A DNA stretch of 64,000 nt from the NCBI RefSeq assembly GCF_038396765.1, contig NZ_CP150096.1, forward strand, positions 3,207,001 through 3,271,000, written 5' to 3'. Each line of letters begins with the position of its first letter. The first letter of the stretch is position 1. The notes under the pieces are model-generated. The model was given only the letters and a program-made list of their open reading frames with translations, was not told the DNA's origin and ran no database searches. Origin of the DNA: Chitinophaga caseinilytica (lineage in GTDB: Bacteria > Bacteroidota > Bacteroidia > Chitinophagales > Chitinophagaceae). Positions 1 through 64,000 of this stretch are shown in pieces. The position numbers were made by a program, and so were the translations under genes.

Positions 1-1
1 T

Positions 2-1249
2 TTCCGCTTTGCCTATACGAATGTGCTCACTACGCTGGGGGAGCTCATACGCACAGCGGATGCCAATCCCGACCTCGTCAATAAATCCGCTTCCGCCCGC
101 ATCTGGCGCGTGCTCATCCAGCAAAGGATCACCGACCTGTACGGCGATGTACCGTATTCCGAAGCGGGGAAAGCGGCGACAGACCGGGTATACCAACCGA
201 AATACGATGCGCAGTCGGCCGTGTACGACGGTATGCTCCGCGAGCTGGAATCCGCCATCGGCGCGTTCAACGACGGAAAGGTGAAATTCGGCGCGGCAGA
301 TTTCGTGTATAAGGGCGATGTCGCCAAATGGAAGAAACTGGGTTATTCGCTCATGCTGCGCATGGCCATGCGGATGACGAAAGTTGCGCCAGACAAGGCC
401 CGCGAGTGGGCGCAGAAGGCCATTGCGGGAGGGATCATCATGCAGGAAGGGGATCAGGCGGTGGTTTTGTATGGCAGCGGATCGCAGAATTATAACGTGA
501 ACCCGGTGGTATTCGAGATCGTGGGGCAGGATATCAAGCCAAGTTCCAAAGGGGCGGATAATACCGAGAACGGCAAGTTCAGCAAGACTTTCATCGATTT
601 CCTCAAGGCTAAGAACGATCCGCGCCTGCCGGTGATCTCGGTGGTGTGGAAAGACGGGAAACCCGATACATCCGCCGCCATTCAGCGCGGGATGCCGAAC
701 GGGACGGAAGGCCGGCCGGATGATTTCGTGACCTATTCAGAACCCAATCCCGCCACCGTACTGCAAAACTCTGCGCCGCTGATCGTGGTGTCTGCCGCGG
801 AAATGCGGTTCCTGCTGACGGAAGCGATCCTCCGCACCTGGGCTACCGGGAACGCAGCGCAAACATATAAGGAAGGGATCGAGATCGCAATGCGCAACTG
901 GGCATTGTTCGGTGAAGGAGGACGGATCGCTCCGGACAAGATCAACGCCTATACAACAGCGAACGCCCTGAACATGGCCAGCCCCTTCAATGATCAGATG
1001 AACCAGGTCCACAGCCAATTCTGGATCGCATCGCTGTTCGACGAGCAGGAAGCGTACGCCAACTGGCGGAGAACGGGCTTCCCCGTGCTGGTGCCGGTGA
1101 ATGCGAAAGATAATATGACGAACGGTACCATCCCGCGGAGGTTGCCTTACAGCAGGACCGAGCAGGGCAGCAACCGTTCCAATTACGACGCCGCCCTGGC
1201 GCGCCAGGGAGCCGATTTACTGACAACCCGCATCTGGTGGGATAAATAA
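2..1249 (+). CDS. SusD/RagB-like outer-membrane lipoprotein, 3' part (5' end outside window)
   Basis: The reading frame is already open at base 2, so the signal peptide and lipobox are missing; 415 residues are visible. The sequence resembles the SusD-like_2 branch of nutrient-binding lipoproteins, which sit on the outer face of the outer membrane as the lid of a SusC transporter. The C-terminal stretch with YANWRRTGFPVL (near base 1050-1085) is the usual end of this family. A SusC gene is expected just upstream of the window. The stop TAA overlaps the ATG of the next gene by one base (TAATG at 1247-1251), so the two are probably translationally coupled and share a substrate, an N-acetylhexosamine glycan. 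The family call rests on pattern recognition only. Confidence 0.88.
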   Translation, partial: FRFAYTNVLTTLGELIRTADANPDLVNKSASARIWRVLIQQRITDLYGDVPYSEAGKAATDRVYQPKYDAQSAVYDGMLRELESAIGAFNDGKVKFGAADFVYKGDVAKWKKLGYSLMLRMAMRMTKVAPDKAREWAQKAIAGGIIMQEGDQAVVLYGSGSQNYNVNPVVFEIVGQDIKPSSKGADNTENGKFSKTFIDFLKAKNDPRLPVISVVWKDGKPDTSAAIQRGMPNGTEGRPDDFVTYSEPNPATVLQNSAPLIVVSAAEMRFLLTEAILRTWATGNAAQTYKEGIEIAMRNWALFGEGGRIAPDKINAYTTANALNMASPFNDQMNQVHSQFWIASLFDEQEAYANWRRTGFPVLVPVNAKDNMTNGTIPRRLPYSRTEQGSNRSNYDAALARQGADLLTTRIWWDK

Positions 1250-3564
1250 TGCCGATGCGGACATTTATCCTGACTATTGTTTTACTAGCGGCCATGCCAA
1301 CAACGAGGGCTCAACGGGCCGGTGCTTCCCCACACGGAGTGCCGGCCCCGCGGGCTTCCGCGGCGAATATTGCCGGAAAGGCAGTGGTGTTTGATGCGAC
1401 CGTTGCGGCAGTAAGCCATTTTCAAAACGCCGGAGATGCGGCGCTGCAGCGCAACGCTCCTTTGCACCCTGCACTGATCCCTGCGCCGGTGGCGTATCGT
1501 GCGCTGAAGGGTTCATTGATATTGAAAGGAGATCCCGGCATAGTGGCGCCTCCCGAACTTACTCCGGCCATTCACCTGCTGGCGGAATACTGGAAAATGA
1601 ATCCCGGGGCAGGCAGCCACATCGTTTTCCGGATCGATACGCATGTGGTGAAACAGCCCGAAGGCTACCGCATGCATATCCGTCCCGATCAGGCTGTCGT
1701 TTCCGTGCGCGACGCAGACGGTGCATTCCGCGCCGTACAAACCCTGCGCCAGCTGGCGCGTACCTCCGACGGAACAATTCAGTTGCCTGCCTGCGACATC
1801 GAAGACGCGCCCCGGTTCCACTACCGCGGCATGCACCTCGACGTGAGCCGTCATTTCTTTTCGGTGGATTTCGTGAAGGGGTTCATCGACAGTCTTGCGC
1901 TGTACAAATTCAATACTTTCCACTGGCACCTGACAGACGATCAGGGCTGGCGGATCGAAATAAAAAAGTATCCCCGCCTGCAATCGGAAGCCGCCTGGCG
2001 GAACGAAACGCTGATCGGGCATAAGAAGGAACTGCCCCATCGCTTTGACGGCAAACGGTATGGTGGTTTTTATACGCAGGAAGAAGTTCGCCAGGTGGTT
2101 GCCTACGCCGCTTCGCGGGGGATTGAAGTGATCCCCGAGATCGAGATGCCAGGGCATGCGCAGGCCGCGCTCACGGCCTATCCGCAGCTGGGCTGCACCG
2201 GCGGGCCGTATCAAACCGCTACCTTCTGGGGCGTGTTCGACGATGTTTTCTGTGCGGGGAAAGACAGTACATTCCTTTTTCTGGAAGATGTGCTCGAAGA
2301 AGTATTGCCGCTTTTTCCTTCGCAATACATCCATATCGGCGGCGACGAATGCCCCAAAACACGCTGGAACGCTTGTCCCGCCTGTAAAAAACGCATGGCC
2401 GACGAAAACCTCCCGGATGCAGATGCCCTGCAAAGCTACTTCGTCCGCCGGATCGGTAAATGGCTGAATGCCCGTGGCCGCAAGCTCATCGGTTGGGACG
2501 AAATCCTCGAAGGCGGCCTGGCGCCCGGCGCTACGGTCATGAGCTGGCGCGGGATTGAAGGGGCTACGGCCGCCGCATCCCAGGGCCATCGCGTCATCAT
2601 GACACCCGAAGATGAATTGTATTTCGATCATTATACATCTTTATACGACGATGAGCCCGTAGCCGCAGGCGGCTACACGCCGCTGAAGGAAGTCTATGCC
2701 TGGGAGCCTCCCATGCCCGCGCTCATCGCCGGCGTGCAGGGGCAACTCTGGAGCGAGTACCTGCCAACGGAAAACCAAGCCCTGTACATGCTGTACCCCC
2801 GGATGCTGGCGCTCGCTGAAACAGCCTGGAGCCCCGTTTCCGGTAAGTCCTGGACAAATTTCCTGGCGCGCCTGCAGCGGAAAGATCCGGCTTTGGTCCC
2901 CGATGAAATTGTCATGCATACGCAGACGCCGCATCCCGGCACCATCCGCGTTTCGCTGGAAGGCATCGGGAAGATCGCATGGCGCCTCGATGGCGGGCCG
3001 GTAAAAATATATTCCGCTCCGTTCGATGTCCGGAAATCGGCCGTGCTGGAAGCCTGGCGCGCAGAAAACCCCTCCGGCCGGAAGCTCCGCCGGGAATTGA
3101 CGGTACATCTTGGAACGGGAGCGCAGATCCGGCTTCATCAACTTCCCAATACGAAATATAACGCCGCCGCACAAACGCTCGTGTACGGCGTGGCAGGAAC
3201 GCACCGTTACAACGACGGGCAGTGGCTGGGTTTCTCCGCCCGCGACCTCGATGCGGTGGTAGACCTTGGCGCAAAAAAATGGATCCGGCGGGTGGGGGTA
3301 AACATCCTGAACTATCACTGGCAAAGGATGTGGGAGCCCGCCGTTTTTCAAGTCCTCATATCCACCGATGGTAAAAATTTCACGCAAATCGCGGAAACGG
3401 ACAGCTTTCCCGTCAATGGCATCAACGCCATCCGGCTGCCCGTTGCCCCGGTGGAAGCGCGTTTCGTGAAATTCATCGCAAGGCATAAAGGCGTCATCCC
3501 GCCGGGCGAATACGGTGCCGGCGGCAACGGCATGTTGCTGGCCGACGAATTGATGATCGAATAA
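1249..3564 (+). CDS. Beta-N-acetylhexosaminidase (GH20) with C-terminal discoidin-like domain
   Basis: This is a secreted or periplasmic exo-acting hexosaminidase that releases terminal GlcNAc or GalNAc. It has a signal peptide (residues 1-21), a GH20b-like N-terminal domain (about 75-185) and a GH20 barrel (about 190-560). FHWHLTDDQGWR lies at 224-235, and the catalytic Asp-Glu pair is in HIGGDE (D366, E367); the Asp orients the substrate acetamido group and the Glu is the acid/base. The last 150 residues look like a beta-sandwich of the F5/8 type C (CBM32) kind. Of 771 residues, the size is normal for Bacteroidota enzymes. The start at 1249 overlaps the upstream stop; a second ATG at 1255 is equally possible. 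It sits in an operon with a SusD-like protein and a GntP permease. Confidence 0.95.
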   Translation: MPMRTFILTIVLLAAMPTTRAQRAGASPHGVPAPRASAANIAGKAVVFDATVAAVSHFQNAGDAALQRNAPLHPALIPAPVAYRALKGSLILKGDPGIVAPPELTPAIHLLAEYWKMNPGAGSHIVFRIDTHVVKQPEGYRMHIRPDQAVVSVRDADGAFRAVQTLRQLARTSDGTIQLPACDIEDAPRFHYRGMHLDVSRHFFSVDFVKGFIDSLALYKFNTFHWHLTDDQGWRIEIKKYPRLQSEAAWRNETLIGHKKELPHRFDGKRYGGFYTQEEVRQVVAYAASRGIEVIPEIEMPGHAQAALTAYPQLGCTGGPYQTATFWGVFDDVFCAGKDSTFLFLEDVLEEVLPLFPSQYIHIGGDECPKTRWNACPACKKRMADENLPDADALQSYFVRRIGKWLNARGRKLIGWDEILEGGLAPGATVMSWRGIEGATAAASQGHRVIMTPEDELYFDHYTSLYDDEPVAAGGYTPLKEVYAWEPPMPALIAGVQGQLWSEYLPTENQALYMLYPRMLALAETAWSPVSGKSWTNFLARLQRKDPALVPDEIVMHTQTPHPGTIRVSLEGIGKIAWRLDGGPVKIYSAPFDVRKSAVLEAWRAENPSGRKLRRELTVHLGTGAQIRLHQLPNTKYNAAAQTLVYGVAGTHRYNDGQWLGFSARDLDAVVDLGAKKWIRRVGVNILNYHWQRMWEPAVFQVLISTDGKNFTQIAETDSFPVNGINAIRLPVAPVEARFVKFIARHKGVIPPGEYGAGGNGMLLADELMIE

Positions 3565-3570
3565 AACCCA

Positions 3571-4881
3571 ATGATGGCTTTTGTGATCGTTGCAATCTGC
3601 ATTGTTATACTGGTGATTTTGCTGACCTGGGGAAAGATGAACGCTTTCCTCGCATTCCTTCTCGTGTCCATGATCGGCGGCGCATGGCTGGGCCTCCCGC
3701 TGCCGAGGATCCCCGGGGCTTTGCAGAAAGGCATCGGCGATACGGTGGGCGGCCTGCTGTCTATCCTCGCGCTGGGCGCCATGCTGGGCAAGCTGGTGGC
3801 CGAAAGTGGCGCCGCGCGGCAGATCGCGCAGGTGCTGGTCGGGTTCTTCGGCCCAAAGCATGTGCAATGGGCCTTGATGGTAGCGGGTTTCATCATAGGG
3901 ATCCCGCTGTATTACGGTGTGGGGTTCGTGCTCATGGTACCCCTCATCTTCTCCGTCATTTACCGTTATAAACTGCCTGCCGTGGCCACGGGGCTCCCGG
4001 CGCTGGCGGCACTTTCCGTCACCCACGGCTTCCTTCCGCCGCATCCCTCGCCGGTGGCGCTGGTGGGCGCGTTTGGCGCGGATATGGGGAAAACGCTTTT
4101 GTACGGCCTCGCCGTTGCCATTCCGGCCATCGTCGTCGCCGGGCCTTTGTTCGCGGTTTTCCTCCGCCGCATCCCCGCCGGTGAATCCGCCCTTTTCCGC
4201 GCAACGGGAACGGAATCCGCCGATGCGCCCATGCCCGGTAAGGCCGCCAGCTTCCTCACCGCGCTGCTGCCCGTTTTGCTGCTGATGGCCGGTGCGGCGG
4301 CACAGCACTTTTTTCCCGGCGTATCGTGGCTGCAATTCGCCGCAGACCCGGCAATTGTGATGCTGTTTTGTATCTTCACCGCCACGGTAACGCTGGGCAC
4401 CATGCAGGGCCGCGATATGGCGGCCATCATGCGCATCTGCGGCGACGCCGTCAAAGACATCGCCCCGGTATTGCTCGTGATCGCCGGGTCGGGCGCTTTG
4501 AAACAGGTGTTGACGGAAACCGGCGTCAGCGAAAGGATCGCGGGCACCATGCAGTTGTGGCCCGTACCGCCATTGGTTCTCGGCTGGATGATGGCCGCCA
4601 TCATCCGCGCCTGCGTAGGTTCTGCCACCATCGCCGGGCTCACGGCCGCCGGCATGCTGGCGCCGCTGGTGAAAGCCGGGCTGGTAGAGCCGAACCTCAT
4701 GGTACTGTCTGTTGGCGCGGGAAGCCTCATGTTCTCGCATGTCAACGACGCGGGTTTCTGGATGTTCCGGGAATATTTTTCCCTCAGTATCAAAAGCACG
4801 CTGCTGTCGTGGTCCGTCATGGAAACACTGGTAGGTGTGGCTGGCCTGGCGGGCGTATTGATATTAAATTCGATCTTATAA
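3571..4881 (+). CDS. Gluconate/sugar-acid:H+ symporter, GntP family
   Basis: This inner-membrane permease of 436 residues is hydrophobic throughout, with about 12-14 membrane segments. It matches the GntP family by length (usually 430-450), by the N-terminal pattern of two short helices followed by an LLVSMIGG-type segment, and by the C-terminal half with the GSATIAGLTAAG and HVNDAGFW motifs. Family members move gluconate, KDG, D-serine or related hydroxy acids with protons. It begins 6 bases after the GH20 stop and is followed after 14 bases by a RidA gene and then a sugar kinase. The substrate is therefore probably a sugar acid or amino-sugar acid that ends as 2-keto-3-deoxygluconate; that assignment is inferred from context only. 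Confidence 0.93.
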   Translation: MMAFVIVAICIVILVILLTWGKMNAFLAFLLVSMIGGAWLGLPLPRIPGALQKGIGDTVGGLLSILALGAMLGKLVAESGAARQIAQVLVGFFGPKHVQWALMVAGFIIGIPLYYGVGFVLMVPLIFSVIYRYKLPAVATGLPALAALSVTHGFLPPHPSPVALVGAFGADMGKTLLYGLAVAIPAIVVAGPLFAVFLRRIPAGESALFRATGTESADAPMPGKAASFLTALLPVLLLMAGAAAQHFFPGVSWLQFAADPAIVMLFCIFTATVTLGTMQGRDMAAIMRICGDAVKDIAPVLLVIAGSGALKQVLTETGVSERIAGTMQLWPVPPLVLGWMMAAIIRACVGSATIAGLTAAGMLAPLVKAGLVEPNLMVLSVGAGSLMFSHVNDAGFWMFREYFSLSIKSTLLSWSVMETLVGVAGLAGVLILNSIL

Positions 4882-4895
4882 AAACAGGATATCTT

Positions 4896-5369
4896 ATGAA
4901 TTACAATGCAGAAGAGCAGTTTGAGAAAACCGGGTTGGTATTGCCGCCGGCTCCCGCGCCGCTGGGCGTTTACAAGCCTTGCCTGGTAGACGGGAAGTAC
5001 CTTTATCTTTCCGGCCACGGGCCCGTGCAGAACGACAAATCCCTCATCATCGGCCGCATCGGCAAAGACATGGACATGGAAGCCGGTAAGCTCGCCGCGC
5101 GGCAGGTGGGCCTTACCATGCTGTCGACCATCGTGACCCATCTCGGCAGCCTCAACCGGGTGAAACGGGTGATCAAGGTGTTAGGGATGGTGAACTGTAC
5201 GCCGGAATTTGAACGGCATCCGTATGTGATCAACGGCTGCAGCGAGCTGTTCGCGGCGGTGTGGGGCACAGAAAACGGCATCGGGGTCCGCAGTGCCGTG
5301 GGGTTCGGATCATTGCCCGATAATATTCCCGTAGAAATCGAGGCGCTGTTCGAATTGCATGATGATTGA
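4896..5369 (+). CDS. RidA/YjgF family enamine/imine deaminase
   Basis: This protein of 157 residues belongs to the RidA superfamily, longer than the classic 128-residue form. Family members hydrolyse reactive enamine/imine intermediates released by PLP-dependent dehydratases. The C-terminal GVRSAVGFGSLPDNIPVEIE block matches the RidA signature of an arginine followed by the LP-x-x-x-VEIE segment. The start ATG at 4896 was chosen because the frame upstream runs through the GntP gene in another phase and carries no RidA-like sequence. Its place between a sugar-acid permease and a KDG-type kinase suggests it clears the intermediate of an amino-sugar-acid dehydratase that is not in the window. 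Confidence 0.9.
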   Translation: MNYNAEEQFEKTGLVLPPAPAPLGVYKPCLVDGKYLYLSGHGPVQNDKSLIIGRIGKDMDMEAGKLAARQVGLTMLSTIVTHLGSLNRVKRVIKVLGMVNCTPEFERHPYVINGCSELFAAVWGTENGIGVRSAVGFGSLPDNIPVEIEALFELHDD

Positions 5370-5418
5370 AAGCCTTGATTACCGGGAAAAAAATTACATT
5401 GCCGGAAAATCACCGGGT

Positions 5419-6441
5419 ATGAATCCTGCTCTTGCCACTTTCGGGGAATTATTGCTGCGGCTGCACAGTGGCGGCGACAGTCGTTTCCTGCATACCTCCG
5501 GGTATATTCCGTACTACGCCGGCGCGGAAGCGAACCTGTGCGTATTGCTGGCAAGGCTGGGCATTCCCGCGCAGTATGTAACGCGGGTGCCGGATAACGA
5601 TCTTGCGTTGGCCGGCATCGCGCAGTTGCGCGGGCATGGGGTAGGGGTGGAAAAAGTATTGTACGGCGGACGGAAACTTGGATTGTATTTCTCTGAAACG
5701 GGCAACCACATCCGGCCCGTCCAGGTGATATACGACCGCGCCGGCAGCGCGTTTTCCGAATTGCAACCGGGAATGGTGGATTGGGAAAGCTTTTTGAAGG
5801 ATCAAACCCATTTTCACTGGACGGGCATTTCGCCCGCGCTTTCCGCCACTGTTGCGGATGTCTGTGCAGAAGCGATAGACATTGCGCGCAGCCGGGATCT
5901 CGTCATTTCCGCCGATCTCAACTATCGCTCGCGCCTCTGGCAATACGGTAAACATCCGAACGAAGTGATGCCCGCATTATTAAAACATTGCCACATCGCC
6001 ATCGCCGATCTCGATGCCTGTAATGTGTATTTCGGCATGACGACAGACCCCTCGCTGCCCTGGACCCGCCGTTTCGAGATAGCGGCGCAGGAACTACAAG
6101 CCCGCTTCATGCCTGAAACGCATACGCTGGCCATGAGTTTCCGCGTGCCGGAAAACGACCGCCTGCATTACACCGCCGCGCTCATGAGCGGCGGCAAAGC
6201 GTATTTCAGCCGGTTGAAGATCGCCCTTCCGCAGGTGAAGGAAAGCATCGGGACGGGAGACGCCTTCGCCGGAGGGCTCCTCTATGGTACCATGACCGGC
6301 CTGTCGCCCCAGGAAACCATCGATTTCGCTACCGCCTGCGGTGTGCTGAAACAAAGCGTTCCAGGCGATTGGCCCCTGTTCTCCAAATCCGAAATCGAAG
6401 CCATGGTGGCGCAGGGGATCAATACACGGATTTCGCGGTAG
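5419..6441 (+). CDS. PfkB-family sugar kinase, 2-dehydro-3-deoxygluconate kinase-like
   Basis: This ribokinase/PfkB fold kinase probably phosphorylates 2-keto-3-deoxygluconate (KDG) to KDG-6-phosphate. The start at 5419 gives MNPALATFGELLLRL, the normal family beginning (strand 1 followed by GE). An in-frame ATG at 5359, overlapping the RidA stop, would add 20 unlike residues. The second PfkB signature GTGDAFAGG is at about 278-286, with D281 as catalytic base next to the anion hole. At 340 residues the length is typical. It is the last gene of the SusD/GH20/GntP/RidA run; an aldolase is not present downstream. KDG as substrate is inferred from the GntP and RidA neighbours. Confidence 0.85.
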   Translation: MNPALATFGELLLRLHSGGDSRFLHTSGYIPYYAGAEANLCVLLARLGIPAQYVTRVPDNDLALAGIAQLRGHGVGVEKVLYGGRKLGLYFSETGNHIRPVQVIYDRAGSAFSELQPGMVDWESFLKDQTHFHWTGISPALSATVADVCAEAIDIARSRDLVISADLNYRSRLWQYGKHPNEVMPALLKHCHIAIADLDACNVYFGMTTDPSLPWTRRFEIAAQELQARFMPETHTLAMSFRVPENDRLHYTAALMSGGKAYFSRLKIALPQVKESIGTGDAFAGGLLYGTMTGLSPQETIDFATACGVLKQSVPGDWPLFSKSEIEAMVAQGINTRISR

Positions 6442-6509
6442 CAATGTCAGACCAATAACCAATATCAGGCAATACATCCTTTATTACTGGCCTGTTGAAA
6501 AAAATGTGA

Positions 6510-7328
6510 ATGGAAATGAAGTATCTGTTGTCGCTACTGTTATTATGCCCGTTTAAATGGGGTTTCTCCCAAAGTACCGGAAAAACGAAACTATATCTCA
6601 TCGGTACCGTCCATCAATCTTCTGCCATTTTAAATCCCCAAATGCTGTTCGCGATTTTAGACAGCATCCGGCCCGATATTTTGTTGCAGGAAAACGATAG
6701 CGAGCAAATTGCCACTTATTTCGACGACATAAGCCCCAATTCCAATGAGCAGAATGCTTCGTTGATGTACCTGAAGAAGTATCCCGGAACGTTGAACCTG
6801 CCATTCGAATTTGAAGGAAGGAATCAGTATAGGAAAAATAACGGGATGACGCCCACCGATCAGCTGACCATTCAATTGATGGACAGTTTATATCAAAGAA
6901 AGGCGCTGAGCAAGGCCAATATGGAAATTTACAGGCGGTACATCACGGCGAATAAAATCTTGTTCGAATTTGCCAAAAGCGATATCAAAACCATGAACGG
7001 CCTGGCTTTTGAAAAGGAGAACAGGCAGCGTCAATATATCCAGCATCATGAACTTCCTGCAATCGTTCATTCGGAAGGAATTTTCGCCCAACGTCTTGTG
7101 ACGAAGCCCGACGGCGGGAGGATTTCATACCGCGATGGCTATCAGCTTTGGTGTAATTTCTGGGATTTGAGAAACAATACCATGGCGATAAATATCATCA
7201 GGAAAGCGAATGAGCATAAAGGAAAAACCATTGTTGTCCTGACGGGCGTGCAGCATAAATATTACCTCAGGGAATTGCTTGCGAGATACCAGGATGGCAA
7301 CTATGAGCTGATTGAATATTTTAAGTGA
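6510..7328 (+). CDS. TraB/Tiki-like (GumN-ChaN superfamily) secreted protein
   Basis: This is a protein of 272 residues with a likely signal peptide (about 1-20, ending GFSQS). It shows the two hallmark regions of the TraB/Tiki/ChaN fold: LYLIGTVHQSS near the N terminus (GTxH motif) with LLQEND after it, and LTGVQHKYYLRELL near the C terminus (second GxxH motif). Members of this fold are putative metallopeptidases or haem/porphyrin-binding proteins, and the exact activity here is unknown. The base composition looks visibly more AT-rich than both neighbours, hinting at separate ancestry. It is probably a single-gene unit. A second member of the superfamily is found at 59384-60283 but the two are not close copies. 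Confidence 0.7.
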   Translation: MEMKYLLSLLLLCPFKWGFSQSTGKTKLYLIGTVHQSSAILNPQMLFAILDSIRPDILLQENDSEQIATYFDDISPNSNEQNASLMYLKKYPGTLNLPFEFEGRNQYRKNNGMTPTDQLTIQLMDSLYQRKALSKANMEIYRRYITANKILFEFAKSDIKTMNGLAFEKENRQRQYIQHHELPAIVHSEGIFAQRLVTKPDGGRISYRDGYQLWCNFWDLRNNTMAINIIRKANEHKGKTIVVLTGVQHKYYLRELLARYQDGNYELIEYFK

Positions 7329-7339
7329 ACCTTCCCGTA

Positions 7340-7552
7340 TTACTTACAATGCAACCCCAACTCGCGTAACTGCTTCAAATGCCATCCCTGTTCAAAAATC
7401 GGGAAGTGTCGGGAAGGTGCATTGCCTGTCGGCTTAACGGCGTTCAGCGGAAAATACGGGCACACGCCGTTGGTGGATGTTAATGCGCCCGGCGTTGAAT
7501 CATTGCAACCATTTTGATGTATTCCGATGCTTTTTTTGCATGTGTTGCTGCG
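7340..7552 (-). pseudogene. Degenerate gene end resembling the 3' end of the STAND ATPase gene
   Basis: The 337-base gap between 7329 and 7665 holds no complete gene. On the minus strand a frame is open for 70 codons from an upstream in-frame stop (7553-7555) to a TAA at 7340-7342, with no convincing start. Its last residues read LKQLRELGLHCK, almost the same as the last residues of the STAND ATPase at 18540 (KQLRELGLHFK). At DNA level 7341-7376 matches 18541-18576 at 32 of 36 positions. This suggests a leftover tail of a paralogue or a small recombined fragment. The rest of the gap (7553-7665) is presumably the sigma-factor promoter region; I see no perfect promoter there. Confidence 0.4.
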
Positions 7553-7665
7553 CTACATTAATTAATCCTGGCGGGCCCATATCAAAATAATATTATCGCG
7601 GAAACCATCACTTTTTTTACTTTAGTTTGCATCTCCGCTGATAATGTCAACCAATGTAGCCAGCT

Positions 7666-8304
7666 ATGCCTGTAAGCCAGAATTATGATGAGAATGCGTT
7701 GCTGCAATTAATTGCAGACGGCGATGAGCGTGCATTTGGCGTGTTGTTCTCCCATTATTATCCCCGGTTGTTTCCGCTGGTCCACCGCTTTTCCCTCACC
7801 GATACCGACGTGCAGGAAGCTTTGCAGGAAACCTTCATCCAGGTGTGGCTGCACCGCGACCGCCTCCCGGAAATCGCGAACCTGCAGGGCTGGCTGCTCC
7901 GGATCGCATCGCGCCGCTGCCGGGAATTGCTCCGGAAGCACCTGTTACAGGAGCGCACCATTGCAAACGCCGCACTGGTAGCCGAAGAGGAGGTGGCGGA
8001 TACACCGTCGCACCACATGCAGGGCGGGGAATTGCGGCGGCTCGTACAGGAAACGCTGGACGGCATGCCGGAGCAGCGCCGGAAAATTTACATCATGAGC
8101 AGGGAACTGGGCCTGAAGCCGGCGGAAATCGCGCAACAGCTTTCCCTATCCGTCAGCACCGTGAAAAACACCCTCGTTGCCGCATTGAAACAAATGCGCT
8201 CCCGCCTGGAGGAATCCGGATACATCGTTTGCTCCGTATCCGTCTGCTGCAAAATTTTTCTTTTTACGATAGTACGTTCTTCATCGGCGATGCACTTCAT
8301 TTAG
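7666..8304 (+). CDS. ECF-type RNA polymerase sigma-70 factor
   Basis: This sigma factor of 212 residues has region 2 at about 12-85 (DERAFGVLFSHYYPRLFPLV, then QEALQETFIQVWLHRDRLP) and region 4 at about 120-185, with the helix-turn-helix GLKPAEIAQQLSLSVSTVKN. Such Bacteroidota ECF factors direct transcription of a SusC/SusD locus and are held inactive by a FecR anti-sigma until the SusC STN domain signals substrate binding. The FecR gene follows after 18 bases and the SusC gene after that, so the three form a complete cell-surface signalling chain. The last 25 residues are cysteine-rich and outside the usual domain. Confidence 0.95.
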   Translation: MPVSQNYDENALLQLIADGDERAFGVLFSHYYPRLFPLVHRFSLTDTDVQEALQETFIQVWLHRDRLPEIANLQGWLLRIASRRCRELLRKHLLQERTIANAALVAEEEVADTPSHHMQGGELRRLVQETLDGMPEQRRKIYIMSRELGLKPAEIAQQLSLSVSTVKNTLVAALKQMRSRLEESGYIVCSVSVCCKIFLFTIVRSSSAMHFI

Positions 8305-8322
8305 GTCAAGCTACCTAAAACC

Positions 8323-9528
8323 ATGAATTTCGATCGCTTTCAATACCTGCTGGAACAGTACAGAGACCAACAGCTGACGCCCGCGGAGCGCGAAGAGCTG
8401 CTGGCGTTGACCGTGGAAACGGACGATGCCGGATGGGACGCGCTTTTCGCACAGCTCGCCGCCGGCCAGGCGCCCGCACATTTCGACGGGCCGTACCTCG
8501 ACCGGGAGCTGAGCCGTGTGTTGCGGGTCGACAAGCCCGCGCCGGCGGTACGATCCGTAAAGCATGTTCACCTTTGGAAATGGATGGCCGCGGCTGGTGT
8601 GCTGTTGCTGCTGGCGTTCGGCAGCTATCGTTTATGGCATCGGGGCCAGTCGGGTACCGGAATTACCGCCCTTCCCGTTTCTGCGGCGCAGATCGCTCCG
8701 GGGCGCGAGGGGGCGGTGCTGACGCTGGCGGATGGCCGGCAGGTGGTGCTGGACAGCTTGCAGAACGGTACCATCGCCAGCCAGCAGGGTACGCAGGTGG
8801 TCCTCAACAACGGCCAGCTGGTGTACGACGCCCACGCGTCTTCCGCCGCTTCCATCAATCGCATCTCCACGCCCAACGGCCGCCAATACCAGGTGATCCT
8901 GCCAGACGGCACGAAAGTATGGCTGAACGCGGCCAGCACGCTCAAATACCCCACCGCTTTCACGGGAAGCGAACGGCTGGTGGAGCTTTCCGGCGAAGCC
9001 TATTTTGAAGTGACCAGCCAGCCTGCGGGCCCGAACGGGAAAATGCCTTTCATCGTCAAAACGTCCCAACAGCAAATACGTGTTACCGGCACCAGCTTTA
9101 ATGTGAATGCTTACCAGAACGAGCCTTCCGTCAAAACTACTTTGCTGGAAGGCAAAGTACATGTAGATGGCCTGCCGGCTGCGGCGGGGAATGCCGGTGG
9201 GGTAGACCTGCATCCCGGAGAACAGGCGGCCACAACCGGTGCTGATGGCCCAAGGGTGGCCAGCAACGCGGATCTGGCGAAGGTGATGGCCTGGAAGAAC
9301 GGGGCTTTCAATTTCGAGGGGCTCCGGCTCGACGAGGCGATGCGGCAGCTGGAACGGTGGTACGATATCACGGTAACGTATGACGGCGGCATGCCGGATA
9401 TCCGGTTTTTCGGTGAGGTAGACCGCAACGTGAACCTCGGCGACCTGCTGGAAATGCTGGCAGGGGCAGGGCTTTCCTACCGGTTCGAGCCGGGCGGACA
9501 ACTTGTAATTCTCAACAAAACCAAATAA
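8323..9528 (+). CDS. FecR-family anti-sigma factor
   Basis: This is an inner-membrane anti-sigma regulator of 401 residues. The cytoplasmic N-terminal part (1-80) binds the ECF factor and is followed by one membrane helix (about 87-104, MAAAGVLLLLAFGSY). The periplasmic part has a FecR domain (about 180-290, with NGRQYQVILPDGTKVWLNAAS) and a C-terminal DUF4974 domain (about 315-390, with FNFEGLRLDEAMRQLERWYD). The DUF4974 domain is thought to contact the STN domain of the partner SusC. The gene lies between its sigma factor and the SusC gene, the standard arrangement. All domains are intact. Confidence 0.95.
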   Translation: MNFDRFQYLLEQYRDQQLTPAEREELLALTVETDDAGWDALFAQLAAGQAPAHFDGPYLDRELSRVLRVDKPAPAVRSVKHVHLWKWMAAAGVLLLLAFGSYRLWHRGQSGTGITALPVSAAQIAPGREGAVLTLADGRQVVLDSLQNGTIASQQGTQVVLNNGQLVYDAHASSAASINRISTPNGRQYQVILPDGTKVWLNAASTLKYPTAFTGSERLVELSGEAYFEVTSQPAGPNGKMPFIVKTSQQQIRVTGTSFNVNAYQNEPSVKTTLLEGKVHVDGLPAAAGNAGGVDLHPGEQAATTGADGPRVASNADLAKVMAWKNGAFNFEGLRLDEAMRQLERWYDITVTYDGGMPDIRFFGEVDRNVNLGDLLEMLAGAGLSYRFEPGGQLVILNKTK

Positions 9529-9597
9529 ATCATAGTGCCTGACCGCCCGCAGTTAGGGCCTGCGCGGCGCATCCGGCTTACAGACAGACATGAAAAA

Positions 9598-9624
9598 ACC
9601 GTCACGGTTAGGGCCGGTGACGGT
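9598..9624. other. Perfect 8-bp hairpin between fecR and susC
   Basis: ACCGTCAC (9598-9605) and GTGACGGT (9617-9624) form a perfect stem with an 11-base loop. A run of six A precedes it (9593-9598), so on the minus strand it reads as stem plus T-run, the form of an intrinsic terminator. No minus-strand gene ends here. It may block antisense transcription, or act as an RNA stem in the fecR-susC leader, lowering or protecting the downstream message. Confidence 0.45.
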
Positions 9625-9694
9625 GGATGATTCCAGTTCGTGCTAAACGGATTTGACCAACCACATTTATCAAAACCAAAATCAGTTGCAAGGT

Positions 9695-12600
9695 ATGCAA
9701 AAAAATGCCAATTGGTGCGGGGATTCCATTGCCGCACTGCCAGACAGGCCAACCGCTGAACCGGCAAGGCAGCGGGCTCCTTCTGCCGTAAATGACGGCC
9801 GCACAGGGCCAATTCGTTTTACAAAGACAACTTTCTGGATCGCGATGAAATTAACAGTGTTCCTATTAACGGCCGCCTTCCTGACCGTACAGGCGGAGCC
9901 CGGCAACGCGCAAAACGTGACCCTTTCCGGCCGCGACATGCCGTTGAAGCAGGTGTTTGCCGCCATTAAAGAACAAACCGGGTACCATGTATTCGGCAAC
10001 TCGGCATTGCTTCGTTCCGGCAAACCCGTTTCACTCACGGTAAAATCCCTGCCACTCAGCGAATTCCTCCACGAAATTTCGAAAGGGCAGGCTTTCACCT
10101 GCGAAGTGCGGAGCAAAACCATCACACTGATCGCCAAACCCGTTGCGGCCGTTGCGCCAGACGCGGTGGCGGCAGACACGTCTAAGCCCGCCGCCACGGT
10201 AACGGGCAGGGTAGTGGATGAAAAGGGAGCGCCCGTAGCCGGCACCACCATTGCCGTGAAAGGGGCCCGGCAAGCGGCTATCTCCGACGAAAAAGGGACA
10301 TTCACCCTGCAAGGCATCCACGCCGGCACCACCATCTATTTCACCAACATCGGATTCAAGCCGAAAGCGGTCACCGTTTCGGACGTAACGAAAAGACTGG
10401 ACGTGGTCCTCGAAAGGAGCGTGGCCAGCCTGAACGAAGTAGTCGTGAACACCGGTATCGTTAGCCGCAAGATCAGCAGCTTCACCGGCGCGGCCACCAC
10501 GCTTACCAAAGAAGACCTCCTGAAGGTTAGTAACAAGAACGTGGTGCAAAGCCTCAAAGTCCTGGAGCCTTCGCTGATGATCTTCGACAACCTCGAGCTC
10601 GGCTCCGATCCCAATAAGCTCCCGGAAATGATGCTGCGCGGCAACTCCTCGTTTCCGCAGGGCGAACTGTCTGACCTGAAAGGGGACTACGCCAACAGCC
10701 CCAACCGGCCCCTGTTCATCCTCGACGGCTTCGAAGTGAGCCTCACCAAAATCGTTGACCTCGACATGAACCGGGTAGAATCCATCACCATCCTCAAAGA
10801 CGCGTCCGCCAAAGCCATCTACGGCGCCAAAGCGGCCAACGGCGTGGTGGTGATCGAAACGAAGAAGAACACCGGCAACAAGGCCATCGTTTCCTACAAC
10901 GGCAGCATCGATATCGAAACGCCCGACCTGTCCAGCTACAGCCTCACCAATGCAGCGGAAAAGCTGGAGGCGGAAAGGATCTACGGGATGTATTCCCAGA
11001 TATCGGACTATGCGCCCAATTATCAAACCCAGCTCCAGCTCGACCAACAATACAACCAGCGCCTGCAGGCGGTTCTTTCCGGTGTCAATACCGACTGGAT
11101 GTCTAAGCCCCTGCGCAACGGCTTCGGCCAGAAACACGGCATTACCGTGGAGCTGGGCGAAAGGGACCTGAAGCTGATCGCGGACTTTTCCTACAACCGC
11201 ATCGCCGGGGTGATGAAGGGCTCGTCGAGGAATATCCTGGGCACTTCGGCCGCCATGTCTTACCGCTACAAAAACGTGCTGTTCCGCAACATCCTCAGCT
11301 TTACGGACGCCCGCAGCAACGATTCCCCCTTCGGCACCTTCAACGACTACGTGAAGATGAACCCGTACTGGACGCCCTACGATGAGTTCGGCAACCTGAA
11401 ACAGAACGCCGAAACGGGCCTGGTGCCCTACGTGGGCAGCACTTCCGTAGCGCGCCTCTTCTTTCCCAACCCGCTCTACAACTCCACGCTGAACACCAAA
11501 CTGAGCAGCGACTATACCGAGTTTACCGATAACTTTTACACGGAAATCACCGTGGCCAGGGGCCTGAAAGCCTTGCTGCGCGGTAGCTTCACCAGCACCA
11601 AGAACCAGGCCGACGAGTTTTACCCCGCCAACCACCTGAAATTCCAGAATTTCACGGGCGACGATTTCTTCCGCAAAGGCTCCTACAAAAGGAACGAAGG
11701 CGCGCAGCTGCGATATACGGCGGATTTCAACATCAATTACAACAAGGCTTTGGGCGACAGGCACCTGATCTTCGTGAACGCCGGTGCCAACATCGGGCAA
11801 CGCAGCTTCGAGGAAGTAGCCTACAATGCGGAGGGCTTCCCGAACGACCGGATGAACGATATCCTTTTTGCGGCGCAATACGCCAAATACCAGAACCGGC
11901 CCACGGGGCAGGAGGGCACCACGCGCGACCTGGGGCTGCTGTCGATCGTGAGCTACTCTTACGATGAGCGGTTTTTCGTGGACGCGTCTTTCCGGGCCAG
12001 CGCCTCTTCCCAGTTCGGTGCCAACCATCGCTGGGGGCCGTTTTGGAGCACCGGCGTGGGCTGGAATATCCATAATGAAGAATGGATCAGCAGGATGCGG
12101 GTGTTTGACCGGCTGAAGATCCGCGCTTCCGTGGGCTCCACCGGTTCGCAGAACTTCAGTTCGTACCAGTCGATCGCTACCTACGCCTATTTCCTCGACA
12201 AGATTTACCAGGGATACCTGGGCGCCTACCTGAAGGGAATGGCCAATCCAGACCTCCGCTGGCAGCAGAAGATGGATTACAACGTGGGGATGGACTTTTC
12301 CGTGGCTAAACGCCTGACCGGCCGGATCGATTACTACCAGAGCATCACGCAAAATACCCTGCTCGATTTCACGCTGCCGCCGTCTACCGGTTTTTCCAGC
12401 GTGAAGGAAAACCTCGGGCGTATCCGGAACACAGGCCTGGAGGCGATGATCACGTATAACGTGTATTCCGATCCCCGCAACCGCTCGTTCTTCGCCGTTT
12501 CGGCGTCTGCCATCCACAACAAGAACGTCATCCTTTCGATCTCCAACGCGCTGGATGCCTACAACCAGCAGCAGGACAAGATCTCCGGCGACCGCTTCAA

Positions 12601-13261
12601 CAACAGACCGGTGGTGAAATATTACGAAGGTGCTTCCATGGACGCGATCTGGGCGGTGCGCTCACTGGGCATCGACCCCGCCAACGGACAGGAAATCTAC
12701 CTCAACCGCAACGGCGTGAGAACGTATACCTATTCCCCCAACGACCAGGTGGTAGTGGGCGACAAGATGCCCAACGTATCGGGGACCATCGGCCTCAACG
12801 GCGAGTACCGCGGGTTCGGCATCAATGCCTACTTCACTTTCCGCCAGGGTGGGCAGCTGTACAACCAGACGCTGGTAGACCGGGTGGAGAACGTGGATAT
12901 GAGCTACAACGTAGACAAGCGCGTGCTCAACAGTACCTGGCACCAGCCGGGAGACGTGAAGCCCTTCAAGGCGCTGGGCTCCGTGGAAGTGCAGAACCCA
13001 GACGGCAGCTGGACGCGGAAGTTCATCCGCACGCAGCCCAGCAGCCGGTTCGTGATGGACAGGAACGAACTGTCGCTGGCGTCGCTGAGCCTGTCGTACG
13101 ACTTCTACCGCTGGGCCTGGCTGAAAGATGCGGGGATCCAGCGTTTGCGGGCCGCATGCTATACCAACGACCTCTTCATCCTTTCCTCCATTCCGGTTGA
13201 GCGTGGCGTCAACTATCCGTTTTCGAGGAAGTTTTCCTTCAATCTTTCCGCTACGTTTTAG
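9695..13261 (+). CDS. SusC/RagA-type TonB-linked outer-membrane transporter with STN signalling domain
   Basis: This is the large outer-membrane barrel (1188 residues from the ATG at 9695) that imports a ligand delivered by SusD. The order is an N-terminal extension, a signal peptide starting at MKLTV (about 51-72), an STN domain (about 75-148), a carboxypeptidase-regulatory-like domain (about 165-250, VTGRVVDEKGAPVAGTTI), a plug (about 260-370) and a 22-strand barrel ending in an aromatic residue (SATF). The ATG at 9695 (MQKNANW) is preferred over the TTG at 9653 because related Chitinophaga proteins begin this way. The STN domain and the neighbouring sigma/FecR pair indicate substrate-induced expression. 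Confidence 0.95.
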   Translation: MQKNANWCGDSIAALPDRPTAEPARQRAPSAVNDGRTGPIRFTKTTFWIAMKLTVFLLTAAFLTVQAEPGNAQNVTLSGRDMPLKQVFAAIKEQTGYHVFGNSALLRSGKPVSLTVKSLPLSEFLHEISKGQAFTCEVRSKTITLIAKPVAAVAPDAVAADTSKPAATVTGRVVDEKGAPVAGTTIAVKGARQAAISDEKGTFTLQGIHAGTTIYFTNIGFKPKAVTVSDVTKRLDVVLERSVASLNEVVVNTGIVSRKISSFTGAATTLTKEDLLKVSNKNVVQSLKVLEPSLMIFDNLELGSDPNKLPEMMLRGNSSFPQGELSDLKGDYANSPNRPLFILDGFEVSLTKIVDLDMNRVESITILKDASAKAIYGAKAANGVVVIETKKNTGNKAIVSYNGSIDIETPDLSSYSLTNAAEKLEAERIYGMYSQISDYAPNYQTQLQLDQQYNQRLQAVLSGVNTDWMSKPLRNGFGQKHGITVELGERDLKLIADFSYNRIAGVMKGSSRNILGTSAAMSYRYKNVLFRNILSFTDARSNDSPFGTFNDYVKMNPYWTPYDEFGNLKQNAETGLVPYVGSTSVARLFFPNPLYNSTLNTKLSSDYTEFTDNFYTEITVARGLKALLRGSFTSTKNQADEFYPANHLKFQNFTGDDFFRKGSYKRNEGAQLRYTADFNINYNKALGDRHLIFVNAGANIGQRSFEEVAYNAEGFPNDRMNDILFAAQYAKYQNRPTGQEGTTRDLGLLSIVSYSYDERFFVDASFRASASSQFGANHRWGPFWSTGVGWNIHNEEWISRMRVFDRLKIRASVGSTGSQNFSSYQSIATYAYFLDKIYQGYLGAYLKGMANPDLRWQQKMDYNVGMDFSVAKRLTGRIDYYQSITQNTLLDFTLPPSTGFSSVKENLGRIRNTGLEAMITYNVYSDPRNRSFFAVSASAIHNKNVILSISNALDAYNQQQDKISGDRFNNRPVVKYYEGASMDAIWAVRSLGIDPANGQEIYLNRNGVRTYTYSPNDQVVVGDKMPNVSGTIGLNGEYRGFGINAYFTFRQGGQLYNQTLVDRVENVDMSYNVDKRVLNSTWHQPGDVKPFKALGSVEVQNPDGSWTRKFIRTQPSSRFVMDRNELSLASLSLSYDFYRWAWLKDAGIQRLRAACYTNDLFILSSIPVERGVNYPFSRKFSFNLSATF

Positions 13262-13300
13262 CAGCATGAAACATCATTATTTGAAAACGAACCAGTTGTC

Positions 13301-14791
13301 ATGAAAAGACTTTCCATATTCATCATTGCCATTGTAAGCCTCAGCGCCTGCAAGAAATGGCTGAACATCACGCCCAAGTCCGAGATTTCCGCTACCGAGC
13401 TGTTCAAGTCGGAGCAGGGGTACAAGGATGCATTGATCGGTTCCTATCTGCTGATGACCAATTCCGGATCTTACGGGTTCGAAAGCACCCTGGGGCTCGT
13501 GGACGTACTGGGGCAGCAATACGCGATGCCGGGCACTACGCATCCTTACTATTATGCGTCGGCTTACCAGTACGATCATTTATCGGTAGTGCCGAAGAAA
13601 GACAACATCTGGGCAACGGGCTACCAGGCCATCGCCAATCTCAATAACATCATCAATACGATAGATGGCAACAAGGGCATGCTTCACCCGGCTAATTACG
13701 CGATGATAAAAGGGGAGGCACTGGGCCTGCGGGCATTCCTGCACTTCGACCTGTACCGCCTCTTTGGCGCGGGGAACCTGGTGAACGATCCGTCGGGGCT
13801 CGATTTGAAGGTGCTACCGTACGTGAGCCGTTACGCCAAGCAGATCACGGCGCCTGTTGCCGGCAGGGCTTTCCTCGATTCCGTGGCGGCCGATCTGGCT
13901 ACCGCCGCATCGCTCATGGCGAAATACGATTCCATGAGCGTAGAGCTTAACGCCGATAACGGTGTGGAAATTCCGAACGCCGATCTGTTTTACAACAACC
14001 GGCGCATGCGCTTCAATTACTACGCAGTGAAGGCTACGCAGGCCCGGTTGAACCTCTGGCGCGGCAATTACGCGCTGGCGAAGGAAGCTGCGCAGGAAGT
14101 GGCCGATAAAGGCATGCGGTACCTCGTTTCCTTCAACGGCGGCAACATCAACGATCCCAACCCGGTAAACAAGGATTTTACTTTCAGCACCGAGCACGTG
14201 TTTTCTCTGAACGTGCAGAATATGTTCAACGTCATCAAGCCATACATCGACCAGTTCGGGCCAGACGGCATCAATGCCAATACCTCGAAGCTGGCGCACA
14301 GCGGAACGGTGGCCAACGAATTGTACGAGGTGAACACGAAGCCGGGTATGTCTTTGTCGGATTACCGGTACAAGGAGCTGTACAAGAAAGTGTCCAGCAC
14401 GGAATTCCTGCTGCTGAAGTTTACCTACGTTACCCCTTCCGTGTTCAAGGACCGGATGCCCATCATCAAGCTGCCGGAAATGTTTTACATCCTGGCGGAA
14501 TGTGCTAACGAGACGGGAGACATCGCCACTGCAGTGGATTACCTCAACAGAATGCGCATCAGCCGCGGTATTTCCAACCAGTACAATCTGCCGGCCAGCT
14601 TATCGAAGGAAGAAGTAACGGTGGAAATTCTGAAGGAATACCGGAAGGAATTCGTTTCCGAAGGACAGTTGTTTTATTACTACAAGCGGAGAGGAGAAGC
14701 CAATATCCCGGGCACCGCCAAGGCGATGAACAACTCCGTTTATATGCTGCCGCTGCCGCAGCGGGAAATCGAAATGGGTGGCGGCAACTGA
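13301..14791 (+). CDS. SusD/RagB nutrient-binding lipoprotein
   Basis: This is the outer-membrane lipoprotein partner of the SusC above (496 residues). The lipobox LSAC puts the lipidated cysteine at C17, followed by KKWLNITPKSEI, a typical mature SusD N terminus. The middle has the TPR-like helices of the family (ALGLRAFLHFDLYRLFG near base 13720-13765), and the C-terminal part has the KEYRKEFVSEGQLFYYYKRRG motif. It starts 39 bases after the SusC stop in the same operon. The ligand cannot be read from the sequence. Confidence 0.95.
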   Translation: MKRLSIFIIAIVSLSACKKWLNITPKSEISATELFKSEQGYKDALIGSYLLMTNSGSYGFESTLGLVDVLGQQYAMPGTTHPYYYASAYQYDHLSVVPKKDNIWATGYQAIANLNNIINTIDGNKGMLHPANYAMIKGEALGLRAFLHFDLYRLFGAGNLVNDPSGLDLKVLPYVSRYAKQITAPVAGRAFLDSVAADLATAASLMAKYDSMSVELNADNGVEIPNADLFYNNRRMRFNYYAVKATQARLNLWRGNYALAKEAAQEVADKGMRYLVSFNGGNINDPNPVNKDFTFSTEHVFSLNVQNMFNVIKPYIDQFGPDGINANTSKLAHSGTVANELYEVNTKPGMSLSDYRYKELYKKVSSTEFLLLKFTYVTPSVFKDRMPIIKLPEMFYILAECANETGDIATAVDYLNRMRISRGISNQYNLPASLSKEEVTVEILKEYRKEFVSEGQLFYYYKRRGEANIPGTAKAMNNSVYMLPLPQREIEMGGGN

Positions 14792-14833
14792 TCGCCCATG
14801 CGTCGAAGTCCTTAACCGCAAAAATGTATTACC

Positions 14834-15556
14834 ATGAAAAAATTACTCGTCATCATATCAGGCACCTGCCTGCTGTTCGCCTGTAAGAAATCGCAGGTGG
14901 AAACCTATACGGATGAAGCCCCGGCGATTTATTTCACGCTGACGGATTATTCCTATTCCTTCATGAGCGATCTCGACTCCACTTCCCGGACGATTTTTCT
15001 GCCCGTGAAGCTTTCCGGCTCGCTGCACGATCAGGAGCGGAGCTTCTCCATGGAGGCGGTCTATGATACGAATACCACCGCAAAGCCGGAATGGTATGAG
15101 ATCAAGCCGGGATATCTCCCCGGGAACAGCGTCAACGGCGTAGTGCCGATCGTGCTGAAACGAAATGCCACCGTGGATACGTCTTTGGTGAAGCTCCGGC
15201 TGAAGCTCAAGCCCGGCAGCGCCCTCGATACCATGTCCAACGCCTCCGTGCAGGTGGTTTGGACGGGCATGATCATCCAGCCTGTGAACTGGCGCTGGCT
15301 TCGCTACTATTTCGGGACGCCGTTTTCTACCGGTTGGTACAAGTTCATCGTCAACGCCACCGGCCGGTCTACTTTCCCGTACGACGGTACCCTGTCCAGG
15401 ACCGATCCCGTTACCTGGTGGATGACCGCCGGGCAGATTCAGGCGTACGCCCTGCAGGTGAAAGAAGCCCTGCAGGCTTACAACGCCGCCAATCCCGGAA
15501 GCCCGCTCCGCCACGACGATGGCCAGTATAAGGGGGAACTGGTGTCTATGCCCTGA
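14834..15556 (+). CDS. DUF4843-type surface lipoprotein
   Basis: This lipoprotein of 240 residues has a lipobox LFAC (C17). The body is beta-rich and shows the features I associate with DUF4843 proteins of SusCD loci: an AIYFTLTDYSYSF start, a middle part of paired strands with VPIVLKRNATVDTSLVKLRLKL, and an aromatic C-terminal segment near NWRWLRYYFGTPFSTGWYKF. It probably sits on the cell surface as an accessory glycan- or peptide-binding component of the SusC/SusD complex. It lies between SusD and a PKD-like lipoprotein in one operon. No enzymatic motif is seen. Confidence 0.8.
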   Translation: MKKLLVIISGTCLLFACKKSQVETYTDEAPAIYFTLTDYSYSFMSDLDSTSRTIFLPVKLSGSLHDQERSFSMEAVYDTNTTAKPEWYEIKPGYLPGNSVNGVVPIVLKRNATVDTSLVKLRLKLKPGSALDTMSNASVQVVWTGMIIQPVNWRWLRYYFGTPFSTGWYKFIVNATGRSTFPYDGTLSRTDPVTWWMTAGQIQAYALQVKEALQAYNAANPGSPLRHDDGQYKGELVSMP

Positions 15557-15579
15557 TTTTTCAACCTAACATCATTATC

Positions 15580-17178
15580 GTGAAAAAATCCATCTACTAT
15601 ATATTGATCGCAATGGCGGCAGTTGCCGTTTCCTGCGTCAAAGACAAATCTACTTTCAACCTTACGAAAGTGTCGCCCATCGTCATAGACACTACCGGGC
15701 TGCCGGCGTCTTACATCGTGTTCCAGTTCGATACGCTGCGCGTGGCGCCGGGCATTCAGCTGGAAGGGAAAGACCCCGCCGGCCTGCGTTACCAGTGGAC
15801 GATGAACGCCTTCGGCGGATATGAGCGCGTGGTGGGAAATGAGCAGCAGCTCAACGCCCGCATCACCGAAAACCCCGTTACCACGGCCTACGCCCTCATC
15901 CTGCGGGTGACCGATACCGCCACCAACCTGAAAGCCTTCTTTTCCTGGAACATCAACGTGGTGTCTCCCTTCGGCGAAGGCCTGATCGTGGCCGATACCA
16001 AAGACGGCGTCAATAGCGACGTAAGCCTGGTGATGGCGTATAACTTCACGTCTGCGTTTCTGACAGACAGCGCCACCGCCCGTACGTTCCTCCACGCATA
16101 CAGCAAGGCGAACGGAGACCAGCCGGTGCCCGGCCTGGTGAAGCAGCTGAACTATATGCGCTACAATACCATGAAAGACATCACGCTGCTGACCGACCAA
16201 TCGTTCATCCGCATGAACCCCAATTCTTACCAGGCAACCGTGAAAGATAATGCGCTGTTCCTGCTGCCGCCCGCTACCATCAAGCCAGACGGGATCCAGA
16301 CGGCTATCGTCAGGAATCAGCACCAATACCTCATCAACAACGGGAAAGGATATGGCCGGTACGGGAACAACGAGCAATTCGGCTATTCGTTCCTGGCGCC
16401 GGATGCGGCCGGGTATGTTACGCAACAGATCTGCGGGCTGCAGTCGCCGGCGTCTAACCTGCAAACCGGCGGCATATTGTACGACGAGAAGAATAACCGC
16501 TTTTTGATGCTGCCGAAGATGACGAGCATGAGCAACCCGCTCGTAGCGTTCAGGCCGGTAGATTATTCCGATCCCGCACCGGCGTTCGACCCGGGAACGA
16601 TGGGGAATAAAACCTGCGTTGCCATGATGGAAGGTTACGACCAGCGGATCGTTGCCATCATGAAAGATCGTGGCAGCGACCGGTACTACGCCTGCCAGGT
16701 GAAGCTCACCGAGCCCATGACGGGCAAAATGGGCGTGGCGATGAACGATCTCGGCAACAATCCGGAGATCGCGGCGGCGAAGTTCTTCACCTGCTCCACC
16801 GCCGAACAGGTACTGTTTTACGCCACAGAAAGCAAAGTATACGCCACCACCACGGAAATCGGCAGTCCTGCCACCACCAACCTCCGGTACACCGTGCCCG
16901 CGGGGCACAAGATCACCGGCATGAAGATGTACGCCGGCGGAGGAAGGATGTATCTCCCGAACCCGAATGCCCCGGGCGACTGGCAACAAAAACAAACCGC
17001 CATGTCCGACAACAGGTTATTGGTGCTCAGTACCTACAACGAGGCTACGAAGGAAGGGAGGATCGTTACCATTCCGCTGGAACTGCTGGGCGTGGGCGGA
17101 TTGGTCGCAGATCCGGCGTATATCAAGACCTATGGCGGTTTTGGCAGGATAACGGCTTTCAGTCCGCAGGCTTTATAA
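15580..17178 (+). CDS. PKD-like family surface lipoprotein
   Basis: This lipoprotein of 532 residues begins with GTG at 15580, 23 bases after the DUF4843 stop; the lipobox is VSC (C19). An Ig/PKD-like region lies at about 45-125 (RYQWTMNAFGGYERVVG). The rest has a repetitive beta-strand character with polar turns, suggesting a propeller-like fold (about 135-530). Proteins of this kind recur in Bacteroidota loci together with SusC, SusD, DUF4843 and thioredoxin-like genes. The ligand is unknown. No catalytic residues were recognised. Confidence 0.75.
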   Translation: MKKSIYYILIAMAAVAVSCVKDKSTFNLTKVSPIVIDTTGLPASYIVFQFDTLRVAPGIQLEGKDPAGLRYQWTMNAFGGYERVVGNEQQLNARITENPVTTAYALILRVTDTATNLKAFFSWNINVVSPFGEGLIVADTKDGVNSDVSLVMAYNFTSAFLTDSATARTFLHAYSKANGDQPVPGLVKQLNYMRYNTMKDITLLTDQSFIRMNPNSYQATVKDNALFLLPPATIKPDGIQTAIVRNQHQYLINNGKGYGRYGNNEQFGYSFLAPDAAGYVTQQICGLQSPASNLQTGGILYDEKNNRFLMLPKMTSMSNPLVAFRPVDYSDPAPAFDPGTMGNKTCVAMMEGYDQRIVAIMKDRGSDRYYACQVKLTEPMTGKMGVAMNDLGNNPEIAAAKFFTCSTAEQVLFYATESKVYATTTEIGSPATTNLRYTVPAGHKITGMKMYAGGGRMYLPNPNAPGDWQQKQTAMSDNRLLVLSTYNEATKEGRIVTIPLELLGVGGLVADPAYIKTYGGFGRITAFSPQAL

Positions 17179-17214
17179 CGCAATCATTTTCCATCATACA
17201 ATAAAAAAATAAAC

Positions 17215-18450
17215 ATGGTTTTCAGGGATTTTCAAAGGAGCATGCTCCTGACGGGATTGCTATGCCTGCTGGGCGGTGCTTCCGGGTACGCACAGGGCAT
17301 CGAGTTCATGCATAACCTCGATTCGGCGCTGGCGAAAGCGAAGGCGGAAAACAAGGTCGTGTTCGTGGATTTTTACACTTCGTGGTGCGCGCCGTGCAAG
17401 CAGATGTCTAACGAGGTTTTTCCGCAGAAAGTGGCGGGAGATTATTACAATTCCCGGTTCATCAGCTGCAAGGTGCAGTGCGACGATAAAGGCATCGGAG
17501 AAGCCGTGGGCAAGCAATACAGGATCAACGCTTATCCCACGCTCATGTTCATGGACGCCCAGGGCAACAACATGCATTCCATGGCCGGCGGCCTGGATGT
17601 CAAAGGGCTCATTTCCCTCGCGGAAACCGCTACCGATCCGCAAAAGAACCAGCTGTCGATGGTGAAGGAATGGGAATCCGGCAACAGAACGCAGATTTTC
17701 ATGAAACGGTACTTCGAAAACCTGGTGAGATCTTACCGGGGCGATAAAGCGAAGGCCGATTTCGATGCCTGGTTCACCACCCTCAACAAGGAGAAAAAAG
17801 CGGAGAAGATTACTTACGAGCTGATGCAGATCATCAAAGTAGCTCCATTCAGCGTACCGTTCGAATACATCGAATCGAACAAAAAAGACTACTACCGCAC
17901 CGTGGGCAAGCCGGTAATCGACAGCTTTATCGCCACCACTTACCTTTGGTACCTGAGAGGCATACAATCTATCGGTCAAACGAACAAAGACCTGACGCAA
18001 TTCAACAAGGAGTTGGCGTTGTTCAAATCCAAAAAATACCCCTATTACGAGGAGTACGCCAGTTTCTATGCGGTGTTCGATTCGAAGGACGCGAGCGGGA
18101 AAGACGATATCAAGTTGTATCAGCAGCGCGGTACCGACTTTTTGGCCAAATATGGCCGGAAAAACGATTCCTATGCCATTTCACTGACGCATATGCTGGG
18201 CAACTGGACGGGCCGCAAAGACGCAGGCGCGGCTGGTATAACGTGGATGGAGGATTTGCTCGCCAGGAACCGTAACCCCCGCTACCTGAATACCTATTTC
18301 TACATCCTGTGGCGCAATTACCAGTTTAATAAAGCGGTGGAAGTAGGGAATGAAATCCGGGACGGATTGGTGAAAAACGGGAGAAATACAGCGGATATCG
18401 ACAAGCAAATCCAGATGGTAAAGGATCTGATCGTGAAATATGGAAGCTGA
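17215..18450 (+). CDS. Secreted thioredoxin-fold protein with long C-terminal extension
   Basis: This periplasmic protein has 411 residues: signal peptide (about 1-26, ending GYAQ), then a thioredoxin domain (about 30-140) with active site WCAPC (C58, C61) in VDFYTSWCAPCKQM and the cis-proline in INAYPTLMF. Residues 145-411 are a helical extension of unknown fold that is not part of classic thioredoxin. It may reduce disulfides in the imported substrate or mature the lipoproteins of the locus. It is the last gene of the sigma-FecR-SusCD operon and is followed by a strong terminator at 18499. Confidence 0.85.
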   Translation: MVFRDFQRSMLLTGLLCLLGGASGYAQGIEFMHNLDSALAKAKAENKVVFVDFYTSWCAPCKQMSNEVFPQKVAGDYYNSRFISCKVQCDDKGIGEAVGKQYRINAYPTLMFMDAQGNNMHSMAGGLDVKGLISLAETATDPQKNQLSMVKEWESGNRTQIFMKRYFENLVRSYRGDKAKADFDAWFTTLNKEKKAEKITYELMQIIKVAPFSVPFEYIESNKKDYYRTVGKPVIDSFIATTYLWYLRGIQSIGQTNKDLTQFNKELALFKSKKYPYYEEYASFYAVFDSKDASGKDDIKLYQQRGTDFLAKYGRKNDSYAISLTHMLGNWTGRKDAGAAGITWMEDLLARNRNPRYLNTYFYILWRNYQFNKAVEVGNEIRDGLVKNGRNTADIDKQIQMVKDLIVKYGS

Positions 18451-18498
18451 GGTACGAATTTACCAGACCAAATAAATTTGATTTCCCCAACAACGATG

Positions 18499-18521
18499 CG
18501 CCCGGGCCAACTGCCCGGGCG
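18499..18521. terminator. Bidirectional intrinsic terminator
   Basis: A perfect 9-bp GC-rich stem, CGCCCGGGC (18499-18507) and GCCCGGGCG (18513-18521), encloses a 5-base loop and is followed by TATTTGT. It lies between the convergent thioredoxin-like gene and the STAND ATPase gene and can serve both. Confidence 0.75.
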
Positions 18522-18539
18522 TATTTGTACAATGTCAGC

Positions 18540-21500
18540 TTACTTGAAATGCAGCCCCAACTCCCGTAACTGCTTCTTATCCGTAATGGGCTGCACCGGC
18601 GACCCCGGCGCATACAGTTTCGCCCAGATCGATGCGGGGTCGAAAACGTTCAGGCGCGAAGTGTCGTTATGGAAGATCGTCAGGTAGCGGTCGCGGGCGT
18701 AGAAGTAGGTTTGTCCGCCGTTTGCCATCCCGAAAAGATCGTTCGAGGTGATCAGCAGGCCTTTTTTGAGGGTAAGATTGCTATCCAGCACCAAAAGCCG
18801 GTTGTTTTGCGTGTACACCATCACATCGCCGGAAGCCGCGTTGAAAAGTTGATCTTTCACCCCTTCCGGAACTACGTACTGCCGTGGCGGCGTTTTCTTC
18901 CGGATATCGTACCTGAAAATGGTGTCTGCGGCATCGCTGGTGGCGCCTGGCCCGGAATGGGTGTTCCGCAGCATGATGGCGAAGCCTTTCCCCATATGGA
19001 TCCCGATGGGCGTGCCGGTCAGCGATTCCGTAGCGCCGTTGTTGAAATTGGAGACGTTCACACCATTTACTTTACTGAATGCGAACGCGTTGATGGGGCT
19101 GTTCCCCAGTACCACGGCAAACATTTCCGTAGCCAGGTTGGCATAGGCATAGTGAATGTCGCGGTTGAAAGGGGCGTCGTAAATCAGCGTGTCGGCACCG
19201 TTCAGGATATTGCAGATGCTGGGTGAGCCCCAAAGCGGGGAGCCATCGTCCGTGAAATCGGTGAAAGTGATTTCGCCGGAAATGCGGTGCAGTTCCACGC
19301 CGGTTTCGCTGATAACGTGCAATTCCGGGTAGTAGCCGAGACTGTATTCCAGGTACATGAACTTGCGGCGGTCGCGGGAAACCGTGACGGTAGACGATGC
19401 CGCGAACCTTGCAAACACCTTTCCGTATTTGTTCAGCAACATGATCCTGTCCCTGCCGTTTTCAACATATGGCACGATGAGGTTGCCGGAAGCCGTGGCC
19501 TGGATGTGATAGGATTCATGTTCGTCGTTCGCATATTTCAGGATTTCGGAGACATCGTGCAACTGCTGCCCCGTTTCCAGGGGAATGCGGATGGTTTCAT
19601 CTTTTGCGGGGTCGTACAGGAACCCTTCATTCCGGAGCCAGTACATCGCCCGCATGCGGTTGCTGCGCGAATTGCCTTTGGTCGATAGTCCGGTAGATAC
19701 CAGTTCTTCGCGGATGGTGCGCTTGCTCACCGCCACCAGGTTGGATCCATTGACGAAATAAGCGTACGGCACGGAATCGAATTTCATGAGGTTGGCACCC
19801 TGGATGGTGCTGATTTGATATGATTTCAGCGAGTCCTGCGTTTCCTTGGGCAGGAAGTTGTATAACACGAGCTTCCCGTCGTCAGACAGGTCGATGTCCA
19901 GCGCGTCTACTTTCACGAACGGCAGGGTATAGGTGGAAACGGCGAACAAAGCCTGCGATTTCTGCAGCTGCATGATTTCCTGCAGTTTCTCGTCCACCAT
20001 TTTCGCATCTTCCCCATACACTTTATCCCGGAACACCTTGAAAAGCCCCAGGGCTTCCCGGGCGTCTTTGCCGGCGAGGTCGAACCCCATGTACACAAGG
20101 CTTTCATTGCGGTTGAACGCGCGGCGCAGCGACTGGATGTACAGCGTTACCACCGTGATCCCCACCACCAGCAGCACGCCGATCACCCAACTGTACCGCC
20201 ACAGCCGTTGCCGGAACTTCTGGCGCTTTTCCTTCAGCTGGTCTGCATGCCTTTTGTTCACGCTGGTCCTGTAAAACTCCACCACCTCCGCCGGCAGGCT
20301 CAGGCGTTTCATATACGGTTCGTAGGAGGCGATCTCGCGGAGGCTCAACAGTTCGCTGGTATTATTCTTGAACCCTTCGTACCGGCTGATGATCTGCTTT
20401 TCGGTGAACCCCGTTTTCCGCTGCTCCTCCGTCCTGCGGTTGTCTATCAACCCTGCGAGGATATCGTGCGCCAGTTCATACGTCTGTCCATCGCTCCGTA
20501 AAATTTTATTCTTCTCCAGTTCGGTCAAACAACTCGTCATCAGCGCCGCCGACCGCCCCTGCAAATACGGCGGCACCAGGCCGGTAAACCATATGCCGTT
20601 GTTCACGCGGGCATACGGCAGCGGCCGTTTCGTGCCTTCGCTGGTCACGAATGCATCGAGCGCATTGGCCACGAAATCATCTTCTATATCCGGGAAATCC
20701 TTTTCCAGCTGCTCCTGTATCACATGGATCCGCTCATGCATGAAACGGTCCAGAACATCCTGCAAACTGCCGAACTGCCGGATGATGGCACTGTTCACCG
20801 TCAGTGGCGGCCAGGCGGAACCGGAAGGCTCCGGCTTGTTGGGCGTGTTCATGTAAACCGTGCGCCAGAGCTGGTCGAGGTAGATTTGCAGATAGGGGAG
20901 CGATACGGACTGCCGGTCCTGCAACACGTTGATGATCTCTTTGGCGTTATCCGCGCCCTGTTCCAGCCGGATGTTGAAGCGCTCGCAGCTTTTGAGGATC
21001 ACTTCTTCCACGTTCCGGTTGTTCATCGTCTCGATGCGCAGCCGCCGGTCGCAGAAATCCGGGATGGCGCGCTCGAAAGGGCTCAGGCCCGCGAAGAATT
21101 CTTCCCGCATGATGAACAGGAAATTGCAGAACTGGAGATCGGGGTCGTATAGAATATGGTCGATGATCTCGATGATCGTTTTCTTTTCCTCTTCCGTTCC
21201 CATGATCAGCAATTCCTCGAACTGGTCGAAAATGAGGTAAACCGACCTGAGGTAACGGAGATTGATGCCTTTGAGCGCCTCGTAAACCTTCTGCGCTGCG
21301 TCTCCCGCGCTGCGGCTGCGCAATACGGACGGCGCCTGTTTATACCCCTTTCCGCCCGCCAGCGAGTTGGTCGGCATCTCCCCGGAAAAGGGATCGGCGG
21401 CGGATTGCGTGGCAGACAGCAGCGAATCCACCAGCTGATCGCCGCGGCGGATAAACAGGGGGAACCAGTCGGTATCGTCCATCCGGTTTTGCAGCCCGCA

Positions 21501-21674
21501 TTGCACGATGCTCGTTTTACCCGTGCCGCTGGTGCCGTACACGAGCACGAGGCGGTTTTTGTGGATGTGCTGGTAGAGGGCGTTCACTTCTTCGTCGCGG
21601 CCGAAAAAGATGTTGTAGTCTTCCCTGCCGTAAGGGTCGAGGAATTTGAAGGGGCTATTGAGGATGCTGTTCAT
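18540..21674 (-). CDS. Membrane-anchored STAND-type P-loop ATPase with C-terminal sensor domain
   Basis: This protein has 1044 residues. The start (FKFLDPYGREDYNIFFGRDEE) is typical of nSTAND1-type NTPases. Walker A is GTSGTGKT (47-54) and Walker B is LIFDQFEEL (147-155). A winged-helix-like region follows to about 440. One hydrophobic helix (about 490-512, WVIGVLLVVGITVVTLYI) precedes about 530 residues of beta-rich sequence, probably a propeller. This suggests a cytoplasmic NTPase switch tied through the membrane to a sensor, possibly periplasmic. Its ATG overlaps the stop of the CHAT protease gene by one base (21674), so the two are made together; the CHAT protein is the likely effector controlled by this switch. 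The ligand is unknown. Confidence 0.85.
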   Translation of the reverse strand: MNSILNSPFKFLDPYGREDYNIFFGRDEEVNALYQHIHKNRLVLVYGTSGTGKTSIVQCGLQNRMDDTDWFPLFIRRGDQLVDSLLSATQSAADPFSGEMPTNSLAGGKGYKQAPSVLRSRSAGDAAQKVYEALKGINLRYLRSVYLIFDQFEELLIMGTEEEKKTIIEIIDHILYDPDLQFCNFLFIMREEFFAGLSPFERAIPDFCDRRLRIETMNNRNVEEVILKSCERFNIRLEQGADNAKEIINVLQDRQSVSLPYLQIYLDQLWRTVYMNTPNKPEPSGSAWPPLTVNSAIIRQFGSLQDVLDRFMHERIHVIQEQLEKDFPDIEDDFVANALDAFVTSEGTKRPLPYARVNNGIWFTGLVPPYLQGRSAALMTSCLTELEKNKILRSDGQTYELAHDILAGLIDNRRTEEQRKTGFTEKQIISRYEGFKNNTSELLSLREIASYEPYMKRLSLPAEVVEFYRTSVNKRHADQLKEKRQKFRQRLWRYSWVIGVLLVVGITVVTLYIQSLRRAFNRNESLVYMGFDLAGKDAREALGLFKVFRDKVYGEDAKMVDEKLQEIMQLQKSQALFAVSTYTLPFVKVDALDIDLSDDGKLVLYNFLPKETQDSLKSYQISTIQGANLMKFDSVPYAYFVNGSNLVAVSKRTIREELVSTGLSTKGNSRSNRMRAMYWLRNEGFLYDPAKDETIRIPLETGQQLHDVSEILKYANDEHESYHIQATASGNLIVPYVENGRDRIMLLNKYGKVFARFAASSTVTVSRDRRKFMYLEYSLGYYPELHVISETGVELHRISGEITFTDFTDDGSPLWGSPSICNILNGADTLIYDAPFNRDIHYAYANLATEMFAVVLGNSPINAFAFSKVNGVNVSNFNNGATESLTGTPIGIHMGKGFAIMLRNTHSGPGATSDAADTIFRYDIRKKTPPRQYVVPEGVKDQLFNAASGDVMVYTQNNRLLVLDSNLTLKKGLLITSNDLFGMANGGQTYFYARDRYLTIFHNDTSRLNVFDPASIWAKLYAPGSPVQPITDKKQLRELGLHFK

Positions 21675-23521
21675 TACGGTGCCGGGGTTAATGCCTGCTG
21701 GGCGAACTGCCGGAAGGCGATGAGTTGTTGGCAGATGGCTTCGTACCGGCCCTGTTCCTGCTGCTCGTTCCGCGCAAAACGACGGTTGATGTTGATGCGC
21801 ACATGGTCGAGCGGCTCGTCGGGCTTGGGGACCGTCCGGAAAACGTAGGTATCGTCTGCCGGTTGGTATTGCCCGAATATGACGAGGTTGGAGCGGTCAG
21901 ACCGGCTTTCGAAGGTGTTCACGTCTACCACGAGGGGCGAAAGGTTGAGGAATTCCAGCGAATCGCCTTTGTACTGGCGCCTTTCCACGTTGAAAACGGG
22001 CAGCATCTGCTTGGTGAGCACCACGCCGCTATTGTCCAGGTGATGAGCGAGCAGGTAATAGTTGATTTCGTGGCTGGCGTTGGAGTTCATGAGTTTGACC
22101 ACCTGGTGGTCGAACACGGTGAGGGTATCGTGCCGGTATTTGTTGATGCGGATATTCTGGATGCTGGTGAGCGTGTAGCGATGGAGGAACCCCAGCCGCT
22201 CGAACACCGTGCTGAGCATGTCTTCCGCCCGGATGCAAAGTGCGGGCACTTCCGCCTCGGGGACCTTCTGGCCGCCCGCCGCCCCGAAACCCGTGTACGT
22301 GACCGATCGGATGTATTGCAGGAACACGCAGGCCTCGCTGAAAGGCTGGTTCTGCGGATCGTCGTCGCGCAGGGTGGACAGCTCGCTCACGAAATATTGC
22401 ACATCTGCCAGCGAATCGATGTATTTGCGGATAGACCGGATCAGCGCCGAATAATCGTACACGGAGCGGTCGGCGATGGAAAGACCGAAATATTTATCGA
22501 GCAGTTCCATCATTTCATCCGGCAGGTTTTCCACTTTTTGCGTGATTTTCAACTCCCACAACTGCGAGATCATGATAATCCCCATGAACTCCGACGCGAT
22601 GTGGAACGCCCGCCCGATCTGCTCGAGCCGTTTGATGCCGGGCTGCTTCAGTCCCTCAGCGCCATATTCCGCCGCAAATAGCGTTTTAAGCTGAATGGCG
22701 ATGGGGTGGGGCAGCACGTCGAGGATCGTTTTCTGTAACATATTGTCTTCGATGATCTCGGTTTGCCGCCGGTCGTCGATCTGTTTGGCGGGCAGATTGC
22801 CGTCTTTCACCAGCGCGTTAAACAGTGCCTGGGTCAGCTGGGCGTTGGGCTCGTACGGCGGCAGGGGCTTGTTGGGCTCGCTGGGCAGCGGGTTTACGTC
22901 CACCGCCGCGGCATTATTGAAAAACAGCCCCCAGAACGGTTCGCGCGGCGTTTTTCCGGGCAGGTTGAGATCGCGGGCGGGCGGCGCGTCTACGCCCAGC
23001 GGTACCTGCGACGCGAGCTGCGCCGATTTCAGCGCGGCGTCGAACGCCTGGCGGATGCTCATTCCCTTGGTACAGACGTTTTTAAAAAATTCCACACCGA
23101 AAATCCGGGCCGACAAATCATTCACCGCAGCCGAAGTGGCGATCACCGCCGGAACGCCCAGTGCCAGCAGCTGGTCTACCTGCGCGCCCGTAGAGCAGCC
23201 GTTGAGGATCACCAGGCGGAGGGCGCCGGCGTCTGCACTGGGCTTCAACAGGTAAGCGAGGCCCTGCCCGCTAGCGGCCTGATCGGTAAACAGGAGGGAT
23301 TGTTCGCCGGCGTGGCCGGCATAGTGGAAAATGGCGATCTCCGCACCGTAAGTGGAAAATGCATTGTTGATGTTGGAAACGGTGGCGAAAGACTCCCGGT
23401 GAACGCTGTAATCTCCCCGGTTGGCGGCGATCAGGGTATTATGGATGCCCTCGTCTTCCTCCGTCACCGATTGCAACGGGGCCTGTGGAAGATTTGCAAA
23501 GGCAATAATGATCTTTTTCAT
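21674..23521 (-). CDS. CHAT-domain (caspase-like) protease
   Basis: This is a cysteine peptidase of clan CD with 615 residues. The N-terminal CHAT domain (about 1-190) has the catalytic histidine in FHYAGHAGE (H70) and the catalytic cysteine in LNGCSTG (C109), with VPAVIATSAAVND after it as in other CHAT proteins. Residues 200-615 are a long, mainly helical region that I do not recognise, perhaps a binding or autoinhibitory part. There is no signal peptide, so it acts in the cytoplasm. It is the first gene of a two-gene operon with the STAND ATPase (one-base overlap). The caspase genes are divergent, 198 bases away. In known systems CHAT proteases are activated by partner sensors and cleave host or effector proteins. 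Confidence 0.88.
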   Translation of the reverse strand: MKKIIIAFANLPQAPLQSVTEEDEGIHNTLIAANRGDYSVHRESFATVSNINNAFSTYGAEIAIFHYAGHAGEQSLLFTDQAASGQGLAYLLKPSADAGALRLVILNGCSTGAQVDQLLALGVPAVIATSAAVNDLSARIFGVEFFKNVCTKGMSIRQAFDAALKSAQLASQVPLGVDAPPARDLNLPGKTPREPFWGLFFNNAAAVDVNPLPSEPNKPLPPYEPNAQLTQALFNALVKDGNLPAKQIDDRRQTEIIEDNMLQKTILDVLPHPIAIQLKTLFAAEYGAEGLKQPGIKRLEQIGRAFHIASEFMGIIMISQLWELKITQKVENLPDEMMELLDKYFGLSIADRSVYDYSALIRSIRKYIDSLADVQYFVSELSTLRDDDPQNQPFSEACVFLQYIRSVTYTGFGAAGGQKVPEAEVPALCIRAEDMLSTVFERLGFLHRYTLTSIQNIRINKYRHDTLTVFDHQVVKLMNSNASHEINYYLLAHHLDNSGVVLTKQMLPVFNVERRQYKGDSLEFLNLSPLVVDVNTFESRSDRSNLVIFGQYQPADDTYVFRTVPKPDEPLDHVRININRRFARNEQQEQGRYEAICQQLIAFRQFAQQALTPAP

Positions 23522-23577
23522 GACTGATATGGAATTGGGGTAAATAAATTCCTTGCTGCACGATGGAAATCTCGACT

Positions 23578-23596
23578 TTTGGAGTTAATTTGGAGT
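23578..23596. promoter_or_regulatory. Tandem TTTGGAGT repeats in the divergent control region
   Basis: TTTGGAGT occurs at 23578-23585 and again at 23589-23596, exactly 11 bases apart (one helical turn). The pair lies between the divergent CHAT/ATPase and caspase genes. The 198-base gap also has ATAACCCC at 23647-23654 and at 23682-23689. These could be operator half-sites or promoter parts; no regulator gene is adjacent. Confidence 0.4.
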
Positions 23597-23689
23597 CACA
23601 ATCTATTACCTAAGGTACGATTTTTCAACGAATTAGTCAGGACGCGATAACCCCAGGAACAAACGAAGCAGTGTATTCGGAATAACCCC

Positions 23690-23708
23690 GGAATTCCTAT
23701 TTAAATAG
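23690..23708. promoter_or_regulatory. Two abutting palindromes just before the caspase start
   Basis: GGAATTCC (23690-23697) and CTATTTAAATAG (23697-23708) are perfect palindromes sharing one base. They end 11 bases before the ATG at 23720, so a protein bound here would block transcription or initiation of the caspase gene. Confidence 0.4.
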
Positions 23709-23719
23709 TAGCAGAATAT

Positions 23720-26634
23720 ATGCAAGAACGTCGATTTTATGCGGCTTTCGCCGGCATAAACGGATATCCCGACAGTCCGCTCAGCGGCTGCATACAGGAC
23801 GTGCTGAAAATGGACCGCCTCTTCCGCGATCAATGCGCGGCGCAAGTTGGCCTCAGCTATCATCCTGCCTATTATCTCCAGCCCAACACCGCCGACCTCC
23901 GGCTGCTCGACAAATACGCCGCTTCCGTTGGCGCCCCCTCGCCTGGCTGCCGCCCACTTTCGACAACTTCACACAAAAAATATTCACCCATTTCGCCGAC
24001 GCAAAAGCCGGAGATATCTGTGTTTTCTTTTACAGCGGACATGGCTCCCAAACGCCTGCGCCGCCTGAATTCCACCGGAACAATCCCAGCCGGAAACTGC
24101 AAACGATCGTTTGTGCAGACAGTCGCACCACCGCGCGCGACCTCACCAACAAGGAATTCGCATATTTGCTCTGGAAAGCCTTCGGTAAAACGGATGCGCA
24201 TTGCCTCGTGATCACGGACTGCTGTCATTCCGGCGGCAATACCCGCGCCCTCGCGCCCGTGGGCGCTGCGGGAGAATTTCGTCCCCGTTTCCAGGCAGAC
24301 GGCGATACGGAATTGTCCTTTACCGATTTGCTGGGGCACGATGTGCCGGGGTTTTTCAAACTGGAAGACGGGGAGATGAAACCCGAAATAGCCGGGTATA
24401 TCCACTTCGCGGCCTGCCGGGCCGATGAGCTGGCGCAGGAATCCTGGCGCGGCGGGCTTTTCACAGGGCGACTGACCGATACGCTCCGGGCCAACGGCGG
24501 GGCCACCTCGTACCGGGATCTCATGTGGCGGTTACAAACCGTCGTGAATACAGCTGCGGCCGATCAGCATCCGGTCGTTTTCGCGGCAACGAACGCGGAC
24601 CTCGACGGGAGATTCCTGTCAGGCGCCATGTTGCCCGTTGTACCGCGATATGAAGTTCTGTTCGATGTGAGCCTCCAACACTGGAAACTCTTCGCCGGCG
24701 CGCTGGAGGGCCTGGCGCCCGGTGCGGTGGTGGAGGTGAAGGACGGGGATTTCCGGAAGGAAGTGGAACTCCAGGAAGTGGACGCGCTTTTTTCCCTCAT
24801 AGACATTGCAGACCTCGATACGGCGTCCCAAACGGCGCGGGCAACCCTGGTGCGGGCAGCGGCTCCGCGGTTGACGATGGTTTCAGCGCCCGATCCCGCT
24901 TTGGAAACGGCATTGGGAAAAGAACGGTATCCATTGGTGGATGTAAAGTTCGGGAACGGCGAAAGCGCGGGCTATACAGTGTTCCGGCCGGAAGACGGTT
25001 CCTATGTATTATTGGAGAACGGTGGTACGCTGCCGCTTTTCCGCAGAACGGCGAGCCCGGAAATGTTCCTGCAATACGCGCAGCGCGTTGGTGCCTGGAT
25101 GGCTGCGCTGGACTGGAAACGCCTCGATCCCCGGCTGGCCCGCGAACATTTCGAGCTGACGTGGAAAGTGGTGGAAGGGAGTAATCGTCAGCCCGTAGCA
25201 ACCCCGGCAACGGGCGATCTCCTCGAACTGCATTACCGCGATGGGAAACAGCCCGCGTTTCGCCTCAGCATTGCGTTGAAGGCAGACGCCCCGGTAGAAA
25301 AATGCTTCGTTCGCGTGCTGTATCTCGGCAGTAAATTCGATATCTACCCGAGCCTCATAAATGACGGCGAAGGCCCGCTGACACGGGGCGGCGCTCCGCT
25401 CGAGCTGGCTTATATCGATAACGGGAGAACGGTGTACGATATTCCCGTGTCCATCGATGAACAATACAGGTCATATAACAGGTACCGCATACACGATTAC
25501 CTGAAGATCATCGTTTCCACCGCGCATTTCGACGTAACGAAATTCGAACAGGACGCCCTGGAGCTGGATGGCCCGGGGAACCGCGGACTGGGCAGTTCGC
25601 GCGGGACGGACGAAGATACACGGGAAGGTGTTGCCTGGTCGGTGTTTACGGCCCGCATCGCCACTTCGTTCGAGGGTTTGGAAAAAATGATGGGCGCGGG
25701 AGAAAAAGCGAAGCTCGGTGCGCTGGAGATACGAACGCCGGCAGGTTTTTCCGGGAAATGCGCACTCATTGCGGAAGGGGATGTGCCGGCCGTAGCATCC
25801 GCTGCCTGGGGCGCGGGGTCGTCCGGCAATGCGCTGGATGGCGGGATGGCGGTTTTACGCGTGGAAATGTCGGGGAACCTCCGGCCGGAGGAGCCTTTGA
25901 GCGTTTTGCTGACGCCGCCCCTGGCGGAAGTCCGGCAATTGCCGCCGCATGCTGTAGTCCCGTTCGTGGCGGAAGCGGATGCATACCGGCCCGTGGGGTT
26001 CCAGGGGAGTTCCGGTTCCGTGGCGATCACGGAAATTCCGGAGACCGATCTCCGTTTCAGGCGCATCTTCCTCCCCGGAAAATATGCCGGCCTCCGGATC
26101 TATTCCCGCGAAAACGGCTCCTGGCAACAGCGTCCCGGTTTCGATCCCGGTATTCCCGGCGCCCTGCTGCTCGACGGTGTTACCGGAAACTCGGAGTTGA
26201 TGTGGCAGGCATTTTCCGCGCGGCCCAATGCGCCTGCGCAACTGCTCCGCTTCGATTATTCGCCGGCAGACGACCTGTCTGTCGTCTCGGAAAGCCTGCA
26301 CGCCGCCATCGCGGGCCTTGGCGCGGGGAACGTGGCGGTCATCACCAACGGCATCGGCCGGCAACTGGCGCAAATGGCGGAAATCCCGCAATCGGGCGCG
26401 ATGGTTTTTACGGGAGACGAGCGCGAAGGCCGGACATCGGGCGATTTGCTGCGCATGATGGCTTTCTCGGTACGGGAAACCGGTGTCGTGAAAACAGCCA
26501 TCCCGGCATTGGCGGCCACGCTGCAGCTACACACGGAACATACGCCGGATACGGTAGTTAATGGATTATATCCCGGTTATCTCCAGGACGAAAAAATCAT
26601 CACATCGATCTTACATCAAATCATTCCACATTAA
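23720..26634 (+). pseudogene. Caspase-like peptidase (C14) gene with a one-base frameshift
   Basis: The gene starts at 23720 with a clear caspase N terminus (FYAAFAGINGYPDSPLSGC). After about 72 residues the frame is lost at a run of five C (23934-23938), and the family sequence resumes in the -1 frame (WLPPTFDNFTQKIF). That frame contains the catalytic histidine motif FFYSGHGSQ and the cysteine motif VITDCCHSGG. Restoring one C gives a single protein of 971 residues: caspase domain (about 1-290), then about 680 residues of beta-rich unrecognised domains, perhaps with a DUF4384-like part (FRVLYLGS-type strands near base 25300). It may be a true mutation, an assembly error or a slippage switch. 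The second caspase gene follows after 11 bases. Confidence 0.8.
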
Positions 26635-26645
26635 ACTGATACGAC

Positions 26646-29248
26646 ATGTCTAAAGGCTATTCCCTGCACATCGGGGTGAACAAACTGGACAAGACGCATT
26701 ATTTCGACGTGCCCGAACTGAAAGCGGCCGTTGCCGATGCGAAATTCTGGAAAGCGTTCGCGGAGCAGAACGGCTATAAAGCCAAAAAACTCCACAACGA
26801 TGAAGCTACCGCATCCGCCGTGCTGACCGCCCTCGCGGATTATGCAAAGCTATTGCAGGCGGGAGACATCCTCCTGCTCACATACGCCGGCCACGGCAGT
26901 CAGATCGGTAACGATAAAGTGACGGGGCTGGACAACGAGCGGAACGACCAGACCTGGTGCCTGTACGACCGGGAACTGCTGGACGACGAGCTGTTCGAAG
27001 CCTTCCGCGAATTCGGGGACGGTACGCGTATTCTTATCGTGTCGGACAGTTGTCATTCGGGCACCATCGCCCGGGTGGCGAAATCCCCCAAACCCTCAGC
27101 GAGCACCTCGCCGCCGGCCTGGAAAACGCGACGGAAATGCGCGGCCTCAGATCCCGGAAACTGCCGCTGAAACAGGAACAGGATATTATGGAGACGTATG
27201 GCCCTACGGTGTACGGTCCGCTGCAAGACCAGTTCCGCTCAACGGCCCAGGCGGCGAACGTGAAAGCGGCGGTGAAGCTGCTGGCCGCCTGCCAGGACGA
27301 TCAGACTACTTTCGATGGTGAATCCAACGGCGTGTTCACCGAATCGTTCATCGAACTGTTCCGCAAAGCGGCCACCCGCAAGAAAAACGCGCCGGAACTG
27401 ATAGACGCCATCCGTGAAAGATATTATTATCCCCGCCCCAATTTCTTCGAATACGGCGCCATCATCCCGTCTTTCGACGCGGCATTCCCGTTCCAGATCG
27501 ATATTCCCGATGCGGCGGTCGTAAAAGGTTCCCGCAAGCCGGACCTCAAACCTACGCCCGCAGGCCGTAACCTCACGAAAGAAGAGGAGTGGGACGAAGT
27601 GAAGGTGAAAAGGAACGCGCAGTTGCTCGTTACCTGGAAAGTGCCGCCCGCCAAAGACATCGATCCCGGAAAAGACATCGATATCCTCGAAAAAGGCGCG
27701 GATTACCTCGTGCTGGAAATGAAAACCACCCCGCACGAGCACAGCTGGAGCGCGGCGCACGCCCTTCGCCAGAGCCTCCTGGCCGCGGGCCTGGAAGCCG
27801 TCGTGGAACCGATCATGAGCGTGTCGCCCGCGCAGGACAAGCGCGCTACCCGCGAGGGAGACGCCAACAACCCGGACTACATCCGGGAATGGCCGCCCGC
27901 CATGGGCGAGGCTGCCATCGGCTGGCACCTTGGCGATGCGCATTCCCAGCTCGCCAAAGCCACAGCAGAAGTGCGGGCCACGCCCGGCGCCCACGTCCGC
28001 ATCGCGCACCTGGACACCGGTTACATCGCCGGCCATCCCGCGCTGCCGGAAAACCTGGACCTCCAGCGCCAGCGCAACTTCGTGAGCAAGGAAAATCCCG
28101 ATTTGGCGCAGGATAAACCCGAATCCGGGCAAGACGGCCACGGCTTGGGCACGGTTGTTTTGCTGGCGGGCGGTAAAGTGACGAAAACACAGACGTTCGG
28201 GGAATACGAAGGTTATATCGGCGGCGCCCCGGTAGCAACGGTGGTGCCTTGCAGGATTTCCGAATCGGTGGTGATCATGAACGACCGCACTTTCGCCGAA
28301 GCGATCGACTATGCGATCGGGGAGGGCTGCGAAGTAGTGTCGATGTCCATGGCGGGGAAGCCCAGCCAGCGGATGGCGCGGGCGGTGAACCGGGCTTACG
28401 AGGCGGGGATCGTGGTGGTGTCTGCCGCCAGCAACTGCTGGTACAAGGGCACGGGCGCCCTGTTGCCGAAATGCGTCCTTTTCCCGGCGGCTTTCGAGCG
28501 GGTGATCGCGGCCACCGGCGCCATGTACGATCATAAGCCCTACGATGTGGACTTCCTGCGCGAAGGCTCCGAGCGGGCCATCAGCACGCAATACATGCAG
28601 GGCTCCTGGGGCCCGGCATCGCGGATGACGCGCGCCCTGGCCGGCTATACGCCGAATACGCCCTGGGCTTCTTCCGTTCACCCGTTCGTGCGGAGCGGCG
28701 GCGGCACCTCGTCGGCCACCCCGCAGGTGGCGGCCACGGCGGCGCTCTACATTGCCCGGCACCGGAACGAAATGGAGCAGAAAGGATATTATGACGAAGG
28801 GAAGAAATGGATGAAAGTGGAAGCCGTTCGCCATGCGCTTTTTACCAGCGCCGCGAAAGGGAACGTTTTCGCCGACTGGAAGAAATATTACGGGAACGGG
28901 ATCATCCGCGCCTGGGACGCCCTGCAGGTACCGGTGGCGGAACCCTCTACGCTGGTGCAGTCGCCCTCGGCCGAAAGCACCTGGTGGGGGATCGTGGAGA
29001 TTGTAGGCTCGTTCTTCAAGCGCCGCAAACTCTTCCGCAGCACAACGCCCGTGCCGCCGGAAGAAGCCCTGGCGGCGGAACTGCTGCACCTGTTGCAGAC
29101 AGATCCCCAGTTCTACGAGCTGTTTTCCCGCATCGACCTTTCCAACCCCGTGGAGATCGAAGCCACCATTGGCCAGCCCGGTTTCCGGGACAAAGTGCTG
29201 GCTTCCCCCTATGCATCTTCCTGGCTGAAAGAGGCGATGATGATGTAA
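26646..29248 (+). pseudogene. Caspase-subtilisin fusion peptidase gene with a one-base frameshift
   Basis: Residues 1-174 from the start at 26646 form a caspase domain with YAGHGSQ (H83) and VSDSCHSGT (C136). After residue 147 the frame breaks at a run of five C (27085-27089) and continues in the -1 frame. Restoring one C gives 867 residues. The second half is a peptidase S8 domain with a complete triad: Asp in HLDTG (codon 28013), His in DGHGLGT (28139) and Ser in GGGTSSATP (28709). The oxyanion Asn is in SAASN. The tail has a short unknown region. There is no signal peptide. As it stands, the cell could make a short caspase piece and, by restart at ATG 27188, a caspase-less subtilase. A terminator follows at 29386. 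Confidence 0.82.
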
Positions 29249-29385
29249 CCGCTACGGCTGTTTCCGGGAGAACTTACTAAAATCAGCCGGGAGACTGACT
29301 GGCGTCAGTGGTGGTGGAAGCGTGCCGGCCGATATTTGCACTACGTTTTAAGCAATTTTAGTGTTTTTCATAGGATATGGTTTAT

Positions 29386-29411
29386 AGCGCCACAGATTCT
29401 TCTGCGGCGCT
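29386..29411 (+). terminator. Intrinsic terminator of the caspase operon
   Basis: AGCGCC-a-CAGA (29386-29396) pairs with TCTG-c-GGCGCT (29401-29411) around a TTCT loop with one mismatch, followed by TTTTCTTATTTTT. It closes the protease locus 138 bases after the last stop. The trailing bases also hold TATTTTTG (29417-29424), a possible -7 element for the kinase gene at 29474. Confidence 0.7.
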
Positions 29412-29473
29412 TTTCTTATTTTTGCCTTATATTTATTGTCCGTGATAATCAGAAGGAGTCCTGATTTGAAACT

Positions 29474-33067
<3,594 letters not shown>

Positions 33068-33070
33068 TTT

Positions 33071-35080
33071 ATGCTTGTAAAATTGCCGAAGTTGCATGAG
33101 TGGATACCTGCATTTAACAGGTTTCTGCTATTGTCTTTATTACTATTCCTGTTGATATTGGTGCTCCGCGCCATCGATCTTTTCATGATCGGAACGTTCC
33201 CGGTACCGTTGGGGACGATCATCGGCCGGGCGCTCTGGGCGGATGTGCTCACGTTCCTGTCTGTCATCCGCTGGATCGTACTGCCGTTCCTGTTACTGTA
33301 TATGCTGGTAAGCCCCCGCGCCGGCAACGCTTTTTACATTTCACTGATCGTCCTGTATGTGTTGGTCAGCTTTTCCCTGAACCTGTATTTCCACCAAACG
33401 AGCGTGCCTTTGGGCGCCGACCTGTTCGGGTATAATATGCACGACATCAAGCAGACCGTGGGTGCCGCGGCCGGCTCCGTGCCAACGGCCACGCTGGTGG
33501 GCCTCGGCGTAGCCGTGGTCGTGTCTGCCGTGGCGATCGTGCTGTTCGTGAGGGGCCGCATCCGGGGCGACCGGCGCGGGTTCTGGTTCGTGCTGGCCTG
33601 TATATTGCTTTTCTGGATACCGATTTCACGGTCGCTCACCCGCAGCGGGTTGCGGTCGGAATATGCAGGGAACATCGTCCTCAATAAAACCGGTTTCTTC
33701 CTCGCCAAATCGGCCGATTACTTTTTCCCGAGCGATGCCGCTTATGGCGCTGCGGGGGAGGATTTGAAGGGCGATCCGCTGTTTACGTATAAATATCTGC
33801 AGCCGGACGCGTTCCCTTTCCTGCACGCGCAGCCGGCGGGGAACAACCTCCAGCCGTACTTCCGTGCCGATTCGGTGAAGCCCAATGTGGTGATCATTCT
33901 GGTGGAAGGGTTGGGACGTGCCTTTTCGGGCGACAACGCTTACCTGGGGAGTTTTACGCCGTTCCTCGATTCCCTCGGGCGGGGGAGCCTTTATTTCGAA
34001 AACCTGCTTTCCGGCGGCGGACGAACGTTCGCCGTATTGCCCACCATGCTGGGATCGCTGCCGTTCGGCAAAAACGGTTTCGCGGAAATGGCGCCCGAAC
34101 TGCCCAATTCCCTCACGCTCATGAACCTTGCCCGGCATAACGGCTATGGCGCCAGGTTTCTCTATGCGGGAGACGCCAGTTTCGATAAAATGGACCTTTT
34201 CGTCCGCAACCAGGGCGTGGATTCCATTATCGATAAATCCTCGTTCGGCGATGGGTACCGCCTGCTGCCGGCCAACAGCGGCGGGTTTACCTGGGGTTAC
34301 GGCGACGATGAGCTGTTCCGCAAATACTTCGACGCCACGCCCGATTCCGGTGCGCCGCGGCTGGATATCATGCTGACCGTTTCCACGCACTCGCCGTTCA
34401 AAATCCCCGACCAGGCGCGGTATAACGCCATGGCGGAGCAACGGATCAAATCATTTAAATTGTCCGCGGAAGAAACTGCTGCGCACATGCAGTACCTGAA
34501 CGTGTATGCGTCGGTGATGTATATGGACGCGTCTGTACGGGGCTTCTTCCGTCAGCTGCAATCCAGGAAGGATTACGCGAACACGATCGTGCTCATCACG
34601 GGCGACCACCGCTTGCCCGAGATCCCCATGCGCTCGAAGATCGACCGGTATCATACGCTGCTGATCGTGCATTCGCCGCTGCTGGCCCAGCATACCCGGT
34701 TCTCGTCCGTTTCTTCGCATTTCGACGTGGCGCCTTCCTTTACGCGGTTGCTCGCCGGCCAGTACGGCTGGGACATTCCGCAGGAAGCCACCTGGGTGGG
34801 CACGGGCCTCGATACGGCGCGCGCTTTCCGCAACGTGCATCATTATCCGCTCATGCAAACGAAAAACGACGTGGCCGATTATGTGGCCGGACCGTACTTC
34901 ATGAATTCCGGATCGCTGTACCGCATCCTCCCGAATATGGACCTCGAGCCGGAAGACGACGAAGATACCGCCGGGAAACTGGAAGCCGGGTTTGCCACAT
35001 ACCGCAAACGGAACGACCGTATGGTACAAACCCGCCAACTACTGCCGGATTCGCTCTATAGCCGGTATGTGCGGAAGTGA
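33071..35080 (+). CDS. LTA-synthase-like sulfatase-fold phosphotransferase
   Basis: This inner-membrane protein of 669 residues has about five N-terminal helices (15-180) and a large periplasmic alkaline-phosphatase/sulfatase-fold domain (about 265-580). Recognisable parts are PNVVIILVEGLGRAF (metal-binding region), GGGRTFAVLPTMLGS with the likely nucleophilic Thr, and LITGDHRLPE with the second metal site. Relatives such as LtaS, MdoB and OpgB transfer phosphoglycerol or phosphoethanolamine onto glycans or lipids. Gram-negative bacteria make no lipoteichoic acid, so modification of an envelope or exported polysaccharide is more likely here. A strong terminator follows at 35107. Confidence 0.88.
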   Translation: MLVKLPKLHEWIPAFNRFLLLSLLLFLLILVLRAIDLFMIGTFPVPLGTIIGRALWADVLTFLSVIRWIVLPFLLLYMLVSPRAGNAFYISLIVLYVLVSFSLNLYFHQTSVPLGADLFGYNMHDIKQTVGAAAGSVPTATLVGLGVAVVVSAVAIVLFVRGRIRGDRRGFWFVLACILLFWIPISRSLTRSGLRSEYAGNIVLNKTGFFLAKSADYFFPSDAAYGAAGEDLKGDPLFTYKYLQPDAFPFLHAQPAGNNLQPYFRADSVKPNVVIILVEGLGRAFSGDNAYLGSFTPFLDSLGRGSLYFENLLSGGGRTFAVLPTMLGSLPFGKNGFAEMAPELPNSLTLMNLARHNGYGARFLYAGDASFDKMDLFVRNQGVDSIIDKSSFGDGYRLLPANSGGFTWGYGDDELFRKYFDATPDSGAPRLDIMLTVSTHSPFKIPDQARYNAMAEQRIKSFKLSAEETAAHMQYLNVYASVMYMDASVRGFFRQLQSRKDYANTIVLITGDHRLPEIPMRSKIDRYHTLLIVHSPLLAQHTRFSSVSSHFDVAPSFTRLLAGQYGWDIPQEATWVGTGLDTARAFRNVHHYPLMQTKNDVADYVAGPYFMNSGSLYRILPNMDLEPEDDEDTAGKLEAGFATYRKRNDRMVQTRQLLPDSLYSRYVRK

Positions 35081-35106
35081 TGTTAATCCCGTTCGACTTA
35101 AAAAAA

Positions 35107-35132
35107 GAAGGTGCTTCCAACGAGGCACCTTC
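35107..35132. terminator. Strong bidirectional intrinsic terminator
   Basis: GAAGGTGC (35107-35114) and GCACCTTC (35125-35132) form a perfect stem with a 10-base loop, flanked by a run of A on the left and seven T on the right (35133-35139). It ends the hybrid kinase/LTA-synthase transcript. Confidence 0.85.
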
Positions 35133-35160
35133 TTTTTTTATAGGTTCGGACTCCTGCTGG

Positions 35161-35379
35161 TTAGTCGTTCAGTCTGAGGTAAGTTTTCGCAGCAGCATAA
35201 TCGGCCCAGTTTACCCTGTCAGCCGACTTTGCAGCGCCATTGCCGGGAAAGATCATGTACCGGAATTGCTGGTACTTTTTGCCGTTGGCGGTTACGGTGC
35301 TGAGGTCTGCATTGGAATACAGCTGAATTACCTGGGTGTACGCCGAAAACTCGACGAACAAACCGGATTGCGCATCCAA
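35161..35379 (-). pseudogene. Possible gene fragment between two terminators
   Basis: The 355 bases between 35081 and 35435 contain no confident gene. A minus-strand frame of 72 codons (TTG at 35379) ends ADRVNWADYAAAKTYLRLND and looks protein-like, but the frame can be extended upstream only through a terminator hairpin to a stop near 35427. No conserved family is recognised. It may be the tail of a deleted gene or a chance frame. Confidence 0.25.
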
Positions 35380-35384
35380 TATGC

Positions 35385-35418
35385 AAAAGGCCGCCCCGAA
35401 TGGATGGGACGGCCTTTT
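35385..35418. terminator. Intrinsic terminator after the YaiO-like gene
   Basis: AAAAGGCCG (35385-35393) pairs perfectly with CGGCCTTTT (35410-35418), with further inner CCC/GGG pairs. It works in both directions and lies 18 bases beyond the stop of the minus-strand YaiO-like gene. Confidence 0.75.
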
Positions 35419-35435
35419 GCTTATGTTTTATGTGG

Positions 35436-36659
35436 TTAGAAGCGGCGCATGAGGCTCACGCCCAGGTTGATCTGGTTGCCGTAGGTGCTGGGCCGGAATT
35501 CTTCGTAATACCAGGTGCCGTAAAGGCCGATGATGTTCTGGCGGAGGAAGGTTTTCTGCCAACCCAGGTTCAACTTGTACGACATCAGGCTGTTATTGAT
35601 CTCGTAGTTGATGTTGTTGCGCCGGTCGTCGGGCGAAATCCCCGTACCGATGCCGAAGAGCCAGAAATCGTCTGCCCCTGCGGTATAATACCGGGCGTTG
35701 AGGTTGAAGGATTTGGACAGGTTGTCTTCGCCCGGCGTGAGGTACGTCCGGAAGTTGAACCACCAGCTGCGCCAATATTTACCCAGCGATGCCGTGTACA
35801 CCCAGGTGGAACTGCTGAAATACAGGTACCGGAAGCCCAGTTCCGCTTCGAAGCTCTTCGGCAGGTTGGCGTAGAGGGAGAAGCCTGCACGGTATTTCGG
35901 GAAGATGGAACTGTTGGAGTAACCGGCGCCAACGTAAGAATAAAACGTGTTGGAGAAGCGGGGATAGGCTTCCACTTCGCCCTGCACGCCGTCGTCGCCA
36001 AACTTCTTTGCGTAATTGACCCGTGCAAAAACCGACCCGATAGGGGTTTGGCGGCCGTAAGCGAGGCTCAGCATATGCCAGGGATCATCGAACCTTTTGT
36101 CGAAATAAGTGTAATCGTAGCTGAGGTCGAGCTTGTTTTTCCGCACCTGGTCGCGGATACCGCTGAGGAGCGACCGGGCGGCGGCGTTATTGGGATTGAT
36201 GGTCAATACTTTATTTGCGTATATGGCGGCTTCCTGCAGGTTTTTCTGGAACCCCAGCACGCGGGCTTTGCGTAGCAGCAATTCCTCGGACTGGGGATGG
36301 TACTCCAGTCCTTTGTTGATGTGCTGCATGGCTTCTGCGGGACGGTCGTTCCAGTATTCCAGGTCGGCAATGGCCACGTAGGCGTCTTCATATTCGGGCT
36401 TACGCTGGAGGATATACTGGAACTCGGCGCGGGCGCTGTCGGTTTTGTCGCTCCAGGTGTAGATACGGCCGAGGAAAACGCGGATATCGGCGTAGTCGGG
36501 GCTTTTGGCGAGGGCCTGCCGGCAAAGACGGATCGCTTCTGGATAATCTTTCCGGTCGAACGCGGCCTTCCGGGCCAGCTGGAAAAGCTCATCGGAATCC
36601 TGCGCCAACGCAACAATCGATATCATGGCGGCGATAACGGTCAGAAGGATATGCCTCAT
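35436..36659 (-). CDS. TPR protein with YaiO-family outer-membrane beta-barrel
   Basis: This protein of 407 residues has a signal peptide (1-19, ending VALAQ), TPR-like helices (about 22-170, YADIRVFLGRIYTWSDKTDSA) and a C-terminal YaiO-type barrel (about 175-407) of alternating strands ending MRRF with a terminal aromatic. It belongs in the outer membrane. TPR-plus-barrel proteins are used for export of exopolysaccharides (as PgaA and AlgK/AlgE do in other systems). The gene is divergent from a response regulator, HEAT protein and GT2 synthase at 36760-39649, which supports a role in secretion of the GT2 product. Confidence 0.85.
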   Translation of the reverse strand: MRHILLTVIAAMISIVALAQDSDELFQLARKAAFDRKDYPEAIRLCRQALAKSPDYADIRVFLGRIYTWSDKTDSARAEFQYILQRKPEYEDAYVAIADLEYWNDRPAEAMQHINKGLEYHPQSEELLLRKARVLGFQKNLQEAAIYANKVLTINPNNAAARSLLSGIRDQVRKNKLDLSYDYTYFDKRFDDPWHMLSLAYGRQTPIGSVFARVNYAKKFGDDGVQGEVEAYPRFSNTFYSYVGAGYSNSSIFPKYRAGFSLYANLPKSFEAELGFRYLYFSSSTWVYTASLGKYWRSWWFNFRTYLTPGEDNLSKSFNLNARYYTAGADDFWLFGIGTGISPDDRRNNINYEINNSLMSYKLNLGWQKTFLRQNIIGLYGTWYYEEFRPSTYGNQINLGVSLMRRF

Positions 36660-36727
36660 ATTTGTCGGTGTTCGGTTTTTATTGCCTGATAAAGATATAA
36701 CTTCTTCCAGACCAGCGAAATATTATC

Positions 36728-36735
36728 TATTTTTG
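36728..36735 (+). promoter_or_regulatory. Bacteroidetes-type -7 promoter element
   Basis: TATTTTTG fits the TAnnTTTG consensus exactly and lies 24 bases before the ATG of the response regulator. No clear -33 TTTG is found 19-21 bases upstream. Confidence 0.5.
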
Positions 36736-36739
36736 TACT

Positions 36740-36751
36740 CGTGTTAACACG
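36740..36751. promoter_or_regulatory. 12-bp perfect palindrome at the likely transcription start
   Basis: CGTGTTAACACG (36740-36751) lies 4 bases after the -7 element and 8 bases before the ATG at 36760. A dimeric regulator bound here would cover the start of transcription. It is a good operator candidate for the divergent polysaccharide genes. Confidence 0.5.
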
Positions 36752-36759
36752 TATACTCC

Positions 36760-37119
36760 ATGAAGATTTTAATTGCGGAAGATGATAACCTCATCCGGAA
36801 AACCATCGAGATAAAACTGGCAAAAGACGGTTATGAAATCATATCCTGTTCGGAGGGCAACCAGGCGCTGGAAAGCATCCGCTCCGAAAAGCCCGACATC
36901 GTGCTCACGGATATCATGCTGCCGTCCGTTTCCGGTCTCGAAATCGTAAGTGCCATCAAGCAGGAAGGGAACCCCATCAAGGTGATCGTACTGTCGACCA
37001 TGGGGCAGGAAAATATCGTGGAAGAAGCCTTCCGCCTCGGCGCCGACGATTATATGACCAAGCCTTTCAGCCTGACGGAATTATCGATCCGCGTGAAAAA
37101 ACTGATTCAGTCCCGTTAA
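36760..37119 (+). CDS. Single-domain response regulator
   Basis: This is a receiver domain only (119 residues) with no output domain. The acidic pocket is EDD (7-9), the phosphorylation site is D51 in VLTDIMLP, and the conserved lysine is in YMTKPFS. Such stand-alone receivers relay phosphate or bind a partner protein. It starts a run with a membrane HEAT protein (17 bases later) and a GT2 synthase, so it probably controls polysaccharide synthesis by direct contact. The hybrid kinase with HPt domain at 29474 is a plausible phosphodonor. Confidence 0.93.
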   Translation: MKILIAEDDNLIRKTIEIKLAKDGYEIISCSEGNQALESIRSEKPDIVLTDIMLPSVSGLEIVSAIKQEGNPIKVIVLSTMGQENIVEEAFRLGADDYMTKPFSLTELSIRVKKLIQSR

Positions 37120-37136
37120 AAATTAAACCGAACATC

Positions 37137-38216
37137 TTGCTGGAACCGAGCACCATACCCGAGGCAACCCTGTATGCATATACGGTCCTGTTCGCGGCGA
37201 TCATGATCATCGTCCTGTTAATGACCGCCGCCGTGCTCCGCCGCCGCCGTATACGGTACCGGACGGAAAAACGCGTGCAGGAATATTTCGATCAGTGGCT
37301 GGGAGACCTTCTTCTGGGAGAAATCAACGAAAACAGCCATATCGAAATACCGGAAGAACTGCTCGACCGCCCCCATAACCGCCTCGCGCGCGAGTTCGCC
37401 ATCAATCAGCTCATCAATACCAAAAAGAACCTCATCGGCCAGGCTGCCCGTAACGTTATACAGCTGTACCGGCTGTTAGGGCTGCGGAAAACTTCGTGGG
37501 ACAAATTCACCAGTCCGCTCTGGTACCGCAAGGCCCGCGGCATTTACGAGCTGTACATGATGGAGCAGCGCGACACCGGCGGCGCCATCGGCAAACATAC
37601 CAACCATCGCAACGCATACGTGCGCGCCGAAGCCCAGACCGCCTTGCTGGCGTTCGAAGGGTTCGAAGGGCTCCGGTTCCTCGGGGGCCTCACCCAGCCC
37701 ATGAACAACTGGCAGCAGCTCAAGCTGCTCGAACAGCTGCACGCCCTCGACCCCGGGAACTTCGAAGGCCTGCCGCAGTGGCTCGGTTCGGCGAACGACA
37801 GCGTGGTGATCTTTGCGCTGAAGCTCGCCGAGATCTACCAGCAGCTCCAGGTCAGGGAAGAAGCCACCCGCTGCCTGCAGCATCCCAATTCCCATGTACG
37901 CGAACAGGCCGTGAAAACGCTGGTACATATCGGCGACGAAGAAGCCGGCAAACTGCTCGCCGAACAATACCCGACGGAAACGGAGCACAACCGCAAAGTG
38001 ATCCTGGAAGGCCTCGAACATGTGGCTACAGACGCGCAGCGCGGGTTTCTCGAAACCACGCTGGCCAGCGACGACCCCGCCGTTCAACTCCAATCGGCCC
38101 GCATCATTTCCCGCTGCCTGAAAGGCGGGGAAGCCATCATCGCCGCCAAAGCCCTGGCCCAGCCGGAACCCTACCGGCAAATATTGCTTCACATTCAAAG
38201 CAACCCTGCACGATGA
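37137..38216 (+). CDS. Membrane-anchored HEAT-repeat protein
   Basis: This protein of 359 residues begins with TTG at 37137; no ATG occurs between the preceding in-frame stop and this codon. One N-terminal helix (about 15-38, LFAAIMIIVLLMTAAVL) is followed by arginine-rich sequence, so the rest faces the cytoplasm. From about 150 on there are HEAT-like helix pairs (FVRAEAQTALLAF-type and HVREQAVKTLVHIGDEEAGKLL). These usually serve as scaffolds. The stop TGA overlaps the ATG of the GT2 gene (ATGA at 38213-38216), so the HEAT protein probably tethers the receiver protein to the synthase. Confidence 0.8.
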   Translation: MLEPSTIPEATLYAYTVLFAAIMIIVLLMTAAVLRRRRIRYRTEKRVQEYFDQWLGDLLLGEINENSHIEIPEELLDRPHNRLAREFAINQLINTKKNLIGQAARNVIQLYRLLGLRKTSWDKFTSPLWYRKARGIYELYMMEQRDTGGAIGKHTNHRNAYVRAEAQTALLAFEGFEGLRFLGGLTQPMNNWQQLKLLEQLHALDPGNFEGLPQWLGSANDSVVIFALKLAEIYQQLQVREEATRCLQHPNSHVREQAVKTLVHIGDEEAGKLLAEQYPTETEHNRKVILEGLEHVATDAQRGFLETTLASDDPAVQLQSARIISRCLKGGEAIIAAKALAQPEPYRQILLHIQSNPAR

Positions 38217-39649
38217 AAATACTGGCCGATATCCTCGTTTACCTGCTGGTGACCGGCATCTTCGTATATTCCGTCACCCTCATCATCTCGTACATCGTCA
38301 TCGGCATCAATTCCGTGAACGAAACGCGGGAATACCTGCATAAAAACGAAGCCACCGATTACCGCCTCCTGGCCGCATCACCGCATGCGCCCACTGTGAG
38401 CATCCTGGCGCCGGCATACAACGAAGGCGCAACCATCGTGGATAACGTGCGGTCGCTGCTGTCGCTGTATTACAACAAACTCGAACTGGTCGTCATCAAC
38501 GACGGGTCGAAAGACGATAGCCTGCAAAAGCTTATCGACGCGTACCAGCTGGAAAAAGTGGATTTCTTCGTCAACTACCGCATCCCGACGAAAGAAGTGC
38601 GGGCCGTGTACAAAACGAAACACCCGGCCTACAACAAGCTCGTGGTGGTGGATAAAGTGAACGGGGGGAAGGCGGATGCGCTGAACGTGGGCATCAATAT
38701 CGCAACCAACGATTATATCGTTTGCATCGACGCCGATTGTATCCTGGAGCACGACGCAATTCTCAAAATGGTGAAACCGTTCCTGGAAGAAGGGGAGAAG
38801 AAAGTGATCGCGTCGGGCGGGGTGATCCGCATCGCGAATTCCTGCGAGATCACCAATGGCCGCCTCACGCGTGTGCATCTCCCCGACAATTACTGGGCCC
38901 GTATGCAGGCGCTGGAATACATCCGCGCGTTTTTGCTGGGGCGCATGGCCTGGGCGCGGCTGGATGGGCTGCTGCTCATTTCCGGGGCATTCGGCGCGTT
39001 CGACAAGGAGATCGCTATCCGCTGCGGCGGTTATAATACCAATACGGTTGGGGAAGACATGGAACTGGTGGTAAGAATGCGGCGATATATGCATGAGCAG
39101 GACGTACCGTATAAAGTGACCTATATCCCTGATCCGCTCTGCTGGACGGAAGCCCCCGAGACCGGGACCATCCTCACCCGCCAGCGCAACCGCTGGACGC
39201 GGGGCACCATCGAAACGCTGCGTTTTCACAAGAAAATATTCCTGAACCCGCGGTACGATCTGCTGGGGGCATTGAGCTATCCCTACTGGCTGCTGTTCGA
39301 AATGCTGGCGCCGCTCATCGAGTTCACGGGGTTCGTGGTGTTTTTGTTCCTGGCTTTCTTCGGGCTCATCAACTGGCACATGTTCTTCGCGTTTTTGTTG
39401 TTCATCGTGTCTTTCGGGTACCTCAACAGCGTTTTTGCCATTTACATGGAAGTATATACCTATAACCAGTACCGCCGCCGCAAAGAGATCCTCAAACTGG
39501 TGCTGGCGGCGCTGACGGAGCCGTTCATATTCCATCCGTTCGTAGTATGGGCGGGCGTTCGCGGGTATTTCGATTTCTTCCGCAAGTCGAAGAACTGGGG
39601 CGAAATGACGCGCCGCGGTTTCGGCAAGGCACAGCCGAAAAACGGTTGA
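38213..39649 (+). CDS. Processive family 2 glycosyltransferase (polysaccharide synthase)
   Basis: This inner-membrane synthase has 478 residues from the ATG at 38213, which overlaps the HEAT gene stop. An N-terminal helix (6-35) precedes the GT2 domain (about 55-335): PTVSILAPAYNEGATI, the nucleotide-sugar Asp motif DAD (173-175), GED in the acceptor region, and QRNRW (324-328), the signature of processive synthases such as BcsA and PgaC. Three to four C-terminal helices (about 350-445) form the channel. The sugar is unknown; the YaiO-like barrel, HEAT protein and LTA-synthase-like gene nearby make a matrix or capsule polymer likely. Confidence 0.92.
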   Translation: MKILADILVYLLVTGIFVYSVTLIISYIVIGINSVNETREYLHKNEATDYRLLAASPHAPTVSILAPAYNEGATIVDNVRSLLSLYYNKLELVVINDGSKDDSLQKLIDAYQLEKVDFFVNYRIPTKEVRAVYKTKHPAYNKLVVVDKVNGGKADALNVGINIATNDYIVCIDADCILEHDAILKMVKPFLEEGEKKVIASGGVIRIANSCEITNGRLTRVHLPDNYWARMQALEYIRAFLLGRMAWARLDGLLLISGAFGAFDKEIAIRCGGYNTNTVGEDMELVVRMRRYMHEQDVPYKVTYIPDPLCWTEAPETGTILTRQRNRWTRGTIETLRFHKKIFLNPRYDLLGALSYPYWLLFEMLAPLIEFTGFVVFLFLAFFGLINWHMFFAFLLFIVSFGYLNSVFAIYMEVYTYNQYRRRKEILKLVLAALTEPFIFHPFVVWAGVRGYFDFFRKSKNWGEMTRRGFGKAQPKNG

Positions 39650-39738
39650 TCCCAATTTTCATGTACCCTTTATTCCGCCCCGCCGGATTAATATCGTAAA
39701 TTCGTTCCGCAATATTCAGTCATAACGCGCCAAAACAA

Positions 39739-40956
39739 ATGAATAACGCAGATTTCGGATTCGACGTATTATTCAAATATGCGACACTTGGTATACTGGT
39801 GGCCGATACAGCCGGTAATATCGTAATGTCCAACCCTTTCCTGCTCCGGCAGTTCGGATACACGGCCGAAGAGCTGGAAGGCCAGAAGGTGGAAAAACTC
39901 ATTCCCGACCGCTACGCCGGCCGTCACGAAAGCCATCGCGACCGTTTCAGCCATCATCCCCATAACCGGCCCATGGGCATGGGAATGGATCTTTTCGCGC
40001 GGCGGAAAGACGGGACAGAATTCCCGGTGGAAATCAGTCTCGGTGTTTATGAAGCGCCCAACGGTCGCCTGGTGGTGGCCTTCGTGAGCGACATATCCCT
40101 GCGCAAACAGTCGGAAGACGCGCTGCGCGAATTGAACGCGGAACTGGAACAAAAGGTGGCGGATCGTACGGAATCGTTGTCGAAGCTCGTGAAGCAGATG
40201 GAAATGCAGATGAAGGAGATAGAGCGGAAAGACAATGAATTACGGATGGCCCTGCAGAAGGAAAAGGATTTGAACGAACTGAAGAGCCGCTTCGTTTCCA
40301 TGGCTTCCCACGAATTCAGGACGCCCCTCAGCACCGTACTTTCCTCATCCTACCTCATTTCCCGCTATACGGCGGGAGAAGAGCAGCCGCAGCGCGAGAA
40401 GCACATCCAGCGGATCGTTTCCTCCGTCAACCTCCTGACCGATATTCTCAATGATTTCCTCAGCGTAGGCAAGATCGAGGAAGGAAGGATCCATGTGCGG
40501 CCGGCCACGGTAAACGTGGAATCCATCATCGGCGCCACCGTACAGGAACTCTTCGAGCTTAACAAAAAAGATCAGCGCATTTCGTACGTGCATACCGGTG
40601 ACCCGGAAGCGCTTCTCGATCCGGCGTTGCTCAAACATATCATCCTCAACCTGTTGTCTAACGCCATCAAATTCTCGCCGGAAAGCAGCGCTATCGGCGT
40701 ATCTTCCGAACGGGAAGGGCAGCAACTGGTGATCCGCGTGGCCGACCAGGGCCGCGGCATCAGCGAAGACGACCAGGCGCACCTTTTCGAACGCTTCTTC
40801 CGTGGCAACAACGTGTCAGATATTCAGGGCACCGGCCTCGGACTGCATATCGTAGCCAAGTATACCGAACTGATGGATGGCAACATCCAATGCCGCAGCG
40901 AAGTAGGAAACGGCACCGAATTTATTCTGACTTTTCAAATCCCGCCCAACACATGA
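39739..40956 (+). CDS. PAS-domain sensor histidine kinase
   Basis: This cytoplasmic kinase has 405 residues. One PAS domain (about 8-130) is followed by a coiled coil (about 130-185, LNAELEQKVADRTESL), HisKA with the phosphorylated His in MASHEFRTPLST, and HATPase_c (LNLLSNAIKFSPES, DQGRGISED, GTGLGLHI). There are no membrane helices, so it senses an internal signal, possibly redox or a small ligand bound by the PAS domain. Its stop overlaps the ATG of the REC-CRP gene (ATGA at 40953-40956), which makes that protein the likely phosphoacceptor. Confidence 0.92.
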   Translation: MNNADFGFDVLFKYATLGILVADTAGNIVMSNPFLLRQFGYTAEELEGQKVEKLIPDRYAGRHESHRDRFSHHPHNRPMGMGMDLFARRKDGTEFPVEISLGVYEAPNGRLVVAFVSDISLRKQSEDALRELNAELEQKVADRTESLSKLVKQMEMQMKEIERKDNELRMALQKEKDLNELKSRFVSMASHEFRTPLSTVLSSSYLISRYTAGEEQPQREKHIQRIVSSVNLLTDILNDFLSVGKIEEGRIHVRPATVNVESIIGATVQELFELNKKDQRISYVHTGDPEALLDPALLKHIILNLLSNAIKFSPESSAIGVSSEREGQQLVIRVADQGRGISEDDQAHLFERFFRGNNVSDIQGTGLGLHIVAKYTELMDGNIQCRSEVGNGTEFILTFQIPPNT

Positions 40957-42011
40957 GCACGATTCTCCTGATCGAAGACAATGCCGACATCCGCGAAAAT
41001 ACCGCGGAAATCCTCACCATGGCCAATTACAAGGTGCTGACCGCAGCCGATGGCATGCAAGGCGTGCAGATGACTTTCGAGCATCACCCGGATCTGATCA
41101 TTTGCGATATTTCCATGCCCGTGCTCGACGGCTACGGCGTGCTGCACATGCTGCACAAACGCAACGCCCTCCAGCATACGCCCTTCATCTTCCTCACCGC
41201 CCGTACCGAAAGAACGGACATGCGCAAAGGCATGGAAATGGGGGCCGATGATTTCATCACCAAGCCCTTCGACGCCATGGAGCTTCTCCAGGCCATCGAA
41301 ATCCGCCTGCAGAAAGCCAGTAAGCTGAAGGAAGACATCGCCCAGGGCCCCGGCGCCATTTCGGCGCTGCTGTCCGCAACCGGCGGCGGCGACCAGCTGG
41401 AGGCGCTGAAGAACGAGCGCAATACGCAGCTGTTCAAAAAGAAACAGGCCGTGTATTCCGAAGGGAAACACGCCACCAACCTGTTTTACATCGTCAAAGG
41501 AAAAATCAAGGCCAGCAAACGGCATGATAACGGGAAAGAGCTCATCACCGGTCTTTACAACGAAGGCGATTATTTCGGGTATACACCGCTGCTGAGTGGC
41601 GGATTGTACCAGGACAGCGCCGAAGCGATGGAAGACGCGGAGATCGCCATGATCCCGAAAGCGGATTTCGAAGCGCTCATGAACGGGAACCCCGCCGTAC
41701 AGCGCCGCCTCATCCAGATGCTGGCCAACAACATGGCCGAAAAGGAAGAACAGCTGCTGGGCATCGCTTACAACTCCCTGCGCCGCAAAGTGGCCGACGC
41801 GTTGCTGGCACTCGATAAAAAATACAATGCGGCCGGTAGCATGCAGTTCAGCATCGACATCAGCCGCGATAACCTGGCCGCCGTTGCCGGCGTGGCCAAG
41901 GAATCCCTCATCCGGACGCTGGGAGATTTCCGCGACGAAAAGCTCATCAGCATCCGGGAGGGCGAAATTATCCTGGAAGACCGTAAGAAGCTGGCGCGCC
42001 TCCTGAATTAG
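40953..42011 (+). CDS. Response regulator fused to a CRP/FNR-type transcription factor
   Basis: This protein of 352 residues has a receiver domain (1-125, phosphorylation site D52 in ICDISMP, lysine in ITKPFD), a cyclic-nucleotide-binding-type beta-roll (about 150-260, GEYF-like GDYFGYTPLLSG) and a CRP winged helix (about 265-350, DISRDNLAAVAGVAKESLIRTL as recognition helix region). The fusion lets one DNA-binding protein read both a kinase signal and a ligand. The start at 40953 is chosen because upstream in-frame codons lie inside the kinase gene. The last 44 bases overlap the convergent coiled-coil gene. The universal stress gene nearby is a candidate target. Confidence 0.9.
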   Translation: MSTILLIEDNADIRENTAEILTMANYKVLTAADGMQGVQMTFEHHPDLIICDISMPVLDGYGVLHMLHKRNALQHTPFIFLTARTERTDMRKGMEMGADDFITKPFDAMELLQAIEIRLQKASKLKEDIAQGPGAISALLSATGGGDQLEALKNERNTQLFKKKQAVYSEGKHATNLFYIVKGKIKASKRHDNGKELITGLYNEGDYFGYTPLLSGGLYQDSAEAMEDAEIAMIPKADFEALMNGNPAVQRRLIQMLANNMAEKEEQLLGIAYNSLRRKVADALLALDKKYNAAGSMQFSIDISRDNLAAVAGVAKESLIRTLGDFRDEKLISIREGEIILEDRKKLARLLN

Positions 42012-42327
42012 GGAGGTCTGCGCACTGCATCCGCAGGTGCCCGATTTCTTCTTTCATTTTGCCCAGGTCGGATTCCAGTCCTTCCCGCTGCAACAAATAC
42101 GATTTACCATCTGAATGCTTCTGGTACAGCATCACCAGGTCGTGGTGCATGAGTGCGAGGGCCTGGTCGTTCTGCAGGAACTGCTGCTGCAGGGATTCCG
42201 CACGCTCCAGGAACTGGCGCGACGAATCCAGCTGCAAAGCCTCCATCAGCCGTTGTTTCAGCAGGATGTTCTCCTGTTTGAGGAACTCCAGCATCCGCAA
42301 TAATTCAGATTTCTTCTCCCGGCTCAT
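41968..42327 (-). CDS. Small coiled-coil protein
   Basis: This protein of 119 residues is almost entirely heptad-rich helix (LLRMLEFLKQENILLKQRL and the following 70 residues), with a short glycine/proline tail. No family is recognised. It starts 2 bases after the universal stress gene ends and reads the same way, so the two are co-transcribed. Its 3' end overlaps the convergent REC-CRP gene by 44 bases. It may be a structural or adaptor protein in a stress pathway. Confidence 0.6.
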   Translation of the reverse strand: MSREKKSELLRMLEFLKQENILLKQRLMEALQLDSSRQFLERAESLQQQFLQNDQALALMHHDLVMLYQKHSDGKSYLLQREGLESDLGKMKEEIGHLRMQCADLPNSGGAPASYGLPG

Positions 42328-42329
42328 TT

Positions 42330-43151
42330 TTACTTGTTATGTGCGATGAATAAGGCGCAGGGTACCGCTTTCATAAGCAGGTCGGCCATGCTGGCCTTGA
42401 ACCAGCGGCTCACGGTGCTACGCTGATAGGCGCCGAGCACCACGAGGGTTTTGCTGTCTGCCTTCAGCAGGTGATCGAGGATGGCGTTTTCCGCATCGCC
42501 CTGCAATACTTCGTATGCGGCGTTGGGGTTGTGCCTTTTCATGAACTCCTTCATCAGCTGGTTTTCCGGAACATGGTGGTTATCGTCTCCCCGAACGGTG
42601 ATCACCGTGGCCGGCAGTTTGTTCGTTTCCGGCAGGATGGCGGAGAACATTTTGATGGCGAAAACGGAAGACGGCGCCCCGTCGTACAGCATCACCGTTT
42701 TTTCCACCGGCTGCCATTTCAGGGGCGAGATTAGCACGGGGCATTGCACTTCCGACAGCAGGTCGCGGATGAAGCGGGTGGGCGCGGCTTCGGGTAAACG
42801 GGTGAAAGTTTCGTCGGCGCCGATGATCAGCAGATCGGCGTATATGCTTTCCCGTAGGAGGTCGGGCAGGGCGAACGATTTATCGCGGCGGACGGTGAAA
42901 TTGACGCCACCGGCCTGGCAGGCGGTTTCGAATTCTTTGACCGCATTGTCCCGGATCTGTTTATCCTTGGCCATCCGTGCTTCGAGGTCGTTGGTTTCCA
43001 TGGCGGTAGCGATAGAAAAGCTGTTGTGGGTGAAATCGTCGAGGAAAACGCCGACGAGGTGGGCTTTTTCCCGGGCGGTGACAGCTATGGCCGTTTGCAT
43101 ACTGGATTCCGAAAGTTTAAGGCCGTCGAGGGCAACAATGATCTTTTTCAT
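42330..43151 (-). CDS. Universal stress protein, tandem UspA domains
   Basis: This protein of 273 residues starts at 43151 with MKKIIVALDGLKLSESSMQTA, a typical UspA beginning; an upstream in-frame start would add a non-family leader. The two UspA-like halves are about 1-145 and 150-273. The second has LVVLGAYQRSTVSRWFKASMADLLM, which resembles the ATP-loop region G-x2-G-x9-G(S/T), though the glycines are only partly kept. These proteins help cells survive starvation, oxidants and other stress. The next gene (coiled coil) is 2 bases away. Confidence 0.85.
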   Translation of the reverse strand: MKKIIVALDGLKLSESSMQTAIAVTAREKAHLVGVFLDDFTHNSFSIATAMETNDLEARMAKDKQIRDNAVKEFETACQAGGVNFTVRRDKSFALPDLLRESIYADLLIIGADETFTRLPEAAPTRFIRDLLSEVQCPVLISPLKWQPVEKTVMLYDGAPSSVFAIKMFSAILPETNKLPATVITVRGDDNHHVPENQLMKEFMKRHNPNAAYEVLQGDAENAILDHLLKADSKTLVVLGAYQRSTVSRWFKASMADLLMKAVPCALFIAHNK

Positions 43152-43246
43152 GCTATAAAATTCAGTTAAAGTGGGTGAAGGAGGAATGATGACGGTCAAC
43201 GGAGCCGTTGATCGTGGTCGGGGCGGATCAGGCGGGCGTAAAATGG

Positions 43247-43287
43247 CCGCGCCCCCGCCTTTCTTACAACAAAAAGCGGGGGCGCGG
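43247..43287. terminator. 12-bp GC-rich inverted repeat, possible terminator of the GH43 gene
   Basis: CCGCGCCCCCGC (43247-43258) and GCGGGGGCGCGG (43276-43287) are perfectly complementary around a 17-base loop. The repeat lies 16 bases beyond the GH43 stop (minus strand). A T-rich tail is weak, so termination may depend on the stem alone. Confidence 0.5.
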
Positions 43288-43303
43288 GTTCGGGGGCGGT
43301 ATG

Positions 43304-44305
43304 TTATTTGTCGTAATGGACGGGCGGCAATTTCGTAGCGGGAACGCCTTCGCGGGTGATGATCACGGGTTTGATAAGGCCGTTTTCGTCGAATTCCAGT
43401 TTTTCGATGCAGGTTTCCCGGGAATTGGCGTGTGTTTCACCGATGGGGCGGCGGTGATAGACGATGAAGTATTTTTCCGTTCCGGGAACATGAATGACGG
43501 AATGATGACCCGCGCCCCTTGCGATGGCGGGGTCCTGGTCCAGTATTTTCCCGATCCGGCGGAACGGGCCAGCCGGGGAATCGGCGATGGCGTATGCCAC
43601 GCTGTAGTCGGGGCCCGTCCAGCCGCCTTCCGACCACATGAAGTAATATTTCCCGTTTTTGATGAACATGAACGGCCCTTCCACATATTTTTCCGGCGTG
43701 ATCTCGCGGAAAACCGTCCCGTCTTCGAACGGTTCGAATCCCGTAAAATCATCTTTCAGCCGCGCGATGTTGCAATGGCGCCAGCCGCCGTAAATAAGAT
43801 AATGTTTCCCGTCTTTGTCGCGGAAAACGAACTGGTCGATGGGCTGGGCGCCGTTATGGAACTTGTCTACGAGCGGTTTGCCGAGATGGTCGCGGTAGGG
43901 GCCTTCGGGCCTGTCGGCCACCGCCACCCCGATGCCGCCATATTCCTGGTCGTTCTGAATATCGTTGGCCCCGAAAAACAGCCAGTATTTCCCATGGTGC
44001 TGGATCACGGACGGCGCCCACATGGCGCGTTTCGCCCATTTGACGGCCGCGGTGTCGAGAATATGGGCGTGTTTTTTCCATTTCACGAGGTCGGCCGAGG
44101 AAAAGGCGTCGAAGAACACCTGTTTTTCGTACGGGGCGGAGAAAGTGGGGAATATCCAATAGTTCCGGCCGTAGATGATGGCTTCCGGGTCGGCGTACCA
44201 GCCCGGGAAAACGGGGTTGCCGGACATTTTCCGTTTGGATTTTTGCTGTGCGGAGGCGGGGAGGAATGCCGCAGCGGCGCAGCAGAGGAGGATCAGGCGC
44301 TTCAT
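43304..44305 (-). CDS. Glycoside hydrolase family 43 enzyme
   Basis: This secreted enzyme has 333 residues with signal peptide 1-20 (ending ASAQ). The five-bladed propeller of GH43 is indicated by GWYADPEAII with the general base D39, QPIDQFVFRD with the pKa-modulating D157, and KYVEGPFMF with the acid E209. Family members release arabinose, xylose or galactose from plant polysaccharides. Length is normal for a single-domain enzyme. It stands alone, without a SusC/SusD pair, divergent from an SDR gene; the substrate cannot be told from sequence alone. Confidence 0.92.
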   Translation of the reverse strand: MKRLILLCCAAAAFLPASAQQKSKRKMSGNPVFPGWYADPEAIIYGRNYWIFPTFSAPYEKQVFFDAFSSADLVKWKKHAHILDTAAVKWAKRAMWAPSVIQHHGKYWLFFGANDIQNDQEYGGIGVAVADRPEGPYRDHLGKPLVDKFHNGAQPIDQFVFRDKDGKHYLIYGGWRHCNIARLKDDFTGFEPFEDGTVFREITPEKYVEGPFMFIKNGKYYFMWSEGGWTGPDYSVAYAIADSPAGPFRRIGKILDQDPAIARGAGHHSVIHVPGTEKYFIVYHRRPIGETHANSRETCIEKLEFDENGLIKPVIITREGVPATKLPPVHYDK

Positions 44306-44373
44306 ATCCGAAATATAGAAAAAACAATCGGGGCTTCCGCTTGTTAAGAATAAGCAACAAAAAAACTACTGTT

Positions 44374-45123
44374 ATGGGTAAACTGGATAAGAAGGTGGTA
44401 TTTATCACCGGCGGCAATTCCGGGATCGGGTTCGCCTGTGCGCAGGCCGCTGCAAGGGAAGGCGCTACCGTCGTGATCGCGGACCTCGAAAAAGTGGATC
44501 ACGGGCCCGCCATTCAAAAGCTGAAAGACCTCGGCGCCGAGGCTTCCTTCGTCCCCATCGACGTATCCGATTTCGAAAGCGTGAAAAAAGCCGTGGCCGC
44601 CACCGTCGAAAAATACGGCCGGCTAGACGTGGCGCTCAACAACGCCGGCATCGGCGCGCCCTACGCCGGGATCCACGAAACCGACGAGAAAGTCTGGCAG
44701 CGGATCATCGACATCAATCTTTCCGGCCAGTTCTACTGCGTCAAATACGAGCTGCAGCAATTCCTCAAACAGGGCGGCGGTGTGATCGTGAACCTCGCGT
44801 CGCTGGCAGGGCTCGTGGCCGAACCGGGCCTGGTACCCTACACCGCCGCGAAACACGGCGTGCTGGGCATTACCAAGAATGTGGCGGTGCAATACGGCGC
44901 ACAAAACATCCGTTGCAACGCCATCTGCCCGTATTACATCGAAACCCCGCTGCTGAAAGACCTGAACGTCGACGTCCGCGAAAAGTGGGAAGAAAGGACG
45001 CCCATCCACCGCCTCGGCAAGCCCGAAGAAATCGCCGGCGCGTTCATCTTCTTCGCGTCAGACGATTCGTCGTATTGCAATGGCAGCATCCTGCCGATAG
45101 ACGGCGGTGTGCTGGCGGGCTGA
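44374..45123 (+). CDS. Short-chain dehydrogenase/reductase (SDR)
   Basis: This classical SDR has 249 residues. The cofactor motif TGGNSGIG is at 13-20, D near the end of strand 2 (VIADLE) suggests NAD over NADP, NNAG is at about 90, and the active-site YTAAK follows a conserved Ser (NLASLAGLV). The start at 44374 is the first ATG in front of the family sequence. The substrate is unknown; relatives include glucose and 3-oxoacyl reductases. The stop directly abuts the stop of the convergent gene at 45124. Confidence 0.92.
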   Translation: MGKLDKKVVFITGGNSGIGFACAQAAAREGATVVIADLEKVDHGPAIQKLKDLGAEASFVPIDVSDFESVKKAVAATVEKYGRLDVALNNAGIGAPYAGIHETDEKVWQRIIDINLSGQFYCVKYELQQFLKQGGGVIVNLASLAGLVAEPGLVPYTAAKHGVLGITKNVAVQYGAQNIRCNAICPYYIETPLLKDLNVDVREKWEERTPIHRLGKPEEIAGAFIFFASDDSSYCNGSILPIDGGVLAG

Positions 45124-45558
45124 TCATTTTTCCGCGAAATAATTGTGAATAAAGGAGAACCCCGATATCTCGAATTCCCCGGCGCCCTTGGCTACCAGGA
45201 AAAGGTCGTGGATGCCGAAGGCGTGCCGTAACTGGCCGGTGAGCTTCACGTTGAAAGTGGTATCTGCCGTGTCGGGGATGCGGATGGAACCGAGTTTTTT
45301 GCTGCGCTTGCCGTTAGGCCTGTCTATCCGGAATTCCAGCCTGGGAGCGGATTTCCCTTTCAGGTTGCTGCTGATCACCACTTCGAACCCGATTTCCCCC
45401 ATGCTCAGGTTCACCTGCCTGAACCCGAGGTACGAGCCCGGCTTCATCATGTACTTCGTTGTATCCGACGCCGGCGTGCGCAACACACCCTGACCGCTTG
45501 CCCGCATTGACAAGCAGCACAGCAGGGCCGCCGTTACGAGGATCGCAAGTGGTTTCAT
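45124..45558 (-). CDS. Small secreted protein with CBM6-like fold
   Basis: This protein of 144 residues has a signal peptide (about 1-22, ending ASGQG). The rest is beta-rich, and the pattern FEVVISSNLKGKS ... LEFRIDRPNGK ... FNVKLTGQLRHAFGIHDLFLV resembles family 6 carbohydrate-binding modules, which have an LRLD and a GVHDLYLVF segment. No catalytic part is attached. It could bind a glycan in the periplasm or on the surface. The fold call is made by eye. Confidence 0.55.
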   Translation of the reverse strand: MKPLAILVTAALLCCLSMRASGQGVLRTPASDTTKYMMKPGSYLGFRQVNLSMGEIGFEVVISSNLKGKSAPRLEFRIDRPNGKRSKKLGSIRIPDTADTTFNVKLTGQLRHAFGIHDLFLVAKGAGEFEISGFSFIHNYFAEK

Positions 45559-45600
45559 AGGTATGGTTCGATCTCGGGTTTTTTCTTCCCGGCAAATTAC

Positions 45601-45624
45601 ATAAAATATTAGAATAAAATATTA
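45601..45624. repeat. AT-rich 11-bp direct repeat
   Basis: ATAAAATATTA occurs at 45601-45611 and 45614-45624, a 13-base period. It lies in the 63-base gap before the CBM6-like gene and runs into the stop codon of the kinase gene at 45622. It may form part of the promoter of the 45558 gene. Confidence 0.4.
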
Positions 45625-46929
45625 TGAATCAATTTTTACCGGCTGTGGTTTGCCGGCGGGGAGCACGAGCGTGAACTGCGTTCCCTGGCTGGGAGCGCTC
45701 TGCCCGTTCAGATGGCCTTTGTTCTGGGCGGTGAATTCCTGGCAAAGCAGCAAACCCAGCCCGCTGCCGCGTTCGCCCTTGGTGCCGTAGCCGGGCGCGG
45801 ATTTGAAAGTGAAGAGCTGTGGAATTTTTTCGGGTGCGATTCCGGTGCCCTGGTCGTGCACGCGGAAAGTAACCTGGCCTTCGACGTTGATGGCGGACAT
45901 GCGGATTTCCCCGCCGGGATAGCTGAATTTTACGGCATTGGAAAGGAGGTTGCGGAGGATGACAGACACCTGGTCGCGGTCGGCATACACCCAGCAATCG
46001 GCCGGCACGTCTACCCGGAGATGGATTTCCTTTTCCCGGATGGCGTTTTCGAACAGCGCCACGATTTCCTCGGTGAGGATGGCCAGGGAAGCGTGGACCG
46101 GTTTCACGCGGATGCCTTTCATCTGGCCCATGCTCCAGCGCAGCATATTGTCCATCGTACCGGCCAGGCGGTTCACTTTTTTGTACAGCTCGTCGGCCGC
46201 GTCTTTCATGTCTGCTTCGGGGTATTCGCCCTTGCGGAACATGTCCAGCAACATTTCCAGCGTGGCCAGCGGCCCGCGGATGTCGTGCGCGATGATGCTG
46301 AACAGTTTTTCCTTGTCGCGGTTCAGCGCCACCAGCGCCTGGCGCTGCACTTCCTTCTCTTCCTCGTAATCGTCGTGCACCCGCTTGAAGTAGGAGAGGG
46401 CCATGATGATGAAAGAGAGTCCCCAGGCCACGTTGAAGATGATCCGGTCGTGCGGGACGGGCCTTTCGGGGATAAAATTGATCCAGGAAAAGCGGACCGC
46501 GAGAAAGGAGGCGATCATCACGAAGGAAAGCGACATGATGAGCCATTTGTTGTCGTACACCAGTACGGTCACGATGAGAATGTTCAGGAGGAAATATTCC
46601 ACCCCGTTCCGGTAGATAAGGGCGGTAACGGTGTAAATGATGATGCTGGAAATGATGATGAAGAGCCTGGCGCTGAGGTACCGTTGTTTCCAGGTGAGGA
46701 TAACGGTGCCCACGCTGCATGCCACGTTCAGGCAATTGAAGAGCGACAGGAGGTACCGCTCCTGGATGCAGTTGGTGATCGCGAAAAATACCAGTCCGGG
46801 GATCCAGGGTACGGTCAGCAGGTTGAGGAGCCGCGTGCGGCGTGCCTCAATGAACGGCATATCCGGTGTGATGCCTATGTTGAGCAGTCGGAATAGGAAT
46901 GATCTGGCCGATAATTCGGAAAATGGCAT
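45622..46929 (-). CDS. Membrane sensor histidine kinase
   Basis: This kinase has 435 residues. The N-terminal half (about 25-190) has about six hydrophobic helices and no recognisable periplasmic domain. HisKA follows, with the phosphorylated His in IIAHDIRGPLATL, and HATPase_c has LRNLLSNAVKFSYPGG, DQGTGIAPE and GSGLGLLL. A membrane-embedded or surface signal is likely. No response regulator is next to it, so it is an orphan; the divergent TPR gene at 47027 is 97 bases away. Confidence 0.9.
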   Translation of the reverse strand: MPFSELSARSFLFRLLNIGITPDMPFIEARRTRLLNLLTVPWIPGLVFFAITNCIQERYLLSLFNCLNVACSVGTVILTWKQRYLSARLFIIISSIIIYTVTALIYRNGVEYFLLNILIVTVLVYDNKWLIMSLSFVMIASFLAVRFSWINFIPERPVPHDRIIFNVAWGLSFIIMALSYFKRVHDDYEEEKEVQRQALVALNRDKEKLFSIIAHDIRGPLATLEMLLDMFRKGEYPEADMKDAADELYKKVNRLAGTMDNMLRWSMGQMKGIRVKPVHASLAILTEEIVALFENAIREKEIHLRVDVPADCWVYADRDQVSVILRNLLSNAVKFSYPGGEIRMSAINVEGQVTFRVHDQGTGIAPEKIPQLFTFKSAPGYGTKGERGSGLGLLLCQEFTAQNKGHLNGQSAPSQGTQFTLVLPAGKPQPVKIDS

Positions 46930-46999
46930 GGTGCAAAGATAAAAAACCTTCGGCTTCGTGGTAGCCCCCTGAACACCATCGCTTTACGGTTGAAAAACG

Positions 47000-47007
47000 T
47001 ATTTTTG
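47000..47007 (+). promoter_or_regulatory. Bacteroidetes-type -7 promoter element
   Basis: TATTTTTG fits TAnnTTTG exactly and ends 19 bases before the ATG at 47027. The -33 region has no exact TTTG. Confidence 0.45.
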
Positions 47008-47026
47008 CCGTTCAAAATCCTAATAT

Positions 47027-47881
47027 ATGGCTGCCAGGTTCTATTCCCGCGATCAGTTTTTTCAGCGAATGCCCCAGGAAATCGTGCTGGCGGCAGACGT
47101 TTACCGGCGTATGCTCGAAAATGGCTGGAAAGAATTCGCCCTGGCGGAATTTGAGATTTATTTCGTGTCGGACGACCGCCAGAAGCTGGAAAAGCTGGGA
47201 TATTTCCTGCAAGACGTTTACAAAATGAAAGTGGCGGGCACGCGGCAGTCGGGCGGCGGGATTATCGAAATGGGGTGCCTTACCGCCCCGGTCCCCGTGA
47301 GCGAGGAAAATCTCCTGTATTTCGTGATGGATATGTGCCTCAAGGGTTTTGAGCACGATTGCCGGATGGACGGCTATTCCACGGCCCCCGCGCCCGCGGA
47401 GCTGCAATATCCCGACGAAGCGCCCGAAAAACTGGCGGAAATCTTCGACCGGGGGCTGGCTTCCTACGCCAACCGCAACTTCAGCGACTGCGCCATCCAG
47501 TTTACTTCCGCCATCCGCATCTTCCCCGAAAACCCCAACGCCTGGTATTCCCGCGCCATCGCCAAAGACGAACTGCTCCTCAACGCCAAAGCCCGGGAAG
47601 ATTACGACGAAGCCCTGCGGCTGTCTCCCTCGTTCAAGGAAGCCTGGATCAACCGGGCCGTCAATAAAGACGAAGCGGGCGATTACGCCGGCGCGCTGGC
47701 GGATTACGACCAGGCCATCCTCCTGGATGCCCTCAATCCTGCCGTTTATTTCAACCGGGGCAACACCAAACAACGCCTGGGCGACCAGGCCGGCGCCTGC
47801 CGCGACTGGACCAAAGCCCGCGACCTCGGCGGCGATTATGCCGAAGAAAGCCTCCGGGCGTATTGCGGGCAGCAACAATAA
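47027..47881 (+). CDS. TPR protein with RraB-like N-terminal domain
   Basis: This protein of 284 residues has no signal peptide. The first 115 residues (FALAEFEIYFVSDDRQKLEKLG onward) have an alternating strand-helix pattern reminiscent of the RraB (regulator of RNase E activity) fold; this is a weak visual match. From about 135 to 275 there are four TPR units (YANRNFSDCAIQFTSAIRIFPENPNAWYSR type). It is probably a cytoplasmic adaptor. No operon partner is evident, as both neighbours read the other way. Confidence 0.65.
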   Translation: MAARFYSRDQFFQRMPQEIVLAADVYRRMLENGWKEFALAEFEIYFVSDDRQKLEKLGYFLQDVYKMKVAGTRQSGGGIIEMGCLTAPVPVSEENLLYFVMDMCLKGFEHDCRMDGYSTAPAPAELQYPDEAPEKLAEIFDRGLASYANRNFSDCAIQFTSAIRIFPENPNAWYSRAIAKDELLLNAKAREDYDEALRLSPSFKEAWINRAVNKDEAGDYAGALADYDQAILLDALNPAVYFNRGNTKQRLGDQAGACRDWTKARDLGGDYAEESLRAYCGQQQ

Positions 47882-48040
47882 TTTCCCGTTAAATCCTGAT
47901 CCTGTTCCGCCAGGGCTGCACCCTGCTGCGGGGCTCCCTGCCGAGGAAAGCGTACAACTGCCGGAGCCAGTACCTGAAACTGTGCATGGGATTGATTTTG
48001 CCGAAAGGTATGGCCACCCGGCGTAGCTTCCCGCGCAAGT

Positions 48041-48090
48041 CGACGAACGGCGTGGCAGGGCGACGAACAGCGTCATCTCCCGACGAACCG
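48041..48090 (-). promoter_or_regulatory. Three LytTR-like boxes at exact 20-bp spacing
   Basis: The plus strand has CGACGAAC at 48041, 48061 and 48081, each followed by nG. On the minus strand this reads GCCGTTCGT, GCTGTTCGT and ACGGTTCGT, close to the published LytTR-domain consensus [TA][AC][CA]GTTN[AG][TG], in which sites occur as direct repeats about two helical turns apart. The array lies directly behind the stop of the LytTR regulator gene (48095). Confidence 0.5.
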
Positions 48091-48094
48091 TTCC

Positions 48095-48820
48095 CTAGTA
48101 AATGAGCTTTTTCAGATTATCCACGTAATTGCGGCCGATGCTGAGCTCCGTCCCGTTTTCCATGACGAGGAACATCTTGCTGATATCGCGGTACACTTCG
48201 CGGATGTGGAGGATGTTGACGATGTGGGAGCGGTGGATGCGGATGAACTTCTCGGGATCGAGGCGCTTTTCGATGATGCCGATACCCTGGGAACTGAGGT
48301 AAGATTGGTCGTGGGTGTGGATTTGCGTGTAGTCTTTCTCCGCTTTGAGATAGATGATCTCGTCAATGGCGATGCTTTTGAGCCGGTTGCCTTTTTCAAC
48401 GAGGATGCGTTTGGGGAAATTGACCGTTTGCGCTTCTGCGAGGAAGTGGAGGTTCTGGGCATGATCTGCCCGGTGGATGCGCTCCATCGCTTTGCTGAAA
48501 CGCTCGCGGGTGTAGGGCTTGAGGAGATAGTCGAGCGCATTCATCTCGAACGCCTGCAACGCGAACTGGTCGTAGGCCGTCGTGAAAATGATGAGCGGGA
48601 TATGGGTGATCTCTTCCAGCACCCGGAAGCCGTTCATGGCCGGCATCTGGATGTCGAGGAAAATGAGGTCGGGCTTCAGGGCGTTGATATCGCGCACGGC
48701 CTCCAGTCCATTGCGGCATTCGCCGGCCACTGCGATGTCCGGGAAATCCGCGAGGTACTGGCGGATGAGGAATCGGGATGCTTCTTCGTCGTCTATGATC
48801 AGGGCGGTTTTGCGGCTCAT
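48095..48820 (-). CDS. LytTR-family response regulator
   Basis: This protein of 241 residues has a receiver domain (about 4-118; phosphorylation site D56 in LIFLDIQMP, lysine in LLKPYTRERF) and a C-terminal LytTR DNA-binding domain (about 138-238, with IIYLKAEKDYTQIHT, FIRIHRSHIVNI and GTELSIGRNYVDNLKK). LytTR domains bind direct repeats with a GTT core. The start at 48820 overlaps the end of the LytS-like kinase gene by four bases (48817-48820), the common kinase-regulator coupling in Bacteroidota. Three LytTR-like boxes lie just past its own stop. Confidence 0.94.
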   Translation of the reverse strand: MSRKTALIIDDEEASRFLIRQYLADFPDIAVAGECRNGLEAVRDINALKPDLIFLDIQMPAMNGFRVLEEITHIPLIIFTTAYDQFALQAFEMNALDYLLKPYTRERFSKAMERIHRADHAQNLHFLAEAQTVNFPKRILVEKGNRLKSIAIDEIIYLKAEKDYTQIHTHDQSYLSSQGIGIIEKRLDPEKFIRIHRSHIVNILHIREVYRDISKMFLVMENGTELSIGRNYVDNLKKLIY

Positions 48821-49905
48821 GAGGGTCGATTGGTATGTGTATAAAATATGAAACGGAGGCCAGATGGCTGGTTGCGATGGATGAGCAGGCTTTCGGAAAA
48901 CAGGAGCTCCAGTCTTTGCCGGATGTTGCGCAGGCCCACGCCGGTGCTTCTCCCGATTTCCGACAGTTCTCCGCTGTAGCCTACGCCGGTGTCGCTGATC
49001 TCGATCCGCAGTTTGTCGGATTCCCGGGCGATGTCGATATGGATCTTCCCGCCATGGATGCTCGGCGCGATCCCGTGCCGGATGGCGTTCTCCACTACCG
49101 GTTGCAGCAGCATGGCGGGGATCATGACGTTTTCGGAGCCGTTCAGCGGACTGATGCTGAATTCCAGTCTTTCCCGGAAACGGCTGTGCTCCAGTTCCAG
49201 CATGGTGCGGACGTAGCGGATCTCCTCCTTCAGCGGTACCCATTCATGTTCCGTACAATATAACGAATACCGGAATGTATCCGCCAGCCGTGCGATCAGT
49301 TCGCGGGTAGGTTCCTGCTCGATGGGCACGCTGGCGCTGATGGAATTGAGCGTGTTGAAGAGGAAATGCGGCTGGATCTGCGCTTTGAGGGCGTTGATCT
49401 CGCTGCGGAACGCCGCGTCGGCCAGTTCCTTTTCCTTTTTCAGCTGCGCTTCCCGCTCCAGGAAAAAATTATATACGTGCAGCAGGCTGAAGCACTGCAG
49501 ATAATATACGATAACGGGGAAAACCGACCGCAGAATGTAGATACCCTGCATGGGCGGCTGGCCCACCATGAAATTATAGAGCTGCGTCCCTCCCAGCCAG
49601 GCGCCCCAGAAAAGAGGGATGAGCATCAAATGGAGCCGGAACCGGAAGCGGAGCGGACGGTCGCGGAACTTCCGGAAAACCAGGTACCAGCAAGGCACGC
49701 TCACGATCAGCAGGATCACCGAATCCCAACAGATCATCCGCAGGTAAACAGCGTCTACCCGGCCCAGCAACACTTCCGGAATATACAGGACGAAATCCTG
49801 CAACACGAACAACAGGCAATAGCCCGCCATTTCGCCCCAGGTGATATTGCTGAATGCGCTCTTTTTCAGTGCTGCTGCTATTTTTCCCATAAAAGACTTA
49901 CTCAT
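48817..49905 (-). CDS. LytS-like membrane sensor histidine kinase
   Basis: This kinase of 362 residues has four N-terminal helices (about 25-160), a short coiled coil, a His_kinase domain (PF06580 type) with the phosphorylated His in QIQPHFLFNTLNS, and an HATPase_c with LLQPVVENAIRHG and DTGVGYSG. It probably senses a state of the inner membrane or envelope and phosphorylates the LytTR protein, whose gene overlaps its 3' end. The 221 bases upstream carry their common promoter region. Confidence 0.94.
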   Translation of the reverse strand: MSKSFMGKIAAALKKSAFSNITWGEMAGYCLLFVLQDFVLYIPEVLLGRVDAVYLRMICWDSVILLIVSVPCWYLVFRKFRDRPLRFRFRLHLMLIPLFWGAWLGGTQLYNFMVGQPPMQGIYILRSVFPVIVYYLQCFSLLHVYNFFLEREAQLKKEKELADAAFRSEINALKAQIQPHFLFNTLNSISASVPIEQEPTRELIARLADTFRYSLYCTEHEWVPLKEEIRYVRTMLELEHSRFRERLEFSISPLNGSENVMIPAMLLQPVVENAIRHGIAPSIHGGKIHIDIARESDKLRIEISDTGVGYSGELSEIGRSTGVGLRNIRQRLELLFSESLLIHRNQPSGLRFIFYTHTNRPS

Positions 49906-50126
49906 AACCGTCCAAGTTGGCGGGAAGTTACGCCAAATTCAGGAGAGATTCCCGGCCGGGAGGTCATCCGAACACGTTGTTGAAACCTAAAGCAGTATTG
50001 CGTTTGGTGGATTTTTGCCGGCTGAAGTGTTGGATCTTTTCCGCGAAATGCAGGATGGTACGGCTGAAATTACGGCTGAAACGAAACCGGCCTGCCGTTT
50101 GTTGTGCTTTCATAAAACTATTCCAT

Positions 50127-50486
50127 ATGACTACCGCCCAAATCGCCTCCCGCCTCGAAACGCTCTGTCGCGCGGGAGATTTCCACACGGCCGTGGACGA
50201 ACTGTTTGCCGACGACGCCCTGAGCATCGAGCCGGTTGAAACGCCTGATTTCCAGAAGGAAACGCGCGGCAAAGCCAATATCCAACAGAAAGGGGAAAAA
50301 TTCGGCAACATGGTGGATACGATGCATGCGCTCACCATCCGCGATACCATTACCACCGGCGATGTTATTGCCATGGTCATGGGGATGGACGTGACCATGA
50401 AAGGCCGTCCCCGCGCCAATTTCGAAGAGCTGTGCGTGTACCAGGTGAAAGACGGGAAGATCGTTTCGGAGCAGTTCTTCATGTAG
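50127..50486 (+). CDS. NTF2/SnoaL-like protein
   Basis: This protein of 119 residues starts at 50127 (MTTAQIASRLETLC). Its helix-helix-strand beginning, ELFADDALSIEP and the C-terminal GRPRANFEELCVYQVKDGKIVSEQFFM match the SnoaL-like NTF2 fold, a pocketed cone used by small isomerases and binding proteins. No catalytic set is recognised. It has no signal peptide. The gene appears to stand alone between the kinase promoter and a convergent gene 14 bases downstream. Confidence 0.8.
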   Translation: MTTAQIASRLETLCRAGDFHTAVDELFADDALSIEPVETPDFQKETRGKANIQQKGEKFGNMVDTMHALTIRDTITTGDVIAMVMGMDVTMKGRPRANFEELCVYQVKDGKIVSEQFFM

Positions 50487-50499
50487 TTTGCCCGCGGCC

Positions 50500-51306
50500 T
50501 TAGTGCATCACCTGCACGAGGATCTTCCATCCCGCCGGCGTATGCCCCCAGATGCGGAGGTAATGCGCCTTCCGGCCTTCGTACACCGCGTCCCCGTACA
50601 CCAAAGCAAGGTCTTTGGCAGCGGAAAGGAACGATCCCACAGGACGGAACTCCGGGGCCAGCGGCATCCGCTGGATCAGTTCACGGAAACTGTCCGGTTT
50701 TGATACAGGTACGTGGCGGTCGAGGTTCAGCCAGGAATGCTCGTTGAGCACATCGTCGTAAGCCGCTTTGCCGGATGCCTGGTATCGTTGCAGGAAGGCG
50801 TCTTCAGCCGATCGGGCGGTGGCTTGCGGATCGGGCGTGAGGGAGGCGGTGATGGGGTTGGGGGACGGATCGGCATACAACCTTTTGGGAAACCGGGTCC
50901 CGAAATCGATGAGGTATTTCCAGTCGCCGGAAGGGCGGCGCACCCAGAAAGTGGTGTATTGCCCGGCGAGGAGCAGCGTGTCCGCCCCGGGAAGTTTCAT
51001 GTAGTACGGCCCGGTCGTAAACCCGGAAGCACCATCGCCCGAGGCGCCGGCGAATTGCGGCCCCCAAATGAGCTGGATGTCGCTTTCCGGCCGCTGGCGC
51101 CATTGTTCAAGGGCATTCTCGTACTGACCGCCGTCCATGGCGATGGCGGTGCTGTCGGTGAAAGCGAGAAAAGCCGATTTTACGCCATGTTGTACCGCAT
51201 GCGCGGCGAAGCTCCGTTCGGCCCGGATAACGGAAGATGCGTCCTGTGCGGTGGCTCTCAACGACATAAAAACGAATACAAAAGCAGTCAGATAGGTATG
51301 TTGCAT
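50500..51306 (-). CDS. Secreted protein with two NTF2-like (DUF4440-type) halves
   Basis: This protein of 268 residues has a signal peptide (about 1-20, ending ATAQD). Residues 25-145 and 155-268 both have the NTF2-like order with AERSFAAHAVQHGVKSAFLAF in the first and DLALVYGDAVYEG ... HYLRIWGHTPAGWKILVQV in the second, so it looks like a tandem of the fold. The role is unknown. It ends close to the convergent SnoaL-like gene, and its start is divergent from rpiA. Confidence 0.6.
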   Translation of the reverse strand: MQHTYLTAFVFVFMSLRATAQDASSVIRAERSFAAHAVQHGVKSAFLAFTDSTAIAMDGGQYENALEQWRQRPESDIQLIWGPQFAGASGDGASGFTTGPYYMKLPGADTLLLAGQYTTFWVRRPSGDWKYLIDFGTRFPKRLYADPSPNPITASLTPDPQATARSAEDAFLQRYQASGKAAYDDVLNEHSWLNLDRHVPVSKPDSFRELIQRMPLAPEFRPVGSFLSAAKDLALVYGDAVYEGRKAHYLRIWGHTPAGWKILVQVMH

Positions 51307-51375
51307 ATAGGGTGGTTGATCAAACTACAGCAATCTACGAAATCCCGCAAACCGGGAAATGACGTAAATTCCGGA

Positions 51376-52047
51376 ATGACTTCTCAACAGGATAACGATA
51401 AGAAACTCGCCGCTGAAATGGCGGTTTCGATGCTCCGAAACGGTATGACGGTCGGTTTGGGGACAGGTTCCACCGCCAGGTTCGCGCTGCATGCCATTGC
51501 GGAGCAACGATTGGAGATCAAAGGGGTGCCCACTTCCTGGCAAACCGCCGAACTGGCCCGGTCGCTCGGTATTCCGCTGGTGGATATCAACGATGTGCCG
51601 TATATCGATATCACGCTCGACGGGGCCGATGAGTTTACGCCATCCCTCGATCTCATCAAAGGCGGCGGGGCGGCGTTGCTGCACGAGAAAATCGTGGCGG
51701 TGCGGTCGCGCCAGCTGGTGATCATGACAGACGCTTCGAAACGGGTGGCGCAACTGGGCAAATTCCGCGTGCCGGTAGAAACGATCCCTTTCGCCGTGCG
51801 CTATGTGCAAGACCGGTTGGCCGCCATGGGCGCCAGCAGCAGCGTTCGCCACGGGGTATTGACGGACGAAGGCAATGCCGTGATAGATGCGGATTTCGGG
51901 CTGATAAACGATCCCGCGGCATTGGGCGCGCAGTTGAAAGCCATTACGGGGGTGGTGGAGCACGGGATTTTCGCGGGAATGGCGGCGCTGGTGCTCATGG
52001 GAGATAACGGCAGGGTGGAGCGATTTCCGCAAGTTTCGGGTGGCTGA
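51376..52047 (+). CDS. rpiA: Ribose-5-phosphate isomerase A
   Basis: This enzyme interconverts ribose 5-phosphate and ribulose 5-phosphate in the non-oxidative pentose phosphate pathway. It has 223 residues, the normal length. The phosphate loop GLGTGST is at 27-33, DGADE at 82-86, and the catalytic segment KGGGAALLHEK at 95-105 with E104 as base; the C-terminal EHGIFAGMA motif is also present. The start at 51376 gives the usual N terminus; an upstream ATG at 51298 would add a leader of unlike sequence. It stands next to alkA but has no obvious functional link. Confidence 0.94.
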   Translation: MTSQQDNDKKLAAEMAVSMLRNGMTVGLGTGSTARFALHAIAEQRLEIKGVPTSWQTAELARSLGIPLVDINDVPYIDITLDGADEFTPSLDLIKGGGAALLHEKIVAVRSRQLVIMTDASKRVAQLGKFRVPVETIPFAVRYVQDRLAAMGASSSVRHGVLTDEGNAVIDADFGLINDPAALGAQLKAITGVVEHGIFAGMAALVLMGDNGRVERFPQVSGG

Positions 52048-52062
52048 ACCAACCGGCTGCGT

Positions 52063-52070
52063 TAACTTTG
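52063..52070 (+). promoter_or_regulatory. -7 element placed 5 bases before the alkA start
   Basis: TAACTTTG fits TAnnTTTG. With the usual 3-7 bases to +1, transcription would begin at or next to the ATG at 52076, so the message would have almost no leader. A clear -33 box is not seen at 19-21 bases. Confidence 0.35.
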
Positions 52071-52075
52071 CGGCC

Positions 52076-52978
52076 ATGTCTGCCCGAACTTTCATCATTC
52101 CCGCTTCCGATCCTTTCAGTTTCGACGAATGCCTTTGGTTTTTGGACCGGGGGTTCGACGAATGTATGCATACCATCCTGCCCGCCCGCGTCAGGAAACT
52201 CGTGCCTTTGCCGGGAAACCCCGTGCTGGTGGACTTCCGCGCGCATCCGGAAGGCATCATGGCCGAGTTGCTGGAAGGCGATGTTAACCCGGGGACGGAA
52301 GCCACCTTGCGGGCGTACGTCCATGAATGGCTCGCGCCGCAGCAGGATATTCTTCCCTTTTACGACAAGCTCGCCCGTATCCCTGCGATGGCGTATATGC
52401 CCGAGGCGTTCAAGGGCCTTCGCCTGATCGGTATTCCCGATCTTTTCGAGGCGTTGGCCTGGAGCATCATCGGCCAGCAGATCAACCTTCCCTTTGCCTA
52501 CCGGCTGAAACGCAGGATGGTGGAGCGTTGGGGCGAAAGTTACGATTTCGGGGGAACGGCGTATCACCTGTTCCCGGCGCCTTCCGTGATGGCACAGGCC
52601 GATCCGGCGGAGCTGCGTGCTATGCAATTCACCGGCCGGAAATCGGAATACATCATCGGCGTGGCCAAACAATTCGCCGAAGGCCATGTGAGCAAAGCCG
52701 CGCTGCTGGCGCTCCCGGGCCTGGAGGCGCGCCGCAGGGCGCTGACAGACCTGCGCGGCATCGGCATCTGGTCTGCCAACTACGCGCTCATGAAAAGCCT
52801 GCGCGATGCTACCTGCATTCCGCATGGCGATGCGGGACTGCTCAATGCGCTGTTATCCCATCAACTCATTTCCAGTAAATCCGATCAGGCCGCCATGGAA
52901 AAACTCTACCGCAAGTTCAAAGGCTGGGAAAGCTATATGGTGGCCTATTTGTGGAGGAGCCTCGCGGTCAAAAGCTGA
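52076..52978 (+). CDS. DNA-3-methyladenine glycosylase II (AlkA-like)
   Basis: This base-excision repair enzyme of 300 residues removes alkylated purines such as 3-methyladenine. It has an N-terminal AlkA-type domain (1-100), then the HhH-GPD fold: AWSIIGQQINLPFAYRLK, the helix-hairpin-helix LTDLRGIGIWSANYALMK (about 223-240) and the catalytic Asp in HGDAGL (D252). The start at 52076 is chosen over upstream codons inside rpiA. It faces the minus-strand group of 2OG oxygenase, AraC-OGT, AlkB and Ada zinc domain, which together make an alkylation-repair island. Confidence 0.93.
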   Translation: MSARTFIIPASDPFSFDECLWFLDRGFDECMHTILPARVRKLVPLPGNPVLVDFRAHPEGIMAELLEGDVNPGTEATLRAYVHEWLAPQQDILPFYDKLARIPAMAYMPEAFKGLRLIGIPDLFEALAWSIIGQQINLPFAYRLKRRMVERWGESYDFGGTAYHLFPAPSVMAQADPAELRAMQFTGRKSEYIIGVAKQFAEGHVSKAALLALPGLEARRRALTDLRGIGIWSANYALMKSLRDATCIPHGDAGLLNALLSHQLISSKSDQAAMEKLYRKFKGWESYMVAYLWRSLAVKS

Positions 52979-53058
52979 TATCAGGATATGCATATCTGTT
53001 ATGGCTTTATTACAAGCCCATAACCGGTTATCGGCAGTAGCGTTTCCCATAACCAGAA

Positions 53059-53087
53059 ACGGCTGTCCATTTCAAATGGACAGTCGT
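53059..53087. terminator. Hairpin between convergent repair genes
   Basis: CTGTCCAT (53063-53070) and ATGGACAG (53076-53083) are perfectly complementary around TTCAA, extended by ACGG/TCGT pairs (one G-U). There is no strong T-run, so it is a candidate rather than certain terminator for the convergent alkA and 2OG oxygenase genes. Confidence 0.45.
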
Positions 53088-53097
53088 TCGTATCCCA

Positions 53098-53811
53098 TCA
53101 CGTAGCCGCATCGTGGAAGATAATCCCCAGCGTATGCCGGTGCCCCGAGCGGAGCGCGCTCACGCCGTGTTTCATATGCGCGCGGTAGAACCCGCGGCTT
53201 CCTTTCAACGGCCTGAACTGCGTCGTGAATAAAAGAATATCGCCTTTGCCGGGTTGCAGCACGATGGCTTTCGATTGCGCGCGGGGCACCTGCTCCGTGA
53301 GCACGAATTCCCCGCCGGTGTAGTCTTTCCCGGCTTCGTCGAGGAAAAGGACGGCCTGGATGGGGAAGTATACATCGCCATACAAATCCTGGTGCAGGGT
53401 ATTAAAACCACCTGTTTCGTATTGAAGGATCAGCACGGCCGGAAGCTCCTGGCCATTGGCGCGGCAGCGTTCCAGGAAGGCCGCATGTTCGCCGGGATAC
53501 GAAATCCCCGTTTCCAACTGTTCCATCCATTTATTCGCCACCGGCGCGATCTGGGCGTACAACGTTTCCCGCAGCGACTGCAGCAACGGTGGCAACGGGT
53601 ACCGGAAGTACTTGTATTCGCCCAGCCCGAAGCGGTAACGGGCCATCACAATGGTTTTCCGGTAAAAAGTAGATTCGTGGTAGGCGGAGGAGAGGGTTTG
53701 TGCGTCTTGTTGGGTGAGCGCCTGCGGGATGATGACATACCCGTTTTCCTGGAGCTGCCGGGCAATGAGCGGCCAGTCCCTCTGCAGGAGGGCGTTTGCG
53801 GTTGGATGCAT
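53098..53811 (-). CDS. 2-oxoglutarate-Fe(II) oxygenase, DNA-repair type
   Basis: This protein of 237 residues has a double-stranded beta-helix core. The iron ligands are in LHQDLYGD (H140, D142), and the C-terminal His is probably in the MKHGVSALRSGHRHTLGI stretch, with the arginine that binds 2-oxoglutarate there as well. It matches a bacterial family (PF09859-like) annotated for oxidative repair of alkylated DNA, which often sits beside Ada-like genes. It is next to AraC-OGT (27 bases) and AlkB on the same strand, so it probably belongs to the same regulon. Confidence 0.82.
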   Translation of the reverse strand: MHPTANALLQRDWPLIARQLQENGYVIIPQALTQQDAQTLSSAYHESTFYRKTIVMARYRFGLGEYKYFRYPLPPLLQSLRETLYAQIAPVANKWMEQLETGISYPGEHAAFLERCRANGQELPAVLILQYETGGFNTLHQDLYGDVYFPIQAVLFLDEAGKDYTGGEFVLTEQVPRAQSKAIVLQPGKGDILLFTTQFRPLKGSRGFYRAHMKHGVSALRSGHRHTLGIIFHDAAT

Positions 53812-53838
53812 GATACTGGTTTAATGTAAGGAAGGAAT

Positions 53839-54678
53839 TCAGGAGACTTTCGCCGCTTCCCAGCCGATCATGGCGGATTTGCGGTTGCTGCCCCAGTGAT
53901 ACTGGCCCACGTCTCCGGAAGCGCGGATCACGCGGTGGCAGGGGATGAGGAAGGCTACGGGATTGGCCGCCACGGCGGTACCCACGGCTCTCGACGCGCC
54001 GGCATGGCCCGCCTGTTCCGCCAGTCCCGAATAAGTGACCAGCCCGCCCATCGGTACGTTCAGCAAGGTTTCCCAAACGCGGACCTGGAAAGGCGAACCT
54101 TTCAGGTGCAGCTTGATCTCGGGGAGCTTTTTCCAGTCCTGCCCGAAAATAAACAACGCGTTTTGCTGGTTCACGTCCACGAACTGGCGGTACGCGGCAT
54201 TGGGGAATTTTTCCTGCAAATCGCGCAGGGCTTCGGCTTCGCCTGCATCGGCAAAAGCCATGTGGCAAACGCCCTTTTCGGTGGAGGCTACGATCAGCGG
54301 GCCGAACGGACTTTCCGCGAAGCTATAGTTGATCTGCAAACCCGCGCCGCCATTCCGGAATTCACCGGGCGTCATGCCTTCTATTTTGACGAAGAGATCG
54401 TGCAGGCGGCTGGTGCCGGACAGGCCGGTTTCGAAAGCCGCGTCCGACAGTGTATCTCCCTGGATGAGGCGGGCTTTGGCGTGGTCGAGACTGAGGTATT
54501 GCAGGAATTGTTTCGGGCTTACCCCGGCCCAATCCTGGAACATCCGCTGGAAGTGGAAAGGGGAGAGGTGCACATGTCCTGCGGCGGCTTCCAGGTCTGG
54601 CTGGTCTTTGAAATGCTGCCGGAGGAAGGCGATGGCCGAAGCGATCCTGTTAAAATCGATTTGTTGTTGCGTTTCCAT
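53839..54678 (-). CDS. AraC-type regulator fused to O6-methylguanine-DNA methyltransferase (Ada-like, no zinc domain)
   Basis: This protein of 279 residues has an AraC helix-turn-helix (about 8-105, AAAGHVHLSPFHFQRMFQDWAGVSPKQF region), a ribonuclease-like OGT domain (about 112-190) and the active OGT domain (about 195-275) with the methyl-accepting cysteine C247 in IPCHRV. The N-terminal zinc domain that senses methyl phosphotriesters in E. coli Ada is missing; a separate small gene at 55325 carries a related domain. It likely removes O6-methylguanine and controls the neighbouring repair genes. Confidence 0.92.
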   Translation of the reverse strand: METQQQIDFNRIASAIAFLRQHFKDQPDLEAAAGHVHLSPFHFQRMFQDWAGVSPKQFLQYLSLDHAKARLIQGDTLSDAAFETGLSGTSRLHDLFVKIEGMTPGEFRNGGAGLQINYSFAESPFGPLIVASTEKGVCHMAFADAGEAEALRDLQEKFPNAAYRQFVDVNQQNALFIFGQDWKKLPEIKLHLKGSPFQVRVWETLLNVPMGGLVTYSGLAEQAGHAGASRAVGTAVAANPVAFLIPCHRVIRASGDVGQYHWGSNRKSAMIGWEAAKVS

Positions 54679-54752
54679 GTTTCTCCATTTTATACCACAA
54701 AATTATCACGGCTTCACTTCCCCCGAAACCCGCTTCTTGCGCAATCCGGTTG

Positions 54753-55349
54753 CTATACGATGATACGAAAGGTAATGTTGATGCGCGGCTCCGTGATCCG
54801 CGCCGTTTTCGGGACGCCATGGTACCAGTTTTCCTGCGTGTGGCCGCGCATGAGCAGGAAGCTCCCGTGCGTCAGCACCACCTGTTGGCGCAGGGTTTTT
54901 TCTTTCGCGTGTTTAAGCTGGAAATACCTCGCCGCGCCGAAGCTCACGGAACCGATGACGGGCTGCGGGCCGAGGGAACGTTCGTTATCGCGGTGCCAGC
55001 CCATACTGTCGTTGCCGTTGCGGTAAAAATTGAGCAGCGCGCTGTTGAAAACCACGCCGGCCACGGGCTCGATCTTCGATTTGATGAACCGCAGCGCATC
55101 CGTCCAAGGCAGCGGCTGCATGGTGACGCCGGAGTAGGTGTACGCCTTTCCTTCGTTGCCGTACCAGGCCGTGAGGCGCGGCTGCATGACCTGGCGGCCC
55201 ATGATAACGATGGGTTCCTGCTTCCAGGCGATGTTTTCCGTTAGCGCATGCAGTAGCCGGTCGCTTTCTTCCGGTCGGAAGAAGTGCGGGAACAGGCGCA
55301 CGTCGCCGTCTTTTGGCAGGAGGTTTATATGTTGTTCGATGCTTTCCAT
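54753..55349 (-). CDS. AlkB-type 2-oxoglutarate-dependent DNA repair dioxygenase
   Basis: This enzyme of 198 residues reverses 1-methyladenine and 3-methylcytosine by oxidative demethylation. The iron ligands are H119 and D121 in GWHRDNE and H177 in ENWYHGVPK, with R195 in INITFR for 2-oxoglutarate. The nucleotide-recognition lid (RLTAWYG ... YTYSG) is intact. The ATG at 55349 is chosen since MESIEQHINLL is the family start. It overlaps the Ada zinc-domain gene by 25 bases, so the two are co-expressed. Confidence 0.93.
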   Translation of the reverse strand: MESIEQHINLLPKDGDVRLFPHFFRPEESDRLLHALTENIAWKQEPIVIMGRQVMQPRLTAWYGNEGKAYTYSGVTMQPLPWTDALRFIKSKIEPVAGVVFNSALLNFYRNGNDSMGWHRDNERSLGPQPVIGSVSFGAARYFQLKHAKEKTLRQQVVLTHGSFLLMRGHTQENWYHGVPKTARITEPRINITFRIIV

Positions 55350-55591
55350 TGTTTGTATTTGGCGGGGAGGCAATGGCCGCAGGGGCGGTACCCCTGCGCC
55401 AGGGCTTCTTCTTCACTGGCGAAAAACACCCGGTTCCGGTCCAGCATCCGTTTGCCGCTGGCGCAGTGCAAGGTGCCGTAAATCCGGCCTTTGCGGTATC
55501 CGCCGAAGGCGATCTTCCCGTTCCGGAACAATTCCCGGAACCGGGCGCTTCTTTCAGCGGCGGTGCTTCCCATGTGCAGGTGCTCGATCAT
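55325..55591 (-). CDS. Stand-alone Ada metal-binding domain protein
   Basis: This protein of 88 residues resembles the N-terminal zinc domain of Ada: NGKIAFGGYRKGRIYGTLHC, then NRVFFASEEEALAQGYRPCGHC. Ada has four cysteine ligands; here only C43, C71 and C74 are seen, and the place of the second is lysine, so zinc binding and methyl transfer may differ. The start at 55591 is chosen because an upstream frame would run through the terminator at 55657. It overlaps alkB by 25 bases. It could be the sensor half of a split Ada with the AraC-OGT protein. Confidence 0.8.
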   Translation of the reverse strand: MIEHLHMGSTAAERSARFRELFRNGKIAFGGYRKGRIYGTLHCASGKRMLDRNRVFFASEEEALAQGYRPCGHCLPAKYKQWKASNNI

Positions 55592-55656
55592 GGGGCAATT
55601 TACGTTTTCCGCGGCAGCCGTCCAGCCCGATTCTTGCGGTTTGCCGTAAAAGAAAA

Positions 55657-55676
55657 GGACCGCCATGCGGCGGTCC
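55657..55676 (-). terminator. Intrinsic terminator of the TonB receptor gene
   Basis: GGACCGCC (55657-55664) and GGCGGTCC (55669-55676) form a perfect stem around ATGC. Read on the minus strand it is followed by TTTTCTTTT, 32 bases beyond the receptor stop. Confidence 0.8.
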
Positions 55677-55707
55677 CTCCGGGTTATTGCTGTTCTGTTC
55701 GGAATGA

Positions 55708-58700
55708 CTAAAAGCTGTAGCGGGCGCCGAACTGCACCTGCCAGGGCGTGCCGCCGGGGCTTACCACGCCGGTGTTGGCGCCTACGCGGTATACCATTTC
55801 GTTCTTCGCTTTGTCGAAGCCGGTTGTGGTATAGATGTTCTGTTTGCCGAGGGATTTGTTGGTGCCCCAATCCTTGTTCAGCATGTTGGCGATATTGAAG
55901 CCGTCTACCGACAATTCGATGCCATGCCTTTTCGCGAAGCTGAATTTCTTGGCGATACGGAGGTCCCAGATGCCGAAGAAGCCGTTTTCGCCGCCATTGC
56001 GCTCTGCAACCTTACCCATGCTTTCACGGATGTAGGATTTCAGGCTGTTGCTGGCGTTGGCGTTGTTCAGGATGCCGTTGATACCGTCTTTGTATACCTG
56101 CGAAACGTTCGGGTCGTTTACGTTGAAGATGTAAGCCAGGTCGTTGGACGTTACGAAGTCGCCGTTCACGTTGCCGTTCACCGCCAGCGAGTAGCGGGTA
56201 CCGCCAAGGCCGGAGTAGCGAACGCCTACGCTGAAGCCTTTCCAGGAAGGCAGGGTGCCATAGAACACTACTTTGTGGCGGAACTGGTTGTCGGAATACG
56301 TCATGTGGCTCAGGTCGCGCGGGTTGTCTTTCACCATGAGGCCGAGCGTTGCGGTATTGGCCACGTCGCCGTTGTAGGAGGTATTGTCTTTGGAATCGTT
56401 CCAGGTGTAGCTGCCGGTAATTTCACCGTCTTTCCAGTAACGCCAGGTGGCGTCGAGCACCACGGCGAACTGGTTCACCTTTCCGCCGCTGTTCAATTCC
56501 AGTACACGGCCCACGTTGGTGGTCTTGCGGCCCTTTTGCCAGTCCATGATCCCTTTGTCGGTAATGGTGGACGCGGGCACGTAAACACCGCGGCCGCCTT
56601 CGTTGGCGAGGGTGAAATAGGGATTGTCTACCATGTTGCGGTCCACGTACATATAGTTGTGGCGGGCGATAGTGGTGAAGAAGGTAATGCCGGCTTTGAG
56701 GCGGTCGGTGAAGAAGTGGTTATAGGAAATGTTCGCTTTGTACACCACGGGGATGCGGGCGTCTTTCCCGTTCATGTTGATAGTGCCGGTCCGGGGCAGG
56801 TTTTTCTCTGCGATGTAAGCTTCGCCCGGCGCGGTGTTCGGGTTCTTGCGGTAACCGATGAAGTCGGGAACGGGCAGCAGCGCCGGATCGTTTACGTCGA
56901 TGGAAATCACTTTCGTGCCGTCGAACAGCTGGTTGTTGATCATCGCGTAGTTGTTGATGTCTGACCCGAAGATACCGGCGCCGAAACGCAGGTAATCGGT
57001 ATGCTTGTCGGCGATGTCCCAGTTGAACTGGATACGCGGCTGGAGGATGAAGGAGTTCAGCCCGTTCTGCGTGTTCAGGCCCAGTTCGGTGGAAACGGTC
57101 TGGTTGAAGTTGGGCTTGTTCATGTAGGTGGTGTAATCCGCACGGAGACCGGCGATCATTTCCAGGCCTTTCGCCAGCTTAGTCTGCATTTGCGCGTACA
57201 GGCCGGCGTTGAGGACGTTCTGGTCCAGCGCAGGGTTGCCGCCGATGGCTACCTCACGGGCATAACGGTAAGGCGTGTTGTTATTGAACGCGTCCATCCC
57301 CCGATAATAAAACCGGCCGTTCATTTCACTGCCGTAAAGGGAGTTGAGATGGCTGTACATGATGTCTGTACCGAAAGTGAAATTCGCCTTGTCGGTGCTG
57401 AAATACACGTTATCCACGAGCTGGACGATGTTGTTGTAGAAATGCTCGGGAGAATAGCGCTGTCCGCCCAGCTGGATGTTCGTGTTCACGGTTTTGCCGT
57501 TCACGGTGGAAGTAATGTTTTCCACGATGGCGCGCGGGATGTTTTCGCGGGGCAGCTGTTTGTTGGGCACGCTTTCCTCGAAAGTATACAGGTGCTGGAG
57601 CTTCAGTTCGTTGGTCACTTTCGGGTTGAGCACCGTACGGAGGGTGGCAAGGAAGCTGTTGTTGTATACGTTGGCGTCGCCGTAAGACTCGAACATGTTG
57701 ATGGTCGTGTTATCGTCGCGCCCCTGGAAGTTGCGGTCGTTGATGTAGTTGTTGCGGATGGTGAGGAGGTTTTTCTCGTTCAGTTGCCAGTCTACACGGG
57801 CGAAGATGGCGTCTGTCCCACGTTTTTTATCGAAGTTGCCGAACTGCGGGGAATTGGCGACGCCGTATTTGGTCCGCGCGATGTTCTGGAACTGGTCGAG
57901 GGTGTTTTGGGTGATGTTGAGGCGGACTTCATCTTCCGGGCTTTTGATTTCGGCGATGAGGAGCGGGCGGGCGTCTGCCTGGTGATCCCAGGTCACGAAG
58001 AAGTGCGCTTTATCCTTTACGATAGGGCCGCCCATGGCGAAGCCGTACTGGTACGTGGAGAATTCGCTGTTACGCTTGGCGCCGCGGATGTCGTAGCGGC
58101 TGGAAGCCCAGTCGGTACGGCCGAACATGAACGCGCTACCAGTGAATTCGTTGGTGCCGGATTTGGTTACGGTGCTGATGGTACCGCCGCCGCTGCGGCC
58201 GTAGGTGACGTCGTACTGGTTCGTTACCACCTTGAACTCGCGGATCGCTTCCATGGAAATGATGTAAGGCGCGCCGGTGCGGCTGTTGGAACCGCCGCCT
58301 GAGGTGGGGTTACGGGCCGAGGTACCGTCGATGGTGAAGTTCACGGAAGAGGCCAGCTGACCGGAGAGGTTGCTGCCGCGGCTGAGGGGCGACAGGTCTA
58401 CCAGCGACGTGAAGTTCCTGCCGTTCACGGGCAGCTTCTGGATGTCGCGGGCGGTAACGGTAGTGGCGGCGCCGAAATTCTCGCGTTTGTTGCGCAGGGC
58501 GTTGCCGACCACTTTCACTTCGCCGATGTTGACGGTGGAGGATTTGAGGACGATGTTCTGGCGGAGCACGTCGCCCTGGTTGAGGAAGTTGCCGCCGGCG
58601 TCGTACGTGGCGTAGCCGACATAAGTCACGATGATGGAGTAGGGGCCGCCGAGGGGCAGCTCACGGAAGTTGTATTCCCCTTTGTTGTTGGTCACCGTTC

Positions 58701-58869
58701 GGGTGGTAAAGCCGGTTGAATTGTTCTTTACCATCACCGAGGCGCCGGGGATGAGTTGTTTGTTTTCGTCCGATACGACCCCGAAAATCGAGGCCTGCGT
58801 GGTTTGGGCGCGGAGCCCGGGCACGGCCAGACAGCTAAGGCAAAGCAAAAGAGAGAGGATGTGTTTCAT
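55708..58869 (-). CDS. Oar-like TonB-dependent receptor with carboxypeptidase-regulatory domain
   Basis: This outer-membrane receptor has 1053 residues: signal peptide (1-21, ending LRAQ), a CarboxypepD-regulatory beta-sandwich (about 26-110, GVVSDENKQLIPGASVMV), a plug (about 125-235, with INFTIDGTSARNP-like loop) and a large barrel ending with FGARYSF. The plug start LNRGRNF-like NGRNFTSLVDLSP resembles Oar proteins of Myxococcus and Bacteroidota, which are linked to adhesion, signalling or protein uptake rather than to SusD-bound glycans. No SusD is next to it. The terminator at 55657 closes the transcript. Confidence 0.92.
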   Translation of the reverse strand: MKHILSLLLCLSCLAVPGLRAQTTQASIFGVVSDENKQLIPGASVMVKNNSTGFTTRTVTNNKGEYNFRELPLGGPYSIIVTYVGYATYDAGGNFLNQGDVLRQNIVLKSSTVNIGEVKVVGNALRNKRENFGAATTVTARDIQKLPVNGRNFTSLVDLSPLSRGSNLSGQLASSVNFTIDGTSARNPTSGGGSNSRTGAPYIISMEAIREFKVVTNQYDVTYGRSGGGTISTVTKSGTNEFTGSAFMFGRTDWASSRYDIRGAKRNSEFSTYQYGFAMGGPIVKDKAHFFVTWDHQADARPLLIAEIKSPEDEVRLNITQNTLDQFQNIARTKYGVANSPQFGNFDKKRGTDAIFARVDWQLNEKNLLTIRNNYINDRNFQGRDDNTTINMFESYGDANVYNNSFLATLRTVLNPKVTNELKLQHLYTFEESVPNKQLPRENIPRAIVENITSTVNGKTVNTNIQLGGQRYSPEHFYNNIVQLVDNVYFSTDKANFTFGTDIMYSHLNSLYGSEMNGRFYYRGMDAFNNNTPYRYAREVAIGGNPALDQNVLNAGLYAQMQTKLAKGLEMIAGLRADYTTYMNKPNFNQTVSTELGLNTQNGLNSFILQPRIQFNWDIADKHTDYLRFGAGIFGSDINNYAMINNQLFDGTKVISIDVNDPALLPVPDFIGYRKNPNTAPGEAYIAEKNLPRTGTINMNGKDARIPVVYKANISYNHFFTDRLKAGITFFTTIARHNYMYVDRNMVDNPYFTLANEGGRGVYVPASTITDKGIMDWQKGRKTTNVGRVLELNSGGKVNQFAVVLDATWRYWKDGEITGSYTWNDSKDNTSYNGDVANTATLGLMVKDNPRDLSHMTYSDNQFRHKVVFYGTLPSWKGFSVGVRYSGLGGTRYSLAVNGNVNGDFVTSNDLAYIFNVNDPNVSQVYKDGINGILNNANASNSLKSYIRESMGKVAERNGGENGFFGIWDLRIAKKFSFAKRHGIELSVDGFNIANMLNKDWGTNKSLGKQNIYTTTGFDKAKNEMVYRVGANTGVVSPGGTPWQVQFGARYSF

Positions 58870-58997
58870 GCAGCAAGCATTTTTATTCGAGGTGTAAAAT
58901 TAAATAAGGTGTATAGTAATCCGATGTATTAACGCAAGGGTAACAGAAAGTTCATATTCAAGGTGATAAGCAACGGTTGGCTGCTTATATTTGGATA

Positions 58998-59222
58998 ATG
59001 AACCCGCAACTTGGCAAACAACTCATCATGATCGGCCTGCTGATCGTTGCCCTTGGAATAATTCTGTATTTCTTCTCCGACAAACTGCGATGGTTCGGCA
59101 GGTTGCCCGGCGATATCCGGATAGAGAAGGAGAATGTGCGGTTTTACTTTCCTGTCACCAGCATGCTCATTGTCAGCCTGGTGATTTCATTGTTACTATA
59201 TGGTTTTAGAAAATTGTTTTGA
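58998..59222 (+). CDS. DUF2905 small membrane protein
   Basis: This protein of 74 residues has two helices (about 7-27 and 52-72) joined by a polar loop with WFGRLPGDIRIEKEN, the signature of DUF2905. The function is unknown. The start at 58998 is the ATG in front of MNPQLGKQLIMIGLLI. It is a single gene between two unrelated ones. Confidence 0.88.
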   Translation: MNPQLGKQLIMIGLLIVALGIILYFFSDKLRWFGRLPGDIRIEKENVRFYFPVTSMLIVSLVISLLLYGFRKLF

Positions 59223-59332
59223 ATGTTAGGCGTATGCTCATGTTCATTTAAACGTGGTCGTACAGTTTTTTCAGTTCATGGAATTAAATCGATTGTAAAG
59301 ATAGGAGAATCCCCCATTCCGCAAAATGGATT

Positions 59333-59364
59333 TTTCATATGTTATAACTTATATTATATATTTG
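59333..59364 (+). promoter_or_regulatory. Promoter of the GumN/TraB gene
   Basis: TATATTTG (59357-59364) fits TAnnTTTG exactly. TTTC at 59333-59336 stands 20 bases upstream as a weak -33 element. The ATG follows at 59384. The surrounding 160 bases are markedly AT-rich. Confidence 0.55.
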
Positions 59365-59383
59365 GAATAATTGTTGTTTGATA

Positions 59384-60283
59384 ATGAAAATGCAGCTACT
59401 CCGTTCCGTCGCCCTCACTATGCTGGCCCTGCTTTGCACCCTGGCCGGCCGTTCCCAGACCACAGACGTTCATTCCCAGTTATGGAAAATCACCGGCAAA
59501 GGCCTCCCGGCGCCGTCGTACCTCCTGGGCACGCACCACGCGGTGGGTGGATCGTTCGTGGATTCGTTCCCCGCCATCAGGCGCGCCTTCGACGCCTCCA
59601 AAGTCCTCATCCGCGAGGCGCTTCCGGTTCCCGCAACGGCCGATTACGCCGCCATCCTCGAATTCCCGGTTAACGATTCCCTCCAACGGTATATGTCCCC
59701 GGCCGATTTTCAAACGTTGACCACTTTCATCCGCTCCAAACTCACCGGCGACGACACGCTCCTCATGGCCCGTGTTCCCCGACTCACCCCGCAAGCCGTC
59801 AATTTCCTCATCACCGAACTGAAAGGGGACGACGCTTCCGGCAACGCAACCCCTACCGAACCGGGAATGGACGATTTCCTGTATGACCGGGCCCGGTCGC
59901 AAGGCAAAAACGTCGTGCCGCTGGAAGATGTCATCGACCAGGCAAAGTCGATCAAAGCCAGCGCAGACCTCCGCCAGCAGGCCGCACAGCTGGCAAGACG
60001 CATATCCGGGAGCACAGGCGCTGCAGACGATGCTTTCCAGGTCAATACCATGACCGTTTACCGCAGCCGCCGCATCCCGCACTATTTCTCCTACCAACAA
60101 ACCCAGCAGTTCGAGCGCGCCTATGGAGCCGACAGGAACCTGCAATGGATGCAAAAACTCCCCGCCCTCATCGAAAAAGGCCCCGCGTTCATCGCCGTGG
60201 GTCACAATCACCTGGTCAGTTCCGAAAGTCTGGTCCTGCTCCTGCGGAAAGCCGGGTATACCGTCACCAACGTCCCCCTCTGA
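59384..60283 (+). CDS. TraB/GumN-family secreted protein
   Basis: This protein of 299 residues has a signal peptide (about 1-25, ending GRSQ). It shows the family marks LWKITGKGLPAPSYLLGTHH near the N terminus (GTHH motif) and FIAVGHNHLVSSESLVLLL near the C terminus (GxxH motif), with LEDVIDQ between. These residues form the putative metal site of the Tiki/TraB/GumN fold; the activity in bacteria is unknown. The ATG at 59384 is used, 20 bases after the -7 element. A relative lies at 6510. Confidence 0.88.
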   Translation: MKMQLLRSVALTMLALLCTLAGRSQTTDVHSQLWKITGKGLPAPSYLLGTHHAVGGSFVDSFPAIRRAFDASKVLIREALPVPATADYAAILEFPVNDSLQRYMSPADFQTLTTFIRSKLTGDDTLLMARVPRLTPQAVNFLITELKGDDASGNATPTEPGMDDFLYDRARSQGKNVVPLEDVIDQAKSIKASADLRQQAAQLARRISGSTGAADDAFQVNTMTVYRSRRIPHYFSYQQTQQFERAYGADRNLQWMQKLPALIEKGPAFIAVGHNHLVSSESLVLLLRKAGYTVTNVPL

Positions 60284-60330
60284 TTTTCTTCCCGGAAATT
60301 CCCGATATTGGGAAACTTAACGGTTTTCCC

Positions 60331-61725
60331 ATGTCCCGCATCCTGGTTACCCTTTGCTTCCTTGTAGCCTCGCTCGCCGCCGGCGCGCAATCGTCCATCC
60401 CGGAACGGCTTTCCGAACGCATTCCCGCATTAATGGTGCGGGATCGCATACCCGGGCTTTCCATCGCATACATCGAAAAAGGGCAGGTGGCCTGGGTCAG
60501 GCATTTCGGCGTCGCCAGCAAAGCCACCGGCGAGCCCGTGCGGGCCAACACCCGCTTCGAAGCTGCTTCCCTCACGAAAGTGGTCACCGCTTACATGGCC
60601 ATGCAACTGGCCGGCAGCCGCCAGCTCGATCCCGATAAACCCCTCCGCGATTATCTCGGCAATAATGATGACGTGGGCGACGATCCCCGGTTTGCGGCCG
60701 TTACCGCACGGCGGGTGCTCACCCATACCGCCGGGTTCCCCAACTGGAGGGATTCGGAGAAACTCACTTTCCTTTTTGCGCCCGGCGAACGGTTTGAGTA
60801 TTCGGGCGAAGGGTTTGTATTGCTGTCGAAAGCGATGGAGAAAATTACCGGAAAATCTTACGCAGAATTGGCGGAAGACAGCGTATTTACGCCGCTGGAA
60901 ATGATCCACAGCAGTATGGTCTACGATACGGCTTCGCGGCAACTGTATGCCCCGCGGCACAACTGGCTGGGAGAAACGGCTTACCCTGCCGACTATACGA
61001 ATGTGAACGCCGCCTATAGCCTCCGGACAACGGCAACCGACTACGCGCTTTTCCTGTCTGCATTGCTTTCCGGCAAAAAGTTCGATCCTGTGCTGTTCCG
61101 CGACATGATGCGCCGGCAAAGTTTCCCCGATCCGAAGGAATCGCCGGATGTGGCCTGGGGCCTGGGCATCGGGCTGGACAGCACTTCCACCGGCCGCTAC
61201 GCCTGGCATTGGGGCGATCAGGGCGACAGCAAGGCGTTGTTCGTCGTGGATATCGACAGGCAGGAAGGCATCGTATATTTCACCAACAGCGCCAACGGGC
61301 TTTCTCCGGCTGCAGATATCCTCGCCATCGCGCCCGGCGGTAACCAAAGCGGTATCGTAAAATGGGTGAAATATGACAAGTTCGATCCGGCGGCGGAAAC
61401 GTTGCTGCTGTCTATCCGCAATGAGGGCGCGGCAAAGGCGATGAAAGCATATGTAGCCGGCCGGAAGGAAAAGTTCCCGGAAAACGTGCTCAACATGCTC
61501 GGTTACGCTTTGCTGCGTGAAAAGAAAACCGCAGACGCGATCGCCGTCTTCACGCAGAATACGACCGATCATCCGGAATCGGCCAACGTGTGGGACAGTC
61601 TTGGCGAAGCTTACATGGAGAACGGGGACAAGCCGTCTTCGATCATCAATTACGAAAAATCCCTCCGCATCAATCCTAATAACGGCAACGCCGCGCAGCA
61701 GCTCAAAAAGCTCCGCGGAAAATAA
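60331..61725 (+). CDS. Class C beta-lactamase-like serine hydrolase with TPR tail
   Basis: This secreted protein of 464 residues has a signal peptide (1-20, ending AGAQ) and a serine beta-lactamase/transpeptidase fold (about 25-345) with SLTK (S80-K83), the tyrosine motif YSGEG (Y157) and HWG (293-295) in place of KTG. The order is that of AmpC/esterase EstB-type enzymes, most of which hydrolyse peptides or esters rather than antibiotics. Residues 375-464 carry a TPR-like tail (AIAVFTQNTTDHPESANVWDS). It is 47 bases after the GumN gene in the same direction. Confidence 0.9.
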   Translation: MSRILVTLCFLVASLAAGAQSSIPERLSERIPALMVRDRIPGLSIAYIEKGQVAWVRHFGVASKATGEPVRANTRFEAASLTKVVTAYMAMQLAGSRQLDPDKPLRDYLGNNDDVGDDPRFAAVTARRVLTHTAGFPNWRDSEKLTFLFAPGERFEYSGEGFVLLSKAMEKITGKSYAELAEDSVFTPLEMIHSSMVYDTASRQLYAPRHNWLGETAYPADYTNVNAAYSLRTTATDYALFLSALLSGKKFDPVLFRDMMRRQSFPDPKESPDVAWGLGIGLDSTSTGRYAWHWGDQGDSKALFVVDIDRQEGIVYFTNSANGLSPAADILAIAPGGNQSGIVKWVKYDKFDPAAETLLLSIRNEGAAKAMKAYVAGRKEKFPENVLNMLGYALLREKKTADAIAVFTQNTTDHPESANVWDSLGEAYMENGDKPSSIINYEKSLRINPNNGNAAQQLKKLRGK

Positions 61726-61952
61726 TCCTGTCCAACGCTACTTTACTCCATAATCCGCTTCCAGCAAGGCGGCCAGGCCGTCGTATCCCGATTTTTCAGT
61801 TATCTGAACAAAACGTTAAATAGCGCGTTGAATGATAGTTGTCATGTTTCCCGCTTCCGCAAACCGGTAACTTTGAAATACTTTCAAACGAAGCCCCGTT
61901 TATCCCGTTAAGCCTATCAACCCGTATTGTATCATTCAAAAAATATTGCATT

Positions 61953-62711
61953 ATGAAAAGATTGGAAAACAAGGTTGCCCTGATCACGGGCGGCGCAGGC
62001 AGTATCGGACAGACGACCGCAAAATTGTTCCTCGACGAAGGCGCCAAAGTGGTGCTGGTAGACCTGGATGAAGGAGCGCTGAAAAAGATCACCGGAGAAT
62101 TGGGCCCCAACGCGGCTTATGTGTCGGCAGACGTGACGAAGTCTGAAGACGTAAAAAAATACGCGGAAGAAGCGGTGAAGAAATTCGGGAAGATCGACGT
62201 GTTCTTCAACAACGCCGGTATCGAAGGGGCCGTGGCGCCCATCACCGAGTTCCCGGAAGACGTGTTCGATAAAGTGATGGCCGTGAACGTGAAAGGCGTG
62301 TTCCTGGGATGCAAATACGTGCTCCCGCAGATGAACGACGGCGCCAGCATGATCATCACCTCCTCCGTGGCCGGCCTGGGCGGTTCGCCCGAATTCGTGG
62401 CCTATGTTACCTCCAAACACGCGACCCTCGGCATCATGAAAACCGCTGCGCTGGAAGCGGCGGCCCGAAAGATCCGCGTGAACTCCATCCACCCCTCGCC
62501 GGTCAACAACCGGATGATGCGCTCCATCGAAGAAAGCTACGCGCCCGGTAATGCGGCGGAAATGCAGAAAGGCTTCGCCGCGGGGATTCCCCTCGGCCGG
62601 TATGCAGAGCCCATCGAAATCGCGAAACTGGTGCTGTTCCTCGGGTCAGACGACAGCCAGTTCATCACCGGCGCACAATATGTGATAGACGGTGGTTCCA
62701 ACGCCAAATAG
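61953..62711 (+). CDS. Short-chain dehydrogenase/reductase (SDR)
   Basis: This classical SDR of 252 residues has TGGAGSIG (13-20) as cofactor loop, LVDLDEG with an Asp that favours NAD, NNAGIEG near 87, Ser in ITSSVAGLG and the catalytic YVTSK. The C-terminal IDGG is typical. The substrate is unknown. The start is the ATG at 61953. The 227 bases before it hold no other gene. A terminator at 62732 ends the transcript. It is only distantly similar to the SDR at 44374. Confidence 0.92.
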   Translation: MKRLENKVALITGGAGSIGQTTAKLFLDEGAKVVLVDLDEGALKKITGELGPNAAYVSADVTKSEDVKKYAEEAVKKFGKIDVFFNNAGIEGAVAPITEFPEDVFDKVMAVNVKGVFLGCKYVLPQMNDGASMIITSSVAGLGGSPEFVAYVTSKHATLGIMKTAALEAAARKIRVNSIHPSPVNNRMMRSIEESYAPGNAAEMQKGFAAGIPLGRYAEPIEIAKLVLFLGSDDSQFITGAQYVIDGGSNAK

Positions 62712-62731
62712 CAAATGCTCGCACTTATACG

Positions 62732-62767
62732 AAAGCGGCTCCCGGATGTTCCGGGGCCGCTTTTTTT
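62732..62767 (+). terminator. Intrinsic terminator of the SDR gene
   Basis: AAAGCGGC-t-CCCGG (62732-62745) pairs with CCGGG-GCCGCTTT (62751-62763) with one bulge and an ATGTT loop, followed by a run of seven T (62761-62767). Confidence 0.85.
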
Positions 62768-62793
62768 CTTGATGGCCATATCGATAAATACAA

Positions 62794-62824
62794 TTTGACT
62801 GAATGGTTTAAAAAGGTACATTTG
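62794..62824 (+). promoter_or_regulatory. Full Bacteroidetes promoter of the DinB-like gene
   Basis: TTTG (62794-62797) and TACATTTG (62817-62824) are spaced by 19 bases, an exact fit to TTTG-N19-21-TAnnTTTG. The ATG follows 17 bases later at 62842. Confidence 0.7.
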
Positions 62825-62841
62825 ATGAAAATTGTACGACG

Positions 62842-63312
62842 ATGACACAAGGATCCCCCGAAAAGGAAATATGGTCGGCCTGGGCGAAACTGCTCGACCG
62901 CGATCTGAAGAAACTCCACGAAGAGATCGCTGCTTTCAAAAGCGAAGAAAACGTATGGAAAACGATCGGCTCCATCATTAACCCGGCCGGAACGCTTTGC
63001 CTGCACCTTACCGGTTCGCTGAACCATTTTGTGGGCAATACCATGGGCAATACGGGTTTCGTGCGCGACCGCGAAGGCGAATTCGCCAACAGGAACATCC
63101 CCCGCGAAACTATGCTCCGCGACCTCGACGCCTGCCGGGAAATGGTGGTGAAAACGCTGAATGCCCAGCCCGAAGGGACCCTCACGGCCACATTCCCCCG
63201 CAAATTCATGGAGCAGGACGTTACGTACGCCTGGTTCCTGAGCCACATCCTTACGCACCTGAGCTATCATCTCGGCCAGGTGAATTACCTCCGCCGGGCG
63301 TTGGAAGGGTGA
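62842..63312 (+). CDS. DinB-superfamily protein (DUF1572-like)
   Basis: This protein of 156 residues has the four-helix DinB fold. Candidate metal-binding histidines are in LHLTGSLNHFVG (helix 2) and in SHILTHLSYHLGQVNYLR (last helix), the usual place in DUF1572/DinB proteins. Members of this superfamily are thiol-S-transferase-like or of unknown role, often induced by stress. It has its own well-formed promoter at 62794. Confidence 0.85.
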   Translation: MTQGSPEKEIWSAWAKLLDRDLKKLHEEIAAFKSEENVWKTIGSIINPAGTLCLHLTGSLNHFVGNTMGNTGFVRDREGEFANRNIPRETMLRDLDACREMVVKTLNAQPEGTLTATFPRKFMEQDVTYAWFLSHILTHLSYHLGQVNYLRRALEG

Positions 63313-63366
63313 TGATGGGAAATGTGAAGGACTTGGCGTAATTTCAGGGAACCAATCCCTTCGCCT

Positions 63367-63939
63367 ATGCCGCAATTCACCTTGAAACCCTTCCTGTTTT
63401 TCAGAACGGTCCTTTTTTACCTGGCCGCCACGATCGCGTGGACGGTTGCCGCTATTCGTACCCAGGAATTCGGGGAACCCGGTGAGGGCTTCATCCTGGA
63501 GCTGGGATATTTGCTGATCCTGGGGTTTTCGCTGGTTGTGGGTATGCGCAACTTTCGATCGGGGATGCTGGTGATGATTCCTGCCGGCGTGATCCTGATT
63601 TTCCTCATCGCTACATTTGTTTTGGGCCTGGCCTTGCTGGCGATGCATGCGCCGGTATGGATATATTTTATCATGAACGCTGCATTCGTCTCCGTTGCCA
63701 TGACATGGTTGATCGATTGGTGGGACGAACTTTCCTTCCGGAAATGGACGATCGTGCTGACCGGGGGATGTTTGCTGATCGGGTACTTGTTGATCGGCGT
63801 ATGTAAGTCGGCGCTGGAAGAAGAATTTAATATTAAAGCGAGGATGTCTATGTTCCTCATTTTTCAGACTGTACTGATCATTCCGCTGGCGTTCGGTATG
63901 GCGGTAGAGAAGTTAGGAGCGGAGCAGGAAAATATGTAA
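63367..63939 (+). CDS. Multi-pass membrane protein of unknown function
   Basis: This protein of 190 residues has about six hydrophobic helices (about 8-28, 40-60, 62-85, 88-110, 122-142, 155-175) and no recognisable family motif. It follows the DinB-like gene by 54 bases in the same direction and may be co-transcribed. No function can be given. Confidence 0.65.
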   Translation: MPQFTLKPFLFFRTVLFYLAATIAWTVAAIRTQEFGEPGEGFILELGYLLILGFSLVVGMRNFRSGMLVMIPAGVILIFLIATFVLGLALLAMHAPVWIYFIMNAAFVSVAMTWLIDWWDELSFRKWTIVLTGGCLLIGYLLIGVCKSALEEEFNIKARMSMFLIFQTVLIIPLAFGMAVEKLGAEQENM

Positions 63940-63981
63940 TTCGCATAACTAGCGAACAATGCCAATGTTAAATTCTAACCT

Positions 63982-64000
63982 ATGAAATCTATCACTTTCA
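63982..64000 (+). CDS. Possible gene start at the window edge
   Basis: An ATG at 63982 opens MKSITF, a plausible signal-peptide beginning, but only six codons are visible. It is listed so that the edge is not read as empty. Confidence 0.25.

Follow-up and report, generated by a model that had tools for sequence, protein, structure and literature searches.

A four-gene protease locus of Chitinophaga looks like a cell-suicide or defence pathway akin to animal apoptosis machinery

In a window of 64,000 nucleotides from the Chitinophaga caseinilytica genome (contig NZ_CP150096.1, positions 3,207,001 to 3,271,000; coordinates below are those of the window), we found a locus of four genes that we read, with a probability of roughly 0.6, as an NLR-like proteolytic conflict system of two modules, probably acting in abortive infection or cell suicide. 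The four genes are real and conserved, and they are kept together within Chitinophaga, a genus of soil bacteria. The reading draws on architectures, catalytic residues and gene pairing, on a spacer that the two strands share and that is rich in one motif, and on the joint occurrence of the genes in the genus, all taken from the sequence, and from these we infer the trigger, the oligomerization, the order of cleavage, the targets and the benefit to the cell. The features of the locus and its conserved neighbour are:

18540 to 21674, minus strand: nSTAND1 ATPase, NLR-like (1044 aa; PF20703, E 1.7e-32)
21674 to 23521, minus strand: CHAT-family cysteine protease, predicted (615 aa; PF12770, E 2.5e-06; H70/C109 dyad)
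23522 to 23719: putative control region between the divergent gene pairs, shared by both (198 bases; GGRGTNA five times, three plus-strand and two minus-strand)
23537 to 23543, plus strand: GGRGTNA motif 1
23581 to 23598, plus strand: GGRGTNA motifs 2 and 3, 11 bases apart
23648 to 23654, minus strand: GGRGTNA motif 4
23683 to 23689, minus strand: GGRGTNA motif 5
23720 to 26634, plus strand: CaspA (gene 3), a caspase domain, a middle region and a degenerate alpha/beta-hydrolase remnant; frame-broken at a C-run near 23934
26646 to 29248, plus strand: CaspB-S8 (gene 4), a caspase domain fused to a subtilisin-like S8 protease; frame-broken at a C-run near 27085
29474 to 33067, plus strand: hybrid sensor histidine kinase, conserved neighbour of the locus

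Results

A CHAT protein is encoded beside a membrane-anchored nSTAND1 ATPase

An earlier sequence-only reading of this DNA had described a CHAT protease overlapping a STAND ATPase by one base, and both ORFs do include base 21674. The dyad that it placed at H70 and C109 does not vary among 16 aligned sequences, of which the window's is one, and is kept in all 82 assessable ORFs of a wider set (n = 84; two fragments do not include these columns); from this His/Cys dyad the protein is predicted to be a protease. The CHAT profile matches PDB 8tl0, a CHAT protein. PF12770 is the sole Pfam match in the 615-aa protein, and a C-terminal region of about 380 aa is conserved and has no Pfam match.

In the ATPase, a P-loop NTPase part (about residues 1 to 420) is followed by one strong hydrophobic helix at a hydropathy peak (residues 495 to 513) and by a variable C-terminal half that is probably the sensor. 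The match to nSTAND1 and this helix agree with the earlier call of a STAND ATPase with a membrane helix. The nSTAND1 match begins at residue 8, there is no N-terminally fused effector, and CHAT is a separate gene. The P-loop columns are invariant in 14 aligned sequences; mean pairwise identity is 71.5% in the ATPase part as compared to 41.5% in the C-terminal half (36 pairs, 9 genomes). That half had been called beta-rich: the window protein has no convincing Pfam match there; however, some homologues have matches to WD40 or beta-propeller families.

CaspA is a caspase-hydrolase and CaspB-S8 is a caspase-subtilase

The plus strand had been read as two caspase genes, the second with an S8 protease. 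Peptidase_C14 is indeed present in both and Peptidase_S8 in the second; however, each gene consists of two overlapping ORFs in different frames in the window assembly. CaspA is read as 23720 to 24211 and then 23833 to 26634, with PF00656 (E 9.9e-13) on the second piece. CaspB-S8 is read as 26646 to 27170 and then 26957 to 29248, with PF00656 (5.5e-11) and PF00082 (2.7e-21). Of the four plus-strand pieces, three are hit by the PADLOC 'caspase' model (5.1e-13, 7.9e-07 and 7.1e-04). In the relative G079, which matches a Chitinophaga rhizosphaerae record and whose CHAT is 98% identical to the window's, both genes are intact single ORFs (CaspA of 971 aa and gene 4 of 867 aa). Of 79 genus genomes, 14 have CaspB-S8 in one uninterrupted full-length frame, and across 13 intact relatives of this protein neither the caspase H/C columns nor the S8 D/H/S columns vary.

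The description of gene 3 as a caspase was correct for its Peptidase_C14 domain but incomplete, having overlooked an alpha/beta-hydrolase half. A plain caspase is ruled out by an alignment of 16 relatives together with Pfam and PDB matches: the relatives carry at their C-terminal end a lipase-like alpha/beta-hydrolase domain (Pfam DUF7379), which matches lipases in the PDB. In the copy at locus L051, DUF7379 is matched at E 2.1e-11, and PGAP1 and Abhydrolase_1 do not reach their own cut-offs. In the window lineage the hydrolase has decayed; its catalytic serine is gone and Pfam no longer detects the domain in the G079 copy. The serine is also lost in G031, the G012 ORF has no middle or hydrolase part, and in the wider set the serine motif is present in 16 of 22 caspase-hydrolases and absent in 6. 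The serine losses in the window lineage and G031, together with the G012 truncation, indicate that a lipase step is not universal, and across lineages the hydrolase warhead has decayed more than once with the rest kept.

Both effector genes are frame-broken at C-runs in the window assembly

The two breaks lie at C-runs whose length differs from G079, and no other run that is comparable with G079 has six C. Genome-wide homopolymer shortening is unsupported as the cause of both, because 485 other C/G runs of exactly six bases remain in the genome (one in the window at 38663). A local homopolymer miscall is possible, and such miscalls are a common long-read error. The other explanation, to which we give somewhat less than even odds, is that the effector arm of this strain is a pseudogene pair, or is switched by slippage, so that the sensor stands without working effectors. 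The place of both breaks, the 485 other six-base runs and the state of CaspA elsewhere (fragmented in G035, shortened to 637 aa in G012) favor it; against it, the breaks could be long-read errors and the pieces remain near G079 (the S8 part at 97.5% and the main piece of CaspA at 88.2%), so that any inactivation would be recent. Since both effector genes are read as frame-broken, the sequenced strain may have an inactive effector arm.

The divergent spacer carries a motif on both strands

The 198-base region that had been noted between the two strands is present as described (23522 to 23719). GGRGTNA was picked by eye from this region, and its shuffle-based significance is therefore overstated. 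Among 17 spacers, the two-sided layout is found in 10, and there is no clear excess of the motif in 4 (L050, L052, L056 and L064). We reject a GGRGTNA regulon because its tandem form has only two occurrences across the 6.5 Mb genome, as many as the reversed control pattern.

The four genes occur together in a minority of Chitinophaga genomes

A CHAT orthologue (about 50% identity) is present in 17 of 79 genus genomes and there is none in the other 62. The caspase-subtilase is found in 16 of the 17 CHAT carriers, and all 16 genomes with it carry CHAT; one further genus genome, G094, has a more distant caspase-subtilase and no CHAT match. The distances of the four proteins co-vary (r 0.84–0.94 in 11 genomes, with species kinship ignored). 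Together with the motif-rich spacer, these data support the earlier proposal that the four genes form one system, at the scale of the genus.

The hybrid sensor histidine kinase adjoins the locus in 12 of 17 carriers, which, judged by the kinase, places it at the same chromosomal site and fits stable chromosomal inheritance better than a mobile defence gene. At a threshold of at least 60% identity and E 1e-250, with 8 candidates scored per genome, the kinase is matched in 13 of 79 genus genomes, all of them system carriers; as no such neighbor at 60% identity or above was found in non-carriers, no clean empty site can be defined. When ten flanking proteins were scanned with PADLOC, three had matches (E 1e-6 to 1e-9), two of which are two-component genes by Pfam, and no defence island is evident among the ten. 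Ordinary metabolic and two-component genes lie beside the locus.

A rival reading is a pathway of stress, envelope quality control or developmental cell death or autolysis: a periplasmic C-terminal half would sense envelope damage and the proteases would remodel or lyse the cell, with no role against phage. The single mid-protein helix could put the C-terminal half outside the cytoplasm, and the adjoining sensor kinase and the co-varying distances are consistent with such a pathway. However, the patchy presence in the genus, the fast divergence of the C-terminal half and its varied tails (WD40, LRR) suit a conflict role better, and we consider the pathway unlikely, at perhaps half the weight of an even bet.

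The two strand pairs are separable outside the genus

For a wider survey, 80 loci containing 84 CHAT ORFs were chosen by CHAT similarity alone. The ATPase lies directly downstream on the same strand at 79 of the 84 CHAT ORFs; of the five exceptions, L152, L123 and L164 are at or near the end of the available DNA, L182 comes from a contig of 3.6 kb and the L176 ORF is a fragment of 273 aa. We scanned 56 of the 79 partners, leaving out the Chitinophaga ones and those shorter than 560 aa, and found nSTAND1 in all 56 and WD40 in 13. The L094 ATPase has an LRR tail and other homologues have WD40 or unnamed tails; these tails may be exchangeable sensors, as in NLRs. Most records with the pair are of Bacteroidota; others bear the labels KSB1, Aminicenantes and Alphaproteobacteria.

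The caspase-subtilase is absent from the available DNA at 72 of 80 CHAT loci. At 22 of the 80 loci the available flank includes a caspase-hydrolase, in varied orientation; 16 of these 22 are among the 72 loci outside Chitinophaga. As a rough base rate, 4 of 296 phylum genomes, our own included, have any match to the caspase-hydrolase alignment at E 1e-60; the hydrolase part is covered in only 2 of them, no more than two candidates per genome were scored, and other thresholds applied than in the 80-locus flank count. No caspase is in the available flank at 45 of 80 loci (many contigs are short), which implies that CHAT-STAND must often have other outputs. The caspase-hydrolase is partnered with CHAT-STAND at L064 and at a paralogous locus in the window's own genome, L062, where CHAT, STAND and caspase-hydrolase lie beside an AAA_5 ATPase and a CoxE-type vWA protein. 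At L092, L108 and L109 there is a caspase with the middle part and no hydrolase match, and L092 also has an AAA_5 gene. Outside the genus, L192 (18.5 kb) and L193 (16.7 kb) have the caspase-hydrolase and caspase-subtilase pair and no CHAT-STAND. A 1905-aa protein fuses S8, caspase and DUF7379 domains (Pfam), and a 1908-aa protein has the same S8, caspase and hydrolase domains by our own profiles.

Independent occurrence of the plus- and minus-strand pairs in most genomes had been set in advance as what would refute a single system, and outside the genus this is in part what we see, so at the larger scale the one-system proposal needs qualifying. Because the pairs separate outside the genus, we read the locus as two modules joined in Chitinophaga: CHAT and nSTAND1 are the core module and the caspase-hydrolase and caspase-subtilase are the putative effector module. 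That the strand pairs are two separate systems lying side by side, as their occurrence alone outside the genus would allow, is quite improbable given the near-constant company of CHAT and caspase-subtilase within the genus, the spacer rich in one motif on both strands and the recurrence of the caspase-hydrolase as a CHAT-STAND partner elsewhere in varied orientation. A pure housekeeping role in proteolysis, outside conflict and cell death, would suit the shared chromosomal neighborhood in many carriers and its ordinary adjoining genes but is very improbable, as 62 of 79 genus genomes have no CHAT orthologue at about 50% identity and a caspase-subtilase match at E 1e-100 is found in only 3 of 395 class genomes, our own included (at most two candidates scored per genome).

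Discussion

In the conflict system that we favor, the membrane-anchored nSTAND1 ATPase would recognize a danger signal through its fast-diverging C-terminal part, bind nucleotide and oligomerize, as its family suggests, and then recruit and activate CHAT. The contact would probably be the conserved C-terminal region of CHAT, a role suggested by the almost obligate pairing of the two genes. Active CHAT would cleave or otherwise trigger the caspase-hydrolase and the caspase-subtilase; the hydrolase would damage membrane lipids in lineages keeping its serine, and the caspase and subtilase would degrade cellular proteins, so that the cell is killed or arrested. The order of sensor, initiator and effector that had been proposed earlier fits the predicted architectures. 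Counting against this system are the chromosomal site shared by 12 of 17 carriers, the PADLOC result for the flanks, the loss of the hydrolase serine or domain in several lineages, the many CHAT loci with no caspase nearby and the two broken effector genes of the window.

More tentatively, and with more doubt than belief, the locus may be a counterpart of the apoptosome, in which an APAF1- or NLR-like ATPase with WD40 or LRR tails acts through an initiator CHAT to free, by proteolysis, two executioners with two warheads each, a caspase-lipase and a caspase-subtilase, and CHAT-nSTAND1 is the core of a widespread unnamed family with exchangeable sensors and effectors. If so, the CHAT-nSTAND1 pair would be a widespread unit of NLR and initiator protease, parallel to APAF1 with caspase-9, and its effectors would include the caspase-lipase and the caspase-subtilase. 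The locus makes it testable whether a bacterial NLR-like ATPase switches on a separate protease that cleaves caspase zymogens.

The four-gene set was not found in the open-licence PMC literature among the matches listed, and the locus belongs, as a variant, among known NTPase-protease conflict systems. The EACC1-associated caspase systems (NF047832) likewise have caspase effectors; we reject membership because pieces of the two broken genes score 24.4 and 28.1 bits, below the cut-off of 140. SAVED-CHAT (PDB 8tl0) and the TPR-CHAT/Craspase of type III CRISPR share the CHAT fold, in a switchable protease; they differ in that activation here would be by a STAND ATPase, and Pfam finds no SAVED or TPR domain in the 615-aa protein. 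In the Canu caspase-nuclease system, as the available portion of its report describes it, a caspase activates a linked pro-effector (PMC12799240), which resembles what we propose; here, however, the effectors are a hydrolase and a subtilase, the initiator would be CHAT, and the four genes have no nuclease domain by Pfam, which argues against membership.

In the STAND and DGR conflict loci of multicellular bacteria, the ATPases are of the nSTAND1 or NACHT type and their C-terminal sensors vary; one locus has an S8 peptidase bearing WD40 repeats next to it and another has a target with CHAT and TIR domains. The accessible sections of that paper contain neither a caspase-hydrolase nor a caspase-subtilase fusion, and no CHAT-nSTAND1 gene pair (PMC10907252). 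The bacterial NLR-like STANDs treated in those sections (Avs and bacterial NACHTs) share with our ATPase a variable C-terminal half as putative sensor. As described there, their effector is fused N-terminally, whereas the Chitinophaga locus has a separate CHAT gene and two further proteins, and its ATPase, unlike those compared, has a membrane helix.

In the MoxR-vWA ternary (VMAP) systems, an alpha/beta-hydrolase gene always lies next to the caspase domains and STAND NTPases recur, according to the excerpted text of Kaur et al. (2020; PMC7159879); in the text of that paper the word CHAT is absent and 'subtilisin' appears once. The likeness is the caspase with an alpha/beta-hydrolase, fused in CaspA of relatives and decayed in the window lineage; the difference is that the two are one protein in the Chitinophaga locus. 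No MoxR or vWA domain is present in the four genes by Pfam, and we reject membership for them. At L062, an AAA_5 and a VWA_CoxE gene, the core pair of these systems, lie beside the caspase-hydrolase and CHAT-STAND genes, as in the conflict systems described in that excerpt (PMC7159879).

Conservation of the four-gene locus in Chitinophaga

We found that the locus, which lies in a single-contig genome of 6.5 Mb, is real, conserved and of more interest than the sequence-only reading described. The STAND and CHAT ORFs overlap by a single minus-strand base, and a 198-base spacer separates this pair from two plus-strand genes, CaspA and the caspase-subtilase. The ORFs of the pair and the gene that adjoins the locus are:

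18540-21674, minus strand, STAND ORF (Pfam nSTAND1)
21674-23521, minus strand, CHAT ORF (Pfam CHAT)
29474-33067, hybrid histidine kinase adjoining the locus

These Pfam matches and one clear membrane helix in the STAND protein (residues 495-513) bear out the proposed membrane STAND ATPase beside a CHAT gene. The protease domains proposed for the plus-strand pair were also found: Pfam places Peptidase_C14 in both genes and Peptidase_S8 in the second, and pieces of both match the PADLOC 'caspase' model.

Among 79 Chitinophaga genomes (G-numbers), 32 match CHAT at E 0.001. A CHAT orthologue with at least about 50% identity is present in 17, the window's own included. The caspase-subtilase is present in 16 of these 17 carriers, as a single full-length frame in 14, broken in the window and within a frame-break-ridden assembly in G092. 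The G092 locus (L054; assembly completeness 65%) has frame breaks in the locus genes and the kinase. Gene order is divergent in all 14 other genomes with the whole set on a contig; in G006 the contig ends inside CaspA, and the caspase-subtilase and kinase are on another contig. The exception is G020, where the caspase-hydrolase, CHAT and STAND genes are on one strand and there is only an S8-type ORF elsewhere. Within the genus, the four genes thus stay together as predicted. The distances of the four proteins correlate (r 0.84-0.94 for 55 pairs from 11 genomes, uncorrected for species relatedness). G094 has a distant caspase-subtilase and no CHAT match.

The kinase lies no more than 3 kb from the caspase-subtilase in 12 of the 17 carriers (window, G079, G062, G076, G035, G060, G031, G003, G070, G072, G092 and G006), and kinase matches of 60% identity or more occur in 13 of the 79 genomes, all of them carriers of the system. 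The opposite flank has gluconate-permease and PfkB-like genes in G079, G062, G076, G031, G003, G072 and partly G035; they were not found in the examined flanks of G060, G021, G012, G070, G071 and G020; this comparison covered carriers other than G061 and G092. A block at 6472-18540 of the window, with genes resembling SusC/SusD by eye, is missing at the corresponding place in G079, the relative whose CHAT protein is 98% identical.

Of the 22 GGRGTNA motifs in the whole window, five are in the 198-base spacer, with three on one strand and two on the opposite one. Across 17 spacers examined we counted 52, as compared to about 3 expected from shuffles, a descriptive comparison since the motif was chosen by eye from this region. 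Two of these spacers (L052 and L064) have none and two (L050 and L056) show no clear excess; 10 of the 17 have the two-sided layout, including seven from close relatives. Genome-wide, the 11-base tandem form is present at 2 sites, and the reversed control pattern likewise at 2.

Two modules in wider searches

We examined contig loci selected solely for CHAT similarity, taking the best 80 of at least 301 confirmed relatives. A STAND ATPase lies directly downstream of 79 of the 84 CHAT ORFs there that have the C-terminal region, most commonly with a 4-base overlap. STAND ORFs range from 244 to 1675 aa, some truncated by contig ends. We scanned 56 of the 79 partners, those outside Chitinophaga and of at least 560 aa; all 56 have nSTAND1 and 13 have WD40. 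In one further pair (L094, 5903-9886), the nSTAND1 ATPase ends in leucine-rich repeats, the NLR layout of animals and plants.

At these best 80 loci, the examined flanks contain a caspase-domain ORF in 35, a caspase-hydrolase in 22 (16 of the 72 outside Chitinophaga) and a caspase-subtilase in 8, all 8 in Chitinophaga. The idea of the four genes as one set is supported within the genus (16 of 17 carriers). Outside it, the examined flanks of the 72 CHAT loci contain no caspase-subtilase, and in L192 and L193 the caspase-subtilase adjoins a caspase-hydrolase without CHAT-STAND. It also occurs without these partners, both outside the genus (L194, L196, L197) and in Chitinophaga G094 (L200); in L195 its companions are a CHAT-like ORF and a caspase of shorter length. 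With the intact protein as query, 210 of 7998 candidates scored matched at E 0.001, and 117 of the 120 matches listed have both Pfam domains. Two fused proteins were found: 1905 aa with two S8 stretches, caspase and DUF7379 hydrolase by Pfam (L198, 5837-11554), and 1908 aa matching our own caspase, S8 and hydrolase profiles (L199, 5914-11640). Taken together, gene content points to two modules, CHAT-STAND and caspase-hydrolase plus caspase-subtilase.

CaspA had been read simply as a caspase. Its Peptidase_C14 domain agrees with this; however, in most of 16 aligned relatives CaspA extends to about 1100 aa with a C-terminal alpha/beta-hydrolase. Intact CaspA of L051 matches DUF7379 above cut-off (E 2.1e-11), the paralogue from L062, a cluster elsewhere in the window genome, has above-cut-off matches to Abhydrolase_1, PGAP1 and DUF676 as well, and the family profile matches metacaspases and lipases in the PDB; Pfam found no hydrolase match in G079 CaspA. 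The serine motif is kept in 16 of 22 caspase-hydrolase ORFs at the 80 CHAT loci and absent in 6. The serine and C-terminal part are gone from CaspA of the window and of its close relatives G079, G062 and G076, the serine is lost in G031, and the G012 ORF is shortened to 637 aa. A separate 1121-aa caspase-hydrolase in the window's own genome (L063, 251-3616) keeps the serine, with no CHAT or STAND match within the 8 kb examined.

Relation to known conflict systems and proposed order

L062 (C1:5720500-5740400) has in one run CHAT, STAND, a caspase-hydrolase with the serine kept, a second caspase, AAA_5, a CoxE-type vWA and a large pYEATS-domain caspase. L092 combines CHAT and STAND with a caspase lacking a hydrolase match, a second CHAT gene, AAA_5, a 375-aa gene that matches nothing in Pfam, and one more caspase. 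In L104, L105 and L106, which lack STAND, a large caspase is preceded by a CaspA-like gene, a CHAT-domain gene and two further genes (about 350 and 400 aa); L110 resembles them but has no CaspA-like gene. By size and place, we take the two middle genes for an AAA/vWA pair. These layouts are close to the MoxR-vWA systems as outlined in passages of Kaur et al., 2020 (PMC7159879), which describe caspases of the VMAP type as always having a neighbouring alpha/beta-hydrolase. The window locus differs from the systems outlined there in having neither MoxR nor vWA, and appears to be a compact relative of them. Built from known parts, it is a plausible branch of conflict systems already described (literature drawn on: PMC7159879, PMC8195603, PMC10907252, PMC11417357 and PMC12799240).

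The nearly obligate pairing of STAND with CHAT suggests that CHAT is likely its direct output. In STAND ATPases, engagement of the sensor part leads to oligomerisation. Type III CRISPR systems are described as using CHAT proteins as proteases that can be switched (SAVED-CHAT and TPR-CHAT; PMC11417357), and in Canu a caspase is described as activating a linked pro-effector (PMC12799240). From these four points we propose an order in which STAND would activate CHAT, and CHAT would in turn act on the caspase-hydrolase and caspase-subtilase.

Frame breaks in the plus-strand genes

In the window assembly each plus-strand gene reads as two overlapping ORFs, where G079 has one uninterrupted ORF for each (971 and 867 aa). 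Two cytosine runs, near 23934 and 27085, mark the breaks; they differ in length between the two genomes and are the sole six-C runs in either among comparable runs, and both break effector genes of one system. A list of G079 ORFs of at least 150 aa with window matches has 33 entries, some of them duplicates from overlapping stretches; two of these ORFs, the caspase-subtilase and one of 315 aa near 54750, appear split into different frames in the window. CaspA, a further broken gene, is listed as one piece (93% coverage), its first piece being short. Wholesale run shortening is not supported, given 485 other C/G runs of exactly six bases in the window genome; the breaks may reflect a local miscall, recent double inactivation or slippage switching. 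CaspA is also split over three frames in G035 (L049, 7409-10319), again by decay or error.
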